From assembly GCF_011683955.1 (NCBI RefSeq), contig NZ_JAAQPI010000004.1, positions 248,001 through 312,000 of the forward strand: DNA of 64,000 bases. Reading direction: 5' to 3'. The first letter of the stretch is position 1. Every line of letters starts with the position of its first letter. The notes beneath the pieces were generated by a model. It saw only the letters and a program-made list of their open reading frames with translations, was not told the DNA's origin and made no database searches. Source of the stretch: Pseudomaricurvus alkylphenolicus (lineage in GTDB: Bacteria > Pseudomonadota > Gammaproteobacteria > Pseudomonadales > Cellvibrionaceae). Positions 1 to 64,000 of the stretch are shown in pieces. The position numbers and the translations under genes are program-made.

Positions 1-1030
1 CAATTGCCGCGATCAGGGGCTCGTAATAAAGCGAGACAGGCGCGGGGCTCTGGGCGCTCACCAGCGTACCGTCCGGGCAAATCACCTCCAGCGCACGAAA
101 GCAGCCACCATTGGCGGGAATGTCGGTATTGGTCACTGCCTTGAACAGACAGCGGGCCCCCGTAACCAGACCGGTATAGGAGCAATTGATTGGCCCGGGC
201 ACCTGCGGGTCTGTCCCGGTGTAATCGGCGATCATCTTGTCGTCAGTAATGGTAACCTTGACGCGGATTTTGAAGGGACCATTGCCGAGGCCATCATCCT
301 CAACAATGTCTTCCGATTCATAGACACCCGTGGGCAGCTTTTGCAACTCGGCCTGAGTCATTCGTTCGCCATAGTCCAGCAGATCGTCCATGGCGAACAG
401 GACCGACTCACAGCCGTACTTGTCGACGATTTCGCCAATTCGTTTGGCCCCTACGTTGGCTGCAGCCACTCCTGCATGCATATCACCAATCGTTGAATCC
501 GGCAGGCGAACATTGGTTCGTATCAGGTCGATTAAGGAGGCGTTCGGTTGGCCTTTTTCGTAGAGTTTGAGGAAACGAAAATGCAGGCCCTCCTGATAAA
601 TCTCGGTAGCAACCGTTGACACACTGCCGGGCTGCGCGCCACCCACTTCGGTCCAGTGGGCTTTGTTGACGGTCCAGGCGATCAACAGATCGTTGTGAAA
701 AACCGGGACCAGAATCACGACATCGGAAAGGTGCGTACCACCTCCCTCGTAGGGGGAATTGGTAATAAACACGTCGCCGGGGTAGATGCTGTCTATGTCG
801 TAGTGGGTAAGCAGACTCTGTACGGCAGTATCCAGGGTCGCCAGAAAAGCCGTGACACCGTTACCCTGTGCCAGCAAATTGCCGGCTGCATCTGTCGCCC
901 CCACGGCGAAGTCTGTCGTCTCGTAGATGATAGGGCTCATGCTGGTCCGCACCATGGCTTCAAACATTTCGTCACCCAAGGCCACAATGGAGTCTTTAAT
1001 AATTTCGGTTGTAAACACGTCGTTAATCAT
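1..1030 (-). CDS. hyuB: Hydantoinase B/oxoprolinase family subunit (HyuB-like), C-terminus outside window
   Basis: ATP-dependent hydantoinase/oxoprolinase B subunits pair with an A subunit to open hydantoin, N-methylhydantoin or 5-oxoproline type rings, or to carboxylate ketones. The open frame runs without a stop from the ATG at 1030 to the window edge, about 343 codons, roughly 60% of the usual 550-600. The start reads MINDVFTTEIIKDSIVALG, followed by the family pattern of an MSPIIYETTDFA stretch and a GDVFITNSPYEGGGTHLSD stretch. A GGGAGA ribosome site lies seven bases before the ATG, just after the stop of the A subunit, so the two are translated as a pair. The family is clear; the substrate (hydantoin, oxoproline or a ketone) is not determined. 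Confidence 0.9.
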   Translation of the reverse strand, partial: MINDVFTTEIIKDSIVALGDEMFEAMVRTSMSPIIYETTDFAVGATDAAGNLLAQGNGVTAFLATLDTAVQSLLTHYDIDSIYPGDVFITNSPYEGGGTHLSDVVILVPVFHNDLLIAWTVNKAHWTEVGGAQPGSVSTVATEIYQEGLHFRFLKLYEKGQPNASLIDLIRTNVRLPDSTIGDMHAGVAAANVGAKRIGEIVDKYGCESVLFAMDDLLDYGERMTQAELQKLPTGVYESEDIVEDDGLGNGPFKIRVKVTITDDKMIADYTGTDPQVPGPINCSYTGLVTGARCLFKAVTNTDIPANGGCFRALEVICPDGTLVSAQSPAPVSLYYEPLIAAI

Positions 1031-1042
1031 GATCGGTCTCCC

Positions 1043-3127
1043 TTAGCCTTGTGGTATCTGACGTACGTTGAGTTCAACATGATAGTTGCCGTAGTCGTCG
1101 AGTGTGACCCGATGCCCCGGCGAGACCACCAGGGTAACGGAAGGCTCCTGAATCACCGCAGGACCGAAAAGCGCCATGTCCGGTTCGAGTTTCAAACCGT
1201 CATAAATTACCGCGTTATGAATGCCGTGCTGATCAAAATCCACCTCGCGGGTGTGCAGCACGCAGTCTTCGAGGCGCGCACCTGTGAACGGTTTTTTGGC
1301 CAACGCCGGTTTCGGCACCAGGACTTTGGCGACCAAATGAAAATTAACGATTTCCACACCGGCGTCCAAACGATAGGTAAAGCGTTTTTCATGGGCGTTA
1401 TGAAACTGCTCGATCGCATCGCCCAACCTGACCTGGTCGTTTTCCATAGGCACCGACACCTTCACAGTATGCTCCTGACCGGTATAACGCATATCCGCAA
1501 AATATTCGTAAGCCAACTCGGCGCTGGTCATATCCACACCGTCTGTCCGGTAGTCCGCTTCCGCCTCGGCACGCAGACGGGAAAACTCCGCGCTGATCGC
1601 CTCCGTGTGCTCGTTGCTCAACAGCCCTGGGCGAGTCTGTAAATAATCCCGGCGCAAGTCAGTCAGTAACATGCCCCAGGCCGAAAACACGGATGAGTTG
1701 ACCGGCACAATCACTCGCGGCACCTTGAGCTCCTCGGCCAGCGCCACCGCGTGCATGGCGCCGCCTCCGCCAAAGGCCATGAGGGCAAAATCGCGGGGAT
1801 CATAGCCCTTATTGGTGGACACCAGACGCAGCGCATTGGTCATATTGGCATTGGCGATACGCACAATGCCCCTGGCGACCGCTTCCTTGCTCAACTCCAG
1901 CTCTTCCATCAACGGTGCAAACGCAGTATCGACAGCATTCCAATCCGGTTCGACTTCGCCACCCACAAAGCTGGCCGGATCAATCCGACCGAGCACCAGA
2001 TTGGCGTCAGTGGTAGTTGGCTTGGTACCACCCTTGCCATAGGCGGCCGGCCCCGGCATGGCACCGGCGGACTGGGGCCCCACGTGCAACTTCCGGCCTT
2101 GATCCACCCACGCAATGCTGCCGCCGCCATTGCCGATCTCGACAATTTCCGACACCGGCGTCTGTATCGGGTAACCGGGGTTTTTGGTGTCTTTTTCGAT
2201 GTAGTACTCGGTGGTGACTTTCACCTCGGCGTCTTCGATCAGTGTACACTTCGCTGTGGTACCGCCGATATCCAGAACAATCAGATTTTTTTCCTCGATA
2301 GTCTCGCCCAGGTACGCCGCCGCAAAGATTCCACTGGCAGGACCGGACTCGACCATGGTGATCGGATTCGCCTTGGCCGCCTCTACCGTGGAGATACCGC
2401 CATTGGACTGCATCATATAAGGCTTGTCGTCAAAGCCGCCCCTCGCCAGCTTTTCCTCCAGGGATTCAATATATTTTTTGGCAATGGGATGCACATAGGC
2501 AGACAACACCGTGGTATTGGTACGTTCATACTCACGCCATTCGCGACTGATCTCATGGGAGGCGAGAACCGAAACCTGCGGCCATAGTTCGTTGATGCGT
2601 GCCTTCACCCGCTGTTCATTGGCCGGTTGGATGTAAGCGTGCAAAAAGCTGATGGCAATCGCCTCTACGCCTTCGCTCTTGAAATACTCCAACAGTTCCG
2701 CAAGCGGTGCCAGGTCCACTTCTTGTTGTGTTTCGCCGTTGAAGGCGACTCGCTCATTCAGCTCCGCTCTCAGATAACGGGGAACAAATGCGGCGGGTTT
2801 ACGAAAATTAAAGTTAAACAAGTCGGGACGATTGCCCCGGGCGATTTCCAGTACATCCCGAAATCCGCGGGTCGTGATCAAGGCGGTTTTCACACCTTTG
2901 CGTTCGGTCAGCGCGTTAATCACCACTGTGGAACCGTGGGCAAAAAAGTCCAGATCCCGAGGGGACAGCCCTACTTTTTCGATGGCGTTCATAACGCCCT
3001 GTTCAAAATTGGGCGGTGTCGTGTCGGCCTTGGCGGTCTTTACCTCGCCACTCTGGCCCGTTGATTCATCAATGCTGTAATACACCAGGTCGGTAAAGGT
3101 ACCGCCCACATCGCTCGCTGCTCGCAT
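1043..3127 (-). CDS. hyuA: Hydantoinase A/oxoprolinase family subunit (HyuA-like)
   Basis: This is the ATP-binding subunit of a hydantoinase/oxoprolinase/acetone-carboxylase family enzyme, acting in the cytoplasm with the HyuB-like product of the next gene. The 694-residue length is normal. The N-terminal domain opens with DVGGTFTDLV (residues 6-15), a phosphate-binding loop of the actin/ASKHA fold, and a second loop LDIGGTTAKCTLI lies near residue 290, after an ESGPASG stretch. The gene is third or fourth in a minus-strand run of XRE regulator, racemase, cupin, hyuA and hyuB. A racemase nearby favours a hydantoin or related cyclic amide over a ketone. Large open frames on the opposite strand here are shadows. 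Confidence 0.93.
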   Translation of the reverse strand: MRAASDVGGTFTDLVYYSIDESTGQSGEVKTAKADTTPPNFEQGVMNAIEKVGLSPRDLDFFAHGSTVVINALTERKGVKTALITTRGFRDVLEIARGNRPDLFNFNFRKPAAFVPRYLRAELNERVAFNGETQQEVDLAPLAELLEYFKSEGVEAIAISFLHAYIQPANEQRVKARINELWPQVSVLASHEISREWREYERTNTTVLSAYVHPIAKKYIESLEEKLARGGFDDKPYMMQSNGGISTVEAAKANPITMVESGPASGIFAAAYLGETIEEKNLIVLDIGGTTAKCTLIEDAEVKVTTEYYIEKDTKNPGYPIQTPVSEIVEIGNGGGSIAWVDQGRKLHVGPQSAGAMPGPAAYGKGGTKPTTTDANLVLGRIDPASFVGGEVEPDWNAVDTAFAPLMEELELSKEAVARGIVRIANANMTNALRLVSTNKGYDPRDFALMAFGGGGAMHAVALAEELKVPRVIVPVNSSVFSAWGMLLTDLRRDYLQTRPGLLSNEHTEAISAEFSRLRAEAEADYRTDGVDMTSAELAYEYFADMRYTGQEHTVKVSVPMENDQVRLGDAIEQFHNAHEKRFTYRLDAGVEIVNFHLVAKVLVPKPALAKKPFTGARLEDCVLHTREVDFDQHGIHNAVIYDGLKLEPDMALFGPAVIQEPSVTLVVSPGHRVTLDDYGNYHVELNVRQIPQG

Positions 3128-3155
3128 AAGTAAAACTCTCTCTGTTTATATGTGT

Positions 3156-3473
3156 CTAACCGCAAAGCACCCAAAACACTTTGCTGTCTTGCAGTGCCGT
3201 TGAGGCGTGCTTCTCTCCCGCCTCCAGCCAGACCACCTGGCCGGCCTTCACAGAGGTCGTTCGGCCATCCAGATGCAGATCCATTTGCCCTTCTATAATG
3301 TAGGATATTTCGTGCTGATCGTGGGTTGCCATATCCGTTTCCGGATGGGTGGTTCCTTCAGAAAAGCTGGCCATTCCGACGGAGATCACACTCTTATGCT
3401 CGGGTACCAATTCAAGAATTGTTTCCACGGTGGTGCCTTCCGCCACGAAATCGTGCAGATCGAAGATTTTCAT
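3156..3473 (-). CDS. Small single-domain cupin protein
   Basis: This is a 105-residue cupin. It shows the two conserved cupin motifs: a histidine cluster THDQHEISYIIEG followed by the second strand set around VVWLEAGEKH. Such proteins fold as one beta-barrel and often bind a metal; they act as small isomerases, dioxygenases or sensors. Here it sits 28 bases before hyuA and after the racemase gene, on the same strand, so it probably belongs to the hydantoinase operon. It may be an accessory enzyme for the ring substrate, but that role is inferred only from position. Confidence 0.8.
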   Translation of the reverse strand: MKIFDLHDFVAEGTTVETILELVPEHKSVISVGMASFSEGTTHPETDMATHDQHEISYIIEGQMDLHLDGRTTSVKAGQVVWLEAGEKHASTALQDSKVFWVLCG

Positions 3474-3505
3474 TTTTAAACCTCAAGTATTGCCTTGGTT
3501 GGCAG

Positions 3506-4354
3506 TTAGATGACGACGCGGTGACCAACCAAATCTTGCGTTTGAAACAAGCCGAAGGACTTCAGCTCCTGTTCATCAGGTGGCGCCATACTGCCCTGGC
3601 GGCTGGGGGACCAGTCAAAACGGTGTTTCAGTTCGACCATGGTTTCCGCCCATTTATAGGCGGCGCAAATCGGATCTATGACGGGAACGCCCAGTTCCTG
3701 TTGAACCCGTTCGTACAAACCAAACGTGCAGGTACAACCCAACACCAGGGCTTCGGCGCCATCCTCCTCAATGGCACGTTTGCCGGCCAGGATAATTCTG
3801 TCTTCCGTCAGGCGGCAGTCGCGTTGCAACTCCGGAACTGATATGTCTATGGATCGCATAGATGCAAGTTTTGAGTCACAACCGTAGGCACTGACTCGCT
3901 CCGACATCTGTTCAATCCATTTCGCTTGCCCGACGATAATGGAAAACTTATTACTCAGATGCTCGGCCAATTGCAGGCTGGCCTGGCAGGGAGCAACCAC
4001 CACCGAAGAACCGGAAATTTCTCTTGCCGCCTCCAGTGATGGGTCGTAAAAGCAACCAATCACGATCGCATCAAAATGATTCTCTGCCCCGTAACGGGTG
4101 GCCTTAATGATGTCGCCGGCTACCAGGGCTTCATAGGTCCTGTATTCGAGGTGGTGCGGAGTTGGCGACAACGCCAACGACACGACCTCTACCGCAACAT
4201 CCTGCTGTTTAATGGTGTGAATGTATTCGGCGATGGGAAAATCGTAATCGCCCACACCAATCGGGTTAATCCAGAGAATGGATTTTATGCCCGTGTTACT
4301 GGCTCTACTGTCACTGTTGTTGTCACTGTTATCACAGCAGTTATCGTCAGACAA
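3506..4354 (-). CDS. Asp/Glu/hydantoin racemase family protein
   Basis: This enzyme family inverts the chiral carbon of amino acids or 5-substituted hydantoins using two cysteines. The first is seen in GCFYDPSLEAARE, which matches the hydantoin-racemase form, and the second in LVLGCTCT. The frame begins at a TTG codon at 4354 with AGGTG a few bases upstream; no ATG or GTG lies before the first core strand SILWINP. The first 20 residues are odd: a low-complexity run rich in Asp, Asn, Ser and Cys, encoded partly by a repeated GTCACTGTT unit on the plus strand. With hyuA and hyuB downstream, it likely supplies the right enantiomer to the ring-opening enzyme. Confidence 0.85.
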   Translation of the reverse strand: MSDDNCCDNSDNNSDSRASNTGIKSILWINPIGVGDYDFPIAEYIHTIKQQDVAVEVVSLALSPTPHHLEYRTYEALVAGDIIKATRYGAENHFDAIVIGCFYDPSLEAAREISGSSVVVAPCQASLQLAEHLSNKFSIIVGQAKWIEQMSERVSAYGCDSKLASMRSIDISVPELQRDCRLTEDRIILAGKRAIEEDGAEALVLGCTCTFGLYERVQQELGVPVIDPICAAYKWAETMVELKHRFDWSPSRQGSMAPPDEQELKSFGLFQTQDLVGHRVVI

Positions 4355-4371
4355 TTGAACACCTATTCAAG

Positions 4372-4974
4372 TCATTTGTCGGAGTTCTCCGACAGGTTTT
4401 GGTGTAACCAGGCTGGTGATCCGCACCACAATAAGCGCGTCAAGGCGTCTGTCGGGTTCTCTGTATCCACGCCCATTTGGTAGTCGAAATGGACACTGTC
4501 ACCTTCGTCCAGTACCGTCTCTTCTTCACCAATTTTGATGGCCAGACGCCCTTCCAGTACGTAGATAAAGCCTTCACCCTCTCGCTTCACATAAGGGAAA
4601 CGGTAGTGAGGGGGCACCTCCGTGATCAACTGCTCCATCTTTTGATTGGGGAACTGACTGCTCAGCAGGCGATACTTGACCGGATGATCGATATCCAGGT
4701 ACTCAGGCTTGTTGGCTCGATGAACCAGCCCTTCGCCTTCGGGCACATCGATAAAGTAGCCGATTTCCACCTCCAGCGCCTCTGCGATGGACTGCAGAGA
4801 CACCAGAGAAAAGCTGCTTTTACCCCGCTCTACCAATGAAATAAACGCACTGGACAGCTCGCACTTGTCGGCCAGTTGTTGCATCGTCATGCCCATATCT
4901 TTACGACGAGCACGAATGGCTGGACCTACCGCGTGAGCGTAGCGTTCCTTTTTCTTCAGTAATTCCTTGATCAT
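4372..4974 (-). CDS. XRE-family regulator with C-terminal cupin domain
   Basis: This 200-residue protein has an N-terminal helix-turn-helix of the XRE/SinR type (RARRKDMGMTMQQLADKCEL, then SSAFISLVERGKS) and a C-terminal cupin domain with FIYVLEGRLAI and EGDSVHFDY. Regulators of this form usually control the adjoining catabolic operon, with the cupin binding a small metabolite. The stop is 17 bases before the racemase start, so it is probably the first gene of the racemase-cupin-hyuA-hyuB operon and may control itself. A strong inverted repeat at 4990-5027, just upstream, is a plausible operator. Confidence 0.9.
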   Translation of the reverse strand: MIKELLKKKERYAHAVGPAIRARRKDMGMTMQQLADKCELSSAFISLVERGKSSFSLVSLQSIAEALEVEIGYFIDVPEGEGLVHRANKPEYLDIDHPVKYRLLSSQFPNQKMEQLITEVPPHYRFPYVKREGEGFIYVLEGRLAIKIGEEETVLDEGDSVHFDYQMGVDTENPTDALTRLLWCGSPAWLHQNLSENSDK

Positions 4975-4989
4975 GCCTTACACCGTTTT

Positions 4990-5027
4990 GTGTGATGTTG
5001 GGATATTACAACATCCCGCCATCACAC
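4990..5027. promoter_or_regulatory. Inverted repeat upstream of the XRE-cupin gene
   Basis: GTGTGATG (4990-4997) pairs with CATCACAC (5020-5027), with an inner GGGAT/ATCCC pairing. It lies between the TonB receptor stop and the regulator start. Neither strand has a T-run after it, so an operator or transcript-processing hairpin is likelier than a classic terminator. Autoregulation by the adjacent XRE protein is inference. Confidence 0.5.
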
Positions 5028-5046
5028 GCCTCTATTGGCTTCCCGG

Positions 5047-7230
5047 TCAAAAGTTGTACCGGAAGTCCAGATTCCATATTCTCGGGGGTGCCGGGTGAGC
5101 AAAGCCGCCCAACACCCATTCCGAGTTGTACTCTTCATCCGTGGCGTTTTTGACACTGGCCACCAGTGACCAGGTATCCTCGGCGGATTCAACACCGATT
5201 CTGGCATTAACCAGACTCAACGACGAGCGCTTGGAGCTGTTTTCGGGGTCCCAGTACTGGCCGCCACGATGTTCGTAATCCAGCCGGACCAAGCCATTCA
5301 GACTGTCAGTAATCGCGAATCGGTATTGACCACCAATGTTAAACGTCGACTTGGGCACGTAGGGGGCTTCATTACCTTCTGCCGATGGATTCAGGCCGTA
5401 CTCGGTCACTTCACTGTCGGTATAGCCAATGCCGGCATACACATCGAAGTTATCACTTAAGTGCGCCAAGAGTTCCAATTCTCCACCCGAGATTTCGACT
5501 TCGTCGATATTCACCAATACCTGCGCGCCAACCTCGCCGACAAACACAAAGTATTGCTGCCCATCCACCTTAGTGTGATAGATGGAGCCATTGAGCCGGA
5601 TGCTGTTGTCAGCGAACTCGGATTTAAAACCAACTTCCAGCGTTTCTGTCTCCTCCTGGTCCACTACATCACCCACGCCGATCAAGCCGGCACCGGCTGC
5701 CGCAACGCCCACACCATTTTGGTTAAACTGACCACTGCGGAAACCTTCACCCCAGGAGCCGTAGACCTGCATATCTTCGTTGATCCGGTAGCGTAGCGTC
5801 AGCTTGGGCTGCCACTTGTCGAACTCTTCCTTGTTCTCCACGCCTGGCAAACCCGACGTATTGTGCTCAGAGACCCTCTGGCGTCTTTCGTCCTGGTCAT
5901 AGCGCAAGGCAAAGGCGGCTTCAAGGTTTTCGGTGATGTCGTAGTTGAGGCTGCCGAATACTGCCCAGGCCGTGTTGTCATTGTCATCCGCCAGGAAAGA
6001 TAACGTGGGATTCTCGGCGTCCGTAAATGCCGGGCGACGCTCAATTCGAGTAATGCCCTGACGATTGTCGATACCCGTGGTGGTAGAAATAAAGCGCTCG
6101 GTCTCCAGATAGTAAGCGCCCAACATCCAGCGCAGTGCACTGTCGTCAATGGAGGTGATTCTGAATTCCTGACTCCAGGCCTCGATTTCAGCGTACTGAG
6201 TCTGAGTACCGTCGAATACCCCGAAAATTCCGGTGGCTGCGGTATAGGGGAATTGATCACCACCCGTATATTCTTCGACTTTGTTCCAGGAAGTAATTGA
6301 GGTCAGGCTGACGGCGCCGGCCAGGTATTCGAGTTTGAGTGAGGTTTCATCGATATCCCGTTCGCCCTCGCCTTCGTTGTTGGCGCAGAAATCACGACTG
6401 ACTGAATCCGCGTCGGAGGTCCCGGCAAACGCCAGTGCGTTGTTGGTAAAACAGGGCTGGCCCGGATCAAACAACGCCGGCTGGTATTGAAAGTTGATGG
6501 CACCGGATTCCGTGCGCCCCAGGTTTACCCGCAGGTCGGCGGTCAGGTTCTCGCTGACGTGCCACTTCAACAAACCGCGAATGGTGGTGTCTTCGTACGG
6601 ATCCACTTCGGTGCCGAGAAAGTCATTGTCCAGGTAACCGTCGCGGTCCACATAGCTGGCAGCCAATCGATACATCAAGGTGTCTTCTACCAGTGCACCG
6701 CTGATGGAACCCTGTACCCGGGTTTCATCGCCCTTGCCAAGACCGACACGAACATAACCTTCGGTTTCATTGGTGGGCTGTTTGGTGGTGATCAGTATGG
6801 CCCCGCCGGTGGCGTTTCGGCCGTAAAGCGCGCCCTGCGGGCCCCTGAGCACTTCGATTTGCTCGACATCGAACAGCTCCTGAGTGAACTGCCGGGAATT
6901 GATTTGCAAAACGCCGTCCACCACCGTCGCCACCGGTGGTTCGCCGTTGCGTACCTGGGTCACACCGCGAATGGTCATAAACGACACACCGGCACTCTGG
7001 GACTCCGCCAGGGTGACATTGGGTGTCATGGCGATAAAGTCGCCAGCGCTGTCGATTTTGGCGTCTTCGATCTGGCTGGCCGTGAATGCCGTTTCACTCA
7101 GGGGTACGTCTTGCAGGCTTTCCGCCCGGTGGCGTGCGGTAACTACAATTTCCTCCAGCTCAAAGGCTAGCCCGGATTCTGATGCGGCAGCGATCGATAT
7201 CGCCAGCGCCAGGCGCTTAAAGTGGGACAT
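5047..7230 (-). CDS. TonB-dependent outer-membrane receptor
   Basis: This 727-residue outer-membrane transporter has a signal peptide (MSHFKRLALAISIAAASESG...), a TonB-box-like LEEIVVTARHR just after it, a plug domain with IRGV and VDGV segments and the LRGPQGALYGRNATGGAI motif, then a long beta-barrel ending in DFRYNF with the expected terminal Phe. This is the iron-complex/FecA-like class that many marine and sphingomonad degraders use for hydrophobic organic substrates. It lies upstream of the XRE-hydantoinase genes on the same strand, so it may bring in the substrate of that pathway. The substrate is unknown. Confidence 0.93.
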   Translation of the reverse strand: MSHFKRLALAISIAAASESGLAFELEEIVVTARHRAESLQDVPLSETAFTASQIEDAKIDSAGDFIAMTPNVTLAESQSAGVSFMTIRGVTQVRNGEPPVATVVDGVLQINSRQFTQELFDVEQIEVLRGPQGALYGRNATGGAILITTKQPTNETEGYVRVGLGKGDETRVQGSISGALVEDTLMYRLAASYVDRDGYLDNDFLGTEVDPYEDTTIRGLLKWHVSENLTADLRVNLGRTESGAINFQYQPALFDPGQPCFTNNALAFAGTSDADSVSRDFCANNEGEGERDIDETSLKLEYLAGAVSLTSITSWNKVEEYTGGDQFPYTAATGIFGVFDGTQTQYAEIEAWSQEFRITSIDDSALRWMLGAYYLETERFISTTTGIDNRQGITRIERRPAFTDAENPTLSFLADDNDNTAWAVFGSLNYDITENLEAAFALRYDQDERRQRVSEHNTSGLPGVENKEEFDKWQPKLTLRYRINEDMQVYGSWGEGFRSGQFNQNGVGVAAAGAGLIGVGDVVDQEETETLEVGFKSEFADNSIRLNGSIYHTKVDGQQYFVFVGEVGAQVLVNIDEVEISGGELELLAHLSDNFDVYAGIGYTDSEVTEYGLNPSAEGNEAPYVPKSTFNIGGQYRFAITDSLNGLVRLDYEHRGGQYWDPENSSKRSSLSLVNARIGVESAEDTWSLVASVKNATDEEYNSEWVLGGFAHPAPPRIWNLDFRYNF

Positions 7231-7335
7231 GGAACTCTCCTCTTAATTGTGCGGTTTCTTATGTGTTTCTTATCAATGGCCGTTTTGGGATCTGTGGCTG
7301 GGAACACCCCTGCCGTGCTTATAAAATCTACTCCA

Positions 7336-7349
7336 CTTAATTTTTTAAG
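7336..7349. promoter_or_regulatory. Palindrome CTTAA-N4-TTAAG, copy 1
   Basis: CTTAATTTTTTAAG is a perfect inverted repeat (arms extend to ACTTAA/TTAAGT, 7335-7350) about 105 bases upstream of the TonB receptor start. It matches the form of a second palindrome at 7560-7573, which suggests a paired regulator-binding site. No regulator is assigned. Confidence 0.4.
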
Positions 7350-7559
7350 TAAAGTATATGTTTTTAAGTCGCCATGAATCTCTGGCATTTTGATCAAATT
7401 TCAGCCAGGCGAAAGGCAACGAAAAAAGGTGAGAAACCTATTGAAGAGCCCGTGGTTTGTGGGCTCAGCTCAATAGAGCCCAGAGGACGGCATTGAGCCA
7501 ATGCGAGCTTTGGTTATATAAAAATGGCTAATCTATGCCAATTTAACCTAACCTGACAT

Positions 7560-7573
7560 CTTAAAAATTTAAG
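7560..7573. promoter_or_regulatory. Palindrome CTTAA-N4-TTAAG, copy 2
   Basis: CTTAAAAATTTAAG is a perfect inverted repeat of the same CTTAA-N4-TTAAG form as copy 1, 224 bases away. AT-rich palindromes can arise by chance, so confidence is limited. Confidence 0.35.
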
Positions 7574-7698
7574 TGACTCATCTTTTGACTCAAAGCAGCC
7601 CTTCGGATTTCAACGCCTTCTGCGCATGCCTTGCCCACTTGAACACACTCTACTGCACCATTTTTTCACACCGTCCATCCTCACAATTCAGCCCACAC

Positions 7699-7854
7699 TC
7701 ATAGCCCAAGCACCCTCTTGTGCTTGGGCTCATAACCGCCCACATAGGCAAACGCCGTCCAGTGGCGTGTTGCCAGACTATAGGCCGTGTAAGACAGTAC
7801 AATCACACCGGATATCGCCAAGGACCTTAACGTAAATCCTTTTACCGTCAGCAT
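7699..7854 (-). CDS. Small 51-residue membrane peptide (RHWTxF...GGYxPK type)
   Basis: This ORF encodes 51 residues, with a basic start, one hydrophobic helix (SLAISGVIVLSYTAY) and a tail with TRHWTAFAYVGGYEPKHKR. It has a good ribosome site (TAAGGAATCAAG just before the ATG at 7854). A second peptide at 8339-8506 on the other strand shares RHWT-x-F-x3-GGY-x-PK, with differences at codon third positions (GGC GGT TAT against GGT GGC TAC). That pattern points to selection on the protein. It probably sits in the inner membrane with the conserved tail exposed. The function is unknown. Confidence 0.6.
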   Translation of the reverse strand: MLTVKGFTLRSLAISGVIVLSYTAYSLATRHWTAFAYVGGYEPKHKRVLGL

Positions 7855-7873
7855 CTTGATTCCTTACACCGGG

Positions 7874-8264
7874 TTAGGCCAACTCAATCATGTTGGCGAG
7901 TACGGCTTTGCGGATGGCCGCGAAGGGCTCGTCGGATTCGGCCCAGTTCGTTTACGTCGCCGGCATTGGCCAGTTCAGGGAACTGACACAGTGGCTTGTG
8001 CGTGTGGAGCGTGTCGGCAGCCTCAGGGGCTTTGGTTACCAGTGCATTGTTGACCGCCGGTGCTGAATCGCTGATTCACATTCTGCGTATTGAAAAAATC
8101 ACTCGAAAGTTTTGGATTGGCGCGGGATGGGTTTTCGTAATAAAAGTCAGTATTCCATCTACGGCTTTGTTGGGATCACCGGGACGAAAATCGAGAAGGA
8201 TTCTTTCAACTTTGGAGACAGTTATTGGAGAGTTATCAGATAATTTTCTGTCGTTACGATCCAC
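7874..8264 (-). pseudogene. Decayed coding remnant, possibly a short-chain dehydrogenase C-terminus
   Basis: Pieces of coding-like sequence appear in different frames. Residues such as FRPGDPNKAVDGILTFI resemble the GDPxKAA segment near the end of classical short-chain dehydrogenases. After a TGA comes NALVTKAPEAADTLHTHK, and in another frame a tail ending KAVLANMIELA with a TAA at 7874, 19 bases before the start of the small peptide at 7854. At least one stop and one frameshift separate the pieces. The SDR assignment is weak; what is secure is a broken gene that once preceded the small peptide in an operon. Confidence 0.35.
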
Positions 8265-8338
8265 GAAAGTGATAGATTTCTATAACCTAAGAAAACCATC
8301 ATTCAACCCTTGTGAAAAGACCCGCTGTAAAACCACCG

Positions 8339-8506
8339 ATGTTTTTGACCGCAGTTGTACTGGCACTGGTGGGCTTTACAATAGGTGCTCGCCACTGGAC
8401 CGGGTTTGTGTGCTGTGGTGGCTACAAGCCCAGAAAGTTGATACTAATCAAGCCCTACTGTTTTCTGAAAACCGTCAGAGATGACACAATAACCAAGCTA
8501 CATTGA
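8339..8506 (+). CDS. Small membrane peptide related to the one at 7699-7854
   Basis: The ATG at 8339 (an in-frame GTG exists at 8312) opens a 55-residue frame: a hydrophobic helix MFLTAVVLALVGFTIG, then ARHWTGFVCCGGYKPRK and a divergent tail. The core matches the peptide on the opposite strand, but no clear ribosome site is present and the C-terminus differs. It may be a decaying or diverged second copy. The two copies point away from each other around a broken gene. Confidence 0.4.
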   Translation: MFLTAVVLALVGFTIGARHWTGFVCCGGYKPRKLILIKPYCFLKTVRDDTITKLH

Positions 8507-9234
8507 CGCAGGTTACATATTCACCTGGCAGATGCCGTACCGCAAAGGGCATGAACTAGATTTGAGAAGAAATGGCATCGGAGGCTGGACCTGAACAGGC
8601 ATACTATCTCAAAAATGGAATCCTCACTTCAAAAAAACCTACGCAGGTTAGTAGTCCAAAAAGCTTACAGATAAATACCTCGGCAAGACTATCAGATCGC
8701 CCACCTTCGAGTCACAACAAAGACTCTTACTCCAGGTGACCGCCAGCCACGGGCTCCATACATGACTGTGATTCGATACACGAAGCCATTTGTGTCATCT
8801 CCCTATTCGACCACTTCGCCTTAATGAGCCGATGTAATCCAGGGATGATCTTTCGGGCTTATTTCGTACGCGTAAGAACACTGGTTCCGTTGTACTCAAT
8901 TTTCGAAGCGGACATCCCTAAGCTACGAATAGTCGCCGCTGAATTCCCGCTTGCTACCCGTTTCCGACTTTCCTACATCGGAAAACTCCATGAAATTATT
9001 CGTTAATGAAAGTCCGTTGTATGTCATAGAGCCGCCGTTTCTCACAAAGACAGGTATGCGCAAGTATGCGGCCATACAGCCTTATTAATTGTGGGGTTGG
9101 ATCAGGCCAACGTCCAACCCTGTCAGAATACTAATCTATTTGCATATTCCATGATAAATGGAATCATTACCAAACACGTCTTTCATCATCAACATGGTAC
9201 ATACTATGAGATATACGCTTTGGTAATCAAATAC
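8507..9234. other. Non-coding or fully decayed stretch
   Basis: About 730 bases with no gene that can be supported on either strand. A minus-strand stretch near 8790-8985 stays open over about 60 codons with one stop, but matches nothing recognised. Given decayed genes on both sides, this is probably eroded coding DNA. Confidence 0.4.
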
Positions 9235-9812
9235 CAGCTTCACAAGCAACGTTAATCGCTTCTGTCCTATTACTTACATCGAGTTTTCATAAATATGAAC
9301 AGGTGCCATTTAATAGTAGCCCGAGAGACAAAGAGAATTTCCGATGGCCTCTAGTTGGAGTATCCCTTCTGCAGTAGCTTTAAGAGCCCTAACTCCCAAA
9401 AAGTAAGTCCATCCACCTTTTAGCCTAAATCATTATTTATGTCTTCATTTTGTGAGGCCAGCACATCGGTAACATCAAAAATTTGAGAAAGATCCGAGAC
9501 AAAACTCGGAAGGTCTCCCTCTTTTTTATTTTTTATGCTTTGTACAAGTACTCTAAGAAATTCAGATAGTAGATATTCCAGAAAACCCGATCATAATCAA
9601 AGATTCTCAGCCGGCTTTTTTGCGGCGAGCGAAGCAGAGAATTGGATCCCCCCCCCAAAGCACTGATCTGTCTTGCCACTATCACCGTAGGCCTTTGCAG
9701 TAGGTATATTTGAAGGTTTCGAACTCTCAAAACCTTTCAGGGGAGCTATTCGTATGAAGTGAACGGCTTTTCTAGCCAGGAAGAAAGAATTAAATCTAAT
9801 TGAGCCAACCAA
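9235..9812 (-). pseudogene. LuxR-family (MalT/LAL-like) regulator, C-terminal remnant
   Basis: Read on the minus strand, bases 9415-9235 encode a recognisable LuxR DNA-binding domain: LTFWELGLLKLLQKGYSN, a TAG stop, EILFVSRATIKWHL, then after two apparent one-base deletions DVSNRTEAINVACEAG. These match the E-x-E-VL...GxSNKEIA..L..S..TVKxHL..IY.KL.V.NRTEA pattern of the family. Upstream, in shifting frames, lies linker-like sequence (VQSIKNKKEGDLPSFVSDL) typical of the region before the HTH in large ATP-dependent LuxR regulators. A run of nine C's at 9648-9656 marks another frame change. The N-terminal ATPase part is gone. Confidence 0.75.
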
Positions 9813-9826
9813 TTTGAAAAATGGTA

Positions 9827-9857
9827 GAGAAACGCTGCTTTATTAACAGCGTTTCTC
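9827..9857 (-). terminator. Intrinsic terminator of the second TonB receptor
   Basis: GAGAAACGCTG (9827-9837) and CAGCGTTTCTC (9847-9857) form a perfect 11-bp stem with a 9-base loop. Read on the minus strand it is followed within a few bases by TTTTT, and it begins 24 bases past the receptor stop. Confidence 0.8.
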
Positions 9858-9880
9858 GTATTGACAGATCGACAGAGATC

Positions 9881-12301
9881 TTATTGAAAGTTCATCCCAA
9901 ACTGAATGGCGATGGTTTTCGGCGGATTTGGCACCAAAGAGCCGGAACCTGGAGAGGTTGGTAATAACTGACGAAAATCGGATGTCACTTCGTCGTTCAG
10001 GTTTTTACCGATCAACGCTATGGTCCAATCGCCAGCTGCAGACTCGTAGCCAATTCGCAGGTTTAGCTTCTCATAACCTGGCTGGTAGGATATGGGCTCC
10101 AAAGTTGCAAGTGTGTCGTAACCGCTGGAGAAATCCACACTTGGCTCAATGCTCAATAACCCCTCACCCAACGGCATTTCGTAGTTCACGCTAAGGGTAC
10201 CGCTCCACTCGGGGCTAAAGGGTCGATTCTCACCCGACAGATCATTGGTCTGCGCAACGTTATCGTCACAGGTACCCAGTGCTTTGTTAACCTCATCGCA
10301 AGGCGCATCCACCCACTCATCATAAATCGCGTCCAGCCAGGCAACATCGGCACTAAGAGTCACTCGCTCGGAAGCTCTCCACGTGACCGCCATTTCTACC
10401 CCTTCGGACTTGGCTTTGCCGACGTTATCCACAAATGTGACTACTGCGCCAGTGGGAGAAACAGTATTACCAGATTCCTGAAGATCGTCGTATTCGTTGC
10501 TGAAAGCTGCCAGGCTAACGAACATGGCGCCGTCCAGCAACGTGGCCTTCATGCCCACCTCATAGGCTGTCACTTCTTCTTTGTCGAAGGTTTCCGGTAT
10601 GTTTGAGAACCCAAAGCCACCCGATTTAAAACCGCGGGAGAACTTAGCGTAAGCCATGACATCCGGAGTTATATCGTAAGAAAAGTTCACCGATGGCATA
10701 AAGCCACTGTCTTTGTGCGTGGTGTCTGCAAACTGCGCCGGGCTGCCGCCGATCACTGCACCTTGAATAAAACCGGCGAGCTCAGCGTCGTTGGTGATTG
10801 GGGCTAATCCCGGCAGAGGGATGACCACGGGATATGGAATCGGCAGAGTTCCGTAGACAGCTTCTAGCGGTACCGCCGAATCGAGTGTTGGCACGTTGTC
10901 AGACCACACCACAGGGATATTAATGCGCGACGCCTCTTTCTCCACTTCGGAATAACGCAGTCCCAAACTCAACAGCGCCGCATCCGACAACTGAATATCC
11001 ACCGCCGCAAAAACGGACTTCAGCTCTTGCTCCTGATCAGTATTGAGCGCATAGCCCGAGCCAGGGATCCACAGGGCACCGAGTGGTCCCAATAATTCTG
11101 GGGTCACGAAATTAAACGCCACGCCGTTTTCCAGCTCCAAATCGCTGTTGAGGTAGTAGGCACCCACCATCAGATCAATCTGATCGCCAATGCTGGTTTC
11201 AAAGCGAATTTCCTGTGAGAACTGGTCAAATTCTTCACCCACATACGCAGGCAAAAATCCGCCCTCTAATCCCAGGCTATTGGGCAGGTTCACTGGCATC
11301 GGGTCCGCCAGGCGTTCGCTCTCATGGGTATAGAAGCTGCTCACTGCGGTGATGGCACCTCCAGACTCCAGCTCCCAACGGTTGCTCCATTCAATTTCGT
11401 CGAACTCAGCTTTGAAGAAAGCACTGGTGCCGTAGCTGTTGTAGTCGATGCGATCTTCACCGCCCAATGCCAGAAACCCCTGGCACAGTAGTGACGATGG
11501 GAGACCGCCTTCTGGTGACGCGCAAGAGACGATTTCTGACGGTACCGCCTCGCTGACATCCAACTCACCATTGTCCCAGCGGAAGTCCATGCGATAGCTG
11601 TCCGTGGGCTCCCAAGCGAAGGACGCTCTGACCGAATGATCGTCATTACTTGGGCCCTCCTGGCCGCTGGTTTGATTCTCAGAATAGCCATCACTGCCAA
11701 ACAAACGACCCGCCAGTCGAACGGAGAGTTGCTCGGTGACAGCAAGAGAAGCGCCAACGTCAATATTGTAGTCGCCATATTCAGGTTCGTAGTACAGATT
11801 CACGTTTGCTTGACTATCGTCACCGGGATTGGACTTTCGCGTGGTTAGACTGAACGCTCCAGCGGTGGCATTGGCGCCGAAATAGGTCAATTGTGGACCT
11901 TTGAGCACCTCCACACGCTCCAGGTCAAACATGGCCAAGCGACGACTGATTGCACGGCTGCGGTAGCTGCCATCCACGAAGGTGGATACGGCTTGCTCGA
12001 AAGCAACGTTATTGCCCGAGCCGAAACCACGAATATTGATCAGTTCACCGACGGCCGTTGGTGCGATCTTGACGGTGGGTACCTTAGCGGCGAGCACGTT
12101 AAGGTCCGTCAAATTGTTTTTGGTCATGTTATCGCCGCTAACCACGGATACCGCAACGGGGACTTCCTGCAGAGTTTGCGTCCGCTTCTGTGCGGTGACT
12201 ACAATTTCTTCCAGGGTGTACTGCCCTATGGCCTGGGTTGATGTTCCAACCAGAGCTATAGCGCAGGTCAGGGGCAGGGCTTTTAATGCGAACGCATTCA
12301 T
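9881..12301 (-). CDS. TonB-dependent outer-membrane receptor
   Basis: This 806-residue receptor starts with a signal peptide (MNAFALKALPLTCAIALVG...), then TLEEIVVTAQKRTQTLQEVP, the TonB-box and plug start typical of this class. Plug motifs include INIRGFGSG and VEVLKGPQLTYFGANATAGAF. The barrel is long and ends GMNFQ, so the usual terminal aromatic is the second-last residue. It is separated by 208 bases from the NUDIX and LysR genes and faces away from the ThDP-lyase operon. By position it may serve that operon under the same LysR control, but this is inference. Confidence 0.92.
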   Translation of the reverse strand: MNAFALKALPLTCAIALVGTSTQAIGQYTLEEIVVTAQKRTQTLQEVPVAVSVVSGDNMTKNNLTDLNVLAAKVPTVKIAPTAVGELINIRGFGSGNNVAFEQAVSTFVDGSYRSRAISRRLAMFDLERVEVLKGPQLTYFGANATAGAFSLTTRKSNPGDDSQANVNLYYEPEYGDYNIDVGASLAVTEQLSVRLAGRLFGSDGYSENQTSGQEGPSNDDHSVRASFAWEPTDSYRMDFRWDNGELDVSEAVPSEIVSCASPEGGLPSSLLCQGFLALGGEDRIDYNSYGTSAFFKAEFDEIEWSNRWELESGGAITAVSSFYTHESERLADPMPVNLPNSLGLEGGFLPAYVGEEFDQFSQEIRFETSIGDQIDLMVGAYYLNSDLELENGVAFNFVTPELLGPLGALWIPGSGYALNTDQEQELKSVFAAVDIQLSDAALLSLGLRYSEVEKEASRINIPVVWSDNVPTLDSAVPLEAVYGTLPIPYPVVIPLPGLAPITNDAELAGFIQGAVIGGSPAQFADTTHKDSGFMPSVNFSYDITPDVMAYAKFSRGFKSGGFGFSNIPETFDKEEVTAYEVGMKATLLDGAMFVSLAAFSNEYDDLQESGNTVSPTGAVVTFVDNVGKAKSEGVEMAVTWRASERVTLSADVAWLDAIYDEWVDAPCDEVNKALGTCDDNVAQTNDLSGENRPFSPEWSGTLSVNYEMPLGEGLLSIEPSVDFSSGYDTLATLEPISYQPGYEKLNLRIGYESAAGDWTIALIGKNLNDEVTSDFRQLLPTSPGSGSLVPNPPKTIAIQFGMNFQ

Positions 12302-12509
12302 GATGATGATCTCTCCCTCGTGGGTTATGACGGTTTTTTATATCAGAAAGGAGACAACAGGCTCATTATTAGAGCGATCGGTTATTGGCAAAAATCCCGA
12401 ATCACAACTTGTCTCACCGTCTAGTCTTGTTCACGAGCGCTTTCACGTCCATGCAATATTCTAGATAGTAAATATCGATCCGATTGATGCTTTGGGACCC
12501 TGACGGAGT

Positions 12510-13103
12510 CTATGTTCCCTCTTCTGAGCCACCGATACGGGAAAAGGTATGTTGCCCTGCTCCATAGGTCGCTTGGTAGACACCGTATTGTCGGCTTTGG
12601 TGATCGATATAAAACTGCTGTAGAGATGGCTGTACCACTGGATAGGCGAACTCTTTCCAGGGAACTTCCTCTGCGGAAAAAAGAGCAACGTCCAAAGATT
12701 CCTCGCCCCGGTTAAGTTGCGGTGAAAGTAACGGCCCGTGAAATGCCAGGTACACTTCGCTGATCTCAGGCAGTGAGCCCAGTAAGAACAGCTCGAGCTG
12801 ATTGGGGTCGACAACGCCGCCGGTTTCCTCTCTTAGCTCCCGCGCAGCCGCTTGCTGCGGTGTTTCGTCGCTCTCCATAAATCCCGCCGGTATGGCCCAA
12901 CTACCTCGCTGGGGCTCACAGGCGCGCCTCATCCAAACGACGCGATCCTGCCAAAATGCAAGACAGGCCACTAGAATTTTGGGGTTCTGATAAACAATAT
13001 GACCACACCTGTCACACATCAGCCTGGAGTGCGTATCTCCCGCTGGAACCGCCCTGGTGAGTGGAGTGGCGCAGTGGCCGCAGAACTTTTCTTGCATAGA
13101 CAT
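12510..13103 (-). CDS. NUDIX hydrolase with N-terminal zinc ribbon
   Basis: This 197-residue protein begins with a zinc ribbon (CGHCATPL ... CDRCGH, four cysteines within the first 33 residues) and carries an intact Nudix box, GFMESDETPQQAAARELREE, near residues 74-95. It thus hydrolyses a nucleoside diphosphate linked to another group; the zinc-ribbon layout recalls NADH pyrophosphatase relatives, but the protein is shorter than NudC. It follows the LysR gene by 26 bases on the same strand, so they may share a transcript. A repair or cofactor-turnover role is a guess. Confidence 0.88.
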   Translation of the reverse strand: MSMQEKFCGHCATPLTRAVPAGDTHSRLMCDRCGHIVYQNPKILVACLAFWQDRVVWMRRACEPQRGSWAIPAGFMESDETPQQAAARELREETGGVVDPNQLELFLLGSLPEISEVYLAFHGPLLSPQLNRGEESLDVALFSAEEVPWKEFAYPVVQPSLQQFYIDHQSRQYGVYQATYGAGQHTFSRIGGSEEGT

Positions 13104-13129
13104 AACGCTTCCAGCAACATCCTATTTGA

Positions 13130-14056
13130 TCATTCGGCACAATAGCGAATATCGCAGGCCAGATTATCGACCAGTCGATCTCGAAACCAGTGATGAAATT
13201 CGTCGTTATGATGAACCTCTGCCCAGTATGCGCAAACCTTAACCGTAGGCAGCCCCAAATCGATTTCATGGATATCGATGGCAAAATAGCGAGTGAATCG
13301 CTCAGCGACAGGGCGTTGAACCAAAGCAACAGCTTCGGATTGCTCAACAAAATAGGGCAAAAGTGTCAGTTGTGGGATCATAATTTGCTCTTTGTCTTCT
13401 GGCTCTGTGGGTCCGATGATCCGTAATCCCAGAGTCGTATCACCACAAAAACCAATTCGCTGCACTGCACGCAAATCTTGTTCCGTCAGACACAAATTTG
13501 CATTGAACAGTCCTTTTCGCGAAATAGCCACGAAATCCTCTTGGAACAGTTCCAAGTGGTGCAGCTCTGGCTCGTCAATAAAGCCTTCAGGCAGTATCAC
13601 TAAATCCAAATCACCCCGTTTAAGCGCATTAATGTCGAGATCTTGAAGGTCCAGAAATTTAACGTGTACATTAGGGGCATGTTCAGATAAATCCGCCAGC
13701 AAGCCACACCCCAGCGTCGCCACTACATTGTCCGCTGTGGCAATCACCAGTTCGCGACGTAGCGTTTCTAACTCCAACTCCTGCGGCTGAGTCATGCTCT
13801 CGATTTCCGACAACGCACGAGCAAGTCTCGGTTCCAGAGTTCCGGCAAAGTGCGTCAACACCATACTGCGACCGGCACGAACCAGTATTTCGTCCTCAAA
13901 TTGCAGGCGAATACGTTTGAGGGCTTCACTGACCGCCGACTGACTCATGTGCAGAACCTCGGCCGTTCTGGACACACTTTTGGTTTGAATCAGGGAACGC
14001 AGCACCGGCAGTAGATTAAGATCCAATGCTCGCAAATTCTTTACTGGATTAACCAT
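13130..14056 (-). CDS. LysR-type transcriptional regulator (NodD/PcpR-like)
   Basis: The frame stays open to 14167, but the start is placed at the ATG at 14056, because the family begins about ten residues before its first helix (here NLRALDLNLLPVLRSLI). That gives 308 residues. The winged helix-turn-helix reads SVSRTAEVLHMSQSAVSEALKRIR, and the substrate-binding domain follows. The gene is divergent from the ThDP-enzyme operon across 185 bases, the standard arrangement in which a LysR protein binds the shared promoter and responds to a pathway compound. Confidence 0.9.
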   Translation of the reverse strand: MVNPVKNLRALDLNLLPVLRSLIQTKSVSRTAEVLHMSQSAVSEALKRIRLQFEDEILVRAGRSMVLTHFAGTLEPRLARALSEIESMTQPQELELETLRRELVIATADNVVATLGCGLLADLSEHAPNVHVKFLDLQDLDINALKRGDLDLVILPEGFIDEPELHHLELFQEDFVAISRKGLFNANLCLTEQDLRAVQRIGFCGDTTLGLRIIGPTEPEDKEQIMIPQLTLLPYFVEQSEAVALVQRPVAERFTRYFAIDIHEIDLGLPTVKVCAYWAEVHHNDEFHHWFRDRLVDNLACDIRYCAE

Positions 14057-14241
14057 AATCGAGTTTATGTCGTTTACTTGTATGGTCGGATTATCACACC
14101 AATTAAGAATAGTCGCAAAGTCCCCACTCCCGCCAGCGGCTTCTTCCGCCTCTCCGATAGCAGACATATGGAATATTGATTAGGGCGTCCGTCAAGTCGA
14201 TGACACTATACCTGCTCTAATCTTGCTGGAGAGACGTGTTC

Positions 14242-15957
14242 ATGGCTGATGAGTTTTCCGATCAATCCGTGGCAGAAGCGTATCTGCTCTACCTAAAGTC
14301 ATCAGGTATTGATTACCTGTTTATGAATGTTGGAACGGATTTTGCGCCCTTGGTAGAAGCCTATGCCCGCATTGAGGCCAGTGGGCAGGATGTCAAACAA
14401 TACCCTCGTCCAATTCTCGGCACCCACGAGAACCTGGTCATCGGTATGGCCCACGGCGCTTACCTTGCCAGCCGCCAGATGCAAGCGGCTATGTTTCACG
14501 TCAACGTCGGCACCGCCAACGCAGCCTGTGGCATCATTAATGCCGGCGTAGAACGTATTCCGCTCTTTATCGCTGCTGGTCGTACACCCTACCTGGAGGG
14601 AGGCAAGCTCGGCGCCCGAGACAACCGGACCAATTGGGGGCAGGAGATGATGGACCAACACGCATTGGTTCGTGAAGCCGTCAAATGGGACTATGAGCTG
14701 AGAGACCCCTTGCAAGTCAACGATGTGATGCATCGTGCTTTTACCCTGGCCCAAACAGAGCCAACAGGCCCTGTCTATCTGACATTGCCTCGTGAAGTGC
14801 TGGCGGAAGATATGCCTCAGCCACTTTTTCCAACAAACTCTCGCGTGGCAACCGTTCCATCAGTAACCTATCCAGATCCAACGGCCATCAGCCTGCTGGC
14901 CGACAAACTGATGGCAGCAGAATTACCGGTTATTTCTTCACTTGCTGTCGGCGCCGATCCCGCTGCCGTTGAATTACTGGCGGAGATCTGTGAGCGTTTT
15001 GCAATTGGGTATGTGGAAGAGCTGGCTCGCTATATGAACCTGCCACATAACCACCCCTACCATCTGGGTTTTAAAGTTCATCCTGTATTCGAACAGGCCG
15101 ATGTACTTTGTTTTCTGGAGTCCGACGTGCCCTGGTTGCCACAAGTGATGGTCCCCAATGAGGACGTGTTTATTGCACAGTGCGGCGTCGATCCCAACTT
15201 CAGCACCTACGCCATGCGCTCGCACCGCAGTGACCTCTCAATTGCCAGCTCCAGTCTGCCATTGCTGCGTGCCCTGCTAAGGGAGCTGGAAAGCCGAGAT
15301 CAGGCCGTTGATTCAAAACGGCGAGAACGGCTGGAATCCCTATCGGCCGCTTCTAAAAACCAGTGGTCACAAATCTTTGCAGATTCACGTTCGAATCAAG
15401 GGCCTATGGACTATATGTTCTTGAGTGAGGCACTTGCCGAAATTCTGCACGATGACTGCCTGCTGTTCAATGAATATTTCGCGCAACCCGCCGCACTGGA
15501 TCTATCAGTGCCCGGCTCTTACTTTATGATGCCGGCCAGTGGCGGACTGGGCTGGTCACTGCCAGCCGCAGTTGGCGCCAAAATCCAGGCCCCGGAAAAA
15601 ACCAGCATCGTCGCCATTGGTGACGGCAGCTACACCTTTACCAACCCCACCGCCTGCCATCAGGCCAGCCAGAAATATGAGGCTCCCGTACTGACGCTGA
15701 TCTGCAATAACGCCTATTGGAACGCTGTGGACTTCACAGCAAAGCAAGTGTATCCGGACGGACACCTTGCCCAGTGTTCCCGCATCGACATGGCGGATAT
15801 TGGTCCTTCTCCTGCGTTTGAAAAATATGCAGAAGCCTCCGGTGGCTACGGTGAAGTAGTCACCCATCGTGACCAACTAGTGCCTGCGCTCAAACGTGGC
15901 CTTCACGCTGTGGAAAGCGAAAAACGGCAAGCCGTTATCAATGTGATCTGCGCCTGA
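14242..15957 (+). CDS. Thiamine-diphosphate-dependent enzyme (lyase/decarboxylase, acetolactate-synthase fold)
   Basis: This protein has the three domains of the ThDP enzyme family. The catalytic glutamate lies in GTHENLVIGMAHGAYLAS (about residue 63), and the cofactor motif starts at GDGSYTF and ends at ICNNAYWN in the C-terminal domain. The start is the ATG at 14242, with GGAGAG eight bases upstream, rather than the GTG at 14236. Relatives decarboxylate 2-oxo acids or make and break acyloins. It lacks a clear match to biosynthetic acetolactate synthase, no small subunit is nearby, and it heads an operon with an SDR, an aldehyde dehydrogenase and an acyl-CoA ligase. A C-C cleaving lyase that yields an aldehyde would fit. 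Confidence 0.85.
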   Translation: MADEFSDQSVAEAYLLYLKSSGIDYLFMNVGTDFAPLVEAYARIEASGQDVKQYPRPILGTHENLVIGMAHGAYLASRQMQAAMFHVNVGTANAACGIINAGVERIPLFIAAGRTPYLEGGKLGARDNRTNWGQEMMDQHALVREAVKWDYELRDPLQVNDVMHRAFTLAQTEPTGPVYLTLPREVLAEDMPQPLFPTNSRVATVPSVTYPDPTAISLLADKLMAAELPVISSLAVGADPAAVELLAEICERFAIGYVEELARYMNLPHNHPYHLGFKVHPVFEQADVLCFLESDVPWLPQVMVPNEDVFIAQCGVDPNFSTYAMRSHRSDLSIASSSLPLLRALLRELESRDQAVDSKRRERLESLSAASKNQWSQIFADSRSNQGPMDYMFLSEALAEILHDDCLLFNEYFAQPAALDLSVPGSYFMMPASGGLGWSLPAAVGAKIQAPEKTSIVAIGDGSYTFTNPTACHQASQKYEAPVLTLICNNAYWNAVDFTAKQVYPDGHLAQCSRIDMADIGPSPAFEKYAEASGGYGEVVTHRDQLVPALKRGLHAVESEKRQAVINVICA

Positions 15958-15982
15958 CTGATTCATTTTGGAGAGTGAAAAT

Positions 15983-16771
15983 ATGAAAACCTGTCTTAAC
16001 TCGCTGTTTTCCCTTGAAGGGCGCACCGCACTGATTACCGGTGGTACCAGTGGCATTGGATTGATGATGGCGCGGAGCCTGATGTTGGCAGGTGCTAGAG
16101 TGATTTTGGTCGGTCGAAATCCCGAAAACTGCCAACAAAAAATCAGCGAACTCAATGACACCATCCGCACCTCACCAACCGCCGAGTTCATCAGTGCTGA
16201 TCTTTCTAGTGAAGAGGGATTGGACATACTCGTCACCAAATTAATCTCCAGAACCGAAAAACTGTCGATTCTCATCAACAACGCCGGTATGACAGCCCAT
16301 TCGCCATTGGGCACTTACCCCGGCAGCCATTTCGACGACATTATGGCACTTAACGTCAAGACGCCTTTTCTATTGGCCCAGGCACTGTTGCCACAACTCA
16401 AAGCCAATGCGACCGCCGGGCGTCCCTCTCACATTATCAATACGGGCTCTATCGGAGGGATCGTTCACACCACACCGGACTCTTTTGCCTATGGCCCCAG
16501 TAAGGCGGCATTACACCACATGACCAAAGTTCTGGCCAAGAGACTGGCGAGCGACCATATCTTGGTCAATGCGCTAGCGCCGGGTCTCTTCCCCAGCAAA
16601 ATGTCCGCGTGGATCACCGAGGACCCCTCTACCCTCGACTCGGTTTCCCAGCAGATTCCTGTCGGGCGAATTGGGCATCCCGACGATATCGCCCGCGCAC
16701 TTATTGCCTTGGTCTCTGGCAGCTATCAGACCGGTACCATTGTCGCTCTCGATGGTGGCATGGCGCTGTAA
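15983..16771 (+). CDS. Short-chain dehydrogenase/reductase
   Basis: This classical SDR of 262 residues shows the cofactor motif TGGTSGIG, the NNAG motif, and the catalytic Y-x3-K in YGPSK; it ends with the usual GTIVALDGGMAL. The start is the ATG at 15983 with GGAGAG seven bases upstream; a TTG at 15968 is in frame but lacks a site. It lies 25 bases behind the ThDP enzyme gene and ahead of an aldehyde dehydrogenase. It probably oxidises or reduces a hydroxy-ketone or alcohol intermediate of the same pathway, using NAD(P). Confidence 0.9.
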   Translation: MKTCLNSLFSLEGRTALITGGTSGIGLMMARSLMLAGARVILVGRNPENCQQKISELNDTIRTSPTAEFISADLSSEEGLDILVTKLISRTEKLSILINNAGMTAHSPLGTYPGSHFDDIMALNVKTPFLLAQALLPQLKANATAGRPSHIINTGSIGGIVHTTPDSFAYGPSKAALHHMTKVLAKRLASDHILVNALAPGLFPSKMSAWITEDPSTLDSVSQQIPVGRIGHPDDIARALIALVSGSYQTGTIVALDGGMAL

Positions 16772-16805
16772 CGCTCGTATTTAAACCCAATTCAGGAGAA
16801 TTCGT

Positions 16806-18218
16806 GTGGATCTCAACAGAACATTCAGCATGACAGTAAACGGAGCTGCATTGGCTGGCGCCGAAACCATGGACGTGATCAACCCTGCCACCGGTGAAGT
16901 CTGCACCAACGCGCCGCAAGCATCCAAAACACAGGTTGATGAGGCCATCGCCTGCGCTAGATCGGCTTTCTCACAATGGAAGACGACCACCATCGAAGAA
17001 CGTCAGTCGTTGGTCAAACAAGCCGCCAGAATCCTGGAAGCAAATATTGAAGAGCTTGCACAGATCCTCCTTTTAGAACATGGAAGACCACTGCAAGGCT
17101 GTATGATGGAGTTGCAGGCCGCCATTCAGTACTTTGATGACTTTGCAGCCATGACCCCGGAAGTACTGGTCACCGAAGACTCGGATGTGCGCCGGGTGGA
17201 AGTCCACTACGAACCCCTGGGCGTGGTTTGCGCAATCCCCGCCTGGAACTTCCCCATCACGTTGAGTGCCATGAAAATTTGCCCAGCATTAGTAGCCGGC
17301 AACACTCTCGTACTACGCCCGTCTCCCACAACGTCGCTGACATTGTTGAGAATCGGCGAACTGCTGCGCGATGTTTTCCCTGCAGGTGTTTTTAACGTCA
17401 TCAGTGGTAACGGCCTTGGCAGTTTTCTAACCTCTCACTCGGGCTTCGACAAAATTTCCTATACTGGTTCCACCGAAACAGGCAAACAGGTCATGGCCGC
17501 CGGCGCCGACAGCCTGAGACGGATGACATTGGAGTTGGGCGGCAATGACGCTGCCATTGTCCTGCCGGACGTCGACATAGAAAAGGTTGCTCCGCAGATT
17601 TTTTTTGGCGCTTTCTTTAACAGTGCGCAGATCTGTGTTGCCACCAAACGATTATACATCCACGCTGACATCTATGAGCCCTTGCGTGATGCACTCCATC
17701 AAATTGCCAAGGCATCCAAAATGGGAGATGGTAGCGAGCCCGATACGGTATTGGGACCCATTCAAAATCAACGTCAATACCGTAGCGTCTCAGCGTTACT
17801 AGAACACGCCCAGAAAGAGGGACTCACGCTATTGACCGGCTACCAACCAGAAAATCAGGAAGGTTACTTTATTCCTGCCACCCTCGTTGACAATCCACCG
17901 CACGACAGTCGCGTTGTCACTGAAGAAGCGTTTGGTCCAATTTTGCCGCTAATTAAGTTCGACAATGAGGACGATCTTATTCAGCAGGTTAACAGCAGCA
18001 AATACGGCCTTGCCGGTGCGATCTGGGCACAAGACACGCAGAAAGCCGTGACCCTTGCTAAACGCATGGATACTGGCACCGTTTGGATTAACGAAAATCT
18101 CTATCTCCCTGCTTCCACACCGTTTGGCGGGCACAAACAATCGGGTATCGGCGTTGAGAATGGCATGGCTGGACTGCTTGGGTTTATGCAACAAAAGGCC
18201 ATTTACATTCCCAAATAA
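16806..18218 (+). CDS. NAD(P)-dependent aldehyde dehydrogenase
   Basis: This 470-residue aldehyde dehydrogenase carries the oxyanion Asn region PAWNFPITLS, the cofactor motif YTGSTETGKQV, the general-base Glu in LELGGND and the catalytic Cys in SAQICVATKR. The start is a GTG at 16806 with AGGAG seven bases upstream; the next ATG at 16830 has no such site. Third in the ThDP operon, it would oxidise an aldehyde made by the lyase or SDR to an acid, which the next gene's product could then activate with CoA. Confidence 0.93.
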   Translation: MDLNRTFSMTVNGAALAGAETMDVINPATGEVCTNAPQASKTQVDEAIACARSAFSQWKTTTIEERQSLVKQAARILEANIEELAQILLLEHGRPLQGCMMELQAAIQYFDDFAAMTPEVLVTEDSDVRRVEVHYEPLGVVCAIPAWNFPITLSAMKICPALVAGNTLVLRPSPTTSLTLLRIGELLRDVFPAGVFNVISGNGLGSFLTSHSGFDKISYTGSTETGKQVMAAGADSLRRMTLELGGNDAAIVLPDVDIEKVAPQIFFGAFFNSAQICVATKRLYIHADIYEPLRDALHQIAKASKMGDGSEPDTVLGPIQNQRQYRSVSALLEHAQKEGLTLLTGYQPENQEGYFIPATLVDNPPHDSRVVTEEAFGPILPLIKFDNEDDLIQQVNSSKYGLAGAIWAQDTQKAVTLAKRMDTGTVWINENLYLPASTPFGGHKQSGIGVENGMAGLLGFMQQKAIYIPK

Positions 18219-18241
18219 TCGGACAACTACAGGACGGAATT

Positions 18242-19780
18242 ATGCACCCAAGTCAATACGCGGCATCAACACCCGATACAGCCGCTGTTATTATGGCGGA
18301 CAGTGGCGAAACCTTGACCTATCGCCAACTGGATGATCGCTCTAACCAGCTCGCTCAACTGTTCCGTGCACAGGGTTTGGTTCGCGGTGATGTCATTGCG
18401 ATTTTGTTGGAAAACCATCCTCGCTATTTCGAAGCCTGTTGGGCCGCGCAAAGAAGCGGACTGTACTTTGTGGGCATCTCTTCGAAGCTGAACGCCGATG
18501 AGGCCGCCTATATCATCGAGGACTCAGAGGCGAAGCTGTTGATCACGTCTGCCGCCATGACGGACATTGCCGCACCGCTGGCCGAACGCCTGTCCCACGT
18601 CCATCTGTATATGCTAGATGGTGCCATTGATCCATACCAGAACTACGAGGCCAGTCTGGAAGAGTTCCTGGCACGACCTATTACCGATGAATCCGCCGGC
18701 AGCGACATGCTTTATTCATCCGGCACCACCGGCAGACCCAAGGGCATTAAACCCGCCTTGCCTGAGGCCGGCATCGACGCCGTTACACCTTTGCATCAGG
18801 TCATGACGCAGGTGCTTAAACTCAAACCAGGCTGCGTCTATCTGTCACCAGCGCCACTGTACCACTCCTCACCTCTTCGTTGGTGTATGGGCATTCATCG
18901 ACTCGGTGGCACCGTCGTGGTCATGGAGAAGTTCCGCGATGAACAGGTTCTACAGCTCATTGAACGCTATAAAGTTCAAAGTGCACAATTCGTGCCAACC
19001 CATTTTCAGCGGCTGTTAAAGCTGGAGTCGGCCACCAAGCAGAACTATGAACTCAACTCGTTGGAAGCGGTTGTGCACGCTGGTGCTCCTTGTGCCGCCA
19101 CCACCAAACGACAGATGATCGATTGGTGGGGCCCCATCATTCATGAGTTTTATGCTGGCACCGAGGGTAACGGACTTTGTTACATCAACTCAGAGCAGTG
19201 GCTCTCTCACCCCGGCTCAGTGGGCCGCCCAGTTGTGGGGAAGCTCCATATCTGCAACGACGAAGGTGAACCGGTTGCTCCCGGCGAAGAGGGCTTGATT
19301 TATTTCGAGGACGGCCCGCAATTTCATTATCACAATGATGCCCAAAAAACGGCAGAAGCACACAACCAACATGGGTGGTCAACCCTTGGTGACGTAGGAC
19401 GGGTCGACGAAGAGGGCTATCTCTATCTAACCGATCGAAAGAGTTTCATGATCATCTCAGGTGGCGTCAATGTCTATCCCCAGGAAATCGAAGATCTCTT
19501 CATCGCCCACCCCAAAGTCGCTGATGTGGCTGTCATTGGAGCACCCGATGAGGATATGGGCGAACGAGTTGTGGCCGTTATTCAACTCGAAGCAGGTCAT
19601 ACAGCTGGCGAGAGACTGAGCGAAGAACTCGTCAACTACGGCCGACAACATCTGTCTCACATTAAGGCGCCTCGACAGGTGGATTTTGTCAGCGAATTAC
19701 CTCGTCACGACACTGGAAAGCTCTACAAACGCCTGATCCGAGATCAGTATTGGCAGGGTCGAAATAGCAAGTTGATTTAG
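18242..19780 (+). CDS. Acyl-CoA synthetase (AMP-forming)
   Basis: This 512-residue member of the ANL superfamily has the phosphate loop YSSGTTGRPKG, the YAGTEGNG motif, the TLGDVGRVDEEGYLYLTDR hinge region and the C-terminal catalytic Lys in HDTGKLYKR. It makes an acyl-CoA from a carboxylic acid, ATP and CoA. An AGGACGG ribosome site precedes the ATG. It is last in the four-gene ThDP operon, 23 bases after the aldehyde dehydrogenase, and a strong terminator follows. The acid it uses is likely the product of that dehydrogenase. Confidence 0.93.
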   Translation: MHPSQYAASTPDTAAVIMADSGETLTYRQLDDRSNQLAQLFRAQGLVRGDVIAILLENHPRYFEACWAAQRSGLYFVGISSKLNADEAAYIIEDSEAKLLITSAAMTDIAAPLAERLSHVHLYMLDGAIDPYQNYEASLEEFLARPITDESAGSDMLYSSGTTGRPKGIKPALPEAGIDAVTPLHQVMTQVLKLKPGCVYLSPAPLYHSSPLRWCMGIHRLGGTVVVMEKFRDEQVLQLIERYKVQSAQFVPTHFQRLLKLESATKQNYELNSLEAVVHAGAPCAATTKRQMIDWWGPIIHEFYAGTEGNGLCYINSEQWLSHPGSVGRPVVGKLHICNDEGEPVAPGEEGLIYFEDGPQFHYHNDAQKTAEAHNQHGWSTLGDVGRVDEEGYLYLTDRKSFMIISGGVNVYPQEIEDLFIAHPKVADVAVIGAPDEDMGERVVAVIQLEAGHTAGERLSEELVNYGRQHLSHIKAPRQVDFVSELPRHDTGKLYKRLIRDQYWQGRNSKLI

Positions 19781-19836
19781 TCAGTAGCCACAGATGCAAT
19801 CATCAACTCTCCGCACTTCCCTACAGGAAGGTATTG

Positions 19837-19863
19837 GGGCCGGAGATCCGGCCCACCTTTTTT
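19837..19863 (+). terminator. Intrinsic terminator after the ThDP operon
   Basis: GGGCCGG (19837-19843) and CCGGCCC (19848-19854) form a 7-bp GC stem with a four-base loop, followed by ACC and six T's. It lies 57 bases after the acyl-CoA synthetase stop and separates the operon from the extradiol dioxygenase. Confidence 0.9.
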
Positions 19864-19967
19864 ACATCAATGGTTATCGGTGTTACCGATACCAGCGGTC
19901 TGACTTCTTGATTATGTTCCAGACCAAAATTCCCGTAAGTTAGTAGTCTCAAAAGAGGAGTCCAACA

Positions 19968-20840
19968 ATGGCAACATTAAGAAATTTAGGATACCTGGTG
20001 TTAGGTGTCAGTGACCTTCACGCCTGGAAACACTTCGCCACTGAAATCGTCGGATTTCAAATCGGTCGCGAAGACGAAAACCATGTCGCCTTGCGAATGG
20101 ACAACTTTGAACAACGCATTCTTTTGCAGAAAGACGATCGTGACGACATTATCGCTGCAGGGTGGTTACTGACAGACCCTGCAGAACTGGAGGCTTATGT
20201 TGAGCAGTTACGTGCGAGAGACGTTGAGGTTACCAAAGGTGACTCACAGCTGGCTAATCAGCGTCGAGTTGAGTCTATCTACTACTGCCAGGATCCCAAT
20301 GGCGTTCAGCAAGAATTTTTCTGCGGCCCCAAAATGGCACCGTCTACCGACCCCTTCTCCTCTAACAAAATTCACAGCAAATTTGTTACAGGAGATTTCG
20401 GTCTGGGTCACTTCGTACCGGTGGGTCCGGATTTGGAGCTCTCTAAGGATTTTTACATCAATAGAATGGGTCTGAAACTCTCAGGCTACATCAGCCCAAG
20501 CCCCGAAGTGACCGTCGTATTTACTCACGTGCCCAACGGTCGTTTTCATTCCCTGGCGACGGCTGCCATGCCCTCTCCCAAAACTCTCTTCCACATGGCA
20601 GTAGAAGTCGAGTCTCTTGACGATGTGGGTTACGCACTTGATCGTGCAAAAGCGGCTGGCATTGAAGTCACTGCAGATATGGGTCATCACCCCAATGCAA
20701 AGTCGATTTCCTTCTATATGAAGACTCCATCAGGGTTTGACATCGAGATTCTCAGCGGTGAGATCGTTATCGACGATGAGAACTGGCAGGCAGAAACCTA
20801 CCAGCAGTTTAGCGACTGGGGACATAAGCCACAGACCTGA
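19968..20840 (+). CDS. Type I extradiol ring-cleavage dioxygenase (VOC fold, BphC/HsaC-like)
   Basis: This enzyme cleaves a catechol-type ring next to the hydroxyls using Fe(II). Its 290 residues form two VOC modules, and the metal ligands of the family are present at the usual places: His148 (GLGHF), His209 (LFHMAVE) and Glu260 (GFDIE). The remaining active-site signature SISFYMKTPSGFDIE and the C-terminal DWGHKP are typical. AGAGGAG precedes the ATG. It is transcribed alone after a terminator. No ring hydroxylase lies beside it; the HsaA/HsaB-like pair at 28-32 kb could supply a catechol, but this link is inference. Confidence 0.92.
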   Translation: MATLRNLGYLVLGVSDLHAWKHFATEIVGFQIGREDENHVALRMDNFEQRILLQKDDRDDIIAAGWLLTDPAELEAYVEQLRARDVEVTKGDSQLANQRRVESIYYCQDPNGVQQEFFCGPKMAPSTDPFSSNKIHSKFVTGDFGLGHFVPVGPDLELSKDFYINRMGLKLSGYISPSPEVTVVFTHVPNGRFHSLATAAMPSPKTLFHMAVEVESLDDVGYALDRAKAAGIEVTADMGHHPNAKSISFYMKTPSGFDIEILSGEIVIDDENWQAETYQQFSDWGHKPQT

Positions 20841-20852
20841 CGATATTTTGCG

Positions 20853-20887
20853 GCCATGAGCGTATCGAGAATTCACTCGCTCATGGC
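20853..20887. terminator. Hairpin between convergent genes
   Basis: GCCATGAGCG (20853-20862) and CGCTCATGGC (20878-20887) are perfect inverted repeats 13 bases after the dioxygenase stop. The T-rich tail is weak (TTTGTCTT after a gap), so termination is probable rather than certain. Confidence 0.55.
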
Positions 20888-20915
20888 ACATACTTTGTCT
20901 TCAAAAGAGTCACTA

Positions 20916-20963
20916 TTCTCAATATAACCTTCGACCTTCCTTGGAGACTGATTATATTGAGAA
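20916..20963. repeat. 12-bp inverted repeat, probable terminator of the PHA genes
   Basis: TTCTCAATATAA (20916-20927) and TTATATTGAGAA (20952-20963) are perfect inverted repeats with a 24-base loop, 14 bases past the depolymerase stop. It is AT-rich and lacks a clear U-tract; it may end or stabilise the minus-strand transcript. Confidence 0.45.
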
Positions 20964-20976
20964 CAAATCAAGTTTA

Positions 20977-21765
20977 TTAGTGATCCAAAAACTTCGCGAG
21001 CATGGGTCCAACCAGATGCATCTCGTCGACAACTGCCAGATGGCCCGCTCCCTCGATAATTTCCAGTTTTGCGTTGGGAATGACCTTCGACAGAATCTTT
21101 GAATTGATCGGAGGAATTAGAGGATCATCGTCTCCAGAGATAACAAGAGTCGGCGCCACAATTTGATGAGCTCTAAATAACGTAGACCACGCGGTTCCAA
21201 CAGAGAGTTGCTTTAAGAATCCACCGAATGGGGGCCTGACACGACTGGCACGATAACGTTCGGCAAGCTCAGTATCCCGCGATGTGCGGCCTCCTACCAT
21301 CTTTGACGTCGAGTGCTTAAACAAACCTGGGACGATGAACCTTAGTGGGGACATTAAGGTCGCAAATGCGCGCGGGTCTCCTGGAATTCCACCAAATCCC
21401 CAGGTGGTAGACGCCAACACCAGTTTTCGGACTCTTTCCGGATAGGCAATTGCAACTTGCTGCGCTACGATCCCACCCATAGAGACACCTAGCACGTCCA
21501 CCTCGCCTTCGATTCCAAGTTCGTCGAGCAGTCCTACGGCTAAGCGTGCAATACGAGGTATAGGCACAGGAAGTCGTGGGCTTGGTGATCTCCCTGCACC
21601 AGGGGCGTCGAATGCCAGTGTTCTACAATCCAGTGCATCTCGCAACGGTTCCCAGTTTTCAAGGTTTCCGCCTAACCCATTAATTAGCAGTAAAGGACGA
21701 CCATCCCCGCTAAGCGAAGCATAGAGTTCATGTCCAAAAACGCTAACCATTTCCGATTGGTTCAT
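20977..21765 (-). CDS. phaZ: Intracellular PHA depolymerase-like alpha/beta hydrolase (PhaZ-like)
   Basis: This 262-residue hydrolase has the nucleophile elbow GVSMGG, the Asp in SGDDDPLIP and the His in GAGHLAV. The overall sequence, with NGLGGNLENWEPL, TLAFDAPGAGRSPSP and the GDDDPLIPPIN segment, follows the medium-chain PHA depolymerases of Pseudomonas. Its start overlaps the stop of the PHA synthase gene (TAATG), so the two are translationally coupled, as synthase and depolymerase neighbours are in Pseudomonas. It probably breaks stored PHA into 3-hydroxy acids. A ring-fission hydrolase is the alternative, given the dioxygenase next door. Confidence 0.75.
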   Translation of the reverse strand: MNQSEMVSVFGHELYASLSGDGRPLLLINGLGGNLENWEPLRDALDCRTLAFDAPGAGRSPSPRLPVPIPRIARLAVGLLDELGIEGEVDVLGVSMGGIVAQQVAIAYPERVRKLVLASTTWGFGGIPGDPRAFATLMSPLRFIVPGLFKHSTSKMVGGRTSRDTELAERYRASRVRPPFGGFLKQLSVGTAWSTLFRAHQIVAPTLVISGDDDPLIPPINSKILSKVIPNAKLEIIEGAGHLAVVDEMHLVGPMLAKFLDH

Positions 21766-23489
21766 TATCCTTTCTCCATTACGTATATTCCTGGAGCTGG
21801 CAATATTGGGGGATATTTCCTCGAGCCCGCGCTGTGTGAGGCGGGGATCTTATCTCCTGCGCGATCAAGCAACCAATTCTGCCAATCTTGCCACCAACTT
21901 TCGTTTATCAAAACGGATTCCTTCAGCCAATCCTCGATTGGTCCGTTTGGGTCAAAGCCTTCATTGATTCGGTAAAATGCTTTCGGATGACCTAAAGAGT
22001 TAACCATACATTGAACATGCCCGCCTGAAACAAGAGCAAAGCGCTTTTTCCCTCGAAATAAACGCATGCTGTAGTAGGTGCTTTGCCAAGGGACAGTATC
22101 GTCGGCCATCGCGCCTACGGTATAACTGTCTATATTGATTTCTTCAAAGCTGACAGTATCGTTCAAGATCTTAACGGTTGCCCCCTTAGTGAAAGATTGG
22201 TACAGCATACTCTTTAGTAGATCTGAATGGAGCCCAGCCGGCATATTTGTGACATCCATGTTCCAAGCAAGAACTTCGGTGCCCGGCGGCTCTTTTCCAA
22301 GCAAGTAATTGTTAACTCCCATGTTCCAGATCAACTCGTGAGATCGCATCATTGAAAAAGAGCGCATTAGAGAACGTCCACTAAGAACACCATTTTCAGT
22401 AGTTTGCTCAATCGCCCTTTCGACCGATTTCTCATCCAACAACGCGGCAAATTGCGATGGATAGCTACTATCGATTCCCGCAACAAGAAAAGTGACAGCA
22501 TGAACTAACCGAACTTTCTTCTTCGCATGATAGGCTAACATCAGCGCTGCAGTAACCCCTGATCCGCACATTACGGCAAGATTCAGATCAGGAAAGCCAG
22601 AGATTTCGGATACCACCTGGCAAGCTTCATTCAGAGATGAAACATATGTCTCCAGGTTCCAATCCCTGTGTTCAGATTGAGGATTACGCCAGCTGATCAT
22701 ATAAACACGAAAACCGCTCTGAACAATCCATTCCACCAGACTCTTCCCTGGCGCGAGATCTAGCGCGTAGTACTTATTTACTGTCGAAGGTCCTATCAAG
22801 AGCGGCCGCTCGTAGACTTCTTCAGTCTGTGGAGCGTATTCAATGATTTCGAAGACAGGGCTACGGTATACGACTGAACCTTCTGTAATTGCCAGATTTT
22901 TTCCAACATTGTAGGCATCGCTCTTGGCCATTGAAGGCATGGCGCCATTATTGACTACATCATCGACAAATTGACGAAGCCCTGTTATTAGAGATGCCCC
23001 TCCGGTTTCTAGTGCACGAATCTGTGCGGCTGGATTGGTCCAAAAGAAGTTGGTTGGTGACATTCCTTCTGCAATCAAATTGGCAAGCGTCTTTGCTCTC
23101 GCTGACTTTTCATTGCTGAGAGACCCATCAACGGATTTCTGGATCACCTCCCGAGTTAGCCAATATTGGTTAGCAAGACATCTGAAGAGCAAATTCTCCT
23201 TGTATGCAGGGTGGGAAAACCTGGGGTCACTGGGGTGGTGATCTAGATTCAAGAGATGTTGAAGATTATCAAAGGAGCCAACTGCCGCCTCTTTCAGAAG
23301 ATCCCGAACCAACCTGGGATTGCCAGCCAATCCAGATGCCCAATCCTTGAAGGTGTCGAATAAAATACTGCCAGCGGGCGGCAGAAGAGGGTTAGGTCCG
23401 ATTTTCGCCCTTAATTGTGTGGTTAAAGCGTCCAAGTTACGGACGTCGAAATTGATAGTTCTGTTGTTCTTGGATTTGCCTTTCGCCAT
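21765..23489 (-). CDS. phaC: Poly(3-hydroxyalkanoate) synthase, class II-like
   Basis: PHA synthase polymerises 3-hydroxyacyl-CoA into storage granules. Its 574 residues follow class II enzymes throughout: VVNNGAMPS, VGKNLAITEGSVVYR, RPLLIGPSTVNKYY, VYMISWRNP, IWNMGVNNYLLG and the end PGIYVMEKG. The catalytic triad is visible as Cys308, Asp463 (MADDTVPWQS) and His491 (VSGGHVQC). The usual lipase-like box GxCxGG is altered to VMCGSG, so the small residue two before Cys is Val and the glycines are shifted. The neighbouring gene encodes the depolymerase, and FadB/FadA genes upstream could supply or recycle the monomers. Confidence 0.88.
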   Translation of the reverse strand: MAKGKSKNNRTINFDVRNLDALTTQLRAKIGPNPLLPPAGSILFDTFKDWASGLAGNPRLVRDLLKEAAVGSFDNLQHLLNLDHHPSDPRFSHPAYKENLLFRCLANQYWLTREVIQKSVDGSLSNEKSARAKTLANLIAEGMSPTNFFWTNPAAQIRALETGGASLITGLRQFVDDVVNNGAMPSMAKSDAYNVGKNLAITEGSVVYRSPVFEIIEYAPQTEEVYERPLLIGPSTVNKYYALDLAPGKSLVEWIVQSGFRVYMISWRNPQSEHRDWNLETYVSSLNEACQVVSEISGFPDLNLAVMCGSGVTAALMLAYHAKKKVRLVHAVTFLVAGIDSSYPSQFAALLDEKSVERAIEQTTENGVLSGRSLMRSFSMMRSHELIWNMGVNNYLLGKEPPGTEVLAWNMDVTNMPAGLHSDLLKSMLYQSFTKGATVKILNDTVSFEEINIDSYTVGAMADDTVPWQSTYYSMRLFRGKKRFALVSGGHVQCMVNSLGHPKAFYRINEGFDPNGPIEDWLKESVLINESWWQDWQNWLLDRAGDKIPASHSAGSRKYPPILPAPGIYVMEKG

Positions 23490-23643
23490 AGTAACAGTCC
23501 CTCGATAGTAAGACTACGATACTATGTACACTCAACTTGAACTAGTGGGTATTACAGAATCGAACTATCAATCTTACTGATATACCCAAGTGAAATTTTC
23601 TTACATAATTTTTAAAAAGTTACCCTCTGGATCACCATAAGCT

Positions 23644-23685
23644 GGGAAAGGACGCCGCCATGATAAATGATAGCAGCGCCTTTCC
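23644..23685 (-). terminator. Imperfect hairpin after the fadB-like gene
   Basis: GGAAAGG at 23645-23651 pairs with CCTTTCC at 23679-23685, extended inward by CGC/GCG around a one-base bulge. It lies 24 bases beyond the stop of the minus-strand fadB-like gene. There is no strong T-run. Confidence 0.4.
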
Positions 23686-23708
23686 TTGTGACCTGCTGTA
23701 CGGCTCGG

Positions 23709-25856
23709 TCAGTTGAACTCTCGACCTTCGGCCAGCGTAGCAGATACGATCAGCGGGGCCCTAAAACGCTCGCCGTATCGAGCTTGCAGTTCGGAACATC
23801 GATCAATAAAACGTTGCAGACCGTAAGTGTTAACAAACTGTAGATACCCGCCTGTCCAGGTTGGAGCACCGATACCCAATAAAGAGCCAATATTTCCGTC
23901 CGCGACAGATCTCAGAACGCTGGACTCCAGACACTTCAGGCTCTCAATGACCGGACGAAACAGCAGACGATCCTTGATATCCTGTTCGGGAATGTCTACC
24001 TCGGGCTTGTACCAGGTTTCCAGCACCTCCTGTGACAAAGACTTGGATCCGTCCTCGTTATAGTCGTAAAAGCCACCCCCGTGGTGACGCCCCTTTCGAT
24101 CAAATTTGTCGACCATGGTTGCCATTACATCAAAGAGTTGGTCCTGCTCTCCCCATTTACCAAACACTCCGATTTCCTTCCAGTCGCACAGCATCTTGTA
24201 GGTTAACTGATGGCTGATTTCGTCAGACATGGTTATGGGACCAACGGGGAAGCCAGTGGCTTTACCAAGATTATCGATTCGCGTCGGGTGCAGCCCTTCT
24301 TCAAGCATGCGGATGCCCTCATCAACCGAAGTGGAGAACACGCGAGAGGTGTAGAACTGTAGAGAGTCATTGACCACTATAGGAGTTTTGCCAATCTGGC
24401 GGGCAAAATCAAAAGCGCGGGCCAAGGTTTCATCGCTTGTTTCTTTGCCACAGATCAGTTCGATCAGAGGCATTTTATCGACCGGGGAAAAGAAATGGAT
24501 GCCAATGAAATTTTCAGGCCGTTGACTAACCTCTGCCAGTTGAGTGATCGGCAGGCTCGACGTATTGGTTCCCCAGATACCCTTGTCGGCCAGGAACGGC
24601 TCGGTTTGTTTAGTGATTTTGTGTTTGAGGTTCATGACTTCAAACACGGCCTCAATAATCAGGTCACAGCCTCGAAGGTCTTCGTCATTGGCGCTGGGAG
24701 TAATCAACTCGAGGATTTTATTTTTGCGAGCGTCGTCCAAACGGCCGCGACGTACCCGCTTTGATAACAGCTTGTCCGAATACGCCTTGCCTTTCTCGGC
24801 AGCGTCCAGCGATATATCCTTGAGTACCACCTCGATCCCTGCCATGGCAGCGCAATAGGCGATGCCCTGGCCCATCATGCCAGCCCCCAGAATACCCAAT
24901 TTCCTTACCTGGCTCGGGGGAATGTCCTTTGGTCGACTGCTGCCGCCATTCACCTGATTCATCTGAAAGAAGAAGCTGGTGATCATGTTCTTGGCTTCGG
25001 GCGTCATAACCAGTCTTGTCATCGCGCGACTTTCGATGCGAAGCGCCGTATCCGGGTCCACACGTGTGGCTTCGACTGCGCAGTCCAAAATGGCTTCCGG
25101 GGCGGGCAGCAGGCCACGAGTTTTACTGGTTACACCAGCTGGTGCGACACTGATAAGCTGTGCAACTTTAGGATGATTAGCATTGCCACCGGGAATTTTG
25201 AAGCCTTTGATATCCCAGGGTTGTATAGCGGCCAACTGGTTATTCTTGTTTCGCAATATGTGGTGCTTTGCTTGCGGAAGCAGGTCTTGTAAATCGTCAA
25301 CGAGTTGATGAATCAAGCCAGCTTTCAGTGCCGCTTCAGCGTTCACTTTTTTGCCTTCAAGCAGATATGGCAATGCCACCTCAAGGCCCAGAAGATTGAC
25401 CAAACGGACAATGCCACCACCACCAGGTAACAGCCCCAGGCTGACTTCAGGAAGACCCAGTTGAACCGAATTGTGGTTATAGGCAATCCGGTGATTACAC
25501 GCCAGGCAGATTTCATACCCACCACCCAAGGCTGCACCATTGATCGCAGCCACTACGGGTACGGGCAGCTTTTCCAAGCGGCGCAGTTGTGATTTCACAC
25601 TTTCCGTGGTTTGGAAAAAGGCTTGTTCCTGCCCAGGCTGAGCCTCTAATAAACTATTGAGGTCGCCTCCAGCAAAGAAGGTCTTCTTGGCGGATGCGAA
25701 AACGACACCCGTCAGGTTTTCTTCGCTTTCCAGCCGTTCTACGACGCCGGCCATCGCGTCGCGATACTCGTCGTTCATGGCATTGACCGGGCCAGTCATA
25801 TCCATAGTAATGACCACAATGCCATCGACGTCCTTTTGGTAGTTGAATACACTCAT
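23709..25856 (-). CDS. fadJ: Fatty-acid oxidation complex alpha subunit (enoyl-CoA hydratase / 3-hydroxyacyl-CoA dehydrogenase)
   Basis: This 715-residue two-function enzyme hydrates enoyl-CoA and oxidises the 3-hydroxyacyl-CoA. The N-terminal crotonase domain has the oxyanion loop GAALGGGYE and the catalytic Glu in GLPEVSLGLLPGGGG; the NAD-binding fold begins GILGAGMMGQGIAY near residue 325, and IHFFSPVDKMPL follows. The start is the ATG at 25856, one base past the thiolase stop; an upstream TTG at 25871 overlaps the thiolase and is less likely. Gene order thiolase-alpha, the reverse of E. coli fadBA, suits a stand-alone beta-oxidation unit for side-chain or acyl-CoA breakdown. FadB and FadJ subtypes are not resolved. 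Confidence 0.9.
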   Translation of the reverse strand: MSVFNYQKDVDGIVVITMDMTGPVNAMNDEYRDAMAGVVERLESEENLTGVVFASAKKTFFAGGDLNSLLEAQPGQEQAFFQTTESVKSQLRRLEKLPVPVVAAINGAALGGGYEICLACNHRIAYNHNSVQLGLPEVSLGLLPGGGGIVRLVNLLGLEVALPYLLEGKKVNAEAALKAGLIHQLVDDLQDLLPQAKHHILRNKNNQLAAIQPWDIKGFKIPGGNANHPKVAQLISVAPAGVTSKTRGLLPAPEAILDCAVEATRVDPDTALRIESRAMTRLVMTPEAKNMITSFFFQMNQVNGGSSRPKDIPPSQVRKLGILGAGMMGQGIAYCAAMAGIEVVLKDISLDAAEKGKAYSDKLLSKRVRRGRLDDARKNKILELITPSANDEDLRGCDLIIEAVFEVMNLKHKITKQTEPFLADKGIWGTNTSSLPITQLAEVSQRPENFIGIHFFSPVDKMPLIELICGKETSDETLARAFDFARQIGKTPIVVNDSLQFYTSRVFSTSVDEGIRMLEEGLHPTRIDNLGKATGFPVGPITMSDEISHQLTYKMLCDWKEIGVFGKWGEQDQLFDVMATMVDKFDRKGRHHGGGFYDYNEDGSKSLSQEVLETWYKPEVDIPEQDIKDRLLFRPVIESLKCLESSVLRSVADGNIGSLLGIGAPTWTGGYLQFVNTYGLQRFIDRCSELQARYGERFRAPLIVSATLAEGREFN

Positions 25857-25857
25857 T

Positions 25858-27069
25858 TTATACTCTCTCAATAATCGTTGAAATTCCCATGCCGCCGCCT
25901 ACACAGAGTGACAGCATCGCGCGCTTCAACTGGCGCCGTTCCAGCTCATCGAGCATGGTGCTGACCAACATACCGCCGGTAGCGCCCAATGGGTGACCCA
26001 GTGCCATGGCGCCACCGCACACGTTGGTGACGTCGTGACTAATGTCCAGATCCTTCATATATCTAGCCACTACGGCCGCAAAGGCCTCGTTGATCTCCCA
26101 CAAATCAATATCAGACTTCTTCAGTCCGGCTTTATCCAGGCAACGTTTAGCGGCGGGGCCGGGGCCAACCAGCATAATAACCGGGTCGGTAGCCAGAACC
26201 GCGGTGGCCAGAATTCGACCTCGGGGTGCCAAACCCAGGTCTTTTCCTGCTTTTTCGCTGCCGATCAGCACTGCACTGGCGCCATCAACGATGCCAGAAG
26301 AATTGCCTGGCGTGTGCACATGGTTGATGCGATCCAGGGTGTTGTACTTGCGCATTACCACTTCATCGAAGCCCAGCTGAGTGCCCATCTGTTCGAATGA
26401 AGGCCTCAGATCGGCCAGGTCTTCGGCCGTGGTGTGGGGTTTGATGAAGTCATCCTGCGCCAGAATGGTGATGCCATTGACATCTTTGACAGGGATCACG
26501 GATTCCGCAAAATACCCGCTGTCGCGAGCATGGGCAGCACGACGTTGTGATTCCAGGGCCAGTGCATCCATATCTTCGCGTGACCAACCTTCCAGGGTCG
26601 CAATGGTATCGGCGCCGATACCTTGCGGTGCAAACCCACTTTTGAATTGCAAGGCTGGATCGCCCGTCATGGGCCCACCACTACTGCCCATGGGCACACG
26701 CGACATACACTCGACACCGCCGGCCACGATCAAGTCTTCCCAGCCAGAGGCCACTTTCTGAGCGGCGCTGTTAACCGCTTCCAGCCCCGACGCACAAAAC
26801 CGATCTAACTGCAGACCCGGTACTGACTCATCCCAGCCGGCGTTCTGGACAATCATCTTGGTGATCACACCACCCTGTTCAGCAACAGGTGTCGTGCAGC
26901 CCATGATCACATCATCAACGTAGCGTGTGTCCAGATCGTGTCGTTTTTGCAGGGCGGTCAGCAGCCCTGCACCGAGATCGACAGGCTTGACCTCGTGCAG
27001 TGAACCATCTTTTTTCCCTTTACTGCGAGGGGTTCGCACCGCATCGTATATGAAAGCTTGGTGTGTCAT
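25858..27069 (-). CDS. Acetyl-CoA acetyltransferase / 3-ketoacyl-CoA thiolase
   Basis: This 403-residue thiolase has the nucleophilic Cys in [14 protein letters not shown] (about residue 92), the NEAFAAV segment, the active His in [15 protein letters not shown] and the second Cys in LCVGGGMG. It cleaves 3-ketoacyl-CoA to acetyl-CoA and a shorter acyl-CoA. It is directly followed by the FadB/FadJ-like gene with one base between them, so the pair forms one beta-oxidation operon. Regulation by the TetR protein upstream at 27838 is plausible, as both are on the same strand 112 bases apart. Confidence 0.93.
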
Positions 27070-27181
27070 GTCAGGGGGGTACTCCGTAAAGCCGTGTTGC
27101 AGACGCTGACGTGTGTCAGCTCATCACACTAGAGTACTGCCCGTGAGGCTGGGGGGAAATTGATATTCTGTAAGTCAGCTA

Positions 27182-27838
27182 TCAATGAGATTGATGGCTG
27201 ATTCCGCGGACGACGACATCTGCCACGCTGGCGACTATTTCATGGTGTTGTTCGTCATTCGCTGTTGAAAGCAAATCGATTTTAGTGGAAAGGGGTTTCA
27301 GACAAAGCGCCGCACCACCACCGTGAGCGATCATCAAAAAGACGAGCGAAGCGGAGACGGGGCGAAATTCACCTGCCGCCACGCCTTCGTCAATAATCTC
27401 TTGCAAACGAGTGCGCATGTTTTCATGAGCTGGCGTGGCAAGGATATAATCCAGCCGCTCTGAATCCCGTGAACCTTCGCTGTTAATAAGTTGCAGAATC
27501 GCCGGAAATTCCCACAATGAAAGCAGCAAATGCGAGGACGCGATACGAAGCTTCTCTGCCGCCGTGTCTACATCGCTCAAGTCACCAATATTGTCGGCCA
27601 AGCGCTCCATGCCCTGATCCACCGCGGCCCTCCAGAGCGCCTCCTTAGTACCAAAGCGGGCCGGTATCAGCCCATGGCTGATGCCTATACGCGCCGCCAG
27701 CACTCGCATCGACATGCCGTCGTAGCCCAGTTCAGCAAAGGCTGCCAGAGCCCCATCCAGTATCTCTTCGCGAGTACTGACGGATCGGTCATCACTTTTT
27801 GGGCGCCCACGTCGGCGGGGTTTAGTTGAGTGAGTCAT
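27182..27838 (-). CDS. TetR-family transcriptional regulator
   Basis: This protein has the TetR N-terminal DNA-binding domain: STREEILDGALAAFAELGYDGMSMRVLAARIGISHG in pattern, cut here by family convention around the helix-turn-helix, after a basic lead KPRRRGRPKSD. The start is placed at 27838, with GGAAAG just upstream, rather than at an ATG five codons earlier. The C-terminal ligand domain is typical in length. It is divergent from the monooxygenase operon, with a good sigma-70 type promoter between them, and upstream of the thiolase operon, so it could control either. Its ligand is unknown but likely an acyl-CoA or aromatic compound. Confidence 0.88.
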   Translation of the reverse strand: MTHSTKPRRRGRPKSDDRSVSTREEILDGALAAFAELGYDGMSMRVLAARIGISHGLIPARFGTKEALWRAAVDQGMERLADNIGDLSDVDTAAEKLRIASSHLLLSLWEFPAILQLINSEGSRDSERLDYILATPAHENMRTRLQEIIDEGVAAGEFRPVSASLVFLMIAHGGGAALCLKPLSTKIDLLSTANDEQHHEIVASVADVVVRGISHQSH

Positions 27839-27938
27839 ATTTCTTTCCAGCATAAGATAGCTGAATTTTAAGCCAAATACGCCTCATGATGAAGCATTGA
27901 AGGATCGGTTGGACTAACTTTCTTAAATAAATATACAG

Positions 27939-27968
27939 TTGACAAATTAAATTGGGCCACCCTAAACT
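27939..27968 (+). promoter_or_regulatory. Sigma-70-type promoter for the monooxygenase operon
   Basis: TTGACA (27939-27944) is a perfect -35 box, followed 18 bases later by TAAACT (27963-27968), a 4/6 match to the -10 box. The first gene of the operon starts 56 bases downstream. It lies in the TetR/monooxygenase divergent region. Confidence 0.5.
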
Positions 27969-28023
27969 GGGCAAGAAGTCGCCACACAATCCAAAAGATC
28001 CCTATTTTTCCAGGAGAACGGCT

Positions 28024-29166
28024 ATGTCCAACCCTTCCGACTACATTCCCAGCGAAGAAGAATTGATCCAACGCGCCACAGAACTACTACCAATGTTAAG
28101 AAATCGAGCAGATGAGATTGACGCTGCGGGTGAAGTGCCTGAAGACATTGTGCAAACGTTTCGCGATGCGGGCTTTTTCAAGATCGTACAGCCTAGAAAA
28201 TGGGGTGGATATGAGTACAGCCCGCTCACCTTTGTACGCGTACTGATGGAGTTGGCGCGCGGCAGTGGCAGCGCGGCCTGGGTAATGATGGTGTTGGGAT
28301 CACACCAATACATCGTTGGTATCATGAGTGACGAAGCCGGTGACACTGTTTGGGGTGAAGACAACAATATCCTGTTGTCCTCCTCTTACGCGCCAGCGGG
28401 TAAGGCCACGCCAACTGAAGGCGGCTACTTGCTCAACGGCACCTGGCCGACCTCCAGCGGTTGTGCGCATGCCCAGTGGGCCATTGTGGGAGCCATGACC
28501 GAAAACGAATTTGGAGAGATGGAGCAAATGGCCTTTATTGCACCTCGGTCTGGCTGGAGTAGCCTTAACGACTGGGATGTATTCGGGTTGCAGGGTACGG
28601 GTTCGAATAATATCAAACTGGAGAATGCGTTCGTCCCTGATCATTTGGTAACGCCGCTGTTTCGCAATACATTTGACGCACGCAGCAAAGTGTACCGTTA
28701 CCCATTCCCGTTGTTGGCCATGGGAATCATTTCAGCCTCTTTGATCGGTTTTGGCCAAGGGGCGATCGATGTATTTGGTGAGCAGATCAAAGGTAAAAAA
28801 CGTACTGGCAGCAAAGATCTCTTGAGTGAAGACCCCTTTGTTCAAGCCGCGGTGGCGAATGCTCAGGCCATAGTGAACAATACCAGGGCCAAGCTGGAGT
28901 GGTGTTATCTTGAAGCAGAGCGCTTCCTCTTTAACGATCTCGAAGTGCCCCCTTCAACCATGACTCAGTTTGTTGAGATCTCGCGAACAGGTGAGCAGAT
29001 ACAGGAGGCTGTCCTGACTCTGTATAACGTCATGAGTCCATCTGTTGCTTATCGCTCTAACCCGATGCAGCGCTACTTGCGCGACATTATGGTGGGCAGC
29101 GCTCATCCGACACAGCGTTTTCTGACCGATCACGCCCGCACTTTGGGCACTACCAAACTCGCGTAA
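28024..29166 (+). CDS. Acyl-CoA-dehydrogenase-fold flavin monooxygenase (HsaA/HpaB-C2-like)
   Basis: Group D flavin monooxygenases have the acyl-CoA dehydrogenase fold and use reduced flavin from a partner reductase to hydroxylate phenols. The 380 residues begin at the ATG at 28024 after AGGAGA. The pattern DAGFFKIVQPRKWGGYEYSP, then GSGSAAWVMMVLGSHQ and later HPTQRFLTDHARTL agree with HsaA-like oxygenases rather than with true acyl-CoA dehydrogenases, which have a catalytic Glu not seen here. A flavin reductase gene lies in the same operon at 31824, which supports a two-component hydroxylase. The substrate is unknown; a catechol product could feed an extradiol dioxygenase. Confidence 0.82.
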   Translation: MSNPSDYIPSEEELIQRATELLPMLRNRADEIDAAGEVPEDIVQTFRDAGFFKIVQPRKWGGYEYSPLTFVRVLMELARGSGSAAWVMMVLGSHQYIVGIMSDEAGDTVWGEDNNILLSSSYAPAGKATPTEGGYLLNGTWPTSSGCAHAQWAIVGAMTENEFGEMEQMAFIAPRSGWSSLNDWDVFGLQGTGSNNIKLENAFVPDHLVTPLFRNTFDARSKVYRYPFPLLAMGIISASLIGFGQGAIDVFGEQIKGKKRTGSKDLLSEDPFVQAAVANAQAIVNNTRAKLEWCYLEAERFLFNDLEVPPSTMTQFVEISRTGEQIQEAVLTLYNVMSPSVAYRSNPMQRYLRDIMVGSAHPTQRFLTDHARTLGTTKLA

Positions 29167-29191
29167 CGCCAGACAAGAAGCGGAGAGCACG

Positions 29192-30292
29192 ATGCTGACC
29201 AAATACGATGACTATCCCGTGCATCAGACGGCGGACCCTATTGCCTACGCGGGTACAGACAGAAACTTCTATGACCGCTACTGGTTTAACGGTTACAGCC
29301 GCGATGGCAGCATCTTTTTTGCCTGTGCGTTGGGAGTTTACCCGAACTTAAATATCATGGACGGCGCCTTCAGCGTATTGATTGACGGAGTCCAGCACAA
29401 TCTTCGAGTGTCGCGGCATCTCAATATGGAACGGATGCATACTTGCATTGGTCCTTTGGGTGTGGAAGTGCTGGAACCACTTCAGAAGCTGCGAATTGTG
29501 GTTGATGAAAACGAACACGGTATAAGCGCCGATTTGACGTTCACGGGCAGAGTCCCGGTTGAAGAGGAACCCCGTTTTACCAAACGGCAAGGGCCCAGAA
29601 CGCTTTACGACTACACGAGGCTGACCCAAAACGGTGATTACGAAGGCTGGATCGAGGTGCAAGGGACTCGGTACGAATTACAAGGGATGACGGTTCGTGG
29701 CACCAGGGACCGTTCTTGGGGGGTACGTTACATCGTGGGCATGCCTGATCCTCAAAAAGTGCCGCCGCACGTTGATCCTCAAAGCTTCTGGCTTTGGGCG
29801 CCGCTGAATTTTGATGATAGCTGGGTGTTGCTATCGGACAGCCAGGACAGCTCGGGCGAATCCTGGAACTGGGCGGCGGTCATCGGTGGGCTTGGCGAGA
29901 GTGAGGCTTGCAAGATGAACGAACTGTCGTGGGATCTGGAATTCGAACCCGGCTTGCGACATTTACGCCACGCCAAAGCGGTCATGAAGGACAGCGCAGG
30001 TCAGAACATCGCAATAGAGTTCGATCTAAAGCAGAAATTCTACATGTCAGGTTTAGGGTATCTTCACCCCGAATGGGGTCATGGTATGAACAAAGGCGAG
30101 TTGGCGGTGGGATATGACCGCCTGGAAGTTGACCAGATATCAACGTCCAAACCGCCGTTTTACCTCCATGTTCAGCAGTTTGCTCAAGTCAGAATGAGCT
30201 TACCCGATGGAGCTACTAAAACAGGGAGTGGCGTTTTGGAGCAGGCGATCCTTGGACCTCACGCCCCGACGGGCTTGAAAGGCCTGTACTGA
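29192..30292 (+). CDS. Uncharacterised beta-rich protein next to a phosphotransferase (CrtC/DUF7064-7065-like)
   Basis: I do not recognise a defined function. The 366-residue sequence is rich in short beta-strands and aromatic residues, begins YDDYPVHQTADPIAYAG, and contains WVLLSDSQDSSGESWNWAAV and repeated Trp/Tyr-Gly patterns that recall the paired lipocalin-like halves of the CrtC/AttH group. There is no signal peptide or membrane helix. GGAGAG precedes the ATG. It lies between the monooxygenase and the phosphotransferase with small gaps, and I recall that such proteins are often near APH-type kinases in aromatic or terpene degraders. A substrate-binding or hydratase role is possible but unproven. 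Confidence 0.6.
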   Translation: MLTKYDDYPVHQTADPIAYAGTDRNFYDRYWFNGYSRDGSIFFACALGVYPNLNIMDGAFSVLIDGVQHNLRVSRHLNMERMHTCIGPLGVEVLEPLQKLRIVVDENEHGISADLTFTGRVPVEEEPRFTKRQGPRTLYDYTRLTQNGDYEGWIEVQGTRYELQGMTVRGTRDRSWGVRYIVGMPDPQKVPPHVDPQSFWLWAPLNFDDSWVLLSDSQDSSGESWNWAAVIGGLGESEACKMNELSWDLEFEPGLRHLRHAKAVMKDSAGQNIAIEFDLKQKFYMSGLGYLHPEWGHGMNKGELAVGYDRLEVDQISTSKPPFYLHVQQFAQVRMSLPDGATKTGSGVLEQAILGPHAPTGLKGLY

Positions 30293-30319
30293 CAGTCTAA
30301 TCACGCAGGGATATATATT

Positions 30320-31360
30320 GTGAGCACACTTGAACAACAATTTGCACAATACCTCCAGCACAGAATGCCCGATGCGAAGAACATTGAGGTAACCCTGACC
30401 GGACAAATCTTCGGTGGAGCGAGCCGGCAAACCTACCGCCTGAAAGTATCTTGGTCTGCCAATGGGGTAGAACAACAGCGGGGCATGATTCTGCGCCGCG
30501 AAGCCGAGTCAGGTCTAATTGACACCGAAGGTGAAACTGAATTCAGGGCCTTCGAAGCCATTCATGGAAAAGGCATACCCGTTCCCGAGGCGCTCTATCT
30601 GGAAAACGACAGTCACTGGCTGGGCCGTCCTTTTATTGTCACTTCAGAAATTACCAAAAGCCGGGCCAGCAACCCTATGACGGATGACCCATACGGCGTC
30701 GTTCGGGAGAAGGTAGGTGAACAGTTTTTTGACTACCTCGGTAAGCTTGCCACCTTCGATCCGGAGGAATTGGGTTTAACACGGATATTGGAGCCAGTAA
30801 CGCCAGAGCGGTGTTGGGAAGTAGAACTGAAGAAATGGGAAACAGTAATTAACCAGTTTCCGACTCCTGAACCCATTGCTCAAACCGCGATACGCTGGCT
30901 GCGTGCCAATCCTCCACGGCCACCAGAGCAGGTTCGAGTGGTGCATGGTGATTTTCGAACCGGTAACGTGATGGCTACGAAGGAAGGGGAAATCACGGCA
31001 GTGCTGGATTGGGAGATGGCGCATATCGGTGACCCGTTAGAGGATCTCGCCTGGGCCATTGACCCCATGTGGGGGTATAAACAACCGAATCGGGTTGGAG
31101 GTATGATACCTCGCAACGAGGCTCTACGGATCTATCAATCTCGCAGCGGTGTCGCCATCGATCACACAGATCTGGCCTGGTGGGAGATGTTCAGTCATGT
31201 GAAGGGTCTAGCGATCTGGGGCTCAGCTGCCAAAGAATTTCAGCTGGGGAACAACAATGATCCTATCATGTTGGTAGCCGGCCTGGCCCCCTTTACCACC
31301 CATGAACATATTCTAGCAAAAAAACTGCTCACACAAAGAGAGGCTCGCGGTGCGCATTGA
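30320..31360 (+). CDS. APH/ACAD10-type phosphotransferase
   Basis: This 346-residue kinase-fold protein shows the catalytic Brenner motif VVHGDFRTGNVMA and the metal-binding VLDWEMAHIGDP. Relatives of the ACAD10/LvaA type phosphorylate the hydroxyl of 4-hydroxyacyl-CoA so that it can be moved or eliminated in beta-oxidation; others act on antibiotics. A catabolic role is far more likely here, given the operon. The start is a GTG at 30320. Its stop overlaps the start of the next small gene by eleven bases, as in kinase-partner pairs, which suggests the two proteins act together. Confidence 0.82.
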   Translation: MSTLEQQFAQYLQHRMPDAKNIEVTLTGQIFGGASRQTYRLKVSWSANGVEQQRGMILRREAESGLIDTEGETEFRAFEAIHGKGIPVPEALYLENDSHWLGRPFIVTSEITKSRASNPMTDDPYGVVREKVGEQFFDYLGKLATFDPEELGLTRILEPVTPERCWEVELKKWETVINQFPTPEPIAQTAIRWLRANPPRPPEQVRVVHGDFRTGNVMATKEGEITAVLDWEMAHIGDPLEDLAWAIDPMWGYKQPNRVGGMIPRNEALRIYQSRSGVAIDHTDLAWWEMFSHVKGLAIWGSAAKEFQLGNNNDPIMLVAGLAPFTTHEHILAKKLLTQREARGAH

Positions 31361-31799
31361 TAATGAGATCATACTCAAGAACTTAAAGCGAGTCCTGCAT
31401 ACCAAAGTCGTCCCCGCCGTTGGAGACACCTATGTCAGAAGCGGGGCAGGTGTGGTAGGTATGTGTTGCGATCTGCTGGCTCAGCAAGCCGATGACGCTG
31501 CAGATATCGTTTACGAAGACAACCGAGGTATGCAAGGACTCTTTCTTAAAGCACTCAGCGTTGTAAGCTGTAACGATCTGCGTCAACAGTTGGAAGACGC
31601 CGGTACTTGGCAATCGCCTTCGATAAGGATTCCGGACTTGACAGCGCTCAATGCCAAATTGGCAGAACTTCTGATTGAATTGCAAATTTGGCTGGAATCC
31701 AACGAGGCTTCAGGTGCGAGCTCTTTAGAGTTTGAGATTCTCGAACAACTGGAAAGAAACGCCAAGCGTCGACTGCTGATTTTGGGCGCGCTGGGTTAA
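31350..31799 (+). CDS. Small helical protein coupled to the phosphotransferase (LvaB/DUF6285-like?)
   Basis: This 149-residue protein starts at a GTG at 31350 with GAGAGG upstream and overlaps the end of the phosphotransferase gene. The predicted fold is helical: ILKNLKRVLHTKVVPAV, then VGMCCDLLAQQADDAADIV and a C-terminal EILEQLERNAKRRLLI. The layout resembles LvaB, a roughly 12-kDa protein that is required by the LvaA kinase of levulinate breakdown and also follows its kinase gene; LvaB is shorter. The resemblance is in context and pattern, not in a clear alignment. It may stabilise the kinase. Confidence 0.5.
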   Translation: MRIDNEIILKNLKRVLHTKVVPAVGDTYVRSGAGVVGMCCDLLAQQADDAADIVYEDNRGMQGLFLKALSVVSCNDLRQQLEDAGTWQSPSIRIPDLTALNAKLAELLIELQIWLESNEASGASSLEFEILEQLERNAKRRLLILGALG

Positions 31800-31823
31800 T
31801 TGAATAATTATTAGGAGAAGTCC

Positions 31824-32303
31824 ATGTCTATTGACACACGTTCATTGCGCGATGCGCTTGGGAAGTTTGCCACAGGTGTCTGCGTGATCACCAGCGAGAT
31901 AGCGGACGCTTCCCCCATCGGCATGACCATCAACTCTTTCGCCTCGCTATCTCTGGACCCACCACTGGTGATTTGGAGTATCGCAAAGACCTCGGATTGT
32001 TTTAATCACTTTGAGTCGACAGAGCGATACGCCGTCAATATTTTGAAAGAAGATCAACAGGCGTTGTCCGGACGCTATTCACGCCGAGGTGACCACAATC
32101 TGAAGGAAGGCGACTGGACGAGAGGCAACACCGATTGCCCGGTTCTCAGAGAATCATTAGCGTGTTTTGAATGCGAGATATTTGAAAGACTCGATGGTGG
32201 GGATCACGTTATCCTTGTGGGTCGGGTTCTTGAGGCCAATCATGAGGCGGACGAAAAGCCTCTGCTGTTTTTTGCTGGCCAATACCGATCAATAGCTGAT
32301 TAA
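31824..32303 (+). CDS. Flavin reductase (HpaC/HsaB-like)
   Basis: This 159-residue protein matches the short flavin reductases that supply reduced FMN or FAD to two-component monooxygenases: LRDALGKFATGVCVIT at the start, MTINSFASLSLDPPLV with the flavin-binding Ser region, and DHVILVGRVLEA near the end. TTAGGAGAAG precedes the ATG. It lies in the same operon as the HsaA-like oxygenase at 28024, although three genes separate them, so it is its likely partner. It uses NAD(P)H. Confidence 0.88.
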   Translation: MSIDTRSLRDALGKFATGVCVITSEIADASPIGMTINSFASLSLDPPLVIWSIAKTSDCFNHFESTERYAVNILKEDQQALSGRYSRRGDHNLKEGDWTRGNTDCPVLRESLACFECEIFERLDGGDHVILVGRVLEANHEADEKPLLFFAGQYRSIAD

Positions 32304-32321
32304 ACTTCCGAGAGAAAATCT

Positions 32322-32912
32322 ATGAAACTCTACTATACCCCAGGTGGTTGTTCGTTGGTTCCGCATATAATTGCAAGAGAAGCGGATTTGGATATTGAAC
32401 TAATCAAAGTGGACGTCAAAACCCACAGGGTAGAAGATGGCACCGACTACTTTCGAATAACTAAGCTGGGACTGGTGCCTTTATTGATTCTCGACGATGA
32501 ATCTCGCCTATCCGAAGTGCAAGTGGTCGCACAATATCTCGCCGACCAACGACCTCAATCCGAGTTGGCACCCCTAGAAGGCACGTTTACCCGATATCAG
32601 CATCAGCAGTGGTTGAGTTTTATCAGCACTGAAATTCACAAGAGCTTTCGTCCATTGATTCGTAGTTCGGATACAGCGACAATCTCTGAAACCAAAGATA
32701 GGTTAATGAATCGTCTGGGATACATTTCTGATATGTTAAAAAGCGATTATTTGATGGGAGAAACCTTTTCAGCAGCTGATGCCTATTTATTCGTCACATT
32801 GTTATGGGCGAAACACCTACAGTTGAGTATTCCTTCTAAGCTAGAGGTATTCTTCGAAAGAATTGCAGCTCGGCCGGCTGTACAAACGGCGCTGAGTGTG
32901 GAGGGATTATAG
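32322..32912 (+). CDS. Glutathione S-transferase, beta class
   Basis: The N-terminal thioredoxin-like domain reads MKLYYTPGGCSLVPHIIARE, with the beta-class cysteine at position 10. The pattern then follows bacterial BphK/GstA enzymes: a cis-Pro in GLVPLLILDD, SEVQVVAQYLADQ, and a C-terminal helical domain. At 196 residues it is close to the usual 200. Genes of this class often sit in aromatic-degradation operons, where they remove reactive or halogenated intermediates. It is the last gene of the monooxygenase operon, 18 bases after the flavin reductase. Confidence 0.88.
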   Translation: MKLYYTPGGCSLVPHIIAREADLDIELIKVDVKTHRVEDGTDYFRITKLGLVPLLILDDESRLSEVQVVAQYLADQRPQSELAPLEGTFTRYQHQQWLSFISTEIHKSFRPLIRSSDTATISETKDRLMNRLGYISDMLKSDYLMGETFSAADAYLFVTLLWAKHLQLSIPSKLEVFFERIAARPAVQTALSVEGL

Positions 32913-33552
32913 AAATTGTGAAGTTCATGTGTGGTAGTTTCTGGTATATTCGTTTCCTTGGCTTTGAACAAATTAGATTTTTGTATCTCCAACCAAAACA
33001 ACTTGAGTTGTTGGTATGCTATCGGTTTTTGGTCAAAAAAATGAATAGATCCAACAGAACTCTCTACTAAACTTAAGTTCTCCGTTGTCATCGATCGATT
33101 TCCCAGTTAACAATATGTAAACGTTTGGATTACATAGACTACAGATTTCCAACATCACCCAAATCTAGCTGATCAGTTCCAAATAAAGTTAGTATTCTTT
33201 GGTCGTCACAATGGGAATTTTCAGAAAAGAGCAATAACTGACAGTTGAAACTTGGAGCACCGGGAATTCGACGGAGTGAATTCCCTTGATCACACGACAA
33301 CAGTTGATGCTTGTAGAACTGACCTTCCGCAGAGACTCCAACTCCCGACATTCATACGTCCAAGTAGTATCAACTCTATGACTGCTTTGGCTCGGACTCC
33401 CTCCATAAAGAATTCACAGGCAGAGTAACAGTGCAATGTCCGGAATTGGCTGAAACCTGCATTAGATCAGAACTTCCGCTATTACCAAATCACCCAAGAA
33501 TCAATAGTTCAAGGACCACCAGCCGAAAAAATCGTTGAACACAAGCCCAGCA
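32913..33552. other. Intergenic region, no supported gene
   Basis: About 640 AT-rich bases between two convergent units. A minus-strand frame at 33139-33351 contains GNSLRRIPGAPSFNCQLL and LTLFGTD, which faintly recall the C-terminal domain of FAD-dependent aromatic hydroxylases, but it is short and has no partner pieces. Otherwise nothing is recognised. Confidence 0.35.
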
Positions 33553-34521
33553 TCAAGAACTTGTTTTTTGTTCAACCAACTCTTGTCGGACAAACTCGAT
33601 AACACCGTCCTTCACCGCTGTAGAACTGGAATGCATATGCAGGTAAGGAGAACAGCAGAGGGTAATGCTGCGCATTATGCGATAGTTATCGATACGGTAG
33701 TAGTGCAGGTTCCCTTCCGGGTCGAGATCATTGATTGTTTGCCGAGGCAGAATAGAACAGCAAAAACCAGAAGCGACCAGTTTGAAGATCAGATCCACCG
33801 AATCGCTGTGCCCGATATAGTTCATCTCAACGCCGCCGGCGCTGGCGATCCAGTCCAGGTTGCGGGTAATGGCGTGATTGATCGGTGGCACCACCAGCCG
33901 AACTTGTTTCAGCGCTTCAATCGGTATCGAACTGACTCCCGGTTGTTTCTGGTCGGTTAACGCTTCGGAAGAAACGAACAGAATTTCCTCCTCAAACAAC
34001 GGGTGGTGTTCCAGGGCACTGGCGGTAAACAGGCTTTCCATATGAACTTTTTCATCATCCTTATAGATAGACACGTCTTTGTGCACAACCGCCATGTCAA
34101 TATTCGAGTTGGAAAGTGACTTAAACAGCTCTTCGGTATTGCCGGAGCGAAAGTCCAGCTTTATGCCCGGATAACGACCCACGACTTGCTGCATGATACC
34201 GGCGCCGATAATGCCGGCCAGGCTGTGTTGGCAGCCCACCGCAACATTGCCGACCGGTTGACCGGTGCTCTCTTTCACGTCCTCCAGTACGGCGTTGGCC
34301 GACTTAACGATCACCTTGGCATGTGCATAGACCTTTTGACCGGCGTCAGTCAAGGTGACACCCTTGTGCGAGCGAACAAACAGCTTAACACCGAGTTCAT
34401 CCTCCAGCGCCCCCAGACGATTGCTGAGCGCCGGCTGGGCAATGTAAATCTGTTCTGCCGCCCGACTGATACTGCCGGCTTCGGCGATGGCAATCAACGC
34501 GTTGAGGTGTTTGATATCCAT
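33553..34521 (-). CDS. LysR-type regulator at the end of the TRAP operon
   Basis: This 322-residue LysR protein has a clear N-terminal helix-turn-helix (LNALIAIAEAGSISRAAEQI, then YIAQPALSNRLGALEDELG) and the LFVRSHKGVTLTDAG wing. Its ATG at 34521 lies six bases after the TRAP large-permease stop, so it is probably co-transcribed with the transporter and regulates it or the linked CoA-transferase genes. The effector is unknown; a dicarboxylate or related acid would fit. Confidence 0.9.
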   Translation of the reverse strand: MDIKHLNALIAIAEAGSISRAAEQIYIAQPALSNRLGALEDELGVKLFVRSHKGVTLTDAGQKVYAHAKVIVKSANAVLEDVKESTGQPVGNVAVGCQHSLAGIIGAGIMQQVVGRYPGIKLDFRSGNTEELFKSLSNSNIDMAVVHKDVSIYKDDEKVHMESLFTASALEHHPLFEEEILFVSSEALTDQKQPGVSSIPIEALKQVRLVVPPINHAITRNLDWIASAGGVEMNYIGHSDSVDLIFKLVASGFCCSILPRQTINDLDPEGNLHYYRIDNYRIMRSITLCCSPYLHMHSSSTAVKDGVIEFVRQELVEQKTSS

Positions 34522-34527
34522 TCGTGA

Positions 34528-35817
34528 CTATCCCATCAGTTGCGGTAAAAACAGGGCGATTCCCGGGAACAATGCCAATATCACCAGTGACACCATCATC
34601 AGTAATACATAGGGCAAAGCACCGAGTACAACATCCGAGAACTCGGCTCCGGTAGCGCCTTTGATTACCATTAAATTTAGTCCAACCGGGGGGGATATTA
34701 AAGACATTTCCAGATTGATCACAAGCAGAATACCGTACCACATGCGGTCAATGCCGAGCATGTCCAACACTGGTAGCACCAGCGGTGTAGTGACCAGTGT
34801 GATAGAGGCCCCCTCTAAAAACATGCCGAGGATAAACAGGAAAAACATCAGACCGCATAAAAAACCGAGAGCGCTGAGTTCCATCTCCGCTACCCATTGC
34901 AGCATAAATTGAGGGGTTTCTGCCAGCACAATGACATGGCCAAAGACTGCCGCGCCGGCAATGACGGCGAACACCATGCCGGAGGTTTCCGCGGAGCGTT
35001 TAGCGGCGGCGTGGCAATCGGAGAGTCTAAAACTCTTATAGGCCAGAGTGGCGATACCCAACGCCAGTAACACACCGATGGCGCCGGCTTCCGACGGGGT
35101 GAAGACACCTCCGTAGAGTCCGGCAATAATCAGTACGGGAAGACCCGCCACTGAGAGCACCCGCCACTTGTTCGACCCGACAGCCTGGTTAAGATCTTTG
35201 CGCCCATACTCCTGATCGCATTGCTCTGAAGGACGATGTGCCAGGCGATCGTAGCTTGCAAATAGCGCTATCAACAGCAAAGCCGGACCCAAAGCGGCAA
35301 TAAACAGTCCGGAGATGGATACATCGGCGATAACGCCGTATACAATCAATGCAATCGAAGGCGGAATCAGAATACCCAATGTTCCGGAAGCCGCGACCAG
35401 TCCATAGGCAGAGCGTTTGGAATAACCGTGTTTGATCATCTGTGGGATTGATGTATCGCTCAGGGTCACCGCCGTCGCCACAGAAGAACCGGATACCGCC
35501 GAGAATACCGTGGCCACGCCAATGGTGGTAAAACCCACGCCGCTACGAACTCTGCCGAGCAAGCGGTTTACGCTGTTATAGACATCAGCCAGCGCATTCG
35601 TCTTCAGCAGAATTTGCGCCATCAGCGCAAACATGGGAATGGCGACAAATGCATAAGTATCCAGACGCGCAAAAATAATATCCGCCAAATGCTCCAAACC
35701 GACCCATCCCTCAATGGCCACCAGGGCCGCCATAGAGGATAAACAGAGCGCGACGAACACCGGCACCCCCAGGCACAGCAGGAGCAACAAAAAGGTTATT
35801 ACCAGTAATTCACCCAA
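34528..35817 (-). CDS. dctM: TRAP transporter large permease subunit (DctM)
   Basis: This 429-residue inner-membrane protein has about twelve to thirteen hydrophobic segments, the normal topology of DctM, which carries the organic-acid substrate with sodium. Motifs include AIPMFALMAQILLKT, SGSSVATAVTL and SLISPPVGLNLMVIKG. It overlaps the small subunit gene by eight bases and is followed directly by the LysR gene. Uptake of a carboxylate is the expected role. Confidence 0.93.
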   Translation of the reverse strand: MGELLVITFLLLLLCLGVPVFVALCLSSMAALVAIEGWVGLEHLADIIFARLDTYAFVAIPMFALMAQILLKTNALADVYNSVNRLLGRVRSGVGFTTIGVATVFSAVSGSSVATAVTLSDTSIPQMIKHGYSKRSAYGLVAASGTLGILIPPSIALIVYGVIADVSISGLFIAALGPALLLIALFASYDRLAHRPSEQCDQEYGRKDLNQAVGSNKWRVLSVAGLPVLIIAGLYGGVFTPSEAGAIGVLLALGIATLAYKSFRLSDCHAAAKRSAETSGMVFAVIAGAAVFGHVIVLAETPQFMLQWVAEMELSALGFLCGLMFFLFILGMFLEGASITLVTTPLVLPVLDMLGIDRMWYGILLVINLEMSLISPPVGLNLMVIKGATGAEFSDVVLGALPYVLLMMVSLVILALFPGIALFLPQLMG

Positions 35818-36340
35818 CGCTTTGTACCTCTTTATTATCAGGCTGAGACAAAAGATCCCGGAACAATGCCAGGCATGAAAGCGACATCAAGACGCCCCCC
35901 AAGGGCAGACTTAACTGGCTGACCCAGTCGGGTATTCCGAGCAGGCTGGGCGAGCGGATCTGGTATTCATAGAGAAACACCACCGATTGCCAGCCGGATA
36001 CCAAAATGGAAACGGATACGACCAAACCACACAACACAGAAAAGAGTACACACAAGCGTGCCCTTTTCGCCGCCATGCGATTAACCAGCAAGTCCACACT
36101 GACGTGCCCTTTTCGCTCGATCAGGTAGCTGGTCACCAACATCGATAACAGCGGAATAAAGGTAGAGATCAACTCGTCGATCCAGACAATAGGCAGCGCC
36201 AGCAGGTATCTGCTGAACACTCCTGATACGATCAATATCGCCATAACCACGATCAATAGCGCACTGAATTGAATGGCAAGCTCATTGAGTAATCGTACTG
36301 ACGATCGAAAGCGTCCTGGCAGAGGAAGTGCTTTATTCAT
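35810..36340 (-). CDS. dctQ: TRAP transporter small permease subunit (DctQ)
   Basis: This protein of 176 residues has four hydrophobic helices, with the family's WIDELISTFIPLL segment in the second. The start is placed at the ATG at 36340 because AGGAGG lies upstream within the end of the binding-protein gene; the longer frame to 36397 runs into that gene. It overlaps both neighbours by eight bases, which suggests coupled translation of the three TRAP subunits. Confidence 0.9.
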   Translation of the reverse strand: MNKALPLPGRFRSSVRLLNELAIQFSALLIVVMAILIVSGVFSRYLLALPIVWIDELISTFIPLLSMLVTSYLIERKGHVSVDLLVNRMAAKRARLCVLFSVLCGLVVSVSILVSGWQSVVFLYEYQIRSPSLLGIPDWVSQLSLPLGGVLMSLSCLALFRDLLSQPDNKEVQSVG

Positions 36341-37379
36341 CGTTGTTTTCCTCCTGCAATGAACGCCCCCAGGGGCGATCGGCTCGCCACTGTTCAAAGT
36401 GCTTTAGCAACGCCAACCCTTTTGCACCAGAGGTCTGAAGAAATGACTGGCGCCACTCATCCATGACTTGTGCGCGCAAGACGGCAATGTCGGCTTTTGT
36501 CTGTTGATATACCTGCATACCGCTGCTTGCAATCATATCGGGCAGGCTTGCATCTTCGCGTTTGGCCAACAGAACAGATTGCTGTTCAAGCCAGCGGCCT
36601 TCTTCCGAAATAATCTGCTTTACGGATTCATCCTGCTGATCCCACCATTGCTTGTTCACCACCAACGAGAAAACGGTAACAAAGAGTGGAGAAATGGTGC
36701 ACCAGTCCTGCACCTCAAAGTACCGGCGCCGGTAGACCGCCGGCAAGGTGGTCACCGATGCCTGAATCAGGTTGGTTTCCAGCGCCTGATAGGCCTCACC
36801 GCCACTCATGCTGACCGGTGCTGCGCCAAGGGCCATTAGTGAGGCATTGATGACCGGGTTCATGCCCCGAATCTTGAGTTGCCGGAAGTGCTCAGGAGTC
36901 ACCAGAGGGCCGTTGTTAGACGTAAACCCCTGATTGTCGGTCACCCATACCCAACCCAGGTTGTGAACTCCAACGGGCGCAAACATGTCTGAGTCAGCGA
37001 GCGCGGGTGAGCGCAGAAAATCACTGAATTCCTCATAGCCTGAGAACCCGAAGGGTAAGGAAAAAATCCCCATCTCGGGAATAGTCAGCCCCCAATCCAG
37101 ATTGGAGATCATTGCGGCATTCACGTGCCCACGAATCACTGAAGGTACCATGCTTTTGGTACGCAGTAACTGGTTGCCGGGATAGATCTTGATGGTCAGG
37201 CGGCCCTGCGCCCGTTGTTCGATGCGTTGCGCCCACTCGTCAACCAACCGAGCGATCGGCATCTGACCGGGCACGCTGTGAGTCAGGCGTAGAATGTCGG
37301 TGTTTGCGGTGAGCCACTGTGGCAGGCAGAGTGCCACAGTGGTCACCAGCGCCCGCAGCAATGACTGTCGATATACCAT
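36333..37379 (-). CDS. dctP: TRAP transporter substrate-binding protein (DctP)
   Basis: This periplasmic binding protein of about 348 residues has a signal peptide (SLLRALVTTVALCLPQWLTA) and the family's substrate-binding Arg in HFRQLKIRGMNPV, followed by GGEAYQALETNLIQAS. The start is placed at the ATG at 37379, with AGAGGA upstream, eleven codons inside the longest frame. It is the first gene of the TRAP operon and delivers an acidic substrate to DctQM. The nearby CoA-transferase and CoA-ester lyase suggest a short branched or unsaturated dicarboxylate, but that is inference. Confidence 0.92.
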   Translation of the reverse strand: MVYRQSLLRALVTTVALCLPQWLTANTDILRLTHSVPGQMPIARLVDEWAQRIEQRAQGRLTIKIYPGNQLLRTKSMVPSVIRGHVNAAMISNLDWGLTIPEMGIFSLPFGFSGYEEFSDFLRSPALADSDMFAPVGVHNLGWVWVTDNQGFTSNNGPLVTPEHFRQLKIRGMNPVINASLMALGAAPVSMSGGEAYQALETNLIQASVTTLPAVYRRRYFEVQDWCTISPLFVTVFSLVVNKQWWDQQDESVKQIISEEGRWLEQQSVLLAKREDASLPDMIASSGMQVYQQTKADIAVLRAQVMDEWRQSFLQTSGAKGLALLKHFEQWRADRPWGRSLQEENNDE

Positions 37380-37410
37380 AGAAAATTCCTCTTTGGACCT
37401 CGTGCCGATC

Positions 37411-37517
37411 AACGGCGGATTACGCCGCGTTGCGGCTATTCCGCCCTACGGGTTCGGTACTTAAGGTGGTTGTACAGAATTCGTAGGGCGGATTCGCGTA
37501 AGCGTAATCCGCCGTTT
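37411..37517. repeat. Pair of inverted REP-like palindromes (REPIN-type)
   Basis: The segment at 37411-37450 (GGCGGATTACGCC... to CCGCCCTACG) and the segment at 37482-37517 (CGTAGGGCGG... to AATCCGCCGTT) are near-perfect reverse complements. Each also carries an internal palindrome. This is the common GGCGGATTACGC...CCGCCCTACG repeat of proteobacteria, here as a head-to-head pair between the third TonB receptor and the TRAP operon. Confidence 0.8.
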
Positions 37518-37552
37518 GATTGCCCACCAAGTGGCGCGGTTTTGTGCCCCCC

Positions 37553-39685
37553 CTAGAAGTTCATCTCGAGTGAAAGCCCCCATTCCTGCGGTCGGCCGAC
37601 GTCAACCGTCGTCGCTCCGAAGGGGGTGTTCAACAGGTTCAATCCACTGGTCAGGTACTCTTCATCATTCAAGTTGGTGGCGAACAGTGATACTCGATAG
37701 TCCTCATCCTCGCTGGTATAAGTCAAGCGCGCACTGAGCAACCCAAATGCCTCCTGGGTAACCGAGTTGGGCTCCGGTGTCACCAAACGATAATCATCCT
37801 TCCAACCCCAATCCAGTCGCGCACTCAAGTTGCCGCCGGCAAACACATCGTTGAGCAAGTACTCCGCACCCACCGAATAGGACGCATCCGGTGAACGGGC
37901 CAGCTGTGTCCCTTCAGAAATATCTTCGTTGCCGCCGTCGTCGGTAATGCGGGCATCCATTAAGGCGCCGGCCATATTCAATTGGACGTTTTCACTCAAC
38001 AACAGAGTCAGATCAAACTCGATACCGTCGATCTCTGCAGTGCCCACATTGGTCACACGAACATCCTGCCCTACCAGTGCCGGAAGCTGCAGATCCGTGT
38101 AATCCGTGTGAAACAGAGCCGCATTCAACCGTGCACGGCCGTCCCAGAAGTCGCTCTTTACACCGATCTCGTAGGTGTCGGCCAACTCTTCATCGAATGG
38201 GTTTAGACCGTCATAAGGGGCGCCTGGAATGGGTGAGCGATCATTAAAGCCTCCGCTCTTGAAACCGCTGGCGGCAGAGGCGTACACCATGAAATCCTCA
38301 GACCAATGATAAGTGGTAGAAAGACGATAGGTGACGGAGGAGAACTCTTCCTCAGCTTGGCCGGTTACCCCGTTGCGCTCACTGATAATCCACTTGTCTT
38401 CACGGGTTCCACGTACGCCCAAGGTAACATCCAGTTTATCGGACACGTGAATATTGGCTTCGCCAAACAGAGCGTAGCTGTCGGTCTCTTCTTCGAACGC
38501 CAATTGATTTAGCCCACCCAAAGTATTGCGCTGCTGTCTACGATCATCCGTGGGGTTTTCGTTGTACATAAACAGACCCACCAGATAGTCGACCTTGTCG
38601 TCAAACAAGCTGCCCTGTAGCTGGAATTCCTGCTGAATCTGATCATGGTCGCGAACCACCAGTTCATCGCGCAGCACGGCCGCAGAACCATCAAAGTCCA
38701 CGATAAAGCTGCTGTCGAAGGTACGGTAAGACGTCAGGGATTTCAGCACCAGATCACCCAGCTCCCATTCTATGACCATGCCCAGTCCGTAGCCTTCATA
38801 ATCCGAGAAGGTGTCGGCACTCAGACGGCTGGTAAACAAGTCTCCAGTGGGAGTAGGTACCGGCTCCCCGGACCCGGACAAGAGCGGCGCACTGGGGTTG
38901 CCTTCGATAATATTCTGCGCGCCGCCGTTGGACTTGCTGCTGACCCAGTCATAGGTAAAATTCACTTGCAGATCCTGATTGACATCCCACATCAGCTGAC
39001 CGCGAATAGCAGAAACGTCCGTATTGCCCAGATCCACCGGGTTATTGGGGTCAAAGACGTCTTTGACATGTCCGTCGCGGGTCTTGCTCAGAGCGGACAG
39101 ACGCACCGCCATATCGTCCGTCAGGGGCAGGTTCACCATGCCTTCGACGTCCAGGCGGTCAAATTCGCCGACGGTAAACTTCAGACGCCCCTCCTTTTCG
39201 TTGGAAGGGCGTTTGGAGACATAGTTAATGGCACCGCCAATGGAGTTCTTACCAAACAGGGTGCCCTGGGGGCCCCTCAGAACCTCAATGCGTTCGGCAT
39301 CCACCAAGTCGATCAGACCACCGTCACTCTGTCCCAGGAAGATGCCGTCAATATAGGTGCCCACCCCGGACTCCGCTGTAGACGCACTGCGATCCTGACC
39401 GATACCGCGAATAAAGATACTGGAAATGGATCCCCCGAAACCGCCACCGGAGCCGATGGTCAGATTGGGAATCACTGTGTTCAGGTCACCCAGGTTGGAA
39501 ATATTGCGCTTTTCGAGGTTTTCCGCCCCCATGGCCACCACAGACAGCGGTACGGACTGCATATCCTCCTCAACCCGGCGCGCCGTTACCTGGATTTCCT
39601 CGATCTGCAGTGCTTCGTTAGCCAGGGCCACGTCGCCCCCGCTTAGAGCCCCTGCGATGCTCAGTGCCAATACCGCTCTTTTCAT
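37553..39685 (-). CDS. TonB-dependent outer-membrane receptor
   Basis: This 710-residue receptor has a signal peptide (MKRAVLALSIAGALSGGDVA), a TonB-box-like IEEIQVTARRVEEDMQ, the plug motif VLRGPQGTLFGKNSIGGAINY and a barrel ending GLSLEMNF. It lies upstream of the TRAP operon on the same strand and divergent from the CoA-transferase gene, 247 bases away. It may provide outer-membrane entry for the TRAP substrate or its precursor. The substrate is not known. Confidence 0.93.
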   Translation of the reverse strand: MKRAVLALSIAGALSGGDVALANEALQIEEIQVTARRVEEDMQSVPLSVVAMGAENLEKRNISNLGDLNTVIPNLTIGSGGGFGGSISSIFIRGIGQDRSASTAESGVGTYIDGIFLGQSDGGLIDLVDAERIEVLRGPQGTLFGKNSIGGAINYVSKRPSNEKEGRLKFTVGEFDRLDVEGMVNLPLTDDMAVRLSALSKTRDGHVKDVFDPNNPVDLGNTDVSAIRGQLMWDVNQDLQVNFTYDWVSSKSNGGAQNIIEGNPSAPLLSGSGEPVPTPTGDLFTSRLSADTFSDYEGYGLGMVIEWELGDLVLKSLTSYRTFDSSFIVDFDGSAAVLRDELVVRDHDQIQQEFQLQGSLFDDKVDYLVGLFMYNENPTDDRRQQRNTLGGLNQLAFEEETDSYALFGEANIHVSDKLDVTLGVRGTREDKWIISERNGVTGQAEEEFSSVTYRLSTTYHWSEDFMVYASAASGFKSGGFNDRSPIPGAPYDGLNPFDEELADTYEIGVKSDFWDGRARLNAALFHTDYTDLQLPALVGQDVRVTNVGTAEIDGIEFDLTLLLSENVQLNMAGALMDARITDDGGNEDISEGTQLARSPDASYSVGAEYLLNDVFAGGNLSARLDWGWKDDYRLVTPEPNSVTQEAFGLLSARLTYTSEDEDYRVSLFATNLNDEEYLTSGLNLLNTPFGATTVDVGRPQEWGLSLEMNF

Positions 39686-39932
39686 GCTCAGTCTCCACCT
39701 TGTTTATATTATTGCTCGATTTTCAGTGTTGGGCGTTGATAGTTGCCCAAATCCGTATCAACCAGCCTAAAGACCCCGTTTGCCAGGGACCAATATCCAT
39801 TCGAGATGGGCTATGCGAATACTTTATGGCCATCCCGATTTTGATTACCGTATTTCGAAACGGTATTACCAGCCGCCGCAGCCGCTCCCATAAGCTGGAA
39901 CTCACGATCAACACATCGCGGGAAGGGCTTAT

Positions 39933-41159
39933 ATGAAAGAGATTCAAATGGGGGCACCTAATCTGGGGCCACTGAAGGGTATGCGAGTACTGGACCTGTC
40001 TCGCCTGTTGGCGGGCAACTTCCTCAGCTATCACCTGGCAGACCTCGGTGCGGAGGTGATCAAGATCGAAGACGCTCGCCAGCCCGACCCCCTGCGCAAG
40101 TTCACCAACAACGGTGTCGACGCCACTTGGAAGGTACTGGCACGCAACAAGAAGAGCCTGGCCCTGGACTATACCCGTTGTGACAAGGGCCGCCAGCTAC
40201 TGCTGGATCTGGTTCGCGGCGCGGATGCCCTGATCGAAAACTTTAAACCCGGCGGTATGGAAAAGTTTGGTCTGGGCCCGGAGCTACTGCATGAGATCAA
40301 TCCCAAGCTGGTCATCGCCAGAGTCAGTGGCTGGGGGCAGGATGGGCCCTATAGCCATAAACCCGGATTCGGCACTTTGGTGGAAGCCTTCTCCGGTTTT
40401 GCGGCCAAATCGGGCTTTCCAGACGGCGACCCACTGCTGCCCAACCTGGGACTGGCGGACATGATTACCGGGATCACCGGTGCCTTCTCCTTACTGGCCG
40501 CCCTTCGGGAGGTGGAGGTCAGGGGTGGCAATGGCCAGGTGATTGACCTTGCGTTGCTGGACGGCATCGTCAGTTTTCTCGGCGCTGACCCCGCCGTGTG
40601 CCAGGCTACCGGCCGCCCCATACCCAGAACCGGCAACAAGGGCGAAGTGGCTGCCCCTCGTAATCTTTACCTATCAAAAGACGGTCGCTATATCGCCCTC
40701 TCCGCCTCCATGCAGTCCATGGTCGATCGGTTGTTTCGGGCCATTGGCCGAGAAGATCTGATCGACAATCCCAACTTCAAGACCAATGAAGATCGTATCC
40801 GCAATAGCGACGAATTGGATGTGATTATCGGCAACTTTATCGGTGAACGCAGCGCAGAAGAGTGTCTGGCGTTTTTTGAAGCGCAGGGTATTACCGCAGG
40901 ACCGCTTTATAACGCAATGGAAATCCTGGAAGACACCCATGTTCAAGAAAGGGGCGTCTACGTCAAGGTCAACGACCCTGACATGGGCACAGTACCCATG
41001 CCCAATATTGCTGCTCGATTTTCCGGCACCCCCGGTGCGATCAGGTCACTGGCCCCGGCCTATGGGCAGGACACCAAATTACTGATGAAAGAAATCGGCC
41101 TGACTGATGGTGACATCCAAGCTCTGGAGCAAGAACAGGTGATCGTATGTGGCAAGTGA
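39933..41159 (+). CDS. CaiB/BaiF-type (class III) CoA-transferase
   Basis: This 408-residue enzyme moves CoA between organic acids without ATP. It shows the family pattern LKGMRVLDLSRLLAG, GAEVIKIEDARQPDP, NKKSLALDYTR and the catalytic Asp in GLADMITG near residue 180. A second possible ATG lies six codons in. It overlaps the following CoA-ester lyase gene by 13 bases. The pair suggests activation of a C4-C6 acid to its CoA ester followed by C-C cleavage, as in itaconate, mesaconate or methylmalate breakdown, though the exact acid cannot be read here. Confidence 0.92.
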   Translation: MKEIQMGAPNLGPLKGMRVLDLSRLLAGNFLSYHLADLGAEVIKIEDARQPDPLRKFTNNGVDATWKVLARNKKSLALDYTRCDKGRQLLLDLVRGADALIENFKPGGMEKFGLGPELLHEINPKLVIARVSGWGQDGPYSHKPGFGTLVEAFSGFAAKSGFPDGDPLLPNLGLADMITGITGAFSLLAALREVEVRGGNGQVIDLALLDGIVSFLGADPAVCQATGRPIPRTGNKGEVAAPRNLYLSKDGRYIALSASMQSMVDRLFRAIGREDLIDNPNFKTNEDRIRNSDELDVIIGNFIGERSAEECLAFFEAQGITAGPLYNAMEILEDTHVQERGVYVKVNDPDMGTVPMPNIAARFSGTPGAIRSLAPAYGQDTKLLMKEIGLTDGDIQALEQEQVIVCGK

Positions 41160-41977
41160 GTTCCGAGGTATTTCGTTCTTTTCTGTTTGTACCTGCAACC
41201 TCCAAGCGTTTTGTTAACAAAGCCATTGGTTTGGAAACCGATGCGGTAATTTTGGATTTGGAGGCTTCCATTCCTCATGATCAGAAAGAAGAGGCACGAG
41301 GCTGCCTCTCCGACGCCGTAGAGCAACTGAGACAAACCCGCAAGACGGTGTTAGTTCGGGTAAACCCCGGGAACCTCAAAGACTGCACAGCGGCCATGGA
41401 AGCACAAGCCGACGGCATCGTGGTGCCAACCGTTGAGCAACCCGAAGACCTGTTGTGCTTTTCCTCCAGGCTTGATCAGGAGAAAGGGCTGTTCCCGATT
41501 ATTGAAACGCCCTTGGGACTGGTGAATCTGCCGAGTTTGCTGGCCACCGATCTGCCCGTGGGCGGTCTGATGTTTGGCTCCGAGGATTTTGTGGTGCGTA
41601 TGGGCAGCCGCGCCCTGCCCTGTCGGGATCTGTTGTTTAATGCCTGTTGGCAGCTGGCAGTACATGCTCGGGCACAAGGTATCACTCCCTATGGTATTCC
41701 AGGTACCTTGGCGGACTTTTCAGAGACAGAACGGTTTCGAGAAATCTGCGAGCAGGGCCGCCGCGTTGGCATGGCGGGTTGCCCGGCAATTCACCCGGGG
41801 CAGTTGTCGGTTTTAAACGAGGTATTCTCCCCTTCAGAAGAAGAACTGGCGACTGCCCGACGCGCGGTTGAGGCATTTATTGCTGCCGGTGAAAAAGCCA
41901 TAGCCGTGGACGGCAAGATGGTGGACTACCCCATCTATGAGCGTTATCTGGGGCTGTTGGAACAACAGCAAGTCTAG
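41147..41977 (+). CDS. HpcH/HpaI aldolase / CitE-like CoA-ester lyase
   Basis: This 276-residue TIM-barrel enzyme carries SFLFVPATSKRFVNKA at the start, the substrate-binding Arg in VLVRVN, the metal ligands Glu in IIETPLGLVN and Asp in FGSEDFVVRMG, and the CPAIHPGQ loop. These are the marks of the citrate-lyase beta/malyl-CoA lyase group. It overlaps the CoA-transferase gene, so the two are translated together. It would cleave a hydroxyacyl-CoA to a smaller CoA ester and an oxo acid, such as citramalyl-CoA to acetyl-CoA and pyruvate. Confidence 0.9.
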   Translation: MWQVSSEVFRSFLFVPATSKRFVNKAIGLETDAVILDLEASIPHDQKEEARGCLSDAVEQLRQTRKTVLVRVNPGNLKDCTAAMEAQADGIVVPTVEQPEDLLCFSSRLDQEKGLFPIIETPLGLVNLPSLLATDLPVGGLMFGSEDFVVRMGSRALPCRDLLFNACWQLAVHARAQGITPYGIPGTLADFSETERFREICEQGRRVGMAGCPAIHPGQLSVLNEVFSPSEEELATARRAVEAFIAAGEKAIAVDGKMVDYPIYERYLGLLEQQQV

Positions 41978-42148
41978 ACCAATTCCGCTATTTCAACACA
42001 ACATGCACTGCAACCGGGGGCTTGGCGGCTTCTTAAAGACTTTATCCCTGAAGCAGGGCCTACGTCAATGCTGGCCGTGGCAAGCAGCAATTGATCGCGA
42101 AATCTGGTAAAAGCGGCGGAAATTGGCCTAAAATTAGGTGCATGGTGA

Positions 42149-43315
42149 ATGGAATCAAAGGGACTGCACGGCATGAAAGAAGGATTCAAATATCAAGACC
42201 GACACGTAACACTGGATACCAGCAAGGAATTTCGCGTCGGTGACGGCAAGATCAGTGGCTACAGTGCTGTGTTTCTCGGTGCTTTAAGTCTGCTTGCGGT
42301 ACTTGCCTATCTATTCCCATCCTATTTAACTACAACGGAACTTCGCCAGGTTTACGACGCGGAGTTTTTACAACATATCCTGAAATACGGCATGTACTTT
42401 TCGCTGTTTTTTGGCGCACTGACCTTTGTTTTGGGAAAATATCGACGCATGGGCAGTGTGGGAATTGGCTTGACTTTGACTGCATTTGCTTTGGGCGGTT
42501 ACACCATTCCGGTCGGACCAGTAGAAGCCAAGAAGCTGTCATTGGGTGTCGATTGGCTAATTCTGGCTTTTCTGGGTTCAGTGTTTGTTTTTATGACTTT
42601 GGAAAAACTATTCCCCAAATACCGAAATCAGGTCATATTACGTAGTGAGTGGGGGCTGGATTTATTTTATTTTTGCCTGAATCACTTGGCAATCTCCGCC
42701 ATCCTCATTTACGCAAACTTTCACGTGGGACACTTTGAGTGGGCTGTAAGTGAAAGTGTTCAAAGCTTTATCCAATCAACTCCTTTGTTTGTTCAGGTAG
42801 TTCTTACCGTTCTGGCCGCTGATTTCGTACTCTACTGGGAACACAGACTCTATCACGAAGTCAAAATTCTCTGGCCCATTCATGCGGTGCACCATTCTGT
42901 TGAAAATATGGATTGGCTTGCCGGTTCTCGAGGACACTTTTTCCAGGTGTTCTCAGAAAGAGCCATGGTAATGGTACCGCTCTATTTGCTCGGAGTTGAC
43001 ACCACAGCGCTCAATATTTATGTGGCCTTTGCGGCATTACATGCTGTGCTGATTCACTGCAATCTAAGCTGTTCATTTGGCCCTTTAAAATATCTGTTTG
43101 TTACGCCCCAATTTCACCATTGGCATCATAGTTCAGAAGAGCCGGCGCTTGATACGAACTATTCAGCACATACTATTGTGTTTGATTGGTTATTTAAGAC
43201 TTACCATTTACCCGGGGACAAATGGCCCGCAAAGTACGGAACCACAAAACCTTTGCCAAAAAGCTTCCTGGGGCAGGCTCTGTACCCGCTTCGCGCTTTA
43301 ACGCAGAAAGATTAA
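42149..43315 (+). CDS. Fatty acid hydroxylase / sterol desaturase family membrane protein
   Basis: This 388-residue integral membrane protein carries the histidine clusters of the di-iron family in order: HRLYH, HAVHHS and FHHWHHS. About six or seven hydrophobic helices are present; the four in the first 180 residues come before the usual catalytic region, making the protein longer than typical 250-300 residue members. The start at 42149 lacks a clear ribosome site, and an ATG at 42173 is possible. It stands alone between the CoA-ester lyase and a convergent transporter gene. Hydroxylation of a lipid, carotenoid or alkyl chain is likely; the substrate is unknown. Confidence 0.85.
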   Translation: MESKGLHGMKEGFKYQDRHVTLDTSKEFRVGDGKISGYSAVFLGALSLLAVLAYLFPSYLTTTELRQVYDAEFLQHILKYGMYFSLFFGALTFVLGKYRRMGSVGIGLTLTAFALGGYTIPVGPVEAKKLSLGVDWLILAFLGSVFVFMTLEKLFPKYRNQVILRSEWGLDLFYFCLNHLAISAILIYANFHVGHFEWAVSESVQSFIQSTPLFVQVVLTVLAADFVLYWEHRLYHEVKILWPIHAVHHSVENMDWLAGSRGHFFQVFSERAMVMVPLYLLGVDTTALNIYVAFAALHAVLIHCNLSCSFGPLKYLFVTPQFHHWHHSSEEPALDTNYSAHTIVFDWLFKTYHLPGDKWPAKYGTTKPLPKSFLGQALYPLRALTQKD

Positions 43316-44262
43316 AAGCCTGATGTCATTCCCAGCACCAATGTAACTGTCACAAATGCAAGCAGTGTCGTCACCAGTAACACGCTGGCGCAGTAGCTCT
43401 GATGTCCGTAAGAAGAGCCGATAATGGGATACATACTCATCATAGGGCAGGCCGCGAAGATAATGGCGGCCTGCTTAAGCATTGGATCCATACCCGGGCT
43501 CAACGTAAGAATAAGCAAGAGCACCAACAGGGGATGAAGCAGCAACTTGGCACTGGAGACCAGTGCTATATCTCTGATCGGTACTGAAACGGCCGCCCCC
43601 ACCAGAGAACCACCGATGATCAACAACGCTACTGGCGCTGCAGCATTGGCCAGTAACTTCAGGCTCATGGCAACGAAGCCGACCAACTCCAACTGCGCCA
43701 GTGACGCCAGGATCCCTGCAAACACGGCGATAATAATCGGGTTTTTCACCAGCCTCTGAGTCACCGTCAGCAAAATACCCTTCCAATGACTGTTTTTGCT
43801 TCCGGCCGCCGTCTCCAGGCAGGCAAAAGCCAGAGGAAAGAGCACAAGATTCTCGGCCATCACAACCATCACCAGTGCCTGTGCCGGCGGGCTGTCGAAG
43901 AATTGCAGCAGAACCGGAAATCCGATAAAAACGCTGTTGGGAAATGCACCGCCCAATGCCTTGAGACCGGCGAAGCTGGTGCTGTCTCCCAACAACCAAC
44001 GGCTGATGGCAAAAACCGTAAAAAACGCCAGCGCACAAGCACCGCTATAAATCAATAGAAAATCGACATTGAGGACTTTGCCAATCTCCAGCTCAGAGAG
44101 CTTGGTGAAGATGAGTGCCGGCAGAGCCAGATAGAGTACAAAGCGGTTCAGACCCGGAATGGTCTCCTGGGGCAGGAGACCGGACCTGACAGCACCAAAG
44201 CCGATCAGAATCAACAGAAATATTGGGGCAGTGATGCTGGCAATAATTAACATGTTCAGCAT
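43312..44262 (-). CDS. AEC-family transporter
   Basis: This 316-residue inner-membrane protein has about ten hydrophobic helices in two repeats, the layout of the auxin-efflux-carrier family. It begins IIASITAPIFLLILIGFGAVRSGLLP and has the conserved GFPVLLQFF and NPIIIAVFAG segments. Bacterial members move organic acids such as malate. The gene overlaps the end of the convergent hydroxylase gene by four bases and is followed upstream by an oxidoreductase gene on the same strand. The substrate is unknown. Confidence 0.88.
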   Translation of the reverse strand: MLNMLIIASITAPIFLLILIGFGAVRSGLLPQETIPGLNRFVLYLALPALIFTKLSELEIGKVLNVDFLLIYSGACALAFFTVFAISRWLLGDSTSFAGLKALGGAFPNSVFIGFPVLLQFFDSPPAQALVMVVMAENLVLFPLAFACLETAAGSKNSHWKGILLTVTQRLVKNPIIIAVFAGILASLAQLELVGFVAMSLKLLANAAAPVALLIIGGSLVGAAVSVPIRDIALVSSAKLLLHPLLVLLLILTLSPGMDPMLKQAAIIFAACPMMSMYPIIGSSYGHQSYCASVLLVTTLLAFVTVTLVLGMTSGF

Positions 44263-44386
44263 ATTAACACACTACCGTCCTCGAAGCACACCCTACTTGT
44301 AGATCAATTCAGAAAGCTCCTGAACAGGATTGGAATCGACGCCAGCCCTTCGTATTCGTGGCGACGCTTTATGCAAGAAATGAAAT

Positions 44387-45415
44387 TTAAAAACCCTCCA
44401 ACACAATTTTGCCAATCGCCTTTCCCGATTCCAGTTCGTGATGTGCGGCTCTAAGATTTTCCGCATTAATGATTCCCAGATTTTTACCAACTGTGGTTTG
44501 GAGGTGGCCTTGGTCCACCAGATCCGCCACCCGATTTAACAATTTGCTCTGCTCATCCATATCCTCGGCATTGAACATGGAGCGTGCAAACATAAACTCG
44601 ATGTGTAACGACAGGCTTTTGGGTTTGATCTTCATAATATCGATCGACTGAGGATCATCAATCATCGCAATTTTACCAAACGGCTGCAGCAACTCAGTAT
44701 AGGTTTCAAAGTAAGTCTCCGTACTGTTGAGGCTGGCTACGTGTGTAATCTGCCCGATATTCAATGCGTCAATTTGCGGTTGCAAAGGCTGGGTATGGTC
44801 GACGACATGATCCGCTCCCAGCTTTTCCACCCAATTGCGGGAGCTTGCGCGAGAAGCTGTAGCAACGATGGTCGCATTGGTCAGAATTTTGGCCAATTGA
44901 ATCAGAATCGAACCCACGCCACCAGCGGCGCCAACCACCAGCATGACCTCTTGAGCCCCCCGGCTTGATGCCTCAGTGCTTTTCTGCTGAATATTGAGGT
45001 GCTCGAACAGCAGTTCCCATGCTGTAATGGCAGTAAGGGGAAGCGCCGCGGCTTCGGCATCCTTCAGGCTCTTGGGCTTAAAACCCACCAACAGCTCGTC
45101 CACCAGTTGGTACTCTGCATTGCTACCCTGGCGGTTGAGATCTCCGGCGTAGAAAACCTCATCGCCCGGCTTGAATCCCGTCACCAGCTCTCCGGTGGCG
45201 ACTACCTCCCCAACAGCGTCCCACCCGATCACTTTTGGGCTTCCATCATCATGAGTCACCATTTGACGTATCTTGTAATCCACGGGATTTACGGCGATGG
45301 CTTTGACTTTGACCAGAAGATCACGTCCACGGGCGGTGGGTTGCGGCAGTTCAATGTCCAACAGAGACTCTGAGTTGTCGATGGGCAGGGATTGGGTATA
45401 GCCGATAGCTTTCAT
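44387..45415 (-). CDS. MDR-family NAD(P)H-dependent oxidoreductase (zinc-free quinone reductase type)
   Basis: This 342-residue medium-chain dehydrogenase/reductase has the VKVKAIAVNPVDYKIRQM start of the quinone-reductase group, the cofactor loop VGAAGGVGSILIQLA and later GADHVVDHTQPL. The Cys and His ligands of catalytic zinc are absent. It probably reduces quinones or activated double bonds. It is divergent from the LysR gene at 45533 across 117 AT-rich bases, a layout in which the LysR protein usually controls the oxidoreductase. Confidence 0.9.
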   Translation of the reverse strand: MKAIGYTQSLPIDNSESLLDIELPQPTARGRDLLVKVKAIAVNPVDYKIRQMVTHDDGSPKVIGWDAVGEVVATGELVTGFKPGDEVFYAGDLNRQGSNAEYQLVDELLVGFKPKSLKDAEAAALPLTAITAWELLFEHLNIQQKSTEASSRGAQEVMLVVGAAGGVGSILIQLAKILTNATIVATASRASSRNWVEKLGADHVVDHTQPLQPQIDALNIGQITHVASLNSTETYFETYTELLQPFGKIAMIDDPQSIDIMKIKPKSLSLHIEFMFARSMFNAEDMDEQSKLLNRVADLVDQGHLQTTVGKNLGIINAENLRAAHHELESGKAIGKIVLEGF

Positions 45416-45532
45416 GGTTCAGGTAGCCTCCGAAGTGGGCGTTCAATTGATAATGTGGCGCCATGATATGCCTTGATTACTACGCAATAAACACTACAAT
45501 TTAAGAAACATTATCAAAAAATATTTGAAAAT

Positions 45533-46465
45533 ATGCAGATCGAAGACCTTCGAGTGGTACTCAAAGTAGCGGAGTTTCGCAGTATCACTGCGGCGGCGGC
45601 CAACCTTGATATGCGTACGGCAACCGCCAGCGCGGCGCTCAAACGAGTGGAGGCCACTTTAGGGGCAGAATTGTTTATCCGTACCACCCGCCAGCTTAGG
45701 CTTTCTAATGCGGGTGAGCGCTATATCCCCCAATGCCAGCAGGCCCTGCTATTACTGGAACAGGCCCGCCACAATATGCAGGAGGATTCGGACAGCGTGG
45801 AGGGCGAGATCCGGGTCGCGGTGTCGTCGGATCTCGGTCGTAACCTGGTAGTACCCTGGCTGGATGAATTTATGGAGACCTACCCCAAGGTCAGCCTGCG
45901 AGCCAATATCAGCGACAGTAATATCGATTTCTACCGGGACGCGGTGGATATCGCCATCCGCTACGGCTCACCCAGCGATTCCAATTTGTATGGCTTTAAG
46001 ATCTGTGATGTACCCAGGCTTCTGTGTGCCACGCAGGGATACCTTGACCAGCACGGCACGCCATCACATCCCCATGACCTGCCCGCTTACAACGGTCTGT
46101 TTTATCAACTGCACGACATCATTCACGATGTGTGGGAGTTTTCTCACCAGGGCTCTCAGTTCAAAGTCAAAATGAGTGGCAACCGCGCCTCCAACGACGG
46201 CGATCTGGTACGGCGCTGGTGTGTGGCCGGTAAAGGGCTGGCCGCAAAATCCTGCCTGGATGTGTCCGCAGATTTGTTGGCTGGAAATATTGTCAGCATA
46301 CTGCCGGAGTACCAGCCAAGACCCACCGAATTGTGGCTGGTGTGCCCCAGCCGTCAGTCCATTACACCCGCGGTGCGATTGCTGAGGGACGCCGTAAAAG
46401 AGAAGTGCCGGGAGACCCTGCAGCGGTTGATTGACACGGAGATTTTAGACGCAAGTGTACTTTGA
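45533..46465 (+). CDS. LysR-type transcriptional regulator
   Basis: This 310-residue regulator begins MQIEDLRVVLKVAEFRSITA, followed by the helix-turn-helix MRTATASAALKRVEA and wing LFIRTTRQLRLSNAG. The effector domain shows VSLRANISDSNIDFYRDAVD, typical of regulators of the DsdC/AaeR-like type. It is divergent from the MDR oxidoreductase and probably represses or activates it in response to an electrophile or quinone, though this is inferred from arrangement alone. Confidence 0.9.
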   Translation: MQIEDLRVVLKVAEFRSITAAAANLDMRTATASAALKRVEATLGAELFIRTTRQLRLSNAGERYIPQCQQALLLLEQARHNMQEDSDSVEGEIRVAVSSDLGRNLVVPWLDEFMETYPKVSLRANISDSNIDFYRDAVDIAIRYGSPSDSNLYGFKICDVPRLLCATQGYLDQHGTPSHPHDLPAYNGLFYQLHDIIHDVWEFSHQGSQFKVKMSGNRASNDGDLVRRWCVAGKGLAAKSCLDVSADLLAGNIVSILPEYQPRPTELWLVCPSRQSITPAVRLLRDAVKEKCRETLQRLIDTEILDASVL

Positions 46466-46535
46466 TTGTTAACCTCAATTGCCCGACAATAGTTCTCTCA
46501 GGTAGTAACGCTATGCGCTAAAAGGAGAAGCCCCT

Positions 46536-47483
46536 ATCAAAGCTTCAGACACGCAATCAATTGCTGTGGCGATTGTTGATTATCCGGGCTGTATGCGGTC
46601 CGCAGTGCTCGGACTGCAAGAATTGTTTTCTCTCGCCAATATGGTGGCGGAGCAGGAGGATATTCCGCAGCGATTTTCCGTTGACATTATCTCCATGGAT
46701 GATATCAAGCAGGGTACGATGGCTGTTGATTCACTGAAGGTAATGATCCTTCCACCGAGTCTGGGTGGGGGGTATTACCTTGAGCCCGAACAGGAGCTGC
46801 TCGATTGGATTCTGAAGCACCATGCAAAAGGTTCCACCCTATGCTCTGCCTGTGCCGGTGCATTTATTATTGCTGCCAGCGGCCTAAGCGAAGGTCGGCG
46901 CTGTACCACTCACTGGGATCTGTCCCATGAGTTTGAAGAGCGCTATCCAAACGTACCTTTGGATAGCAATAAGATTCTGATTAACGATGGCGACCTGATT
47001 ACCGCCGGAGGTCTGATGTCTTGGGTGGATTTGGGGTTGGAGTTGGTAGCCCAGTTAACTTCACCCATCCTCATGCGCAAGCTCGGCAAACTAATGGTTG
47101 TGGATACCGGCCCCCGCGAGCAACGTTACTACAATAGCCTATCGCCCCGCCTCGATCACGGCGATGAGGACATTCTAAAAATACAACATTATATGCAAGC
47201 CAACTTTCACCATGCACTCACCGTAAAGGCGCTGGCCGAGCGTGCGCACCTCGGCGAACGTACTTTTTTGCGGCGTTTCCTCAAAGCCACTGGCCATCGC
47301 CCCAGTGAATACTTGCAGCGATTACGTATCCGCAAGGCCTGCGAGCTGATCGAAAGCACTAATACCAGTATCGACAATATCGCTTATCAAGTGGGTTACG
47401 AAGATAGCAGTGCCTTTCGCAAGACGTTTATCAAAATCATCGGTTTGACGCCCAGAGACTTTAAGAAAAGATTCTGTGCGTAG
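46536..47483 (+). CDS. GlxA-type AraC-family regulator, probable ATC start
   Basis: The protein has an N-terminal DJ-1/PfpI-like domain, with the nucleophile region CSACAGAFIIAASG, and a C-terminal AraC double helix-turn-helix (LTVKALAERAHLGERTFLRRF and IDNIAYQVGYEDSSAFRKTF). The first canonical start, a GTG at 46566, would cut into the first beta-strand (SIAVAIVDYPG). AGGAGA at 46523-46528 is instead seven bases before an in-frame ATC at 46536, so translation probably begins at that rare codon, adding ten residues. If not, the protein starts at 46566. The target genes are unknown; the convergent hydrolase or nearby operons are candidates. Confidence 0.8.
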   Translation: MKASDTQSIAVAIVDYPGCMRSAVLGLQELFSLANMVAEQEDIPQRFSVDIISMDDIKQGTMAVDSLKVMILPPSLGGGYYLEPEQELLDWILKHHAKGSTLCSACAGAFIIAASGLSEGRRCTTHWDLSHEFEERYPNVPLDSNKILINDGDLITAGGLMSWVDLGLELVAQLTSPILMRKLGKLMVVDTGPREQRYYNSLSPRLDHGDEDILKIQHYMQANFHHALTVKALAERAHLGERTFLRRFLKATGHRPSEYLQRLRIRKACELIESTNTSIDNIAYQVGYEDSSAFRKTFIKIIGLTPRDFKKRFCA

Positions 47484-47491
47484 CAGCAAGC

Positions 47492-48385
47492 TCAGGGCGC
47501 CAAGTAAACCATAGTGGTCCACTGATCACCGTTGAGATAGGCCACACCCCAGGTCGAATCAAAATCCGCCGTTGGTTTGGCGGCAATCACCTGCTCGAGC
47601 GTTTTTCCTTCAGCTCTCAACTTGCTCACTCGATCATTAACAGTGGTCAGCATGTGCAGGTAGTTTTCAAGTTCCACTTTAGAGGCGAGCAGGCCATGGC
47701 CAGGAATCACTTTAGTATTGTTGTCGATCCTTGCCAGCACCTCTCTTACGCCCCTCACCAGACCGGAGGTGGAACCGCCGCTATCCGCATCAATTACCGG
47801 GTAGAGCCCGTTCCAATACAGATCTCCCATGTGCACAACATTGGCACTCTCAAAAAAAACCACCGCATCGCCATCTGTATGCGCCGGGGCCGGGTGCTCT
47901 ACTCGAATAACATCGTTGTTCCAATGAAAAGTAATGTCCTTATCGAAGGTCAACACCGGTAAAGCAGCGGGATTCGCCGGCGGAATATCCATATTAAAGG
48001 CCTGAACGAATTGCCCCTTTGCCATGCGTTCGCGAACATTGTTATGGGCAACAATCAAGGCACCCTCTTGCGAGAATGCCTCATTGCCACCGGTATGATC
48101 AAAGTGCCAGTGGGTATTGAGGAGAAACCGGATTGGCTTTTTGCTGATTGCAGAAACTGACTTTCGAATCTTGGCAGACAGCGGAGCAAACTGATCGTCG
48201 ATCATGAATACGCCATCCTCCCCCGCAGAAACGCCGATATTGCCGCCCTGCCCCATCAGCATATAGATGTCCTTGGTAACCGCAACGGTCTGAATCTCCA
48301 CTTTATTGATGTCCTGTTGAGCGTTCGACAGCGCCGGCATCGTCAGCAGAAGGGGTATAAGTCCAAGTTTGAACATCTTTTTCAT
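47492..48385 (-). CDS. Secreted MBL-fold metallo-hydrolase
   Basis: This metallo-beta-lactamase-fold protein begins with a signal peptide (MKKMFKLGLIPLLLTMPALSNA), so the mature enzyme is periplasmic. Zinc ligands are seen in NTHWHFDHTGGN (HxHxDH), in APAHTDGDAVV, and in VIPGHG. The start is the ATG at 48385; the longer frame has no support. It is convergent with the GlxA-type regulator. Members include lactamases and other esterases; the B3/SoxH-like form here does not show which substrate is used. Confidence 0.87.
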   Translation of the reverse strand: MKKMFKLGLIPLLLTMPALSNAQQDINKVEIQTVAVTKDIYMLMGQGGNIGVSAGEDGVFMIDDQFAPLSAKIRKSVSAISKKPIRFLLNTHWHFDHTGGNEAFSQEGALIVAHNNVRERMAKGQFVQAFNMDIPPANPAALPVLTFDKDITFHWNNDVIRVEHPAPAHTDGDAVVFFESANVVHMGDLYWNGLYPVIDADSGGSTSGLVRGVREVLARIDNNTKVIPGHGLLASKVELENYLHMLTTVNDRVSKLRAEGKTLEQVIAAKPTADFDSTWGVAYLNGDQWTTMVYLAP

Positions 48386-48524
48386 TATGTCATCCGTCAG
48401 GTTACAAGTGTGGTCATTTTGCACGGATGCTTATTATGGGAGGTGGCGGCTGGACCTTAGAAGGTCAGAATCGACATTTATAGGGGTCAAACTGACAAAT
48501 TTCTGCGCCTTGTGGCCGCTGCCT

Positions 48525-50009
48525 CTAGCGACCAGCTCCAGAGAGGTGCCCAAGAATCATATTGGCCCTTTCTTCATGACTCATATCCTTACGACTCTGG
48601 CGTACCCAGTAACACAGAATGCCAAAGACACTCCATAGGGCGACGATACTGAACTCTGCTGATTGCAACTGCCCTGGGCTCCCTGGCACCGTCATCAATA
48701 ATACCAACAACAGTGAAACGGAGGCACCGGCGTATAGCGTGCCCGTACTTGCACGATAAGGGCGTTCCAGATCCGGGGCAATTTTTCGAAGGCGGATGGC
48801 CGACAAACAGGTCATCAACAGCGCCAATGCAAAGGTGAGTGAACCACTGCTGACAATGGGCACCAGCGCCGATTTTCCGATAAAGGGGCCGCACAGGGAA
48901 ATAGCACCAACGAACAACAGCGCATTGCTGGGCGTTCGATGTTTTTCATGTATCTTGCCGAACCAGCTGGGGATCATACCACCGCGACCGAGGGAGAAGA
49001 GAATGCGGGAAGAAGCGATATAAAAGCCGTTAAGCGTGGATATCAGTCCCAACAGTGAAGTAAAGAGCACCAGCTGAGCCGCCCACTCTGTGTCAAATGC
49101 AACTCTGAAAACTTCAGCTGTGGGCATCACGTCTTTTTGTTTCAGCATCTCGCTCAACTGTTCCGAAGAGACGCTCATCCCAACCGCAAGAATAATCAGC
49201 ACGTAAAAAATGGCACCCAGTATGATGCACGCCAAAATGGCTACCCCCAGCTGCTGTGGTTTCATTTCAACCCCGGACTCTTCCGCAGCCTGCGGGATCG
49301 TATCAAAGCCGGCCATAAAATAGGGAGCGACCACAAGCACCGAGATGATCGAGGCAGGCACTATCGCCCAACCGCTACCCCCACCTGAGAGCGTGGCCGC
49401 AGAAAAAGCAGGGATCAGGTTGGCGAGGTCGCCGTTGGCAAGTGCCGTTGTAATGAATACCAGACTACACCCGGCAATAGCATAGATCAGCCACAGCTGA
49501 GCCTGTGCGGAATTCTTCGCGCCACGAATATTTAACCAGATCAGAAACCCTCCAGCTAAAGAGCCCGGAATAATAGTGGACCAGCTGACCCTGTAACCAC
49601 CGATTGAATACAGGGTCTCAGTCACCAGAGCGCTGTTCATGGCCTCCAGCAGAGCACCAATGGCTATGGTTTCAAAGGGCGTAATCGCAATATAACTCAG
49701 CGCCAGGGCCCACGCCGTTACAAAGGACACCAAAGAGCCGAAGGCCCGAAAAGTAAACGCCATTTCACCACCGGCTACGGGCAAGGCAGAGGTCAATTCC
49801 GCGTAGCACTTGCCGACAGGAATCAACAGCAGCCCACAGATGGCAAAAGCCAGCATTGCGCCGAGCGGACCACCGTCCTGGATCCATTGACCCGCATATA
49901 CCAGCCAGCCAATTCCAATAATGGCCCCGAGCCCAACCCCAAGATAGCTGCTGAAGGAAATCGACTTCTCCAGTGTTGGGCGCTCGACTGTTTTGACATC
50001 GTTTTGCAT
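48525..50009 (-). CDS. APC-family amino acid/amine permease
   Basis: This 494-residue inner-membrane transporter has twelve hydrophobic helices and the unwound helix-1 motif GVGLGAIIGIGWLVYAG, followed by GGEMAFTFRAFGSLVSF. The family imports amino acids, polyamines or related amines. It ends the seven-gene meta-cleavage operon, 55 bases after the ring-fission hydrolase. An amine or amino-acid permease here, with a class III aminotransferase and two amidohydrolases farther on, hints that the aromatic substrate carries an amino group. Confidence 0.9.
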   Translation of the reverse strand: MQNDVKTVERPTLEKSISFSSYLGVGLGAIIGIGWLVYAGQWIQDGGPLGAMLAFAICGLLLIPVGKCYAELTSALPVAGGEMAFTFRAFGSLVSFVTAWALALSYIAITPFETIAIGALLEAMNSALVTETLYSIGGYRVSWSTIIPGSLAGGFLIWLNIRGAKNSAQAQLWLIYAIAGCSLVFITTALANGDLANLIPAFSAATLSGGGSGWAIVPASIISVLVVAPYFMAGFDTIPQAAEESGVEMKPQQLGVAILACIILGAIFYVLIILAVGMSVSSEQLSEMLKQKDVMPTAEVFRVAFDTEWAAQLVLFTSLLGLISTLNGFYIASSRILFSLGRGGMIPSWFGKIHEKHRTPSNALLFVGAISLCGPFIGKSALVPIVSSGSLTFALALLMTCLSAIRLRKIAPDLERPYRASTGTLYAGASVSLLLVLLMTVPGSPGQLQSAEFSIVALWSVFGILCYWVRQSRKDMSHEERANMILGHLSGAGR

Positions 50010-50064
50010 ATTACCAATAGTACCTTTGTTATCTGTTCTTATTGTATGGTTGTTTTGGATCGGA

Positions 50065-50889
50065 TCAGCGACTAAAGAATTCCTCGATCAATTTGGAGAA
50101 CTCCGCCTTTTTTTCAATTTGGGTCCAGTGGCCGCATTCACCAAATACGTGCAAGTCCGAGTGTTCTATCAGCTGGTGAAGCTTCAAACTGCTGGCCAAG
50201 GGGATGATCCGGTCGTCGCGACCATGAACAATCAATACCTGATGCGGCAAGCTTTTTAAAGCAGCTTCCGGTGTTGCCAGAGCGCCGATATGTCTTTGTC
50301 TGGGAGCTGGGAACAGACTGGCAAAACTTTCTTGGTAACCGGGCCGGACGCTGGCCTCATAACGCGAACGTACCAGTTCATCACTGATAAACTCCGTGTG
50401 ATAGGCAAATGACTCCATCAGTGCCTGCATATTTTCAATGGATGGTTCATAGCCCCAGGCCTGATCCAAGCCTTCAGTCAGCTCAAACTCGGTGCCCACT
50501 GATCCCATCAGGACAAACCGCCCCACCCGTTCCGGGTAACGTGCCGCCAGCGCCAGGGTGAGTGCGCCGCCAAAGGAATTGCCCACAAAGTGAGCCTGTT
50601 CTATGTCCAGTGCATCCATCAAACCGGCGATATGGTCGACCCAAAAATCCAGATGGTAGTCAATACCCGGCTTACGTTCAGTATAGCCAAAACCGGCAAC
50701 ATCGGGGGCAACCACCCGAAATGACTTGGCCAACCCCGGTATGGTCAGGCGCCAGTTTGCATAGGCAGTCACTCCGGCACCAGAGCCATGCAGCAGGATG
50801 ATAGCTTGGCCCTCACCCTGGTCAAGATAGTTGGTTTCTATACCATTGGCGTTAATGCGGTAACCGATTTCCGGATCGTTCTGGTTCAT
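50065..50889 (-). CDS. Meta-cleavage product hydrolase (alpha/beta fold, XylF/BphD/CmtE-like)
   Basis: This 274-residue serine hydrolase cleaves the C-C bond of the yellow product made by an extradiol dioxygenase. The catalytic triad is Ser105 (GNSFGG), Asp226 (HGRDDRIIP) and His254 (CGHWTQIEK); the oxyanion loop is LLHGSGAGVTAYANW. The start is the ATG at 50889 after AGGGGA, overlapping by ATGA the stop of the lipocalin-like gene. Its place two genes after the dioxygenase fits the pathway. Which ring compound it accepts is not determined. Confidence 0.92.
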   Translation of the reverse strand: MNQNDPEIGYRINANGIETNYLDQGEGQAIILLHGSGAGVTAYANWRLTIPGLAKSFRVVAPDVAGFGYTERKPGIDYHLDFWVDHIAGLMDALDIEQAHFVGNSFGGALTLALAARYPERVGRFVLMGSVGTEFELTEGLDQAWGYEPSIENMQALMESFAYHTEFISDELVRSRYEASVRPGYQESFASLFPAPRQRHIGALATPEAALKSLPHQVLIVHGRDDRIIPLASSLKLHQLIEHSDLHVFGECGHWTQIEKKAEFSKLIEEFFSR

Positions 50890-51347
50890 GATACATCCCC
50901 TGAAGTCTGCGTGGTTCCCGAATCCTTCTCCCAAATCAGGTAGGAAGTTCTTGCCTCGGGTGTTCCTTCTTCAATTCTGGCAGTGATGTACAGCACCCCT
51001 GCCTCAAGTTTCACTGTTCTGTGTTGATTATTATCAATCCAGTCAGGAAACAGACTGATTTCGATATGATGGGTGACCTGATCGTTGGATAGCGTGTATC
51101 GACCGAAATAGGTGAGATATTGATCATAGGCCCGGGCCTTTTCTTCATCGCTGGCGGTCCATTGCTTTCCAGTACTGAATGGAGGGCGTCCGGCTTTCTG
51201 AATGGCGCAGTACATAGCACCGTCGGCGCCATAAAAGATTTTGCCCTGCACATCCTCTCCGAACGGATAAACGACTCTGCCGTCATCGTACCTCTGTTCC
51301 ATAGACATGAGATTCCAGAGACCCAGGAGGTGTTGTTTCATGATCAT
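50886..51347 (-). CDS. Lipocalin-like domain protein in the meta-cleavage operon
   Basis: This 153-residue protein matches the small bacterial lipocalin-like domain: LLGLWNLMSMEQRYDDG, GKIFYGADGAMYCAIQ, YFGRYTLSNDQVTHHIEIS, and a set of beta-strands to the end. There is no signal peptide. It lies between the extradiol dioxygenase (35 bases away) and the hydrolase (four-base overlap), so it is co-translated with pathway enzymes. It may bind a hydrophobic intermediate or act as an isomerase; its exact function is unknown. Confidence 0.75.
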   Translation of the reverse strand: MIMKQHLLGLWNLMSMEQRYDDGRVVYPFGEDVQGKIFYGADGAMYCAIQKAGRPPFSTGKQWTASDEEKARAYDQYLTYFGRYTLSNDQVTHHIEISLFPDWIDNNQHRTVKLEAGVLYITARIEEGTPEARTSYLIWEKDSGTTQTSGDVS

Positions 51348-51382
51348 TTCTGAAGGTTACTCTCTTAATTGTCAATTGTCGG

Positions 51383-52351
51383 TCAGCGGAAGTATTTCAG
51401 ATCAAACGCGTCAGAGTGGTTGACCTGAGTCTTCTCCAAAATACCCTTGTCCGCCGCGAATTTGAGTTTTAGCCGTGCGGCCTCCCTCGCCTCTGGAGGC
51501 AGCCAGGTGCGTTCGTGCCCCCAGATGCTGGGGCCATAGAGCGAATGAGGCTCCCAGCCATCGTCGATAAGGCGTCCCGCCCAACCGGTTTCAATCATAA
51601 AGCCGCCTGGTGTTCTCGAATAAAACGACGTCATGTGATCGTTGGAATGTCTTCCCAGAGTCACCGTGACACAATCCGGTTTTTCCAACGCCATGTCGTA
51701 GAGTCGGCCCACGTCATCCAGGTAGTTGTATTCCACCATAACATGGTGGATTCCCTGAGCTTCGTTTTCGATCACGGCAATGGAGTGATGCCTGGGATTA
51801 ACATGAAAAAAAGAAGCTCTGAACGGGCTTTCTTCGACGTAGTCGCTTAACCGTAGCCCGAGCACTTTATCGTAGAAGCGCCCCATGGCCTTGAAATTCC
51901 GGGTAGTCAAGGCGACATGTCCAATGCCGAGTTCACCGGTCCTGAATCCGCCGATAGGACGAGAGGGTAAAAAAGCCTGTTGGGCCTGCTCCGCGTTGCA
52001 ATAAATTTCGATCCTGTTGCCGTCGGGATCCAGAAACCAGATAAGGTTGCGAACATGCCGACTTTTGCACTCACACAGGTCACCCGCATGGACGTTAATG
52101 CCGCTATCTGACAAGCCTGCACCGAACGCTTCCAAAGCCGCCATATCGTCAACCTCAAAACCGAGGAAAGCCAGACCGTTGCTTTCGGCAGGGACGATCA
52201 ACATCCTTTGCAGCCGTTCATCCATACGCAATTCAAGCGCGCCGGAGTCCGTTTCCTTTACCTCCATTCCCAGAAATTCAGCGGCATAGGAACGCCACTG
52301 CTCAACATTGGGCGAGGCAAACCCAACATAACCAAGCTGCGTAATTCGCAT
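51383..52351 (-). CDS. Type I extradiol ring-cleavage dioxygenase (VOC fold)
   Basis: Two VOC modules are present, and the Fe(II) ligands are visible: His145 (GIGHVALTT), His203 (GIHHVMVEY) and Glu254 (GGFMIETG). The second-shell stretch GRHSNDHMTSFY is typical of the BphC/CmtC group. The start is the ATG at 52351, with an in-frame longer frame rejected as it overlaps the dehydrogenase gene. In the operon Rieske alpha and beta, SDR, this gene and a hydrolase, it opens the catechol ring formed by the preceding enzymes. It is a different subtype from the dioxygenase at 19968. Confidence 0.93.
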   Translation of the reverse strand: MRITQLGYVGFASPNVEQWRSYAAEFLGMEVKETDSGALELRMDERLQRMLIVPAESNGLAFLGFEVDDMAALEAFGAGLSDSGINVHAGDLCECKSRHVRNLIWFLDPDGNRIEIYCNAEQAQQAFLPSRPIGGFRTGELGIGHVALTTRNFKAMGRFYDKVLGLRLSDYVEESPFRASFFHVNPRHHSIAVIENEAQGIHHVMVEYNYLDDVGRLYDMALEKPDCVTVTLGRHSNDHMTSFYSRTPGGFMIETGWAGRLIDDGWEPHSLYGPSIWGHERTWLPPEAREAARLKLKFAADKGILEKTQVNHSDAFDLKYFR

Positions 52352-52364
52352 AGTATTTTCTCTG

Positions 52365-53141
52365 TTACCCGATTCCACCACCGGCGACGTGTACAACCTC
52401 GCCCGTGATATAGGCGGCTTCCTCCGACGCCAGAAAAGCGATGGTCGCCGCCACTTCGTCCGCCTCTCCCAAACGCGCCAAATAGCTGTCTTGTAAGCTC
52501 TGTGTCATCACATCGCGATGCCAGTGTCTTTCCTGTTCCGTCGGCGCTTCCGCCTTCCTGGGTATGACACGGTTGGCTTTGATGGCACCTGGGGACACAC
52601 TATTCACACGCACACCACGGTCTCCGAGCTCTCGGGCCATTGCCACTGTCATCGCCTGTACACCGCCTTTGGCCGCTGCGTAAGGCACCCGATAAATGCC
52701 GCGGGTAGCCACGGACCCAACGTTGACGATAGAACCGGCACTGCATTGAATCATGCCCGGGATCACCGCCCGACAACATCGCAAGGTCGGCCACAGAGAC
52801 CGATTGATCTCTCGCTGCATTTCTTCGTCGCTGTATTCCCAGAAAGGCTTGGTCCAGAGCGTGCCGCCCACATTATTGACAAGAACGTCAATTCGATCGA
52901 ATTCGCCCCCAATCTGAGTCAACATACTGTCCACCCCGACAGCGGTTTCAAGATCGGCCACAACCACAAATGCCCGGCCTCCGGAAGATAGAATCTCCTG
53001 GCACACCGCCTCGCAGGCGTTTTCCTCTCTATCGACCAAAGCAACCCATGCACCCTCAGAGGCAAGACGCATGGCGGTAGCCCGTCCTATACCTTGGGCC
53101 GCTCCGGTGATGACAGCGTTTTTGTGTTCAAACCTCAACAT
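52365..53141 (-). CDS. cis-Dihydrodiol dehydrogenase (BenD/CmtB-like SDR)
   Basis: This 258-residue SDR turns the cis-dihydrodiol made by a ring dioxygenase into a catechol, reducing NAD+. Cofactor motif TGAAQGIG, NNVGG, the catalytic Y-x3-K in YAAAKGG, and the stretch SVATRGIYRVPYAAAKGGVQ follow BenD (benzoate diol dehydrogenase) closely, as does RSLWPTLRCC. BenD-like enzymes act on carboxylated diols, so an aromatic acid such as benzoate, toluate or cumate is a likely substrate for the cluster. It lies 12 bases after the beta-subunit gene. Confidence 0.9.
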   Translation of the reverse strand: MLRFEHKNAVITGAAQGIGRATAMRLASEGAWVALVDREENACEAVCQEILSSGGRAFVVVADLETAVGVDSMLTQIGGEFDRIDVLVNNVGGTLWTKPFWEYSDEEMQREINRSLWPTLRCCRAVIPGMIQCSAGSIVNVGSVATRGIYRVPYAAAKGGVQAMTVAMARELGDRGVRVNSVSPGAIKANRVIPRKAEAPTEQERHWHRDVMTQSLQDSYLARLGEADEVAATIAFLASEEAAYITGEVVHVAGGGIG

Positions 53142-53153
53142 CGCATACTCCGG

Positions 53154-53648
53154 TCACAATGGATAGGCCATAAAACGCTCCACTACTGAGGAATCGGTCA
53201 CCACCTTCTTGGACAAGAACAGCGCTTGGTCTTTATCAACCACCACTTGATCGAAATAGACACCGGTGGCGAACAGCGTTGAGCGACCCGTTTCCTCGGG
53301 TGTGGTCATGACCATAAAATTCGACTCCACCTCATACTTTCCTGCACCCATGTCCCGACAGGCCGTACGCTGCACAAAATGGCGGGTGGCGTAATCGGCG
53401 TAGGTGCCTGGCCATACTTTGTTGACGATTGTGACCCGGTCTTGCAGTCTCTGATAATTGTCGTCCATTACCAGTGCCATGGCATGGTTGGCTCTCAGGT
53501 TTTCCGCCGTGGTATAGACGTAGGATGCTTCAGCAACCTGGCAGAAGGTTGAGAGCCAGCCCTCCATGTCCTTGGCGTCGATGACAGCAATATACCGTGT
53601 TTGAAGATCGTCAATTTTTGACAAGACGTCGCTGCAGATTTGTTTCAT
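53154..53648 (-). CDS. Aromatic-ring-hydroxylating dioxygenase, beta subunit
   Basis: This 164-residue protein of the NTF2-like fold forms the alpha3-beta3 oxygenase with the product of the upstream gene. Recognisable pieces are a helical start DLQTRYIAVIDAKDMEGWL, RLQDRVTIV and TRHFVQRTACR before the C-terminal strands. The start is the ATG at 53648 with AAGGAG upstream, which overlaps the alpha-subunit stop (ATGA); the longer frame is rejected. Length is slightly short for the family (160-190) but complete. Confidence 0.88.
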   Translation of the reverse strand: MKQICSDVLSKIDDLQTRYIAVIDAKDMEGWLSTFCQVAEASYVYTTAENLRANHAMALVMDDNYQRLQDRVTIVNKVWPGTYADYATRHFVQRTACRDMGAGKYEVESNFMVMTTPEETGRSTLFATGVYFDQVVVDKDQALFLSKKVVTDSSVVERFMAYPL

Positions 53649-54868
53649 GACTGCTCCTTCGGATAGCCCATGGTTTGTCGATAATGCTCCCATCCGGGCA
53701 GGTTAGCGGCCTCGTCACTTTGCTGAAACTCTTCCGGAATGCCGTGATCATCCGTCACGCCTTTCAGAAAGACGGCATTGCCAGGTGTTGTACCTGCGGT
53801 GTGCAAGCGGTGAAACACGGCCGCGTCTTCCATACTGACCATACCGCAGGGGCCCAGCAGATTGGACGCCTGGCGAACCCGGTGGCGAATCATCTCTTCG
53901 TCATCTTCAGCCCGGCCGAAATAGGTGTAGTGCACTTCAGTTTCATCGACTGAGATTGGATTGGCAAAGCGGATTCCAATGGTATTGAGATGTCGGGTCA
54001 TTCCGGATATGGGAAACAGTCGCACACTGGCGGAGGAGCACTCCGAGGCTTCGCCTTTGAATTCAATAAGACTGGGGTCCTTGAGGCGGTTGACTTCTTC
54101 AGGCAGAGTCACCTCGCCGACATAGCTGCGGTGCCCACGCGCATTGGCAGTCTGGTGTCCACTGCCACCGGACCAATTCAACATCTGGAAAGCCGTGTGC
54201 AGCAGCCCCGCGTGATAGGTGTCGTTGTCGTGAAAGGTCTTCCAGTTTGCATGAAAAACCACCTTCTGAGCCCCCAGTAAACGCAGATTGCCGTCACCGC
54301 CAAATACCTGGGCAATTTTGTCTATGTAACCCTCCAGGTATTCTTCGATGGGGGGCGTTTCCGGATTAAAGGTCACCAGAATCAACCCGTGGACAATGGC
54401 CATGCGCGGTCGATCCAACGGGTAGTTCGACTTATCGAAATCGGACGGAAAGTCACCGGGTTTGTTGGGGCAACCGATCAGGTCTCCCTTGGCGTTAAAA
54501 AGCCAGCTATGGTATGGGCACCTGAATCTAAGTTTGTTGCCCGATGTTGCGGTTTCCAACTGCACACCCCGATGGGAGCAGGCGTTATAGTAAACGTTGA
54601 TTTCTCCATCGTTGTCGCGGGTGATCAGGAGAGGAACACGCCCCACCTGTGTGGTTTTAAAATCGCCAATATTGGGGATTTCCGCCTCATGGGCGATCAT
54701 CAACCATTCTTTTCCATAGAAGATTCGAGCCAATTCTTCTTCGAAAACGTCTGGTCGAACAAAGATCTCCTTGGGCAGGAGATTGGCCTTTTGAGGCCAG
54801 ATGATCGGCGGATTAGCGCCTTTAGCGTCTTGCTTTTCGGTTGCGATGATCTCGGCATGGTTGGTCAT
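53645..54868 (-). CDS. Aromatic-ring-hydroxylating dioxygenase, alpha subunit (Rieske)
   Basis: This 407-residue subunit carries the Rieske 2Fe-2S motif C-x-H-x17-C-x2-H (CSHRG ... CPYHSW, about residues 95-118) and the mononuclear iron site DTYHAGLLH, with a probable third ligand Asp in SMEDAAVFHR. It uses O2 to form a cis-diol on an aromatic ring. It is the first gene of the operon. No ferredoxin or reductase gene is present anywhere in the window, so the electron donors must be encoded elsewhere. The sequence is not a close match to BenA; the precise substrate is open. Confidence 0.92.
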   Translation of the reverse strand: MTNHAEIIATEKQDAKGANPPIIWPQKANLLPKEIFVRPDVFEEELARIFYGKEWLMIAHEAEIPNIGDFKTTQVGRVPLLITRDNDGEINVYYNACSHRGVQLETATSGNKLRFRCPYHSWLFNAKGDLIGCPNKPGDFPSDFDKSNYPLDRPRMAIVHGLILVTFNPETPPIEEYLEGYIDKIAQVFGGDGNLRLLGAQKVVFHANWKTFHDNDTYHAGLLHTAFQMLNWSGGSGHQTANARGHRSYVGEVTLPEEVNRLKDPSLIEFKGEASECSSASVRLFPISGMTRHLNTIGIRFANPISVDETEVHYTYFGRAEDDEEMIRHRVRQASNLLGPCGMVSMEDAAVFHRLHTAGTTPGNAVFLKGVTDDHGIPEEFQQSDEAANLPGWEHYRQTMGYPKEQS

Positions 54869-55133
54869 ATCGTCTGCACCATTCTAACTACCTTCACTGG
54901 GAACCCTGTGGCCCCAAACTCTGGAAATCATTGTCGACGGGTCGCCACACTGGCGCAATGGAGATAAGGGTATTCACAGACCGGGAATTTTATAATGTGA
55001 AATGCGGCATCCGCCCCAAAGATCATCACCTCCGGATTTACCTCTGATTGCGCTTTTTTAGCATTTGGCCCGTGTGGTAAAATCCCTGGGATTTCCATCG
55101 GAAAACTAAGAATTCACTGTGAGGTTACAAAGC

Positions 55134-56159
55134 ATGAACAGCCGGGAGGCACTTGATAAAGTCTCTAGCGGAGTTGGACTCAGCCGCGAAGAAATGAAAG
55201 CAGCCATGTCGGCAATCATGAGCGGCCAATGGACCGACACGCAGATCGCGGGCTTGTTGATAGGGCTGCGCACCAAGGGCGAATCCGTTGATGAAATTAC
55301 CGCCGCGGCAGAAGTCATGCGAGAGTTTTCCGAGCCCGTTAACGTCGGTGTCACACCTCTGGTCGATGTTGTGGGCACCGGCGGCGATGGCGCCAACCTG
55401 TTTAACGTATCATCCGCCTCAGCGTTTGTGGTCGCGAGTAGTGGCGCCCGAGTAGCCAAACACGGCAACCGGGGCGTATCCGGCGTCAGCGGCAGTGCCG
55501 ATGTCCTGGAACGTCTGGGTATCAACGTCAATCTTCCCACGCCTCGCCTTGAGCAATCCATACGCGAGCTGGGAATCGGGTTTATGTTCGCGCAAAACTA
55601 CCACACGGCGATGAAAAATGTGATCAAGGCACGAAGGGAGTTAGGGGTTCGAACCATCTTCAATATCCTTGGCCCATTAAGCAATCCCGCTGGCGCAACC
55701 CGCTTGCTCGTCGGTGCTTTTTCCCGCTCTTTGCTTAAACCCATGGCCGAAGTCCTTCGCAGGCTCGGCGCCGAACATGTGATGGTGGTGCATGCTGAAG
55801 ACGGGCTGGACGAAATCAGCCTGGCAACCGGCACCCACGCCATAGAGCTAAAAGATGACAGACTTATCGAACATTTTCTGACACCGGAACAGTTCGGTAT
55901 CCAGCAACAGAGTCTCGAAGGTCTGATCATAAACAGCTCAGCAGATTCAGCGGCCTTGATTCGAGACGCCTTGGGTGAACAGAAAGGGGCCTATTGCAAG
56001 AAAGCGGTTGATATCATTTCACTTAATGCCGGTGCGGCGATCTATGTGAGTGGCAACGCCGATTCAATTGAGGACGGTGTTGGACTCGCGCGCGAACTCA
56101 TTGACTCCGGCAAAGCCCTTGAGAAAATGGAAGCTCTGGCGCAGTTTTGCCAGAGCTAG
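55134..56159 (+). CDS. trpD: Anthranilate phosphoribosyltransferase
   Basis: This enzyme joins anthranilate to phosphoribosyl pyrophosphate in tryptophan synthesis. The 341 residues carry the PRPP loop VGTGGDGANLFNVSSASAF, KHGNRGVSGVSGSADVLE and the metal-site Asp-Glu in DGLDEISL. The start is the ATG at 55134 after GAGG; a GTG five codons earlier is less likely. It is alone: no trpC, trpG or trpE is near, and it sits between the Rieske operon and the aldehyde dehydrogenase operon, both on the other strand. Either it is the sole trpD, displaced from its operon, or it removes anthranilate arising from the degradation. Confidence 0.93.
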   Translation: MNSREALDKVSSGVGLSREEMKAAMSAIMSGQWTDTQIAGLLIGLRTKGESVDEITAAAEVMREFSEPVNVGVTPLVDVVGTGGDGANLFNVSSASAFVVASSGARVAKHGNRGVSGVSGSADVLERLGINVNLPTPRLEQSIRELGIGFMFAQNYHTAMKNVIKARRELGVRTIFNILGPLSNPAGATRLLVGAFSRSLLKPMAEVLRRLGAEHVMVVHAEDGLDEISLATGTHAIELKDDRLIEHFLTPEQFGIQQQSLEGLIINSSADSAALIRDALGEQKGAYCKKAVDIISLNAGAAIYVSGNADSIEDGVGLARELIDSGKALEKMEALAQFCQS

Positions 56160-56176
56160 TGTAGTGTCCTGCCTGG

Positions 56177-57676
56177 TTACCTCATTACAAAAGGATTAGC
56201 GACCTTTCCGGTTGTATCAATCCAGACGGTTTTGGTTTGCAGGTAAGCATCAATCGCTTCCTGACCATTCTCCCGACCAATGCCACTGGATTTGTAGCCG
56301 CCAAACGGTGCCAGGAAACTGGCGGCGCGGTAGCAGTTTATCCACACCGTGCCCGCCTCCAGGCGGTTTGACATGCGCAGCGAACGTCCAATGTCAGACG
56401 TCCACACGCCCGCCGCCAGTCCATAGGGTGAGTCGTTGGCAATGGATAAGGCCTCCGCTTCATCGTCAAAGGGAATCACGGCCAGCACCGGTCCAAACAC
56501 CTCTTCTCTGGCAATACGCATTTGGTTGTTTACGCCGGTAAGTACCGTGGGCTCGACAAACCACCCCCCGCCCAACGTCGAGGCATCAGGCACCCCGCCC
56601 CCGAGAACACACTGGGCCCCTTCATCTCTGGCGATTTGAATATAATCCAGAATGCGTTGAAGTTGAGGCTGCGTGGTTACGGGACCCACCTGGGTATCGG
56701 CCCGCTTGGGATCACCCATAATCGCTGTTTTTGCCAATTCCACCAAACGTTCAACCACCTGGTCATGTACACTGCGTTGCACCAACAATCGGGAACCGGC
56801 GATGCAGGTTTGCCCTGTGGCCGCGAATATGCCGGATATCGCACCGTTAACGGCATTTTCCAGGTTGGCGTCCTCAAAAATGATGTTTGGGGATTTGCCG
56901 CCCAGTTCGAGTGTGACGGGCTTCAGTCCCTCAGCAGCGGATCGATAAACGGAAAGTCCACCCGCGTCGCCGCCGGTAAAAGCCACTTTGCGGACATCCG
57001 GGTGCCGAACCAGAGGTTCGCCCACTTCTGCGGGAAAACCCGTCACACTATTGACCACACCCGGCGGGAAACCGGCTTTTTCAAAAAGCGCCAGAAATGC
57101 CAAGGTTGACGCCGAGGTGTGCTCTGACGGTTTGACCACGCAAGTATTACCTGCGGCCAGAGCGGGCGCCAGTTTCCAGGTTAACAACATCAACGGTGAA
57201 TTCCAGGGAGTGATGCAGGCAACGACGCCCAGGGGTTCGCGACAAGTGTGCGCGTGCATTCCAGGCTTATCGATGGGCAGTACGTCACCTTGGATTTTGT
57301 CAGCGAGCCCCCCAAAATAGCGGAACCATTGAGGAATATAATTCAGTTGGCCACGAACCTCCTGAATCAGCTTGCCATTGTCCCTGACTTCCAAGGCAAT
57401 CAATCGCTCCGCTTCCTCGGCGATGATATCCGCCAGCCGGTTCAGCAGCTGACCCCGTGCGGTTGCCGTGATATCGCGCCAGGCGGGATCGTAGAATGCA
57501 TTGCGTGCGGCCTCTACAGCGGCATTAACATCGTTGGGGCCACACTTGGGTATCTGTGCCCAGGGTTGTCCGGTATTGGGATCTACAGTGGTGAACCAGC
57601 TGCCCGCTGCACCGGCCGGTTGACCGCCAATCGTGTTTTCAAAACGGATCAGATCTGCCGTTGATTCAGAAACCAT
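56177..57676 (-). CDS. NAD(P)-dependent aldehyde dehydrogenase
   Basis: This 499-residue enzyme carries the oxyanion region CITPWNSPLML, the Glu in LELGGKSPN and the catalytic Cys in GQTCIAGSR. The family's cofactor motif GSTxxG is replaced by GGDAGG. It is the third gene of a minus-strand operon with the hydratase and the secreted amidohydrolase. In a meta-cleavage route it could oxidise a semialdehyde, or it could oxidise the aldehyde made by the aminotransferase; neither can be excluded. It is convergent with trpD, 17 bases apart. Confidence 0.92.
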   Translation of the reverse strand: MVSESTADLIRFENTIGGQPAGAAGSWFTTVDPNTGQPWAQIPKCGPNDVNAAVEAARNAFYDPAWRDITATARGQLLNRLADIIAEEAERLIALEVRDNGKLIQEVRGQLNYIPQWFRYFGGLADKIQGDVLPIDKPGMHAHTCREPLGVVACITPWNSPLMLLTWKLAPALAAGNTCVVKPSEHTSASTLAFLALFEKAGFPPGVVNSVTGFPAEVGEPLVRHPDVRKVAFTGGDAGGLSVYRSAAEGLKPVTLELGGKSPNIIFEDANLENAVNGAISGIFAATGQTCIAGSRLLVQRSVHDQVVERLVELAKTAIMGDPKRADTQVGPVTTQPQLQRILDYIQIARDEGAQCVLGGGVPDASTLGGGWFVEPTVLTGVNNQMRIAREEVFGPVLAVIPFDDEAEALSIANDSPYGLAAGVWTSDIGRSLRMSNRLEAGTVWINCYRAASFLAPFGGYKSSGIGRENGQEAIDAYLQTKTVWIDTTGKVANPFVMR

Positions 57677-57718
57677 TTCAGAACCTCATGGATTAATGAT
57701 GTAAAAAGTATGGAACAC

Positions 57719-59452
57719 TCACTGTTGATGGACAACTTCGCCCCCGAATAATGTCATCACCACCTTGGTGTTGCCGATTTCTTCTGTGGGTATTTCAAAC
57801 AGATTCTGGTTGAGCACAATCACGTCAGCGCGCTTGCCCACGGCGATTGATCCGGTTTCCTCGCCAAGGCCAATACCCCGGGAGCCGTTTAGCGTGTAGA
57901 TTTGCAGTGCTTGCTGCAGGGTAATTCCCTGTTCTGGCCATAGCGCGTCCTCCGGGTAATCACCCCAAGGATTGCGCCGGGATATCATGGCTTCCATCCC
58001 CACCCATGGGTTCATACTGGACAGGGCTCCGGCGGGCCAATCCGAACCGGCAACCACCTCCGCCCCCTGCTCCATCAAGGTTCGAATGGGCCAATACTGT
58101 TGACCTCGCTGGCCCACTGCACGCTGAATCGATTCCACTTTGACCGAGGGAAACCAAATATAGGGCGACACTTCCGCCACCGCATTCAGTTCCGCGAATC
58201 TGGGTATATCTTCAGGATCGATAAATCCGGCATGAGAAACTTCGTGGCGCAAACCGCTGTTACCGTTTTTGTGCCTCGCGGATTCGATGGCGTCCAGCGT
58301 TACCCGAACTGACCGATCTCCGGCTGCGTGCACCTTCACCGTAATACCCAGCCGGTCCAGGGTTCCGATAAGGTTTCCCAGAATGTCAGGGGGATACAAC
58401 AGCATGCCTGCGTTACTCTCTGCCCCCTTATGGGCAGGGGTATATTCGGACAGCATCGCCGCGGTACGAGAGGACGAAGGCACACCATCCATCAGAACTT
58501 TTGCATAGGCAGTTCTGACGAATTTCCCCTGATGAGTGTTAATCAATCGCTTGAATGCCGCCTCATCCAGGTTCATGCCTTTGTCGAGCATAGGGATGAT
58601 GGAAGTCGCCACCGCCGTGTGTACTGACAACTGCCCGCGATCATCCAGGGTCTTGAGCGCTTTGAGAATTGCAGGGCTGCCCATGGCCGCCTTCATGCCG
58701 GTAATGCCGAAGGAATTGGCCGCTTTGATACTTTTTGTCGCCGCCTGTAGATACTGTCTGTCAGTCCAGTCGGGGACCTTGGCCAACACTGGGTCGGCAG
58801 CACTTTCATACAACAGACCATTGGGCTCTCCCTTCTCGTCTCTGACGATTTTACCTCCGGGGATCTCTTCCGAGTGTCGGTCAAATCCTGCCAGCGCCAG
58901 CGCTTTGCTGTTAGCCCAATGATTGTGAAACGACGTATCCCTCAGGATAATGGCTTTGCCGCCGGAAATGCGGTCCAGCCAGCGCCGAGGGGATGGAATA
59001 TCGTTTTCCAGAAAAAAATCCGTGCGCCACTGTCCGCCAATAATCCACTCGGCGTCTGGATTCTCTTTTACGCATTGAGAAACCACCGCTTGGACGGCAT
59101 CCGCGTCCAGCGCTCCTGAAAAGGAGCATTCGAACAGAGTGGTGGTAAATCCGTAAACGGGATGTACATGCAGATCGTTTAACCCGGGCAAAGCCATCTT
59201 GCCCTTGAGGTCAACGATCTTTGTGTTGGCGCCGCGAAGTTGATCAGCACCTTTGGCAGTGCCTACATAACTGATTTTTCCATCATTGATGGCAACCGCT
59301 TGTGCCCAGGCGCTATCGCCCGACAGGGTATAGATTTTTCCGTTGGTAAGAATAGTGTCTGCGACCGGTTGAGCGACAGCGGCAGATTGCATTCCAGCGA
59401 AAGACACCGACATCAGAGCAAACAGGTGTGTCAGAATTTTTTTCTTTATCAT
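57719..59452 (-). CDS. Secreted amidohydrolase family protein (YtcJ-like)
   Basis: This 577-residue metal-dependent hydrolase begins with a signal peptide (ILTHLFALMSVSFAGMQSAAVA), so it is periplasmic or lipid-anchored. The metal site HVHP sits in PGLNDLHVHPVYGF, the barrel later shows VKVHAAGDRSVR and GSDWPAG, and a C-terminal GKRADVIVLNQNLFE. Members of this YtcJ/AepA group hydrolyse amides or ring bonds. A second, separate copy is partly visible at 62583-64000. It follows the hydratase gene by six bases. Confidence 0.9.
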   Translation of the reverse strand: MIKKKILTHLFALMSVSFAGMQSAAVAQPVADTILTNGKIYTLSGDSAWAQAVAINDGKISYVGTAKGADQLRGANTKIVDLKGKMALPGLNDLHVHPVYGFTTTLFECSFSGALDADAVQAVVSQCVKENPDAEWIIGGQWRTDFFLENDIPSPRRWLDRISGGKAIILRDTSFHNHWANSKALALAGFDRHSEEIPGGKIVRDEKGEPNGLLYESAADPVLAKVPDWTDRQYLQAATKSIKAANSFGITGMKAAMGSPAILKALKTLDDRGQLSVHTAVATSIIPMLDKGMNLDEAAFKRLINTHQGKFVRTAYAKVLMDGVPSSSRTAAMLSEYTPAHKGAESNAGMLLYPPDILGNLIGTLDRLGITVKVHAAGDRSVRVTLDAIESARHKNGNSGLRHEVSHAGFIDPEDIPRFAELNAVAEVSPYIWFPSVKVESIQRAVGQRGQQYWPIRTLMEQGAEVVAGSDWPAGALSSMNPWVGMEAMISRRNPWGDYPEDALWPEQGITLQQALQIYTLNGSRGIGLGEETGSIAVGKRADVIVLNQNLFEIPTEEIGNTKVVMTLFGGEVVHQQ

Positions 59453-59458
59453 TATTGG

Positions 59459-60262
59459 TCAAGCCCCTATTTTCATTGACACGGATCCGACGCCGTGCAG
59501 CTCCATAAACATGTCGTCACCTGGGGCAACCGGCTCAAGCGGCACCATGGATCCGGACAAAATCACCTCGCCTGCCTTGAAGGGGATGTCATACTTACCC
59601 AGGGTATTGGCCAACCAGGCAACTGCCGTCAAGGGATTGCCCTGGACCGCGCAGCCATAGCCTTCACTGAGGGGCTGCCCATTCTTAAACACCGAAACCT
59701 TGAGCTCGGCCAGATCGAACTGCCTGGGATCGACAGCTTGTTCTCCCAGAACATAGGCGCCGCAAGAGGCATTGTCGGCAACGGTGTCCTCAATCTTGAT
59801 TTGCCAGTTTTCGATCCTGGAATCGACAATCTCAAAGCAGGGAATAATCGACTCTGTGGCCGCCAACACATCCTGTTCGGTAATGCCGGGTCCGACCAGA
59901 TCCTGATTCAAAAAAAATGCGATTTCCGCTTCTGCGCGAGGCTGTATCAAATTGCCCGACAAGGGGATTTGCGCATGGTCCCGATATGCCATTTTGTCAG
60001 TCAGAAAACCAAAATCCGGTTGATAGACATTGAGCATCTGCTGAACCGCTGGGCTGGTCACTCCTATCTTTTTGCCGATCACGACTTCCCCGGCATCCCG
60101 ACGACGTTGCAAGAATTGCAGAGAAATATGATAGGCGTCGTCAAGACTGATGTTCGGGTAACGAGAAGTCAAAGGAGCCACGGTATGGCCGCCTCTCATT
60201 GCCTCGTACAATTCGTCGCCACAATCCGATATCGATTGTTGATCCATCGATTGTTGATCCAT
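59459..60262 (-). CDS. 2-Oxopent-4-enoate hydratase / oxalocrotonate decarboxylase family (MhpD-like)
   Basis: This 267-residue enzyme adds water to 2-hydroxypenta-2,4-dienoate in the lower meta-cleavage pathway, or decarboxylates oxalocrotonate. It shows KKIGVTSPAVQQML, the metal-site EAEIAFFLN after PRAEAE, DSRIENWQI and GSMVPLEPVAPGDD. It starts at either of two ATGs, as its first codons contain a perfect tandem duplication of 15 bases (60233-60262). AGGTGGA lies before the upstream one. It is the first gene of a three-gene operon, divergent from the IclR regulator. No partner aldolase is seen in the window. Confidence 0.88.
   Translation of the reverse strand: MDQQSMDQQSISDCGDELYEAMRGGHTVAPLTSRYPNISLDDAYHISLQFLQRRRDAGEVVIGKKIGVTSPAVQQMLNVYQPDFGFLTDKMAYRDHAQIPLSGNLIQPRAEAEIAFFLNQDLVGPGITEQDVLAATESIIPCFEIVDSRIENWQIKIEDTVADNASCGAYVLGEQAVDPRQFDLAELKVSVFKNGQPLSEGYGCAVQGNPLTAVAWLANTLGKYDIPFKAGEVILSGSMVPLEPVAPGDDMFMELHGVGSVSMKIGA
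60233..60262. repeat. Tandem 15-bp duplication at the hydratase start
   Basis: CGATTGTTGATCCAT occurs twice with no gap (60233-60247, 60248-60262). On the minus strand each copy encodes MDQQS, so the gene has two in-frame start codons and a five-residue repeat. It looks like a recent slippage event. Confidence 0.9.
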
Positions 60263-60404
60263 AGTAGGTCCACCTGGTTGGTAAGTGCCGGAGCTATCAG
60301 CAAATTTTTGAACAGGATTGGATCTGCATCAATAGTTTGATTGTTAATCGCCATCAGAAATTTTACAATGTGAACTGCAACGGGAGAGATGGGAGCCAAC
60401 GATC

Positions 60405-61184
60405 ATGCCTGCAGCAAAACGTACCGGCACTCAGAGTATTGAACGAGCCATGCTGATACTCAGAGAGATTTCGACCCATGGCAAATTTGGTTGGCGTCTG
60501 GGGGAAATAGCCGAGCGCTGCAACCTGGATCACGGCACCACTCATCGAATTCTCGCCTGCCTGGTGAGAGAAGGTATGGTTCAACAAAGGGAAAGTAACG
60601 GACACTACATTCCTGGTCCCTTGATTTTCGAGTTAAACCTGACGATCCCGCACTATTCCGAGTTCCAGCAGGCCTGTCATGAATCAGCGACGCGTCTGGC
60701 AAAAAAATTCAAAGCCGCATCCGTTTTTTATCTACGCAACGGCTTTGACTGGGTCTGTGCCACCCGATCCGGGCCCGCGGTATACGGCGGCACGATTCTG
60801 GAGGTCGGAACCCGGAGACCGCTGCTTTCCTCAGCCGGTGGTGCCGCAATACTCCTGGCACTCCCAGAAAATGAAGCGCAAGAGATTGTCGAATACAACA
60901 AGTGGCAACTGCGCTCTCTAAGCGCCACGGCCATCAAATTGTTAGAGCGAATGTTGAGGCGCTCTCGAAGTCTTGGTTATGCCTATAACAAGGGAGAGGT
61001 GAGTCAAGGGTCTTATTCGTATGGAATACCCGTCAGAGACTCGCTAGGGCAAGCATTTTCCTCACTCACTGTGGGTGCCAAATCGGAGCACTTTCAGACC
61101 CTTGATTCAGAGGAGTTGCTTGAATCCCTGCAGCTGGAAGCACGGAACATTGCCGAGGCTGCTGACAGAATTCTTCCGGTTTGA
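60405..61184 (+). CDS. IclR-family transcriptional regulator
   Basis: This 259-residue regulator has the IclR winged helix-turn-helix at the start (TQSIERAMLILREIS, LGEIAERCNLDHGTTHRILA) and the ligand domain with VSQGSYSYGIPV. GGAG precedes the ATG. It is divergent from the hydratase-amidohydrolase-aldehyde dehydrogenase operon across 142 bases and convergent with the aminotransferase gene. IclR proteins commonly control aromatic catabolism (PcaR, MhpR), so it likely governs the lower-pathway genes. Confidence 0.9.
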   Translation: MPAAKRTGTQSIERAMLILREISTHGKFGWRLGEIAERCNLDHGTTHRILACLVREGMVQQRESNGHYIPGPLIFELNLTIPHYSEFQQACHESATRLAKKFKAASVFYLRNGFDWVCATRSGPAVYGGTILEVGTRRPLLSSAGGAAILLALPENEAQEIVEYNKWQLRSLSATAIKLLERMLRRSRSLGYAYNKGEVSQGSYSYGIPVRDSLGQAFSSLTVGAKSEHFQTLDSEELLESLQLEARNIAEAADRILPV

Positions 61185-61231
61185 TTCAGGCGGAATCTGC
61201 CGTACAAACGCAGATGCCGCACTTTTGTTGC

Positions 61232-62569
61232 TTATCGGTCGATGGATTCAAAGGCAGCAATCAGTGCTCTGGCCAACTCCTGGCTATGTTCCGTCTGATA
61301 CACCAGCGGCGGTGACAGAATAATCTTGTCACCGGCTGCCCGCACCAGGGCCCCTTGGTCGCGGATCGCCGACGCCAAGCGCTTGGCAAGACCATTTTTC
61401 GGATCGACAGGCACTCGTGTCCTCTTGTCCTCTACCAGGTCGATGGCAATCATTAATCCCTTGCCTCGGACTTCACCCACTGACGTAAACCGCTCCTCCA
61501 TGGGTTTCAAAAGATCCATGAGATACGCTCCCTGCTCGGCGGCATTCTCCGGCAGCTTCTCTTCACAGACAATATCAAGTGCAGCGATTCCAGCGGCGCA
61601 GGCCACGGGGTGCCCGGAATAGGTGTAACCATGCATGACATTGCCATCAAAATTATGGTTAGCCTCGAACGCCTGTTCTATACGTTCATTAACCAGTGTC
61701 GCGCCAAGAGGGATATAACCGGACGAAATGCCTTTAGCCAGACACATGATATCCGGCTTGACGCCCCAACCGCGACAGCCAAACATGCTGCCCGATCGCC
61801 CAAACCCGGTAATGACTTCATCGGTGATCAACAACACACCGTGTTTGTCGCAGATCTCCCTGACCAACGGCCAATAGTTGTCTGGAGGAACGATCACCCC
61901 TCCGATACCCTGAATCGGTTCTGCGATAAATGCCGCCACTGTCTCGGCGCCGTGAAATTGGATTTCCCGTTCCAGCTCCTGGGCGCAGAGGCGACCCAGC
62001 TCCTCCGGGTCCTGGGTCCAGGGATTGCGGTACAACCAGGGAGTGGCAACCTGGAAGCAGCCGGGCAGCAACGGCTCATAATTACGCCGGAACATGGTAC
62101 TGCCATTGATTGACGTGCCGCCAATATGAGTACCATGATAAGCCTGTTTGAGAGAGATAAACTTGCTGCGTTCGGCCTCGCCATTGAGCCTGTGGTACTG
62201 TCTTGCCAGCTTTAGCGCACTCTCAATGGCATCTGACCCGCCGGAGCTAAACAGCACCCTTTTCATATTTTCACGGGCAGTAAGCGCTGTCAGTTTTTCC
62301 GCAAGTTCGACCGCTCTCGGGTGAGCGATACCGCCGAACAGCTGAACATATTCCAACTCGTCGAGCTGTCTTGTGATAGCGTCTTTGATTTCCTGGCGGT
62401 TGTGCCCGACATTGACGCACCACAACCCAGCACTCCCGTCCAGATATTCATTGCCTTGATCATCGGTTACGAAAACACCGTTGGCGGATTGAATGCAAAG
62501 GCCACCTCCAGATTTCATGTCATTGGGATGGACCATTGGGTGCCATAGAGACTGCGATGGCTCACTCAT
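61232..62569 (-). CDS. Class III (omega) aminotransferase
   Basis: This 445-residue PLP enzyme moves an amino group from an amine or omega-amino acid to a 2-oxo acid. It carries the FSSGGSDAIESALKLARQY motif, the PLP-stacking region KQAYHGTHIGG, LITDEVITGFGRSG with the cofactor Asp, and the Schiff-base Lys in CLAKGISSGY. The N-terminal WHPMVHPNDMK and GLWCVNVGHNR fit the family that includes beta-alanine:pyruvate aminotransferases. It follows the second amidohydrolase by 13 bases on the same strand. With the amidohydrolases and aldehyde dehydrogenase, it suggests amide or amine breakdown. Confidence 0.92.
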   Translation of the reverse strand: MSEPSQSLWHPMVHPNDMKSGGGLCIQSANGVFVTDDQGNEYLDGSAGLWCVNVGHNRQEIKDAITRQLDELEYVQLFGGIAHPRAVELAEKLTALTARENMKRVLFSSGGSDAIESALKLARQYHRLNGEAERSKFISLKQAYHGTHIGGTSINGSTMFRRNYEPLLPGCFQVATPWLYRNPWTQDPEELGRLCAQELEREIQFHGAETVAAFIAEPIQGIGGVIVPPDNYWPLVREICDKHGVLLITDEVITGFGRSGSMFGCRGWGVKPDIMCLAKGISSGYIPLGATLVNERIEQAFEANHNFDGNVMHGYTYSGHPVACAAGIAALDIVCEEKLPENAAEQGAYLMDLLKPMEERFTSVGEVRGKGLMIAIDLVEDKRTRVPVDPKNGLAKRLASAIRDQGALVRAAGDKIILSPPLVYQTEHSQELARALIAAFESIDR

Positions 62570-62582
62570 AAATTACCTCTGA

Positions 62583-64000
62583 CTACAATTGACTGCGATC
62601 GAAAACGATTTCGCCGTTAATGATGGTTTTTTCAACCTTGGTTTTGTGCAGCTGCTTGACCGGCACAGCATAGGGATCCTGGTCGAGTACAACCAGATCG
62701 GCAATCATGCCAGCGGCAATCTTACCCAACTTATCTTCATTGCCCATGTGTTTCGCCCCGTTTACGGTAAACAACCGGATCGCCTCATCCAGGGTGATTG
62801 CCCCCGATTTACCGACACTGGTCTCACTGCCGCCCGGTTGTTCCCGGGTCACCAAGGTCTCAACCGCAATCCAGGGATTCACCGAAGGGACGACTGCCCA
62901 ATCTGACCCGGGAACCACCAGAGACCCCGACTCCAGCATATCCCGGACTGGCCAGATACGCTCCATACGTTCGTTGCCCACGGCATTGGCAATACTGTCA
63001 TTAATCGGTGTGGGACCAAACAGATAGGGTGACACCTCAAAAGTGGCCTGAAGTTCTTTGGCGCGGGCGATGTCCTCTACCTTCACAAAAGTACCGTGGG
63101 CAATATTGTGTCGCTGGCTGCTCATTCCGTTGCTGGTTCTGGCGGCCTCTACCGCATCCAGCCCGGCCCGAACCGCGGCATCCCCGGCGGCATGGAATTT
63201 TACCGTCAACCCTTGCTGATCAAATCGAGTAACGGCGTCGTTGAGTTTCTGCTGCTCAACCATAAGAATCCCCCGAACACTGGCCTCGTCAGCACGCCCC
63301 TCAATATATCCGGCATAGGGCTCCAGCATAGCGGCGGTATGACTTTCCGTGGGCACCCCATCCAGGCCGACCTTGACGCAATCGGGATTCAGACGCTCGC
63401 GGACATATTGCTGTCGTGTTTCCACGGACACTTCATGGTCCACATTGTCCGTCGCCCAGGGTATACAGAATCGAATTCTGTGCTTGAGTTCTCCTTCATC
63501 CGCCAAGGCTGCAAACAATTCGAGCTCCCTTTGAACTCCGACGGCATAGCCTGTGGATGCCTCGGTAAAAGAGGTAATCCCGTGAGACAACATCTTGTCG
63601 AGAGACCAGATCAACGCCTTGCGCACCTGTGCATAGGGAGGCGGCGGAATATGCTGCTTAACCAGTCCCACCGCGTATTCATGAAGCACTCCCGAGGGCT
63701 CTCCGAAATCGTCCTTCTCGATTACTCCGCCTTTCGGACTTTCCACGGCAGCGGTAATCTGGGCAATGGCCAGCGCCTTGCTGTTGACCCAGGCACTGTG
63801 TTCACTGGTGTCTCCAAGGAGTACCGGGTTGTCCGGGGCCACAACATCCAGCAGACTCTTATGTGGCGTCTGTCCTACCGCCGATTTATCCCACTGGCCA
63901 CCGATGACCCAGGCACCGGGCTCCGCTTTTTCGACGCAGGCCTTAAGCCTGCGTTGTATTTCCGCCAGGTTTGATCCCTGCGGGATGCGGCACTGCTGGT
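62583..64000 (-). CDS. Amidohydrolase family protein (YtcJ-like), N-terminus outside window
   Basis: The frame is open past the window end, so about 472 C-terminal codons are visible. The region near 63850-63900 (AWVIGGQWDKSAVG) and VKFHAAGDAAVRAGLDA and PGSDWAVVPSVNPW later agree with the amidohydrolase at 57719, showing two paralogs within 5 kb. The protein ends VFDRSQL with no anchor. It is likely the first gene before the aminotransferase, in which case an amide or ring hydrolysed here would release the amine used next. The N-terminal HxHP site lies outside the window. Confidence 0.88.
   Translation of the reverse strand, partial: QQCRIPQGSNLAEIQRRLKACVEKAEPGAWVIGGQWDKSAVGQTPHKSLLDVVAPDNPVLLGDTSEHSAWVNSKALAIAQITAAVESPKGGVIEKDDFGEPSGVLHEYAVGLVKQHIPPPPYAQVRKALIWSLDKMLSHGITSFTEASTGYAVGVQRELELFAALADEGELKHRIRFCIPWATDNVDHEVSVETRQQYVRERLNPDCVKVGLDGVPTESHTAAMLEPYAGYIEGRADEASVRGILMVEQQKLNDAVTRFDQQGLTVKFHAAGDAAVRAGLDAVEAARTSNGMSSQRHNIAHGTFVKVEDIARAKELQATFEVSPYLFGPTPINDSIANAVGNERMERIWPVRDMLESGSLVVPGSDWAVVPSVNPWIAVETLVTREQPGGSETSVGKSGAITLDEAIRLFTVNGAKHMGNEDKLGKIAAGMIADLVVLDQDPYAVPVKQLHKTKVEKTIINGEIVFDRSQL

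Follow-up and report, generated by a model that had tools for sequence, protein, structure and literature searches.

A six-gene cluster of the marine bacterium Pseudomaricurvus alkylphenolicus (genome of 8,876,682 bases, 70 contigs) probably carries a cassette for ATP-dependent dehydration, consisting of a kinase, a small helical protein of 149 residues (P149) and a lyase-family protein, which is placed between a flavin monooxygenase and its reductase and would act on a bulky substrate that is also oxygenated. The genes (nt 28024–32912 of the window, the whole 64,000 nt stretch of DNA that was analysed) lie on a single strand with intergenic gaps of 25, 27, -11, 24 and 18 bases. All six are found where the initial annotation had placed them, and profile searches upheld the families it had given for the HsaA-like oxygenase, the APH kinase, the flavin reductase and the glutathione S-transferase, GST (Table 1). 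The G+C content of the GST gene is 0.445 and that of the remaining five genes is 0.496–0.530. An operon under a clear promoter had also been described. The tight one-strand spacing agrees with an operon and suggests that the six genes are co-transcribed; the promoter-like site is present but is less clear than claimed, because such matches are no commoner in the region (6 observed) than by chance (5.5 expected, sd 2.5). The oxygenase most likely starts at the ATG at nt 28024, which has AGGAG ahead of it. A divergent gene specifies a TetR-family protein that likely regulates the operon; in Mycobacterium tuberculosis, the TetR gene Rv3167c adjoins the Rv3168–Rv3169 operon and is reported to repress it (PMC5340868).

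Table 1. Features of the operon and its upstream region (window coordinates).
Feature	Position	Strand	Evidence
TetR-family regulator, divergent	27182..27853	-	PF00440, E 7.9e-11
Promoter-like site, TTGACA-18-TAAACT	27939..27968	+	10/12 matches; site count in region at chance
Oxygenase component (380 aa) of an HsaA-like two-component flavin monooxygenase	28024..29166	+	NF045629, 248.8 bits; PDB 2rfq, E 9.7e-61
25-phosphosteroid-lyase-family (25-PSL; Rv3169 family) protein	29192..30292	+	NF053593; predicted phosphate-eliminating lyase
APH/ACAD10-LvaA-type small-molecule kinase	30320..31360	+	PF01636, 112.1 bits; catalytic motifs intact
P149, five-helix small protein, LvaB/DUF6285-like candidate kinase partner	31350..31799	+	hhalign to DUF6285; predicted model
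Flavin reductase	31824..32303	+	PF01613, E 5.1e-40
Glutathione S-transferase	32322..32912	+	NF007831 (GstA), 200 bits (cut-off 198)

The second gene of the operon had been annotated as an unknown beta-rich protein, an assignment that is now replaced, as its product scores 392.2 bits against the Rv3169 family model (NF053593, curated cut-off 150) and its predicted fold matches 25-PSL along the full length. The 25-PSL is named as such in PDB records, and structures of this lyase type were released only in 2026. Nine residues (H11, R29, R101, E126, R128, R143, D173, R179 and H297) are invariant among 36 lyase-family sequences and are candidates for the active site; several of them are common to 25-PSL in the alignment. 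The protein is predicted from its sequence to eliminate phosphate from a phosphoester. In steroid degradation, the tertiary C25 alcohol is reported to be phosphorylated by a kinase, and a separate lyase, the gene of which had not yet been identified at that time, was argued to eliminate the phosphate to give an alkene (PMC8449060); the lyase is still termed putative in PMC11061730. Once the beta-rich protein is assigned to the 25-PSL lyase family, the kinase/lyase pair reads as a system for ATP-dependent dehydration.

In 16 P149-associated kinases, that of the window included, the HGD-R-GN and LDWE motifs are invariant or nearly so, and H209, D211, R213, N216 and D230 are present in all 16. 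A profile of these kinases matches, in order, 3dxp, 9o56, 3ats (presumably Rv3168), the ACAD11 kinase domain (8v3v; 1.1e-23) and then, at 68 bits, 9fsg, which we take to be the 25-hydroxysteroid kinase although its PDB record does not state so. Models of macrolide and aminoglycoside kinases gave weak matches, all far under their cut-offs.

P149 overlaps the kinase gene by exactly the 11 bases claimed (nt 31350–31360), as does its counterpart in Pseudomaricurvus alcaniphilus, and its helical character is borne out by the predicted single-chain model, which has five helices (pLDDT 88). No significant match was found in Pfam or NCBIfam, with DUF6285 not listed among the Pfam matches of the window protein (gathering score not reached), and a structural search of the PDB gave no clear match. 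P149 relatives nevertheless make up a family (20-row alignment), in which 2 of 22 members match Pfam DUF6285 weakly (best E 0.011). The initial annotation had likened P149 to LvaB, which we take to be a DUF6285 family member. This holds at the level of remote homology: when the P149 profile was aligned (hhalign) with a DUF6285 profile built from 32 proteins collected from the loci and then aligned, a score of 44.1 was returned (92.4% over 91 columns) vs at most 21.8 for 200 column shuffles and 16.8 and 17.9 for reversed profiles, and the score was 42.8 after removal of the three best members. When the DUF6285 profile was run against 8383 ORFs, P149 proteins took all of the top five non-member positions (E 0.009–0.65), and DUF6285 proteins were among the best non-members in the reverse search (E 0.008–0.023); single-sequence matches are each weak (best E 0.008).

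The kinase tree points the same way. All partner-bearing kinases that were kept (19 with P149, 29 with DUF6285 and 4 with other small ORFs) fall into one 54-leaf clade of modest support (0.755), which also takes in two host paralogues without a partner, while the P149-associated kinases alone have a support of 0.999. Because of the remote DUF6285 homology and the shared kinase clade, we conclude that P149 is, as far as sequence can tell, a divergent LvaB-like kinase partner; its position behind the kinase gene suggests that it may bind the kinase. Among 31 DUF6285-bearing kinases, the domain is fused to the kinase C-terminus in 18 (L125, L128–L144) and is free-standing behind the kinase in 13, within 20 bases in 12 of these. 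At two loci (L035:4982-9695 and L029:5430-6958), other lyase-adjacent kinases are followed directly by small ORFs of 162–175 aa that barely match the P149 profile or do not match it, and kinases with a small partner may thus be more common than the P149 family. In a further locus, assigned to Caulobacter by binning (L057:101-3080), one P149 gene precedes the lyase and a second follows the kinase.

Conservation of the cassette was assessed using the lyase as query, which returned 207 relatives, and the best 80 of the 207 loci were retained. P149 occurs in 19 of the 80, the closest relative with the cassette being P. alcaniphilus. Since the presence of the lyase in these loci is by selection, 398 Pseudomonadota genomes were also searched with the P149 profile alone; apart from the host there were five matches, and lyase and kinase genes are adjacent in all five. 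The neighbourhood survey that the initial annotation had proposed thus shows the kinase directly ahead of P149 in 19/19 and 5/5 loci, with the lyase alongside. Kinase and P149 genes overlap by 4 bases in 15 of 19 pairs (window and L028 included; a distant 20th pair, L034, left out) and by 11 in the two from Pseudomaricurvus; one pair is 1 base apart and one has an ambiguous start. Of the remaining 61 lyase loci, 12 have a kinase-profile hit of any strength no more than 3 kb away, and several of these hits are weak. Neither kinase nor P149 was seen at two of the 61, which have lyases about 50% identical to that of the window: one contig (L048) ends just behind the lyase and the other (L051) has 2.6 kb beyond it. 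The host carries a second, distant lyase-like and kinase cluster (L184:7609-10224; contig C11, about nt 1162000–1164800) beside a TonB receptor, with no P149 labelled.

In the proposed mechanism, the kinase, held or activated by P149, would phosphorylate an alcohol, most likely tertiary, on a bulky hydrophobic substrate, and the 25-PSL-family lyase would then remove the phosphate to leave an alkene. Judging by family, the flavin monooxygenase and reductase would most likely add a hydroxyl group to a phenolic ring, either in this intermediate or in the one that follows, and the GST may trap reactive electrophiles. As the species is named for its use of alkylphenols, a tertiary alcohol with a phenolic ring would be a reasonable candidate substrate. 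The window also carries (nt 14236–20840) a row of genes for a TPP enzyme, an SDR, an aldehyde dehydrogenase, a FadD4-like ligase (about 8 kb upstream of the operon) and a BphC/HsaC-like extradiol dioxygenase, likely an aromatic or alkylphenol degradation cluster. Components of a TRAP transporter and a TonB receptor are encoded beside the operon (nt 34528–37412 and 37553–39685) and may serve for uptake of its substrate.

The place of the oxygenase in this scheme needs weighing. The HsaA-like protein has the acyl-CoA-dehydrogenase fold, and its NF045629 score is under the equivalog cut-off of 450 bits; the flavin reductase, its likely partner, scores 147–159 bits with the HpaH-reductase, HsaB and FerA models, each under cut-off. 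Labelled HsaA-like, reductase and GST genes accompany the cassette in the window only. The 24 other P149 loci have no such labels, whether up to 6 kb from the lyase (19 loci) or in 14-kb stretches (5 loci); labels for the lyase-query loci came from BLAST against a small seed set, which misses distant genes. Distant HsaA-like genes occur at two lyase loci without P149, L087 (31%) and L030 (25%). The oxygenase link could therefore be one of co-regulation, with the cassette working as proposed but inserted into the genes of a separate aromatic pathway served by the HsaA-like pair and GST. The absence of the flavin pair from the cassette of P. alcaniphilus, and six further HsaA-like genes elsewhere in the host (E < 1e-20), are in keeping with this; we nevertheless consider it unlikely, as the cassette splits oxygenase from reductase while gaps stay at 18–27 bases, and two further genomes have P450 genes within the cassette itself; both findings favour functional linkage.

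The levulinate-type route raised in the initial annotation, in which a 4-hydroxyacyl-CoA would be phosphorylated and then dephosphorylated toward beta-oxidation, has in its favour the LvaB-like P149 and the kinase profile match to ACAD11. ACAD10 and ACAD11 are reported to phosphorylate 4-hydroxyacyl-CoAs (PMC11342911; PMC12440821), and phosphorylation of 4-hydroxyvaleryl-CoA is ascribed to LvaA together with LvaB, both lvaA and lvaB being required for growth of Pseudomonas putida on levulinate (PMC6692424). The route is nevertheless not supported and appears improbable, because the operon has neither a CoA ligase nor an LvaC-like dehydrogenase and carries a lyase where LvaC would act. That lyase is also beside P149 in the five genomes found without a lyase query, as well as in the 19 loci selected for it. 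Doubtful too, and slightly more so, is a role of the beta-rich protein as an AttH-fold hydratase/dehydratase or cyclase that does not use a phosphoester, the kinase then having another target. Inactivation of an antibiotic or phenolic toxin by the kinase would fit its APH fold and the weak matches to resistance kinases, yet is very improbable: the neighbours are catabolic, lyase and partner are conserved, and ACAD11-type kinases are matched better. The preferred reading thus remains the dehydration cassette. The initial annotation had guessed well in combining hydroxylation with phosphorylation and in giving the beta-rich protein a step of its own, but it missed the lyase, on which the meaning of the operon turns.

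The closest parallel is the 25-hydroxysteroid kinase/25-phosphosteroid lyase system of anaerobic cholesterol degradation in Sterolibacterium denitrificans. Lyase family and fold are common to both, the kinases belong to the same broad APH superfamily, and the logic of phosphorylation followed by elimination is shared. The window operon differs in its added LvaB-like partner, in a kinase profile that is nearer to ACAD11 and 3ats than to 9fsg (S. denitrificans-type by our assumption), and in an O2-dependent flavin monooxygenase where Mo hydroxylases act in S. denitrificans. Its kinase and lyase genes are adjacent, whereas PMC8449060 reports no lyase candidate near the kinase gene. The logic was already described there for 25-hydroxysteroids; what reads as new is a dehydration of the 25-PSL type that is powered by a kinase pair of the LvaAB type and set within an oxygenase operon. 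The P. putida Lva system shares the order of kinase then small partner, the remote homology of that partner and the kinase clade, but the window operon has the lyase and no LvaC-, LvaD- or LvaE-like gene. The Rv3168–Rv3169 operon of M. tuberculosis likewise has a TetR gene next to a lyase-family member (PMC5340868). The NCBI family of the window lyase carries the Rv3169 name; the mycobacterial lyase loci retrieved differ in that no P149 was found and any kinase match within 3 kb is distant (24–36 bits). HsaA/HsaB, the phenol monooxygenase of steroid ring degradation, resembles the oxygenase and reductase by family, though HsaC and HsaD are absent from the window operon. A fuller HsaA-BphC-HsaD-like cluster is found elsewhere in the host (L188:11986-18811; contig C70), where an HsaA-like oxygenase, a TonB receptor, a BphC/HsaC-like dioxygenase and an HsaD-like hydrolase form a separate ring-cleavage cluster.

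Other oxygenases accompany the cassette elsewhere. In two of the five genomes found with the P149 profile, a divergent P450 gene stands between the lyase gene and those for kinase and P149. The 24 P149 loci (19 + 5) include 7 with a P450 of 42% or higher identity to the Parvibaculum enzyme, flank lengths being unequal and some P450s lying about 6 kb away; no P450 of the 61 remaining lyase loci exceeds 31%. The host lacks a CYP108-like P450 (best 33%). One Hyphomicrobiales locus has a carotenoid-cleaving dioxygenase ahead of the lyase. At locus L198:6741-8325, where the cassette includes a P450, P149 is followed by what look on visual inspection like a DUF35 protein and a thiolase; such a pair takes part in aldol cleavage of the side chain during steroid degradation. 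The best match of the Parvibaculum P450 is P450terp (458 bits), followed by 3tkt and P450tol and then CYP125 (287 bits). Both terpineol and oleuropeic acid have a 2-hydroxypropan-2-yl group, as does a 25-hydroxysteroid. P450terp (CYP108A1) converts alpha-terpineol to 7-hydroxyterpineol (PMC7794910), and alpha-terpineol breakdown is said to pass via oleuropeic acid or borneol (PMC4109377). One hypothesis is that the cassette would dehydrate this group of terpineol or oleuropeic acid, and the CYP108 link gives a candidate dehydration step for alpha-terpineol breakdown.

Looking more widely, the lyase, LvaA-type kinase and LvaB-like P149 may form a portable, aerobic, ATP-driven dehydratase that is plugged into differing oxygenases by lineage (CYP108-like P450, HsaA-like flavin monooxygenase or carotenoid-cleaving-type dioxygenase) and directed at hard-to-remove tertiary alcohols, such as terpineol-type 2-hydroxypropan-2-yl groups; we regard the odds on this joint reading as even. 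The analysis links an LvaB-type partner to a second, different type of pathway, and provides a concrete, testable reaction for families annotated as 'Rv3169 family protein' and for P149, which has had no family. If the joint reading is true, 25-PSL chemistry would serve widely as a catabolic strategy and would be no speciality of anaerobic steroid degradation, LvaB-like partners would be a superfamily of kinase subunits, and bacteria would spend ATP to remove the tertiary alcohols of plant or pollutant compounds even with oxygen present, using a cassette that is recognisable by sequence.
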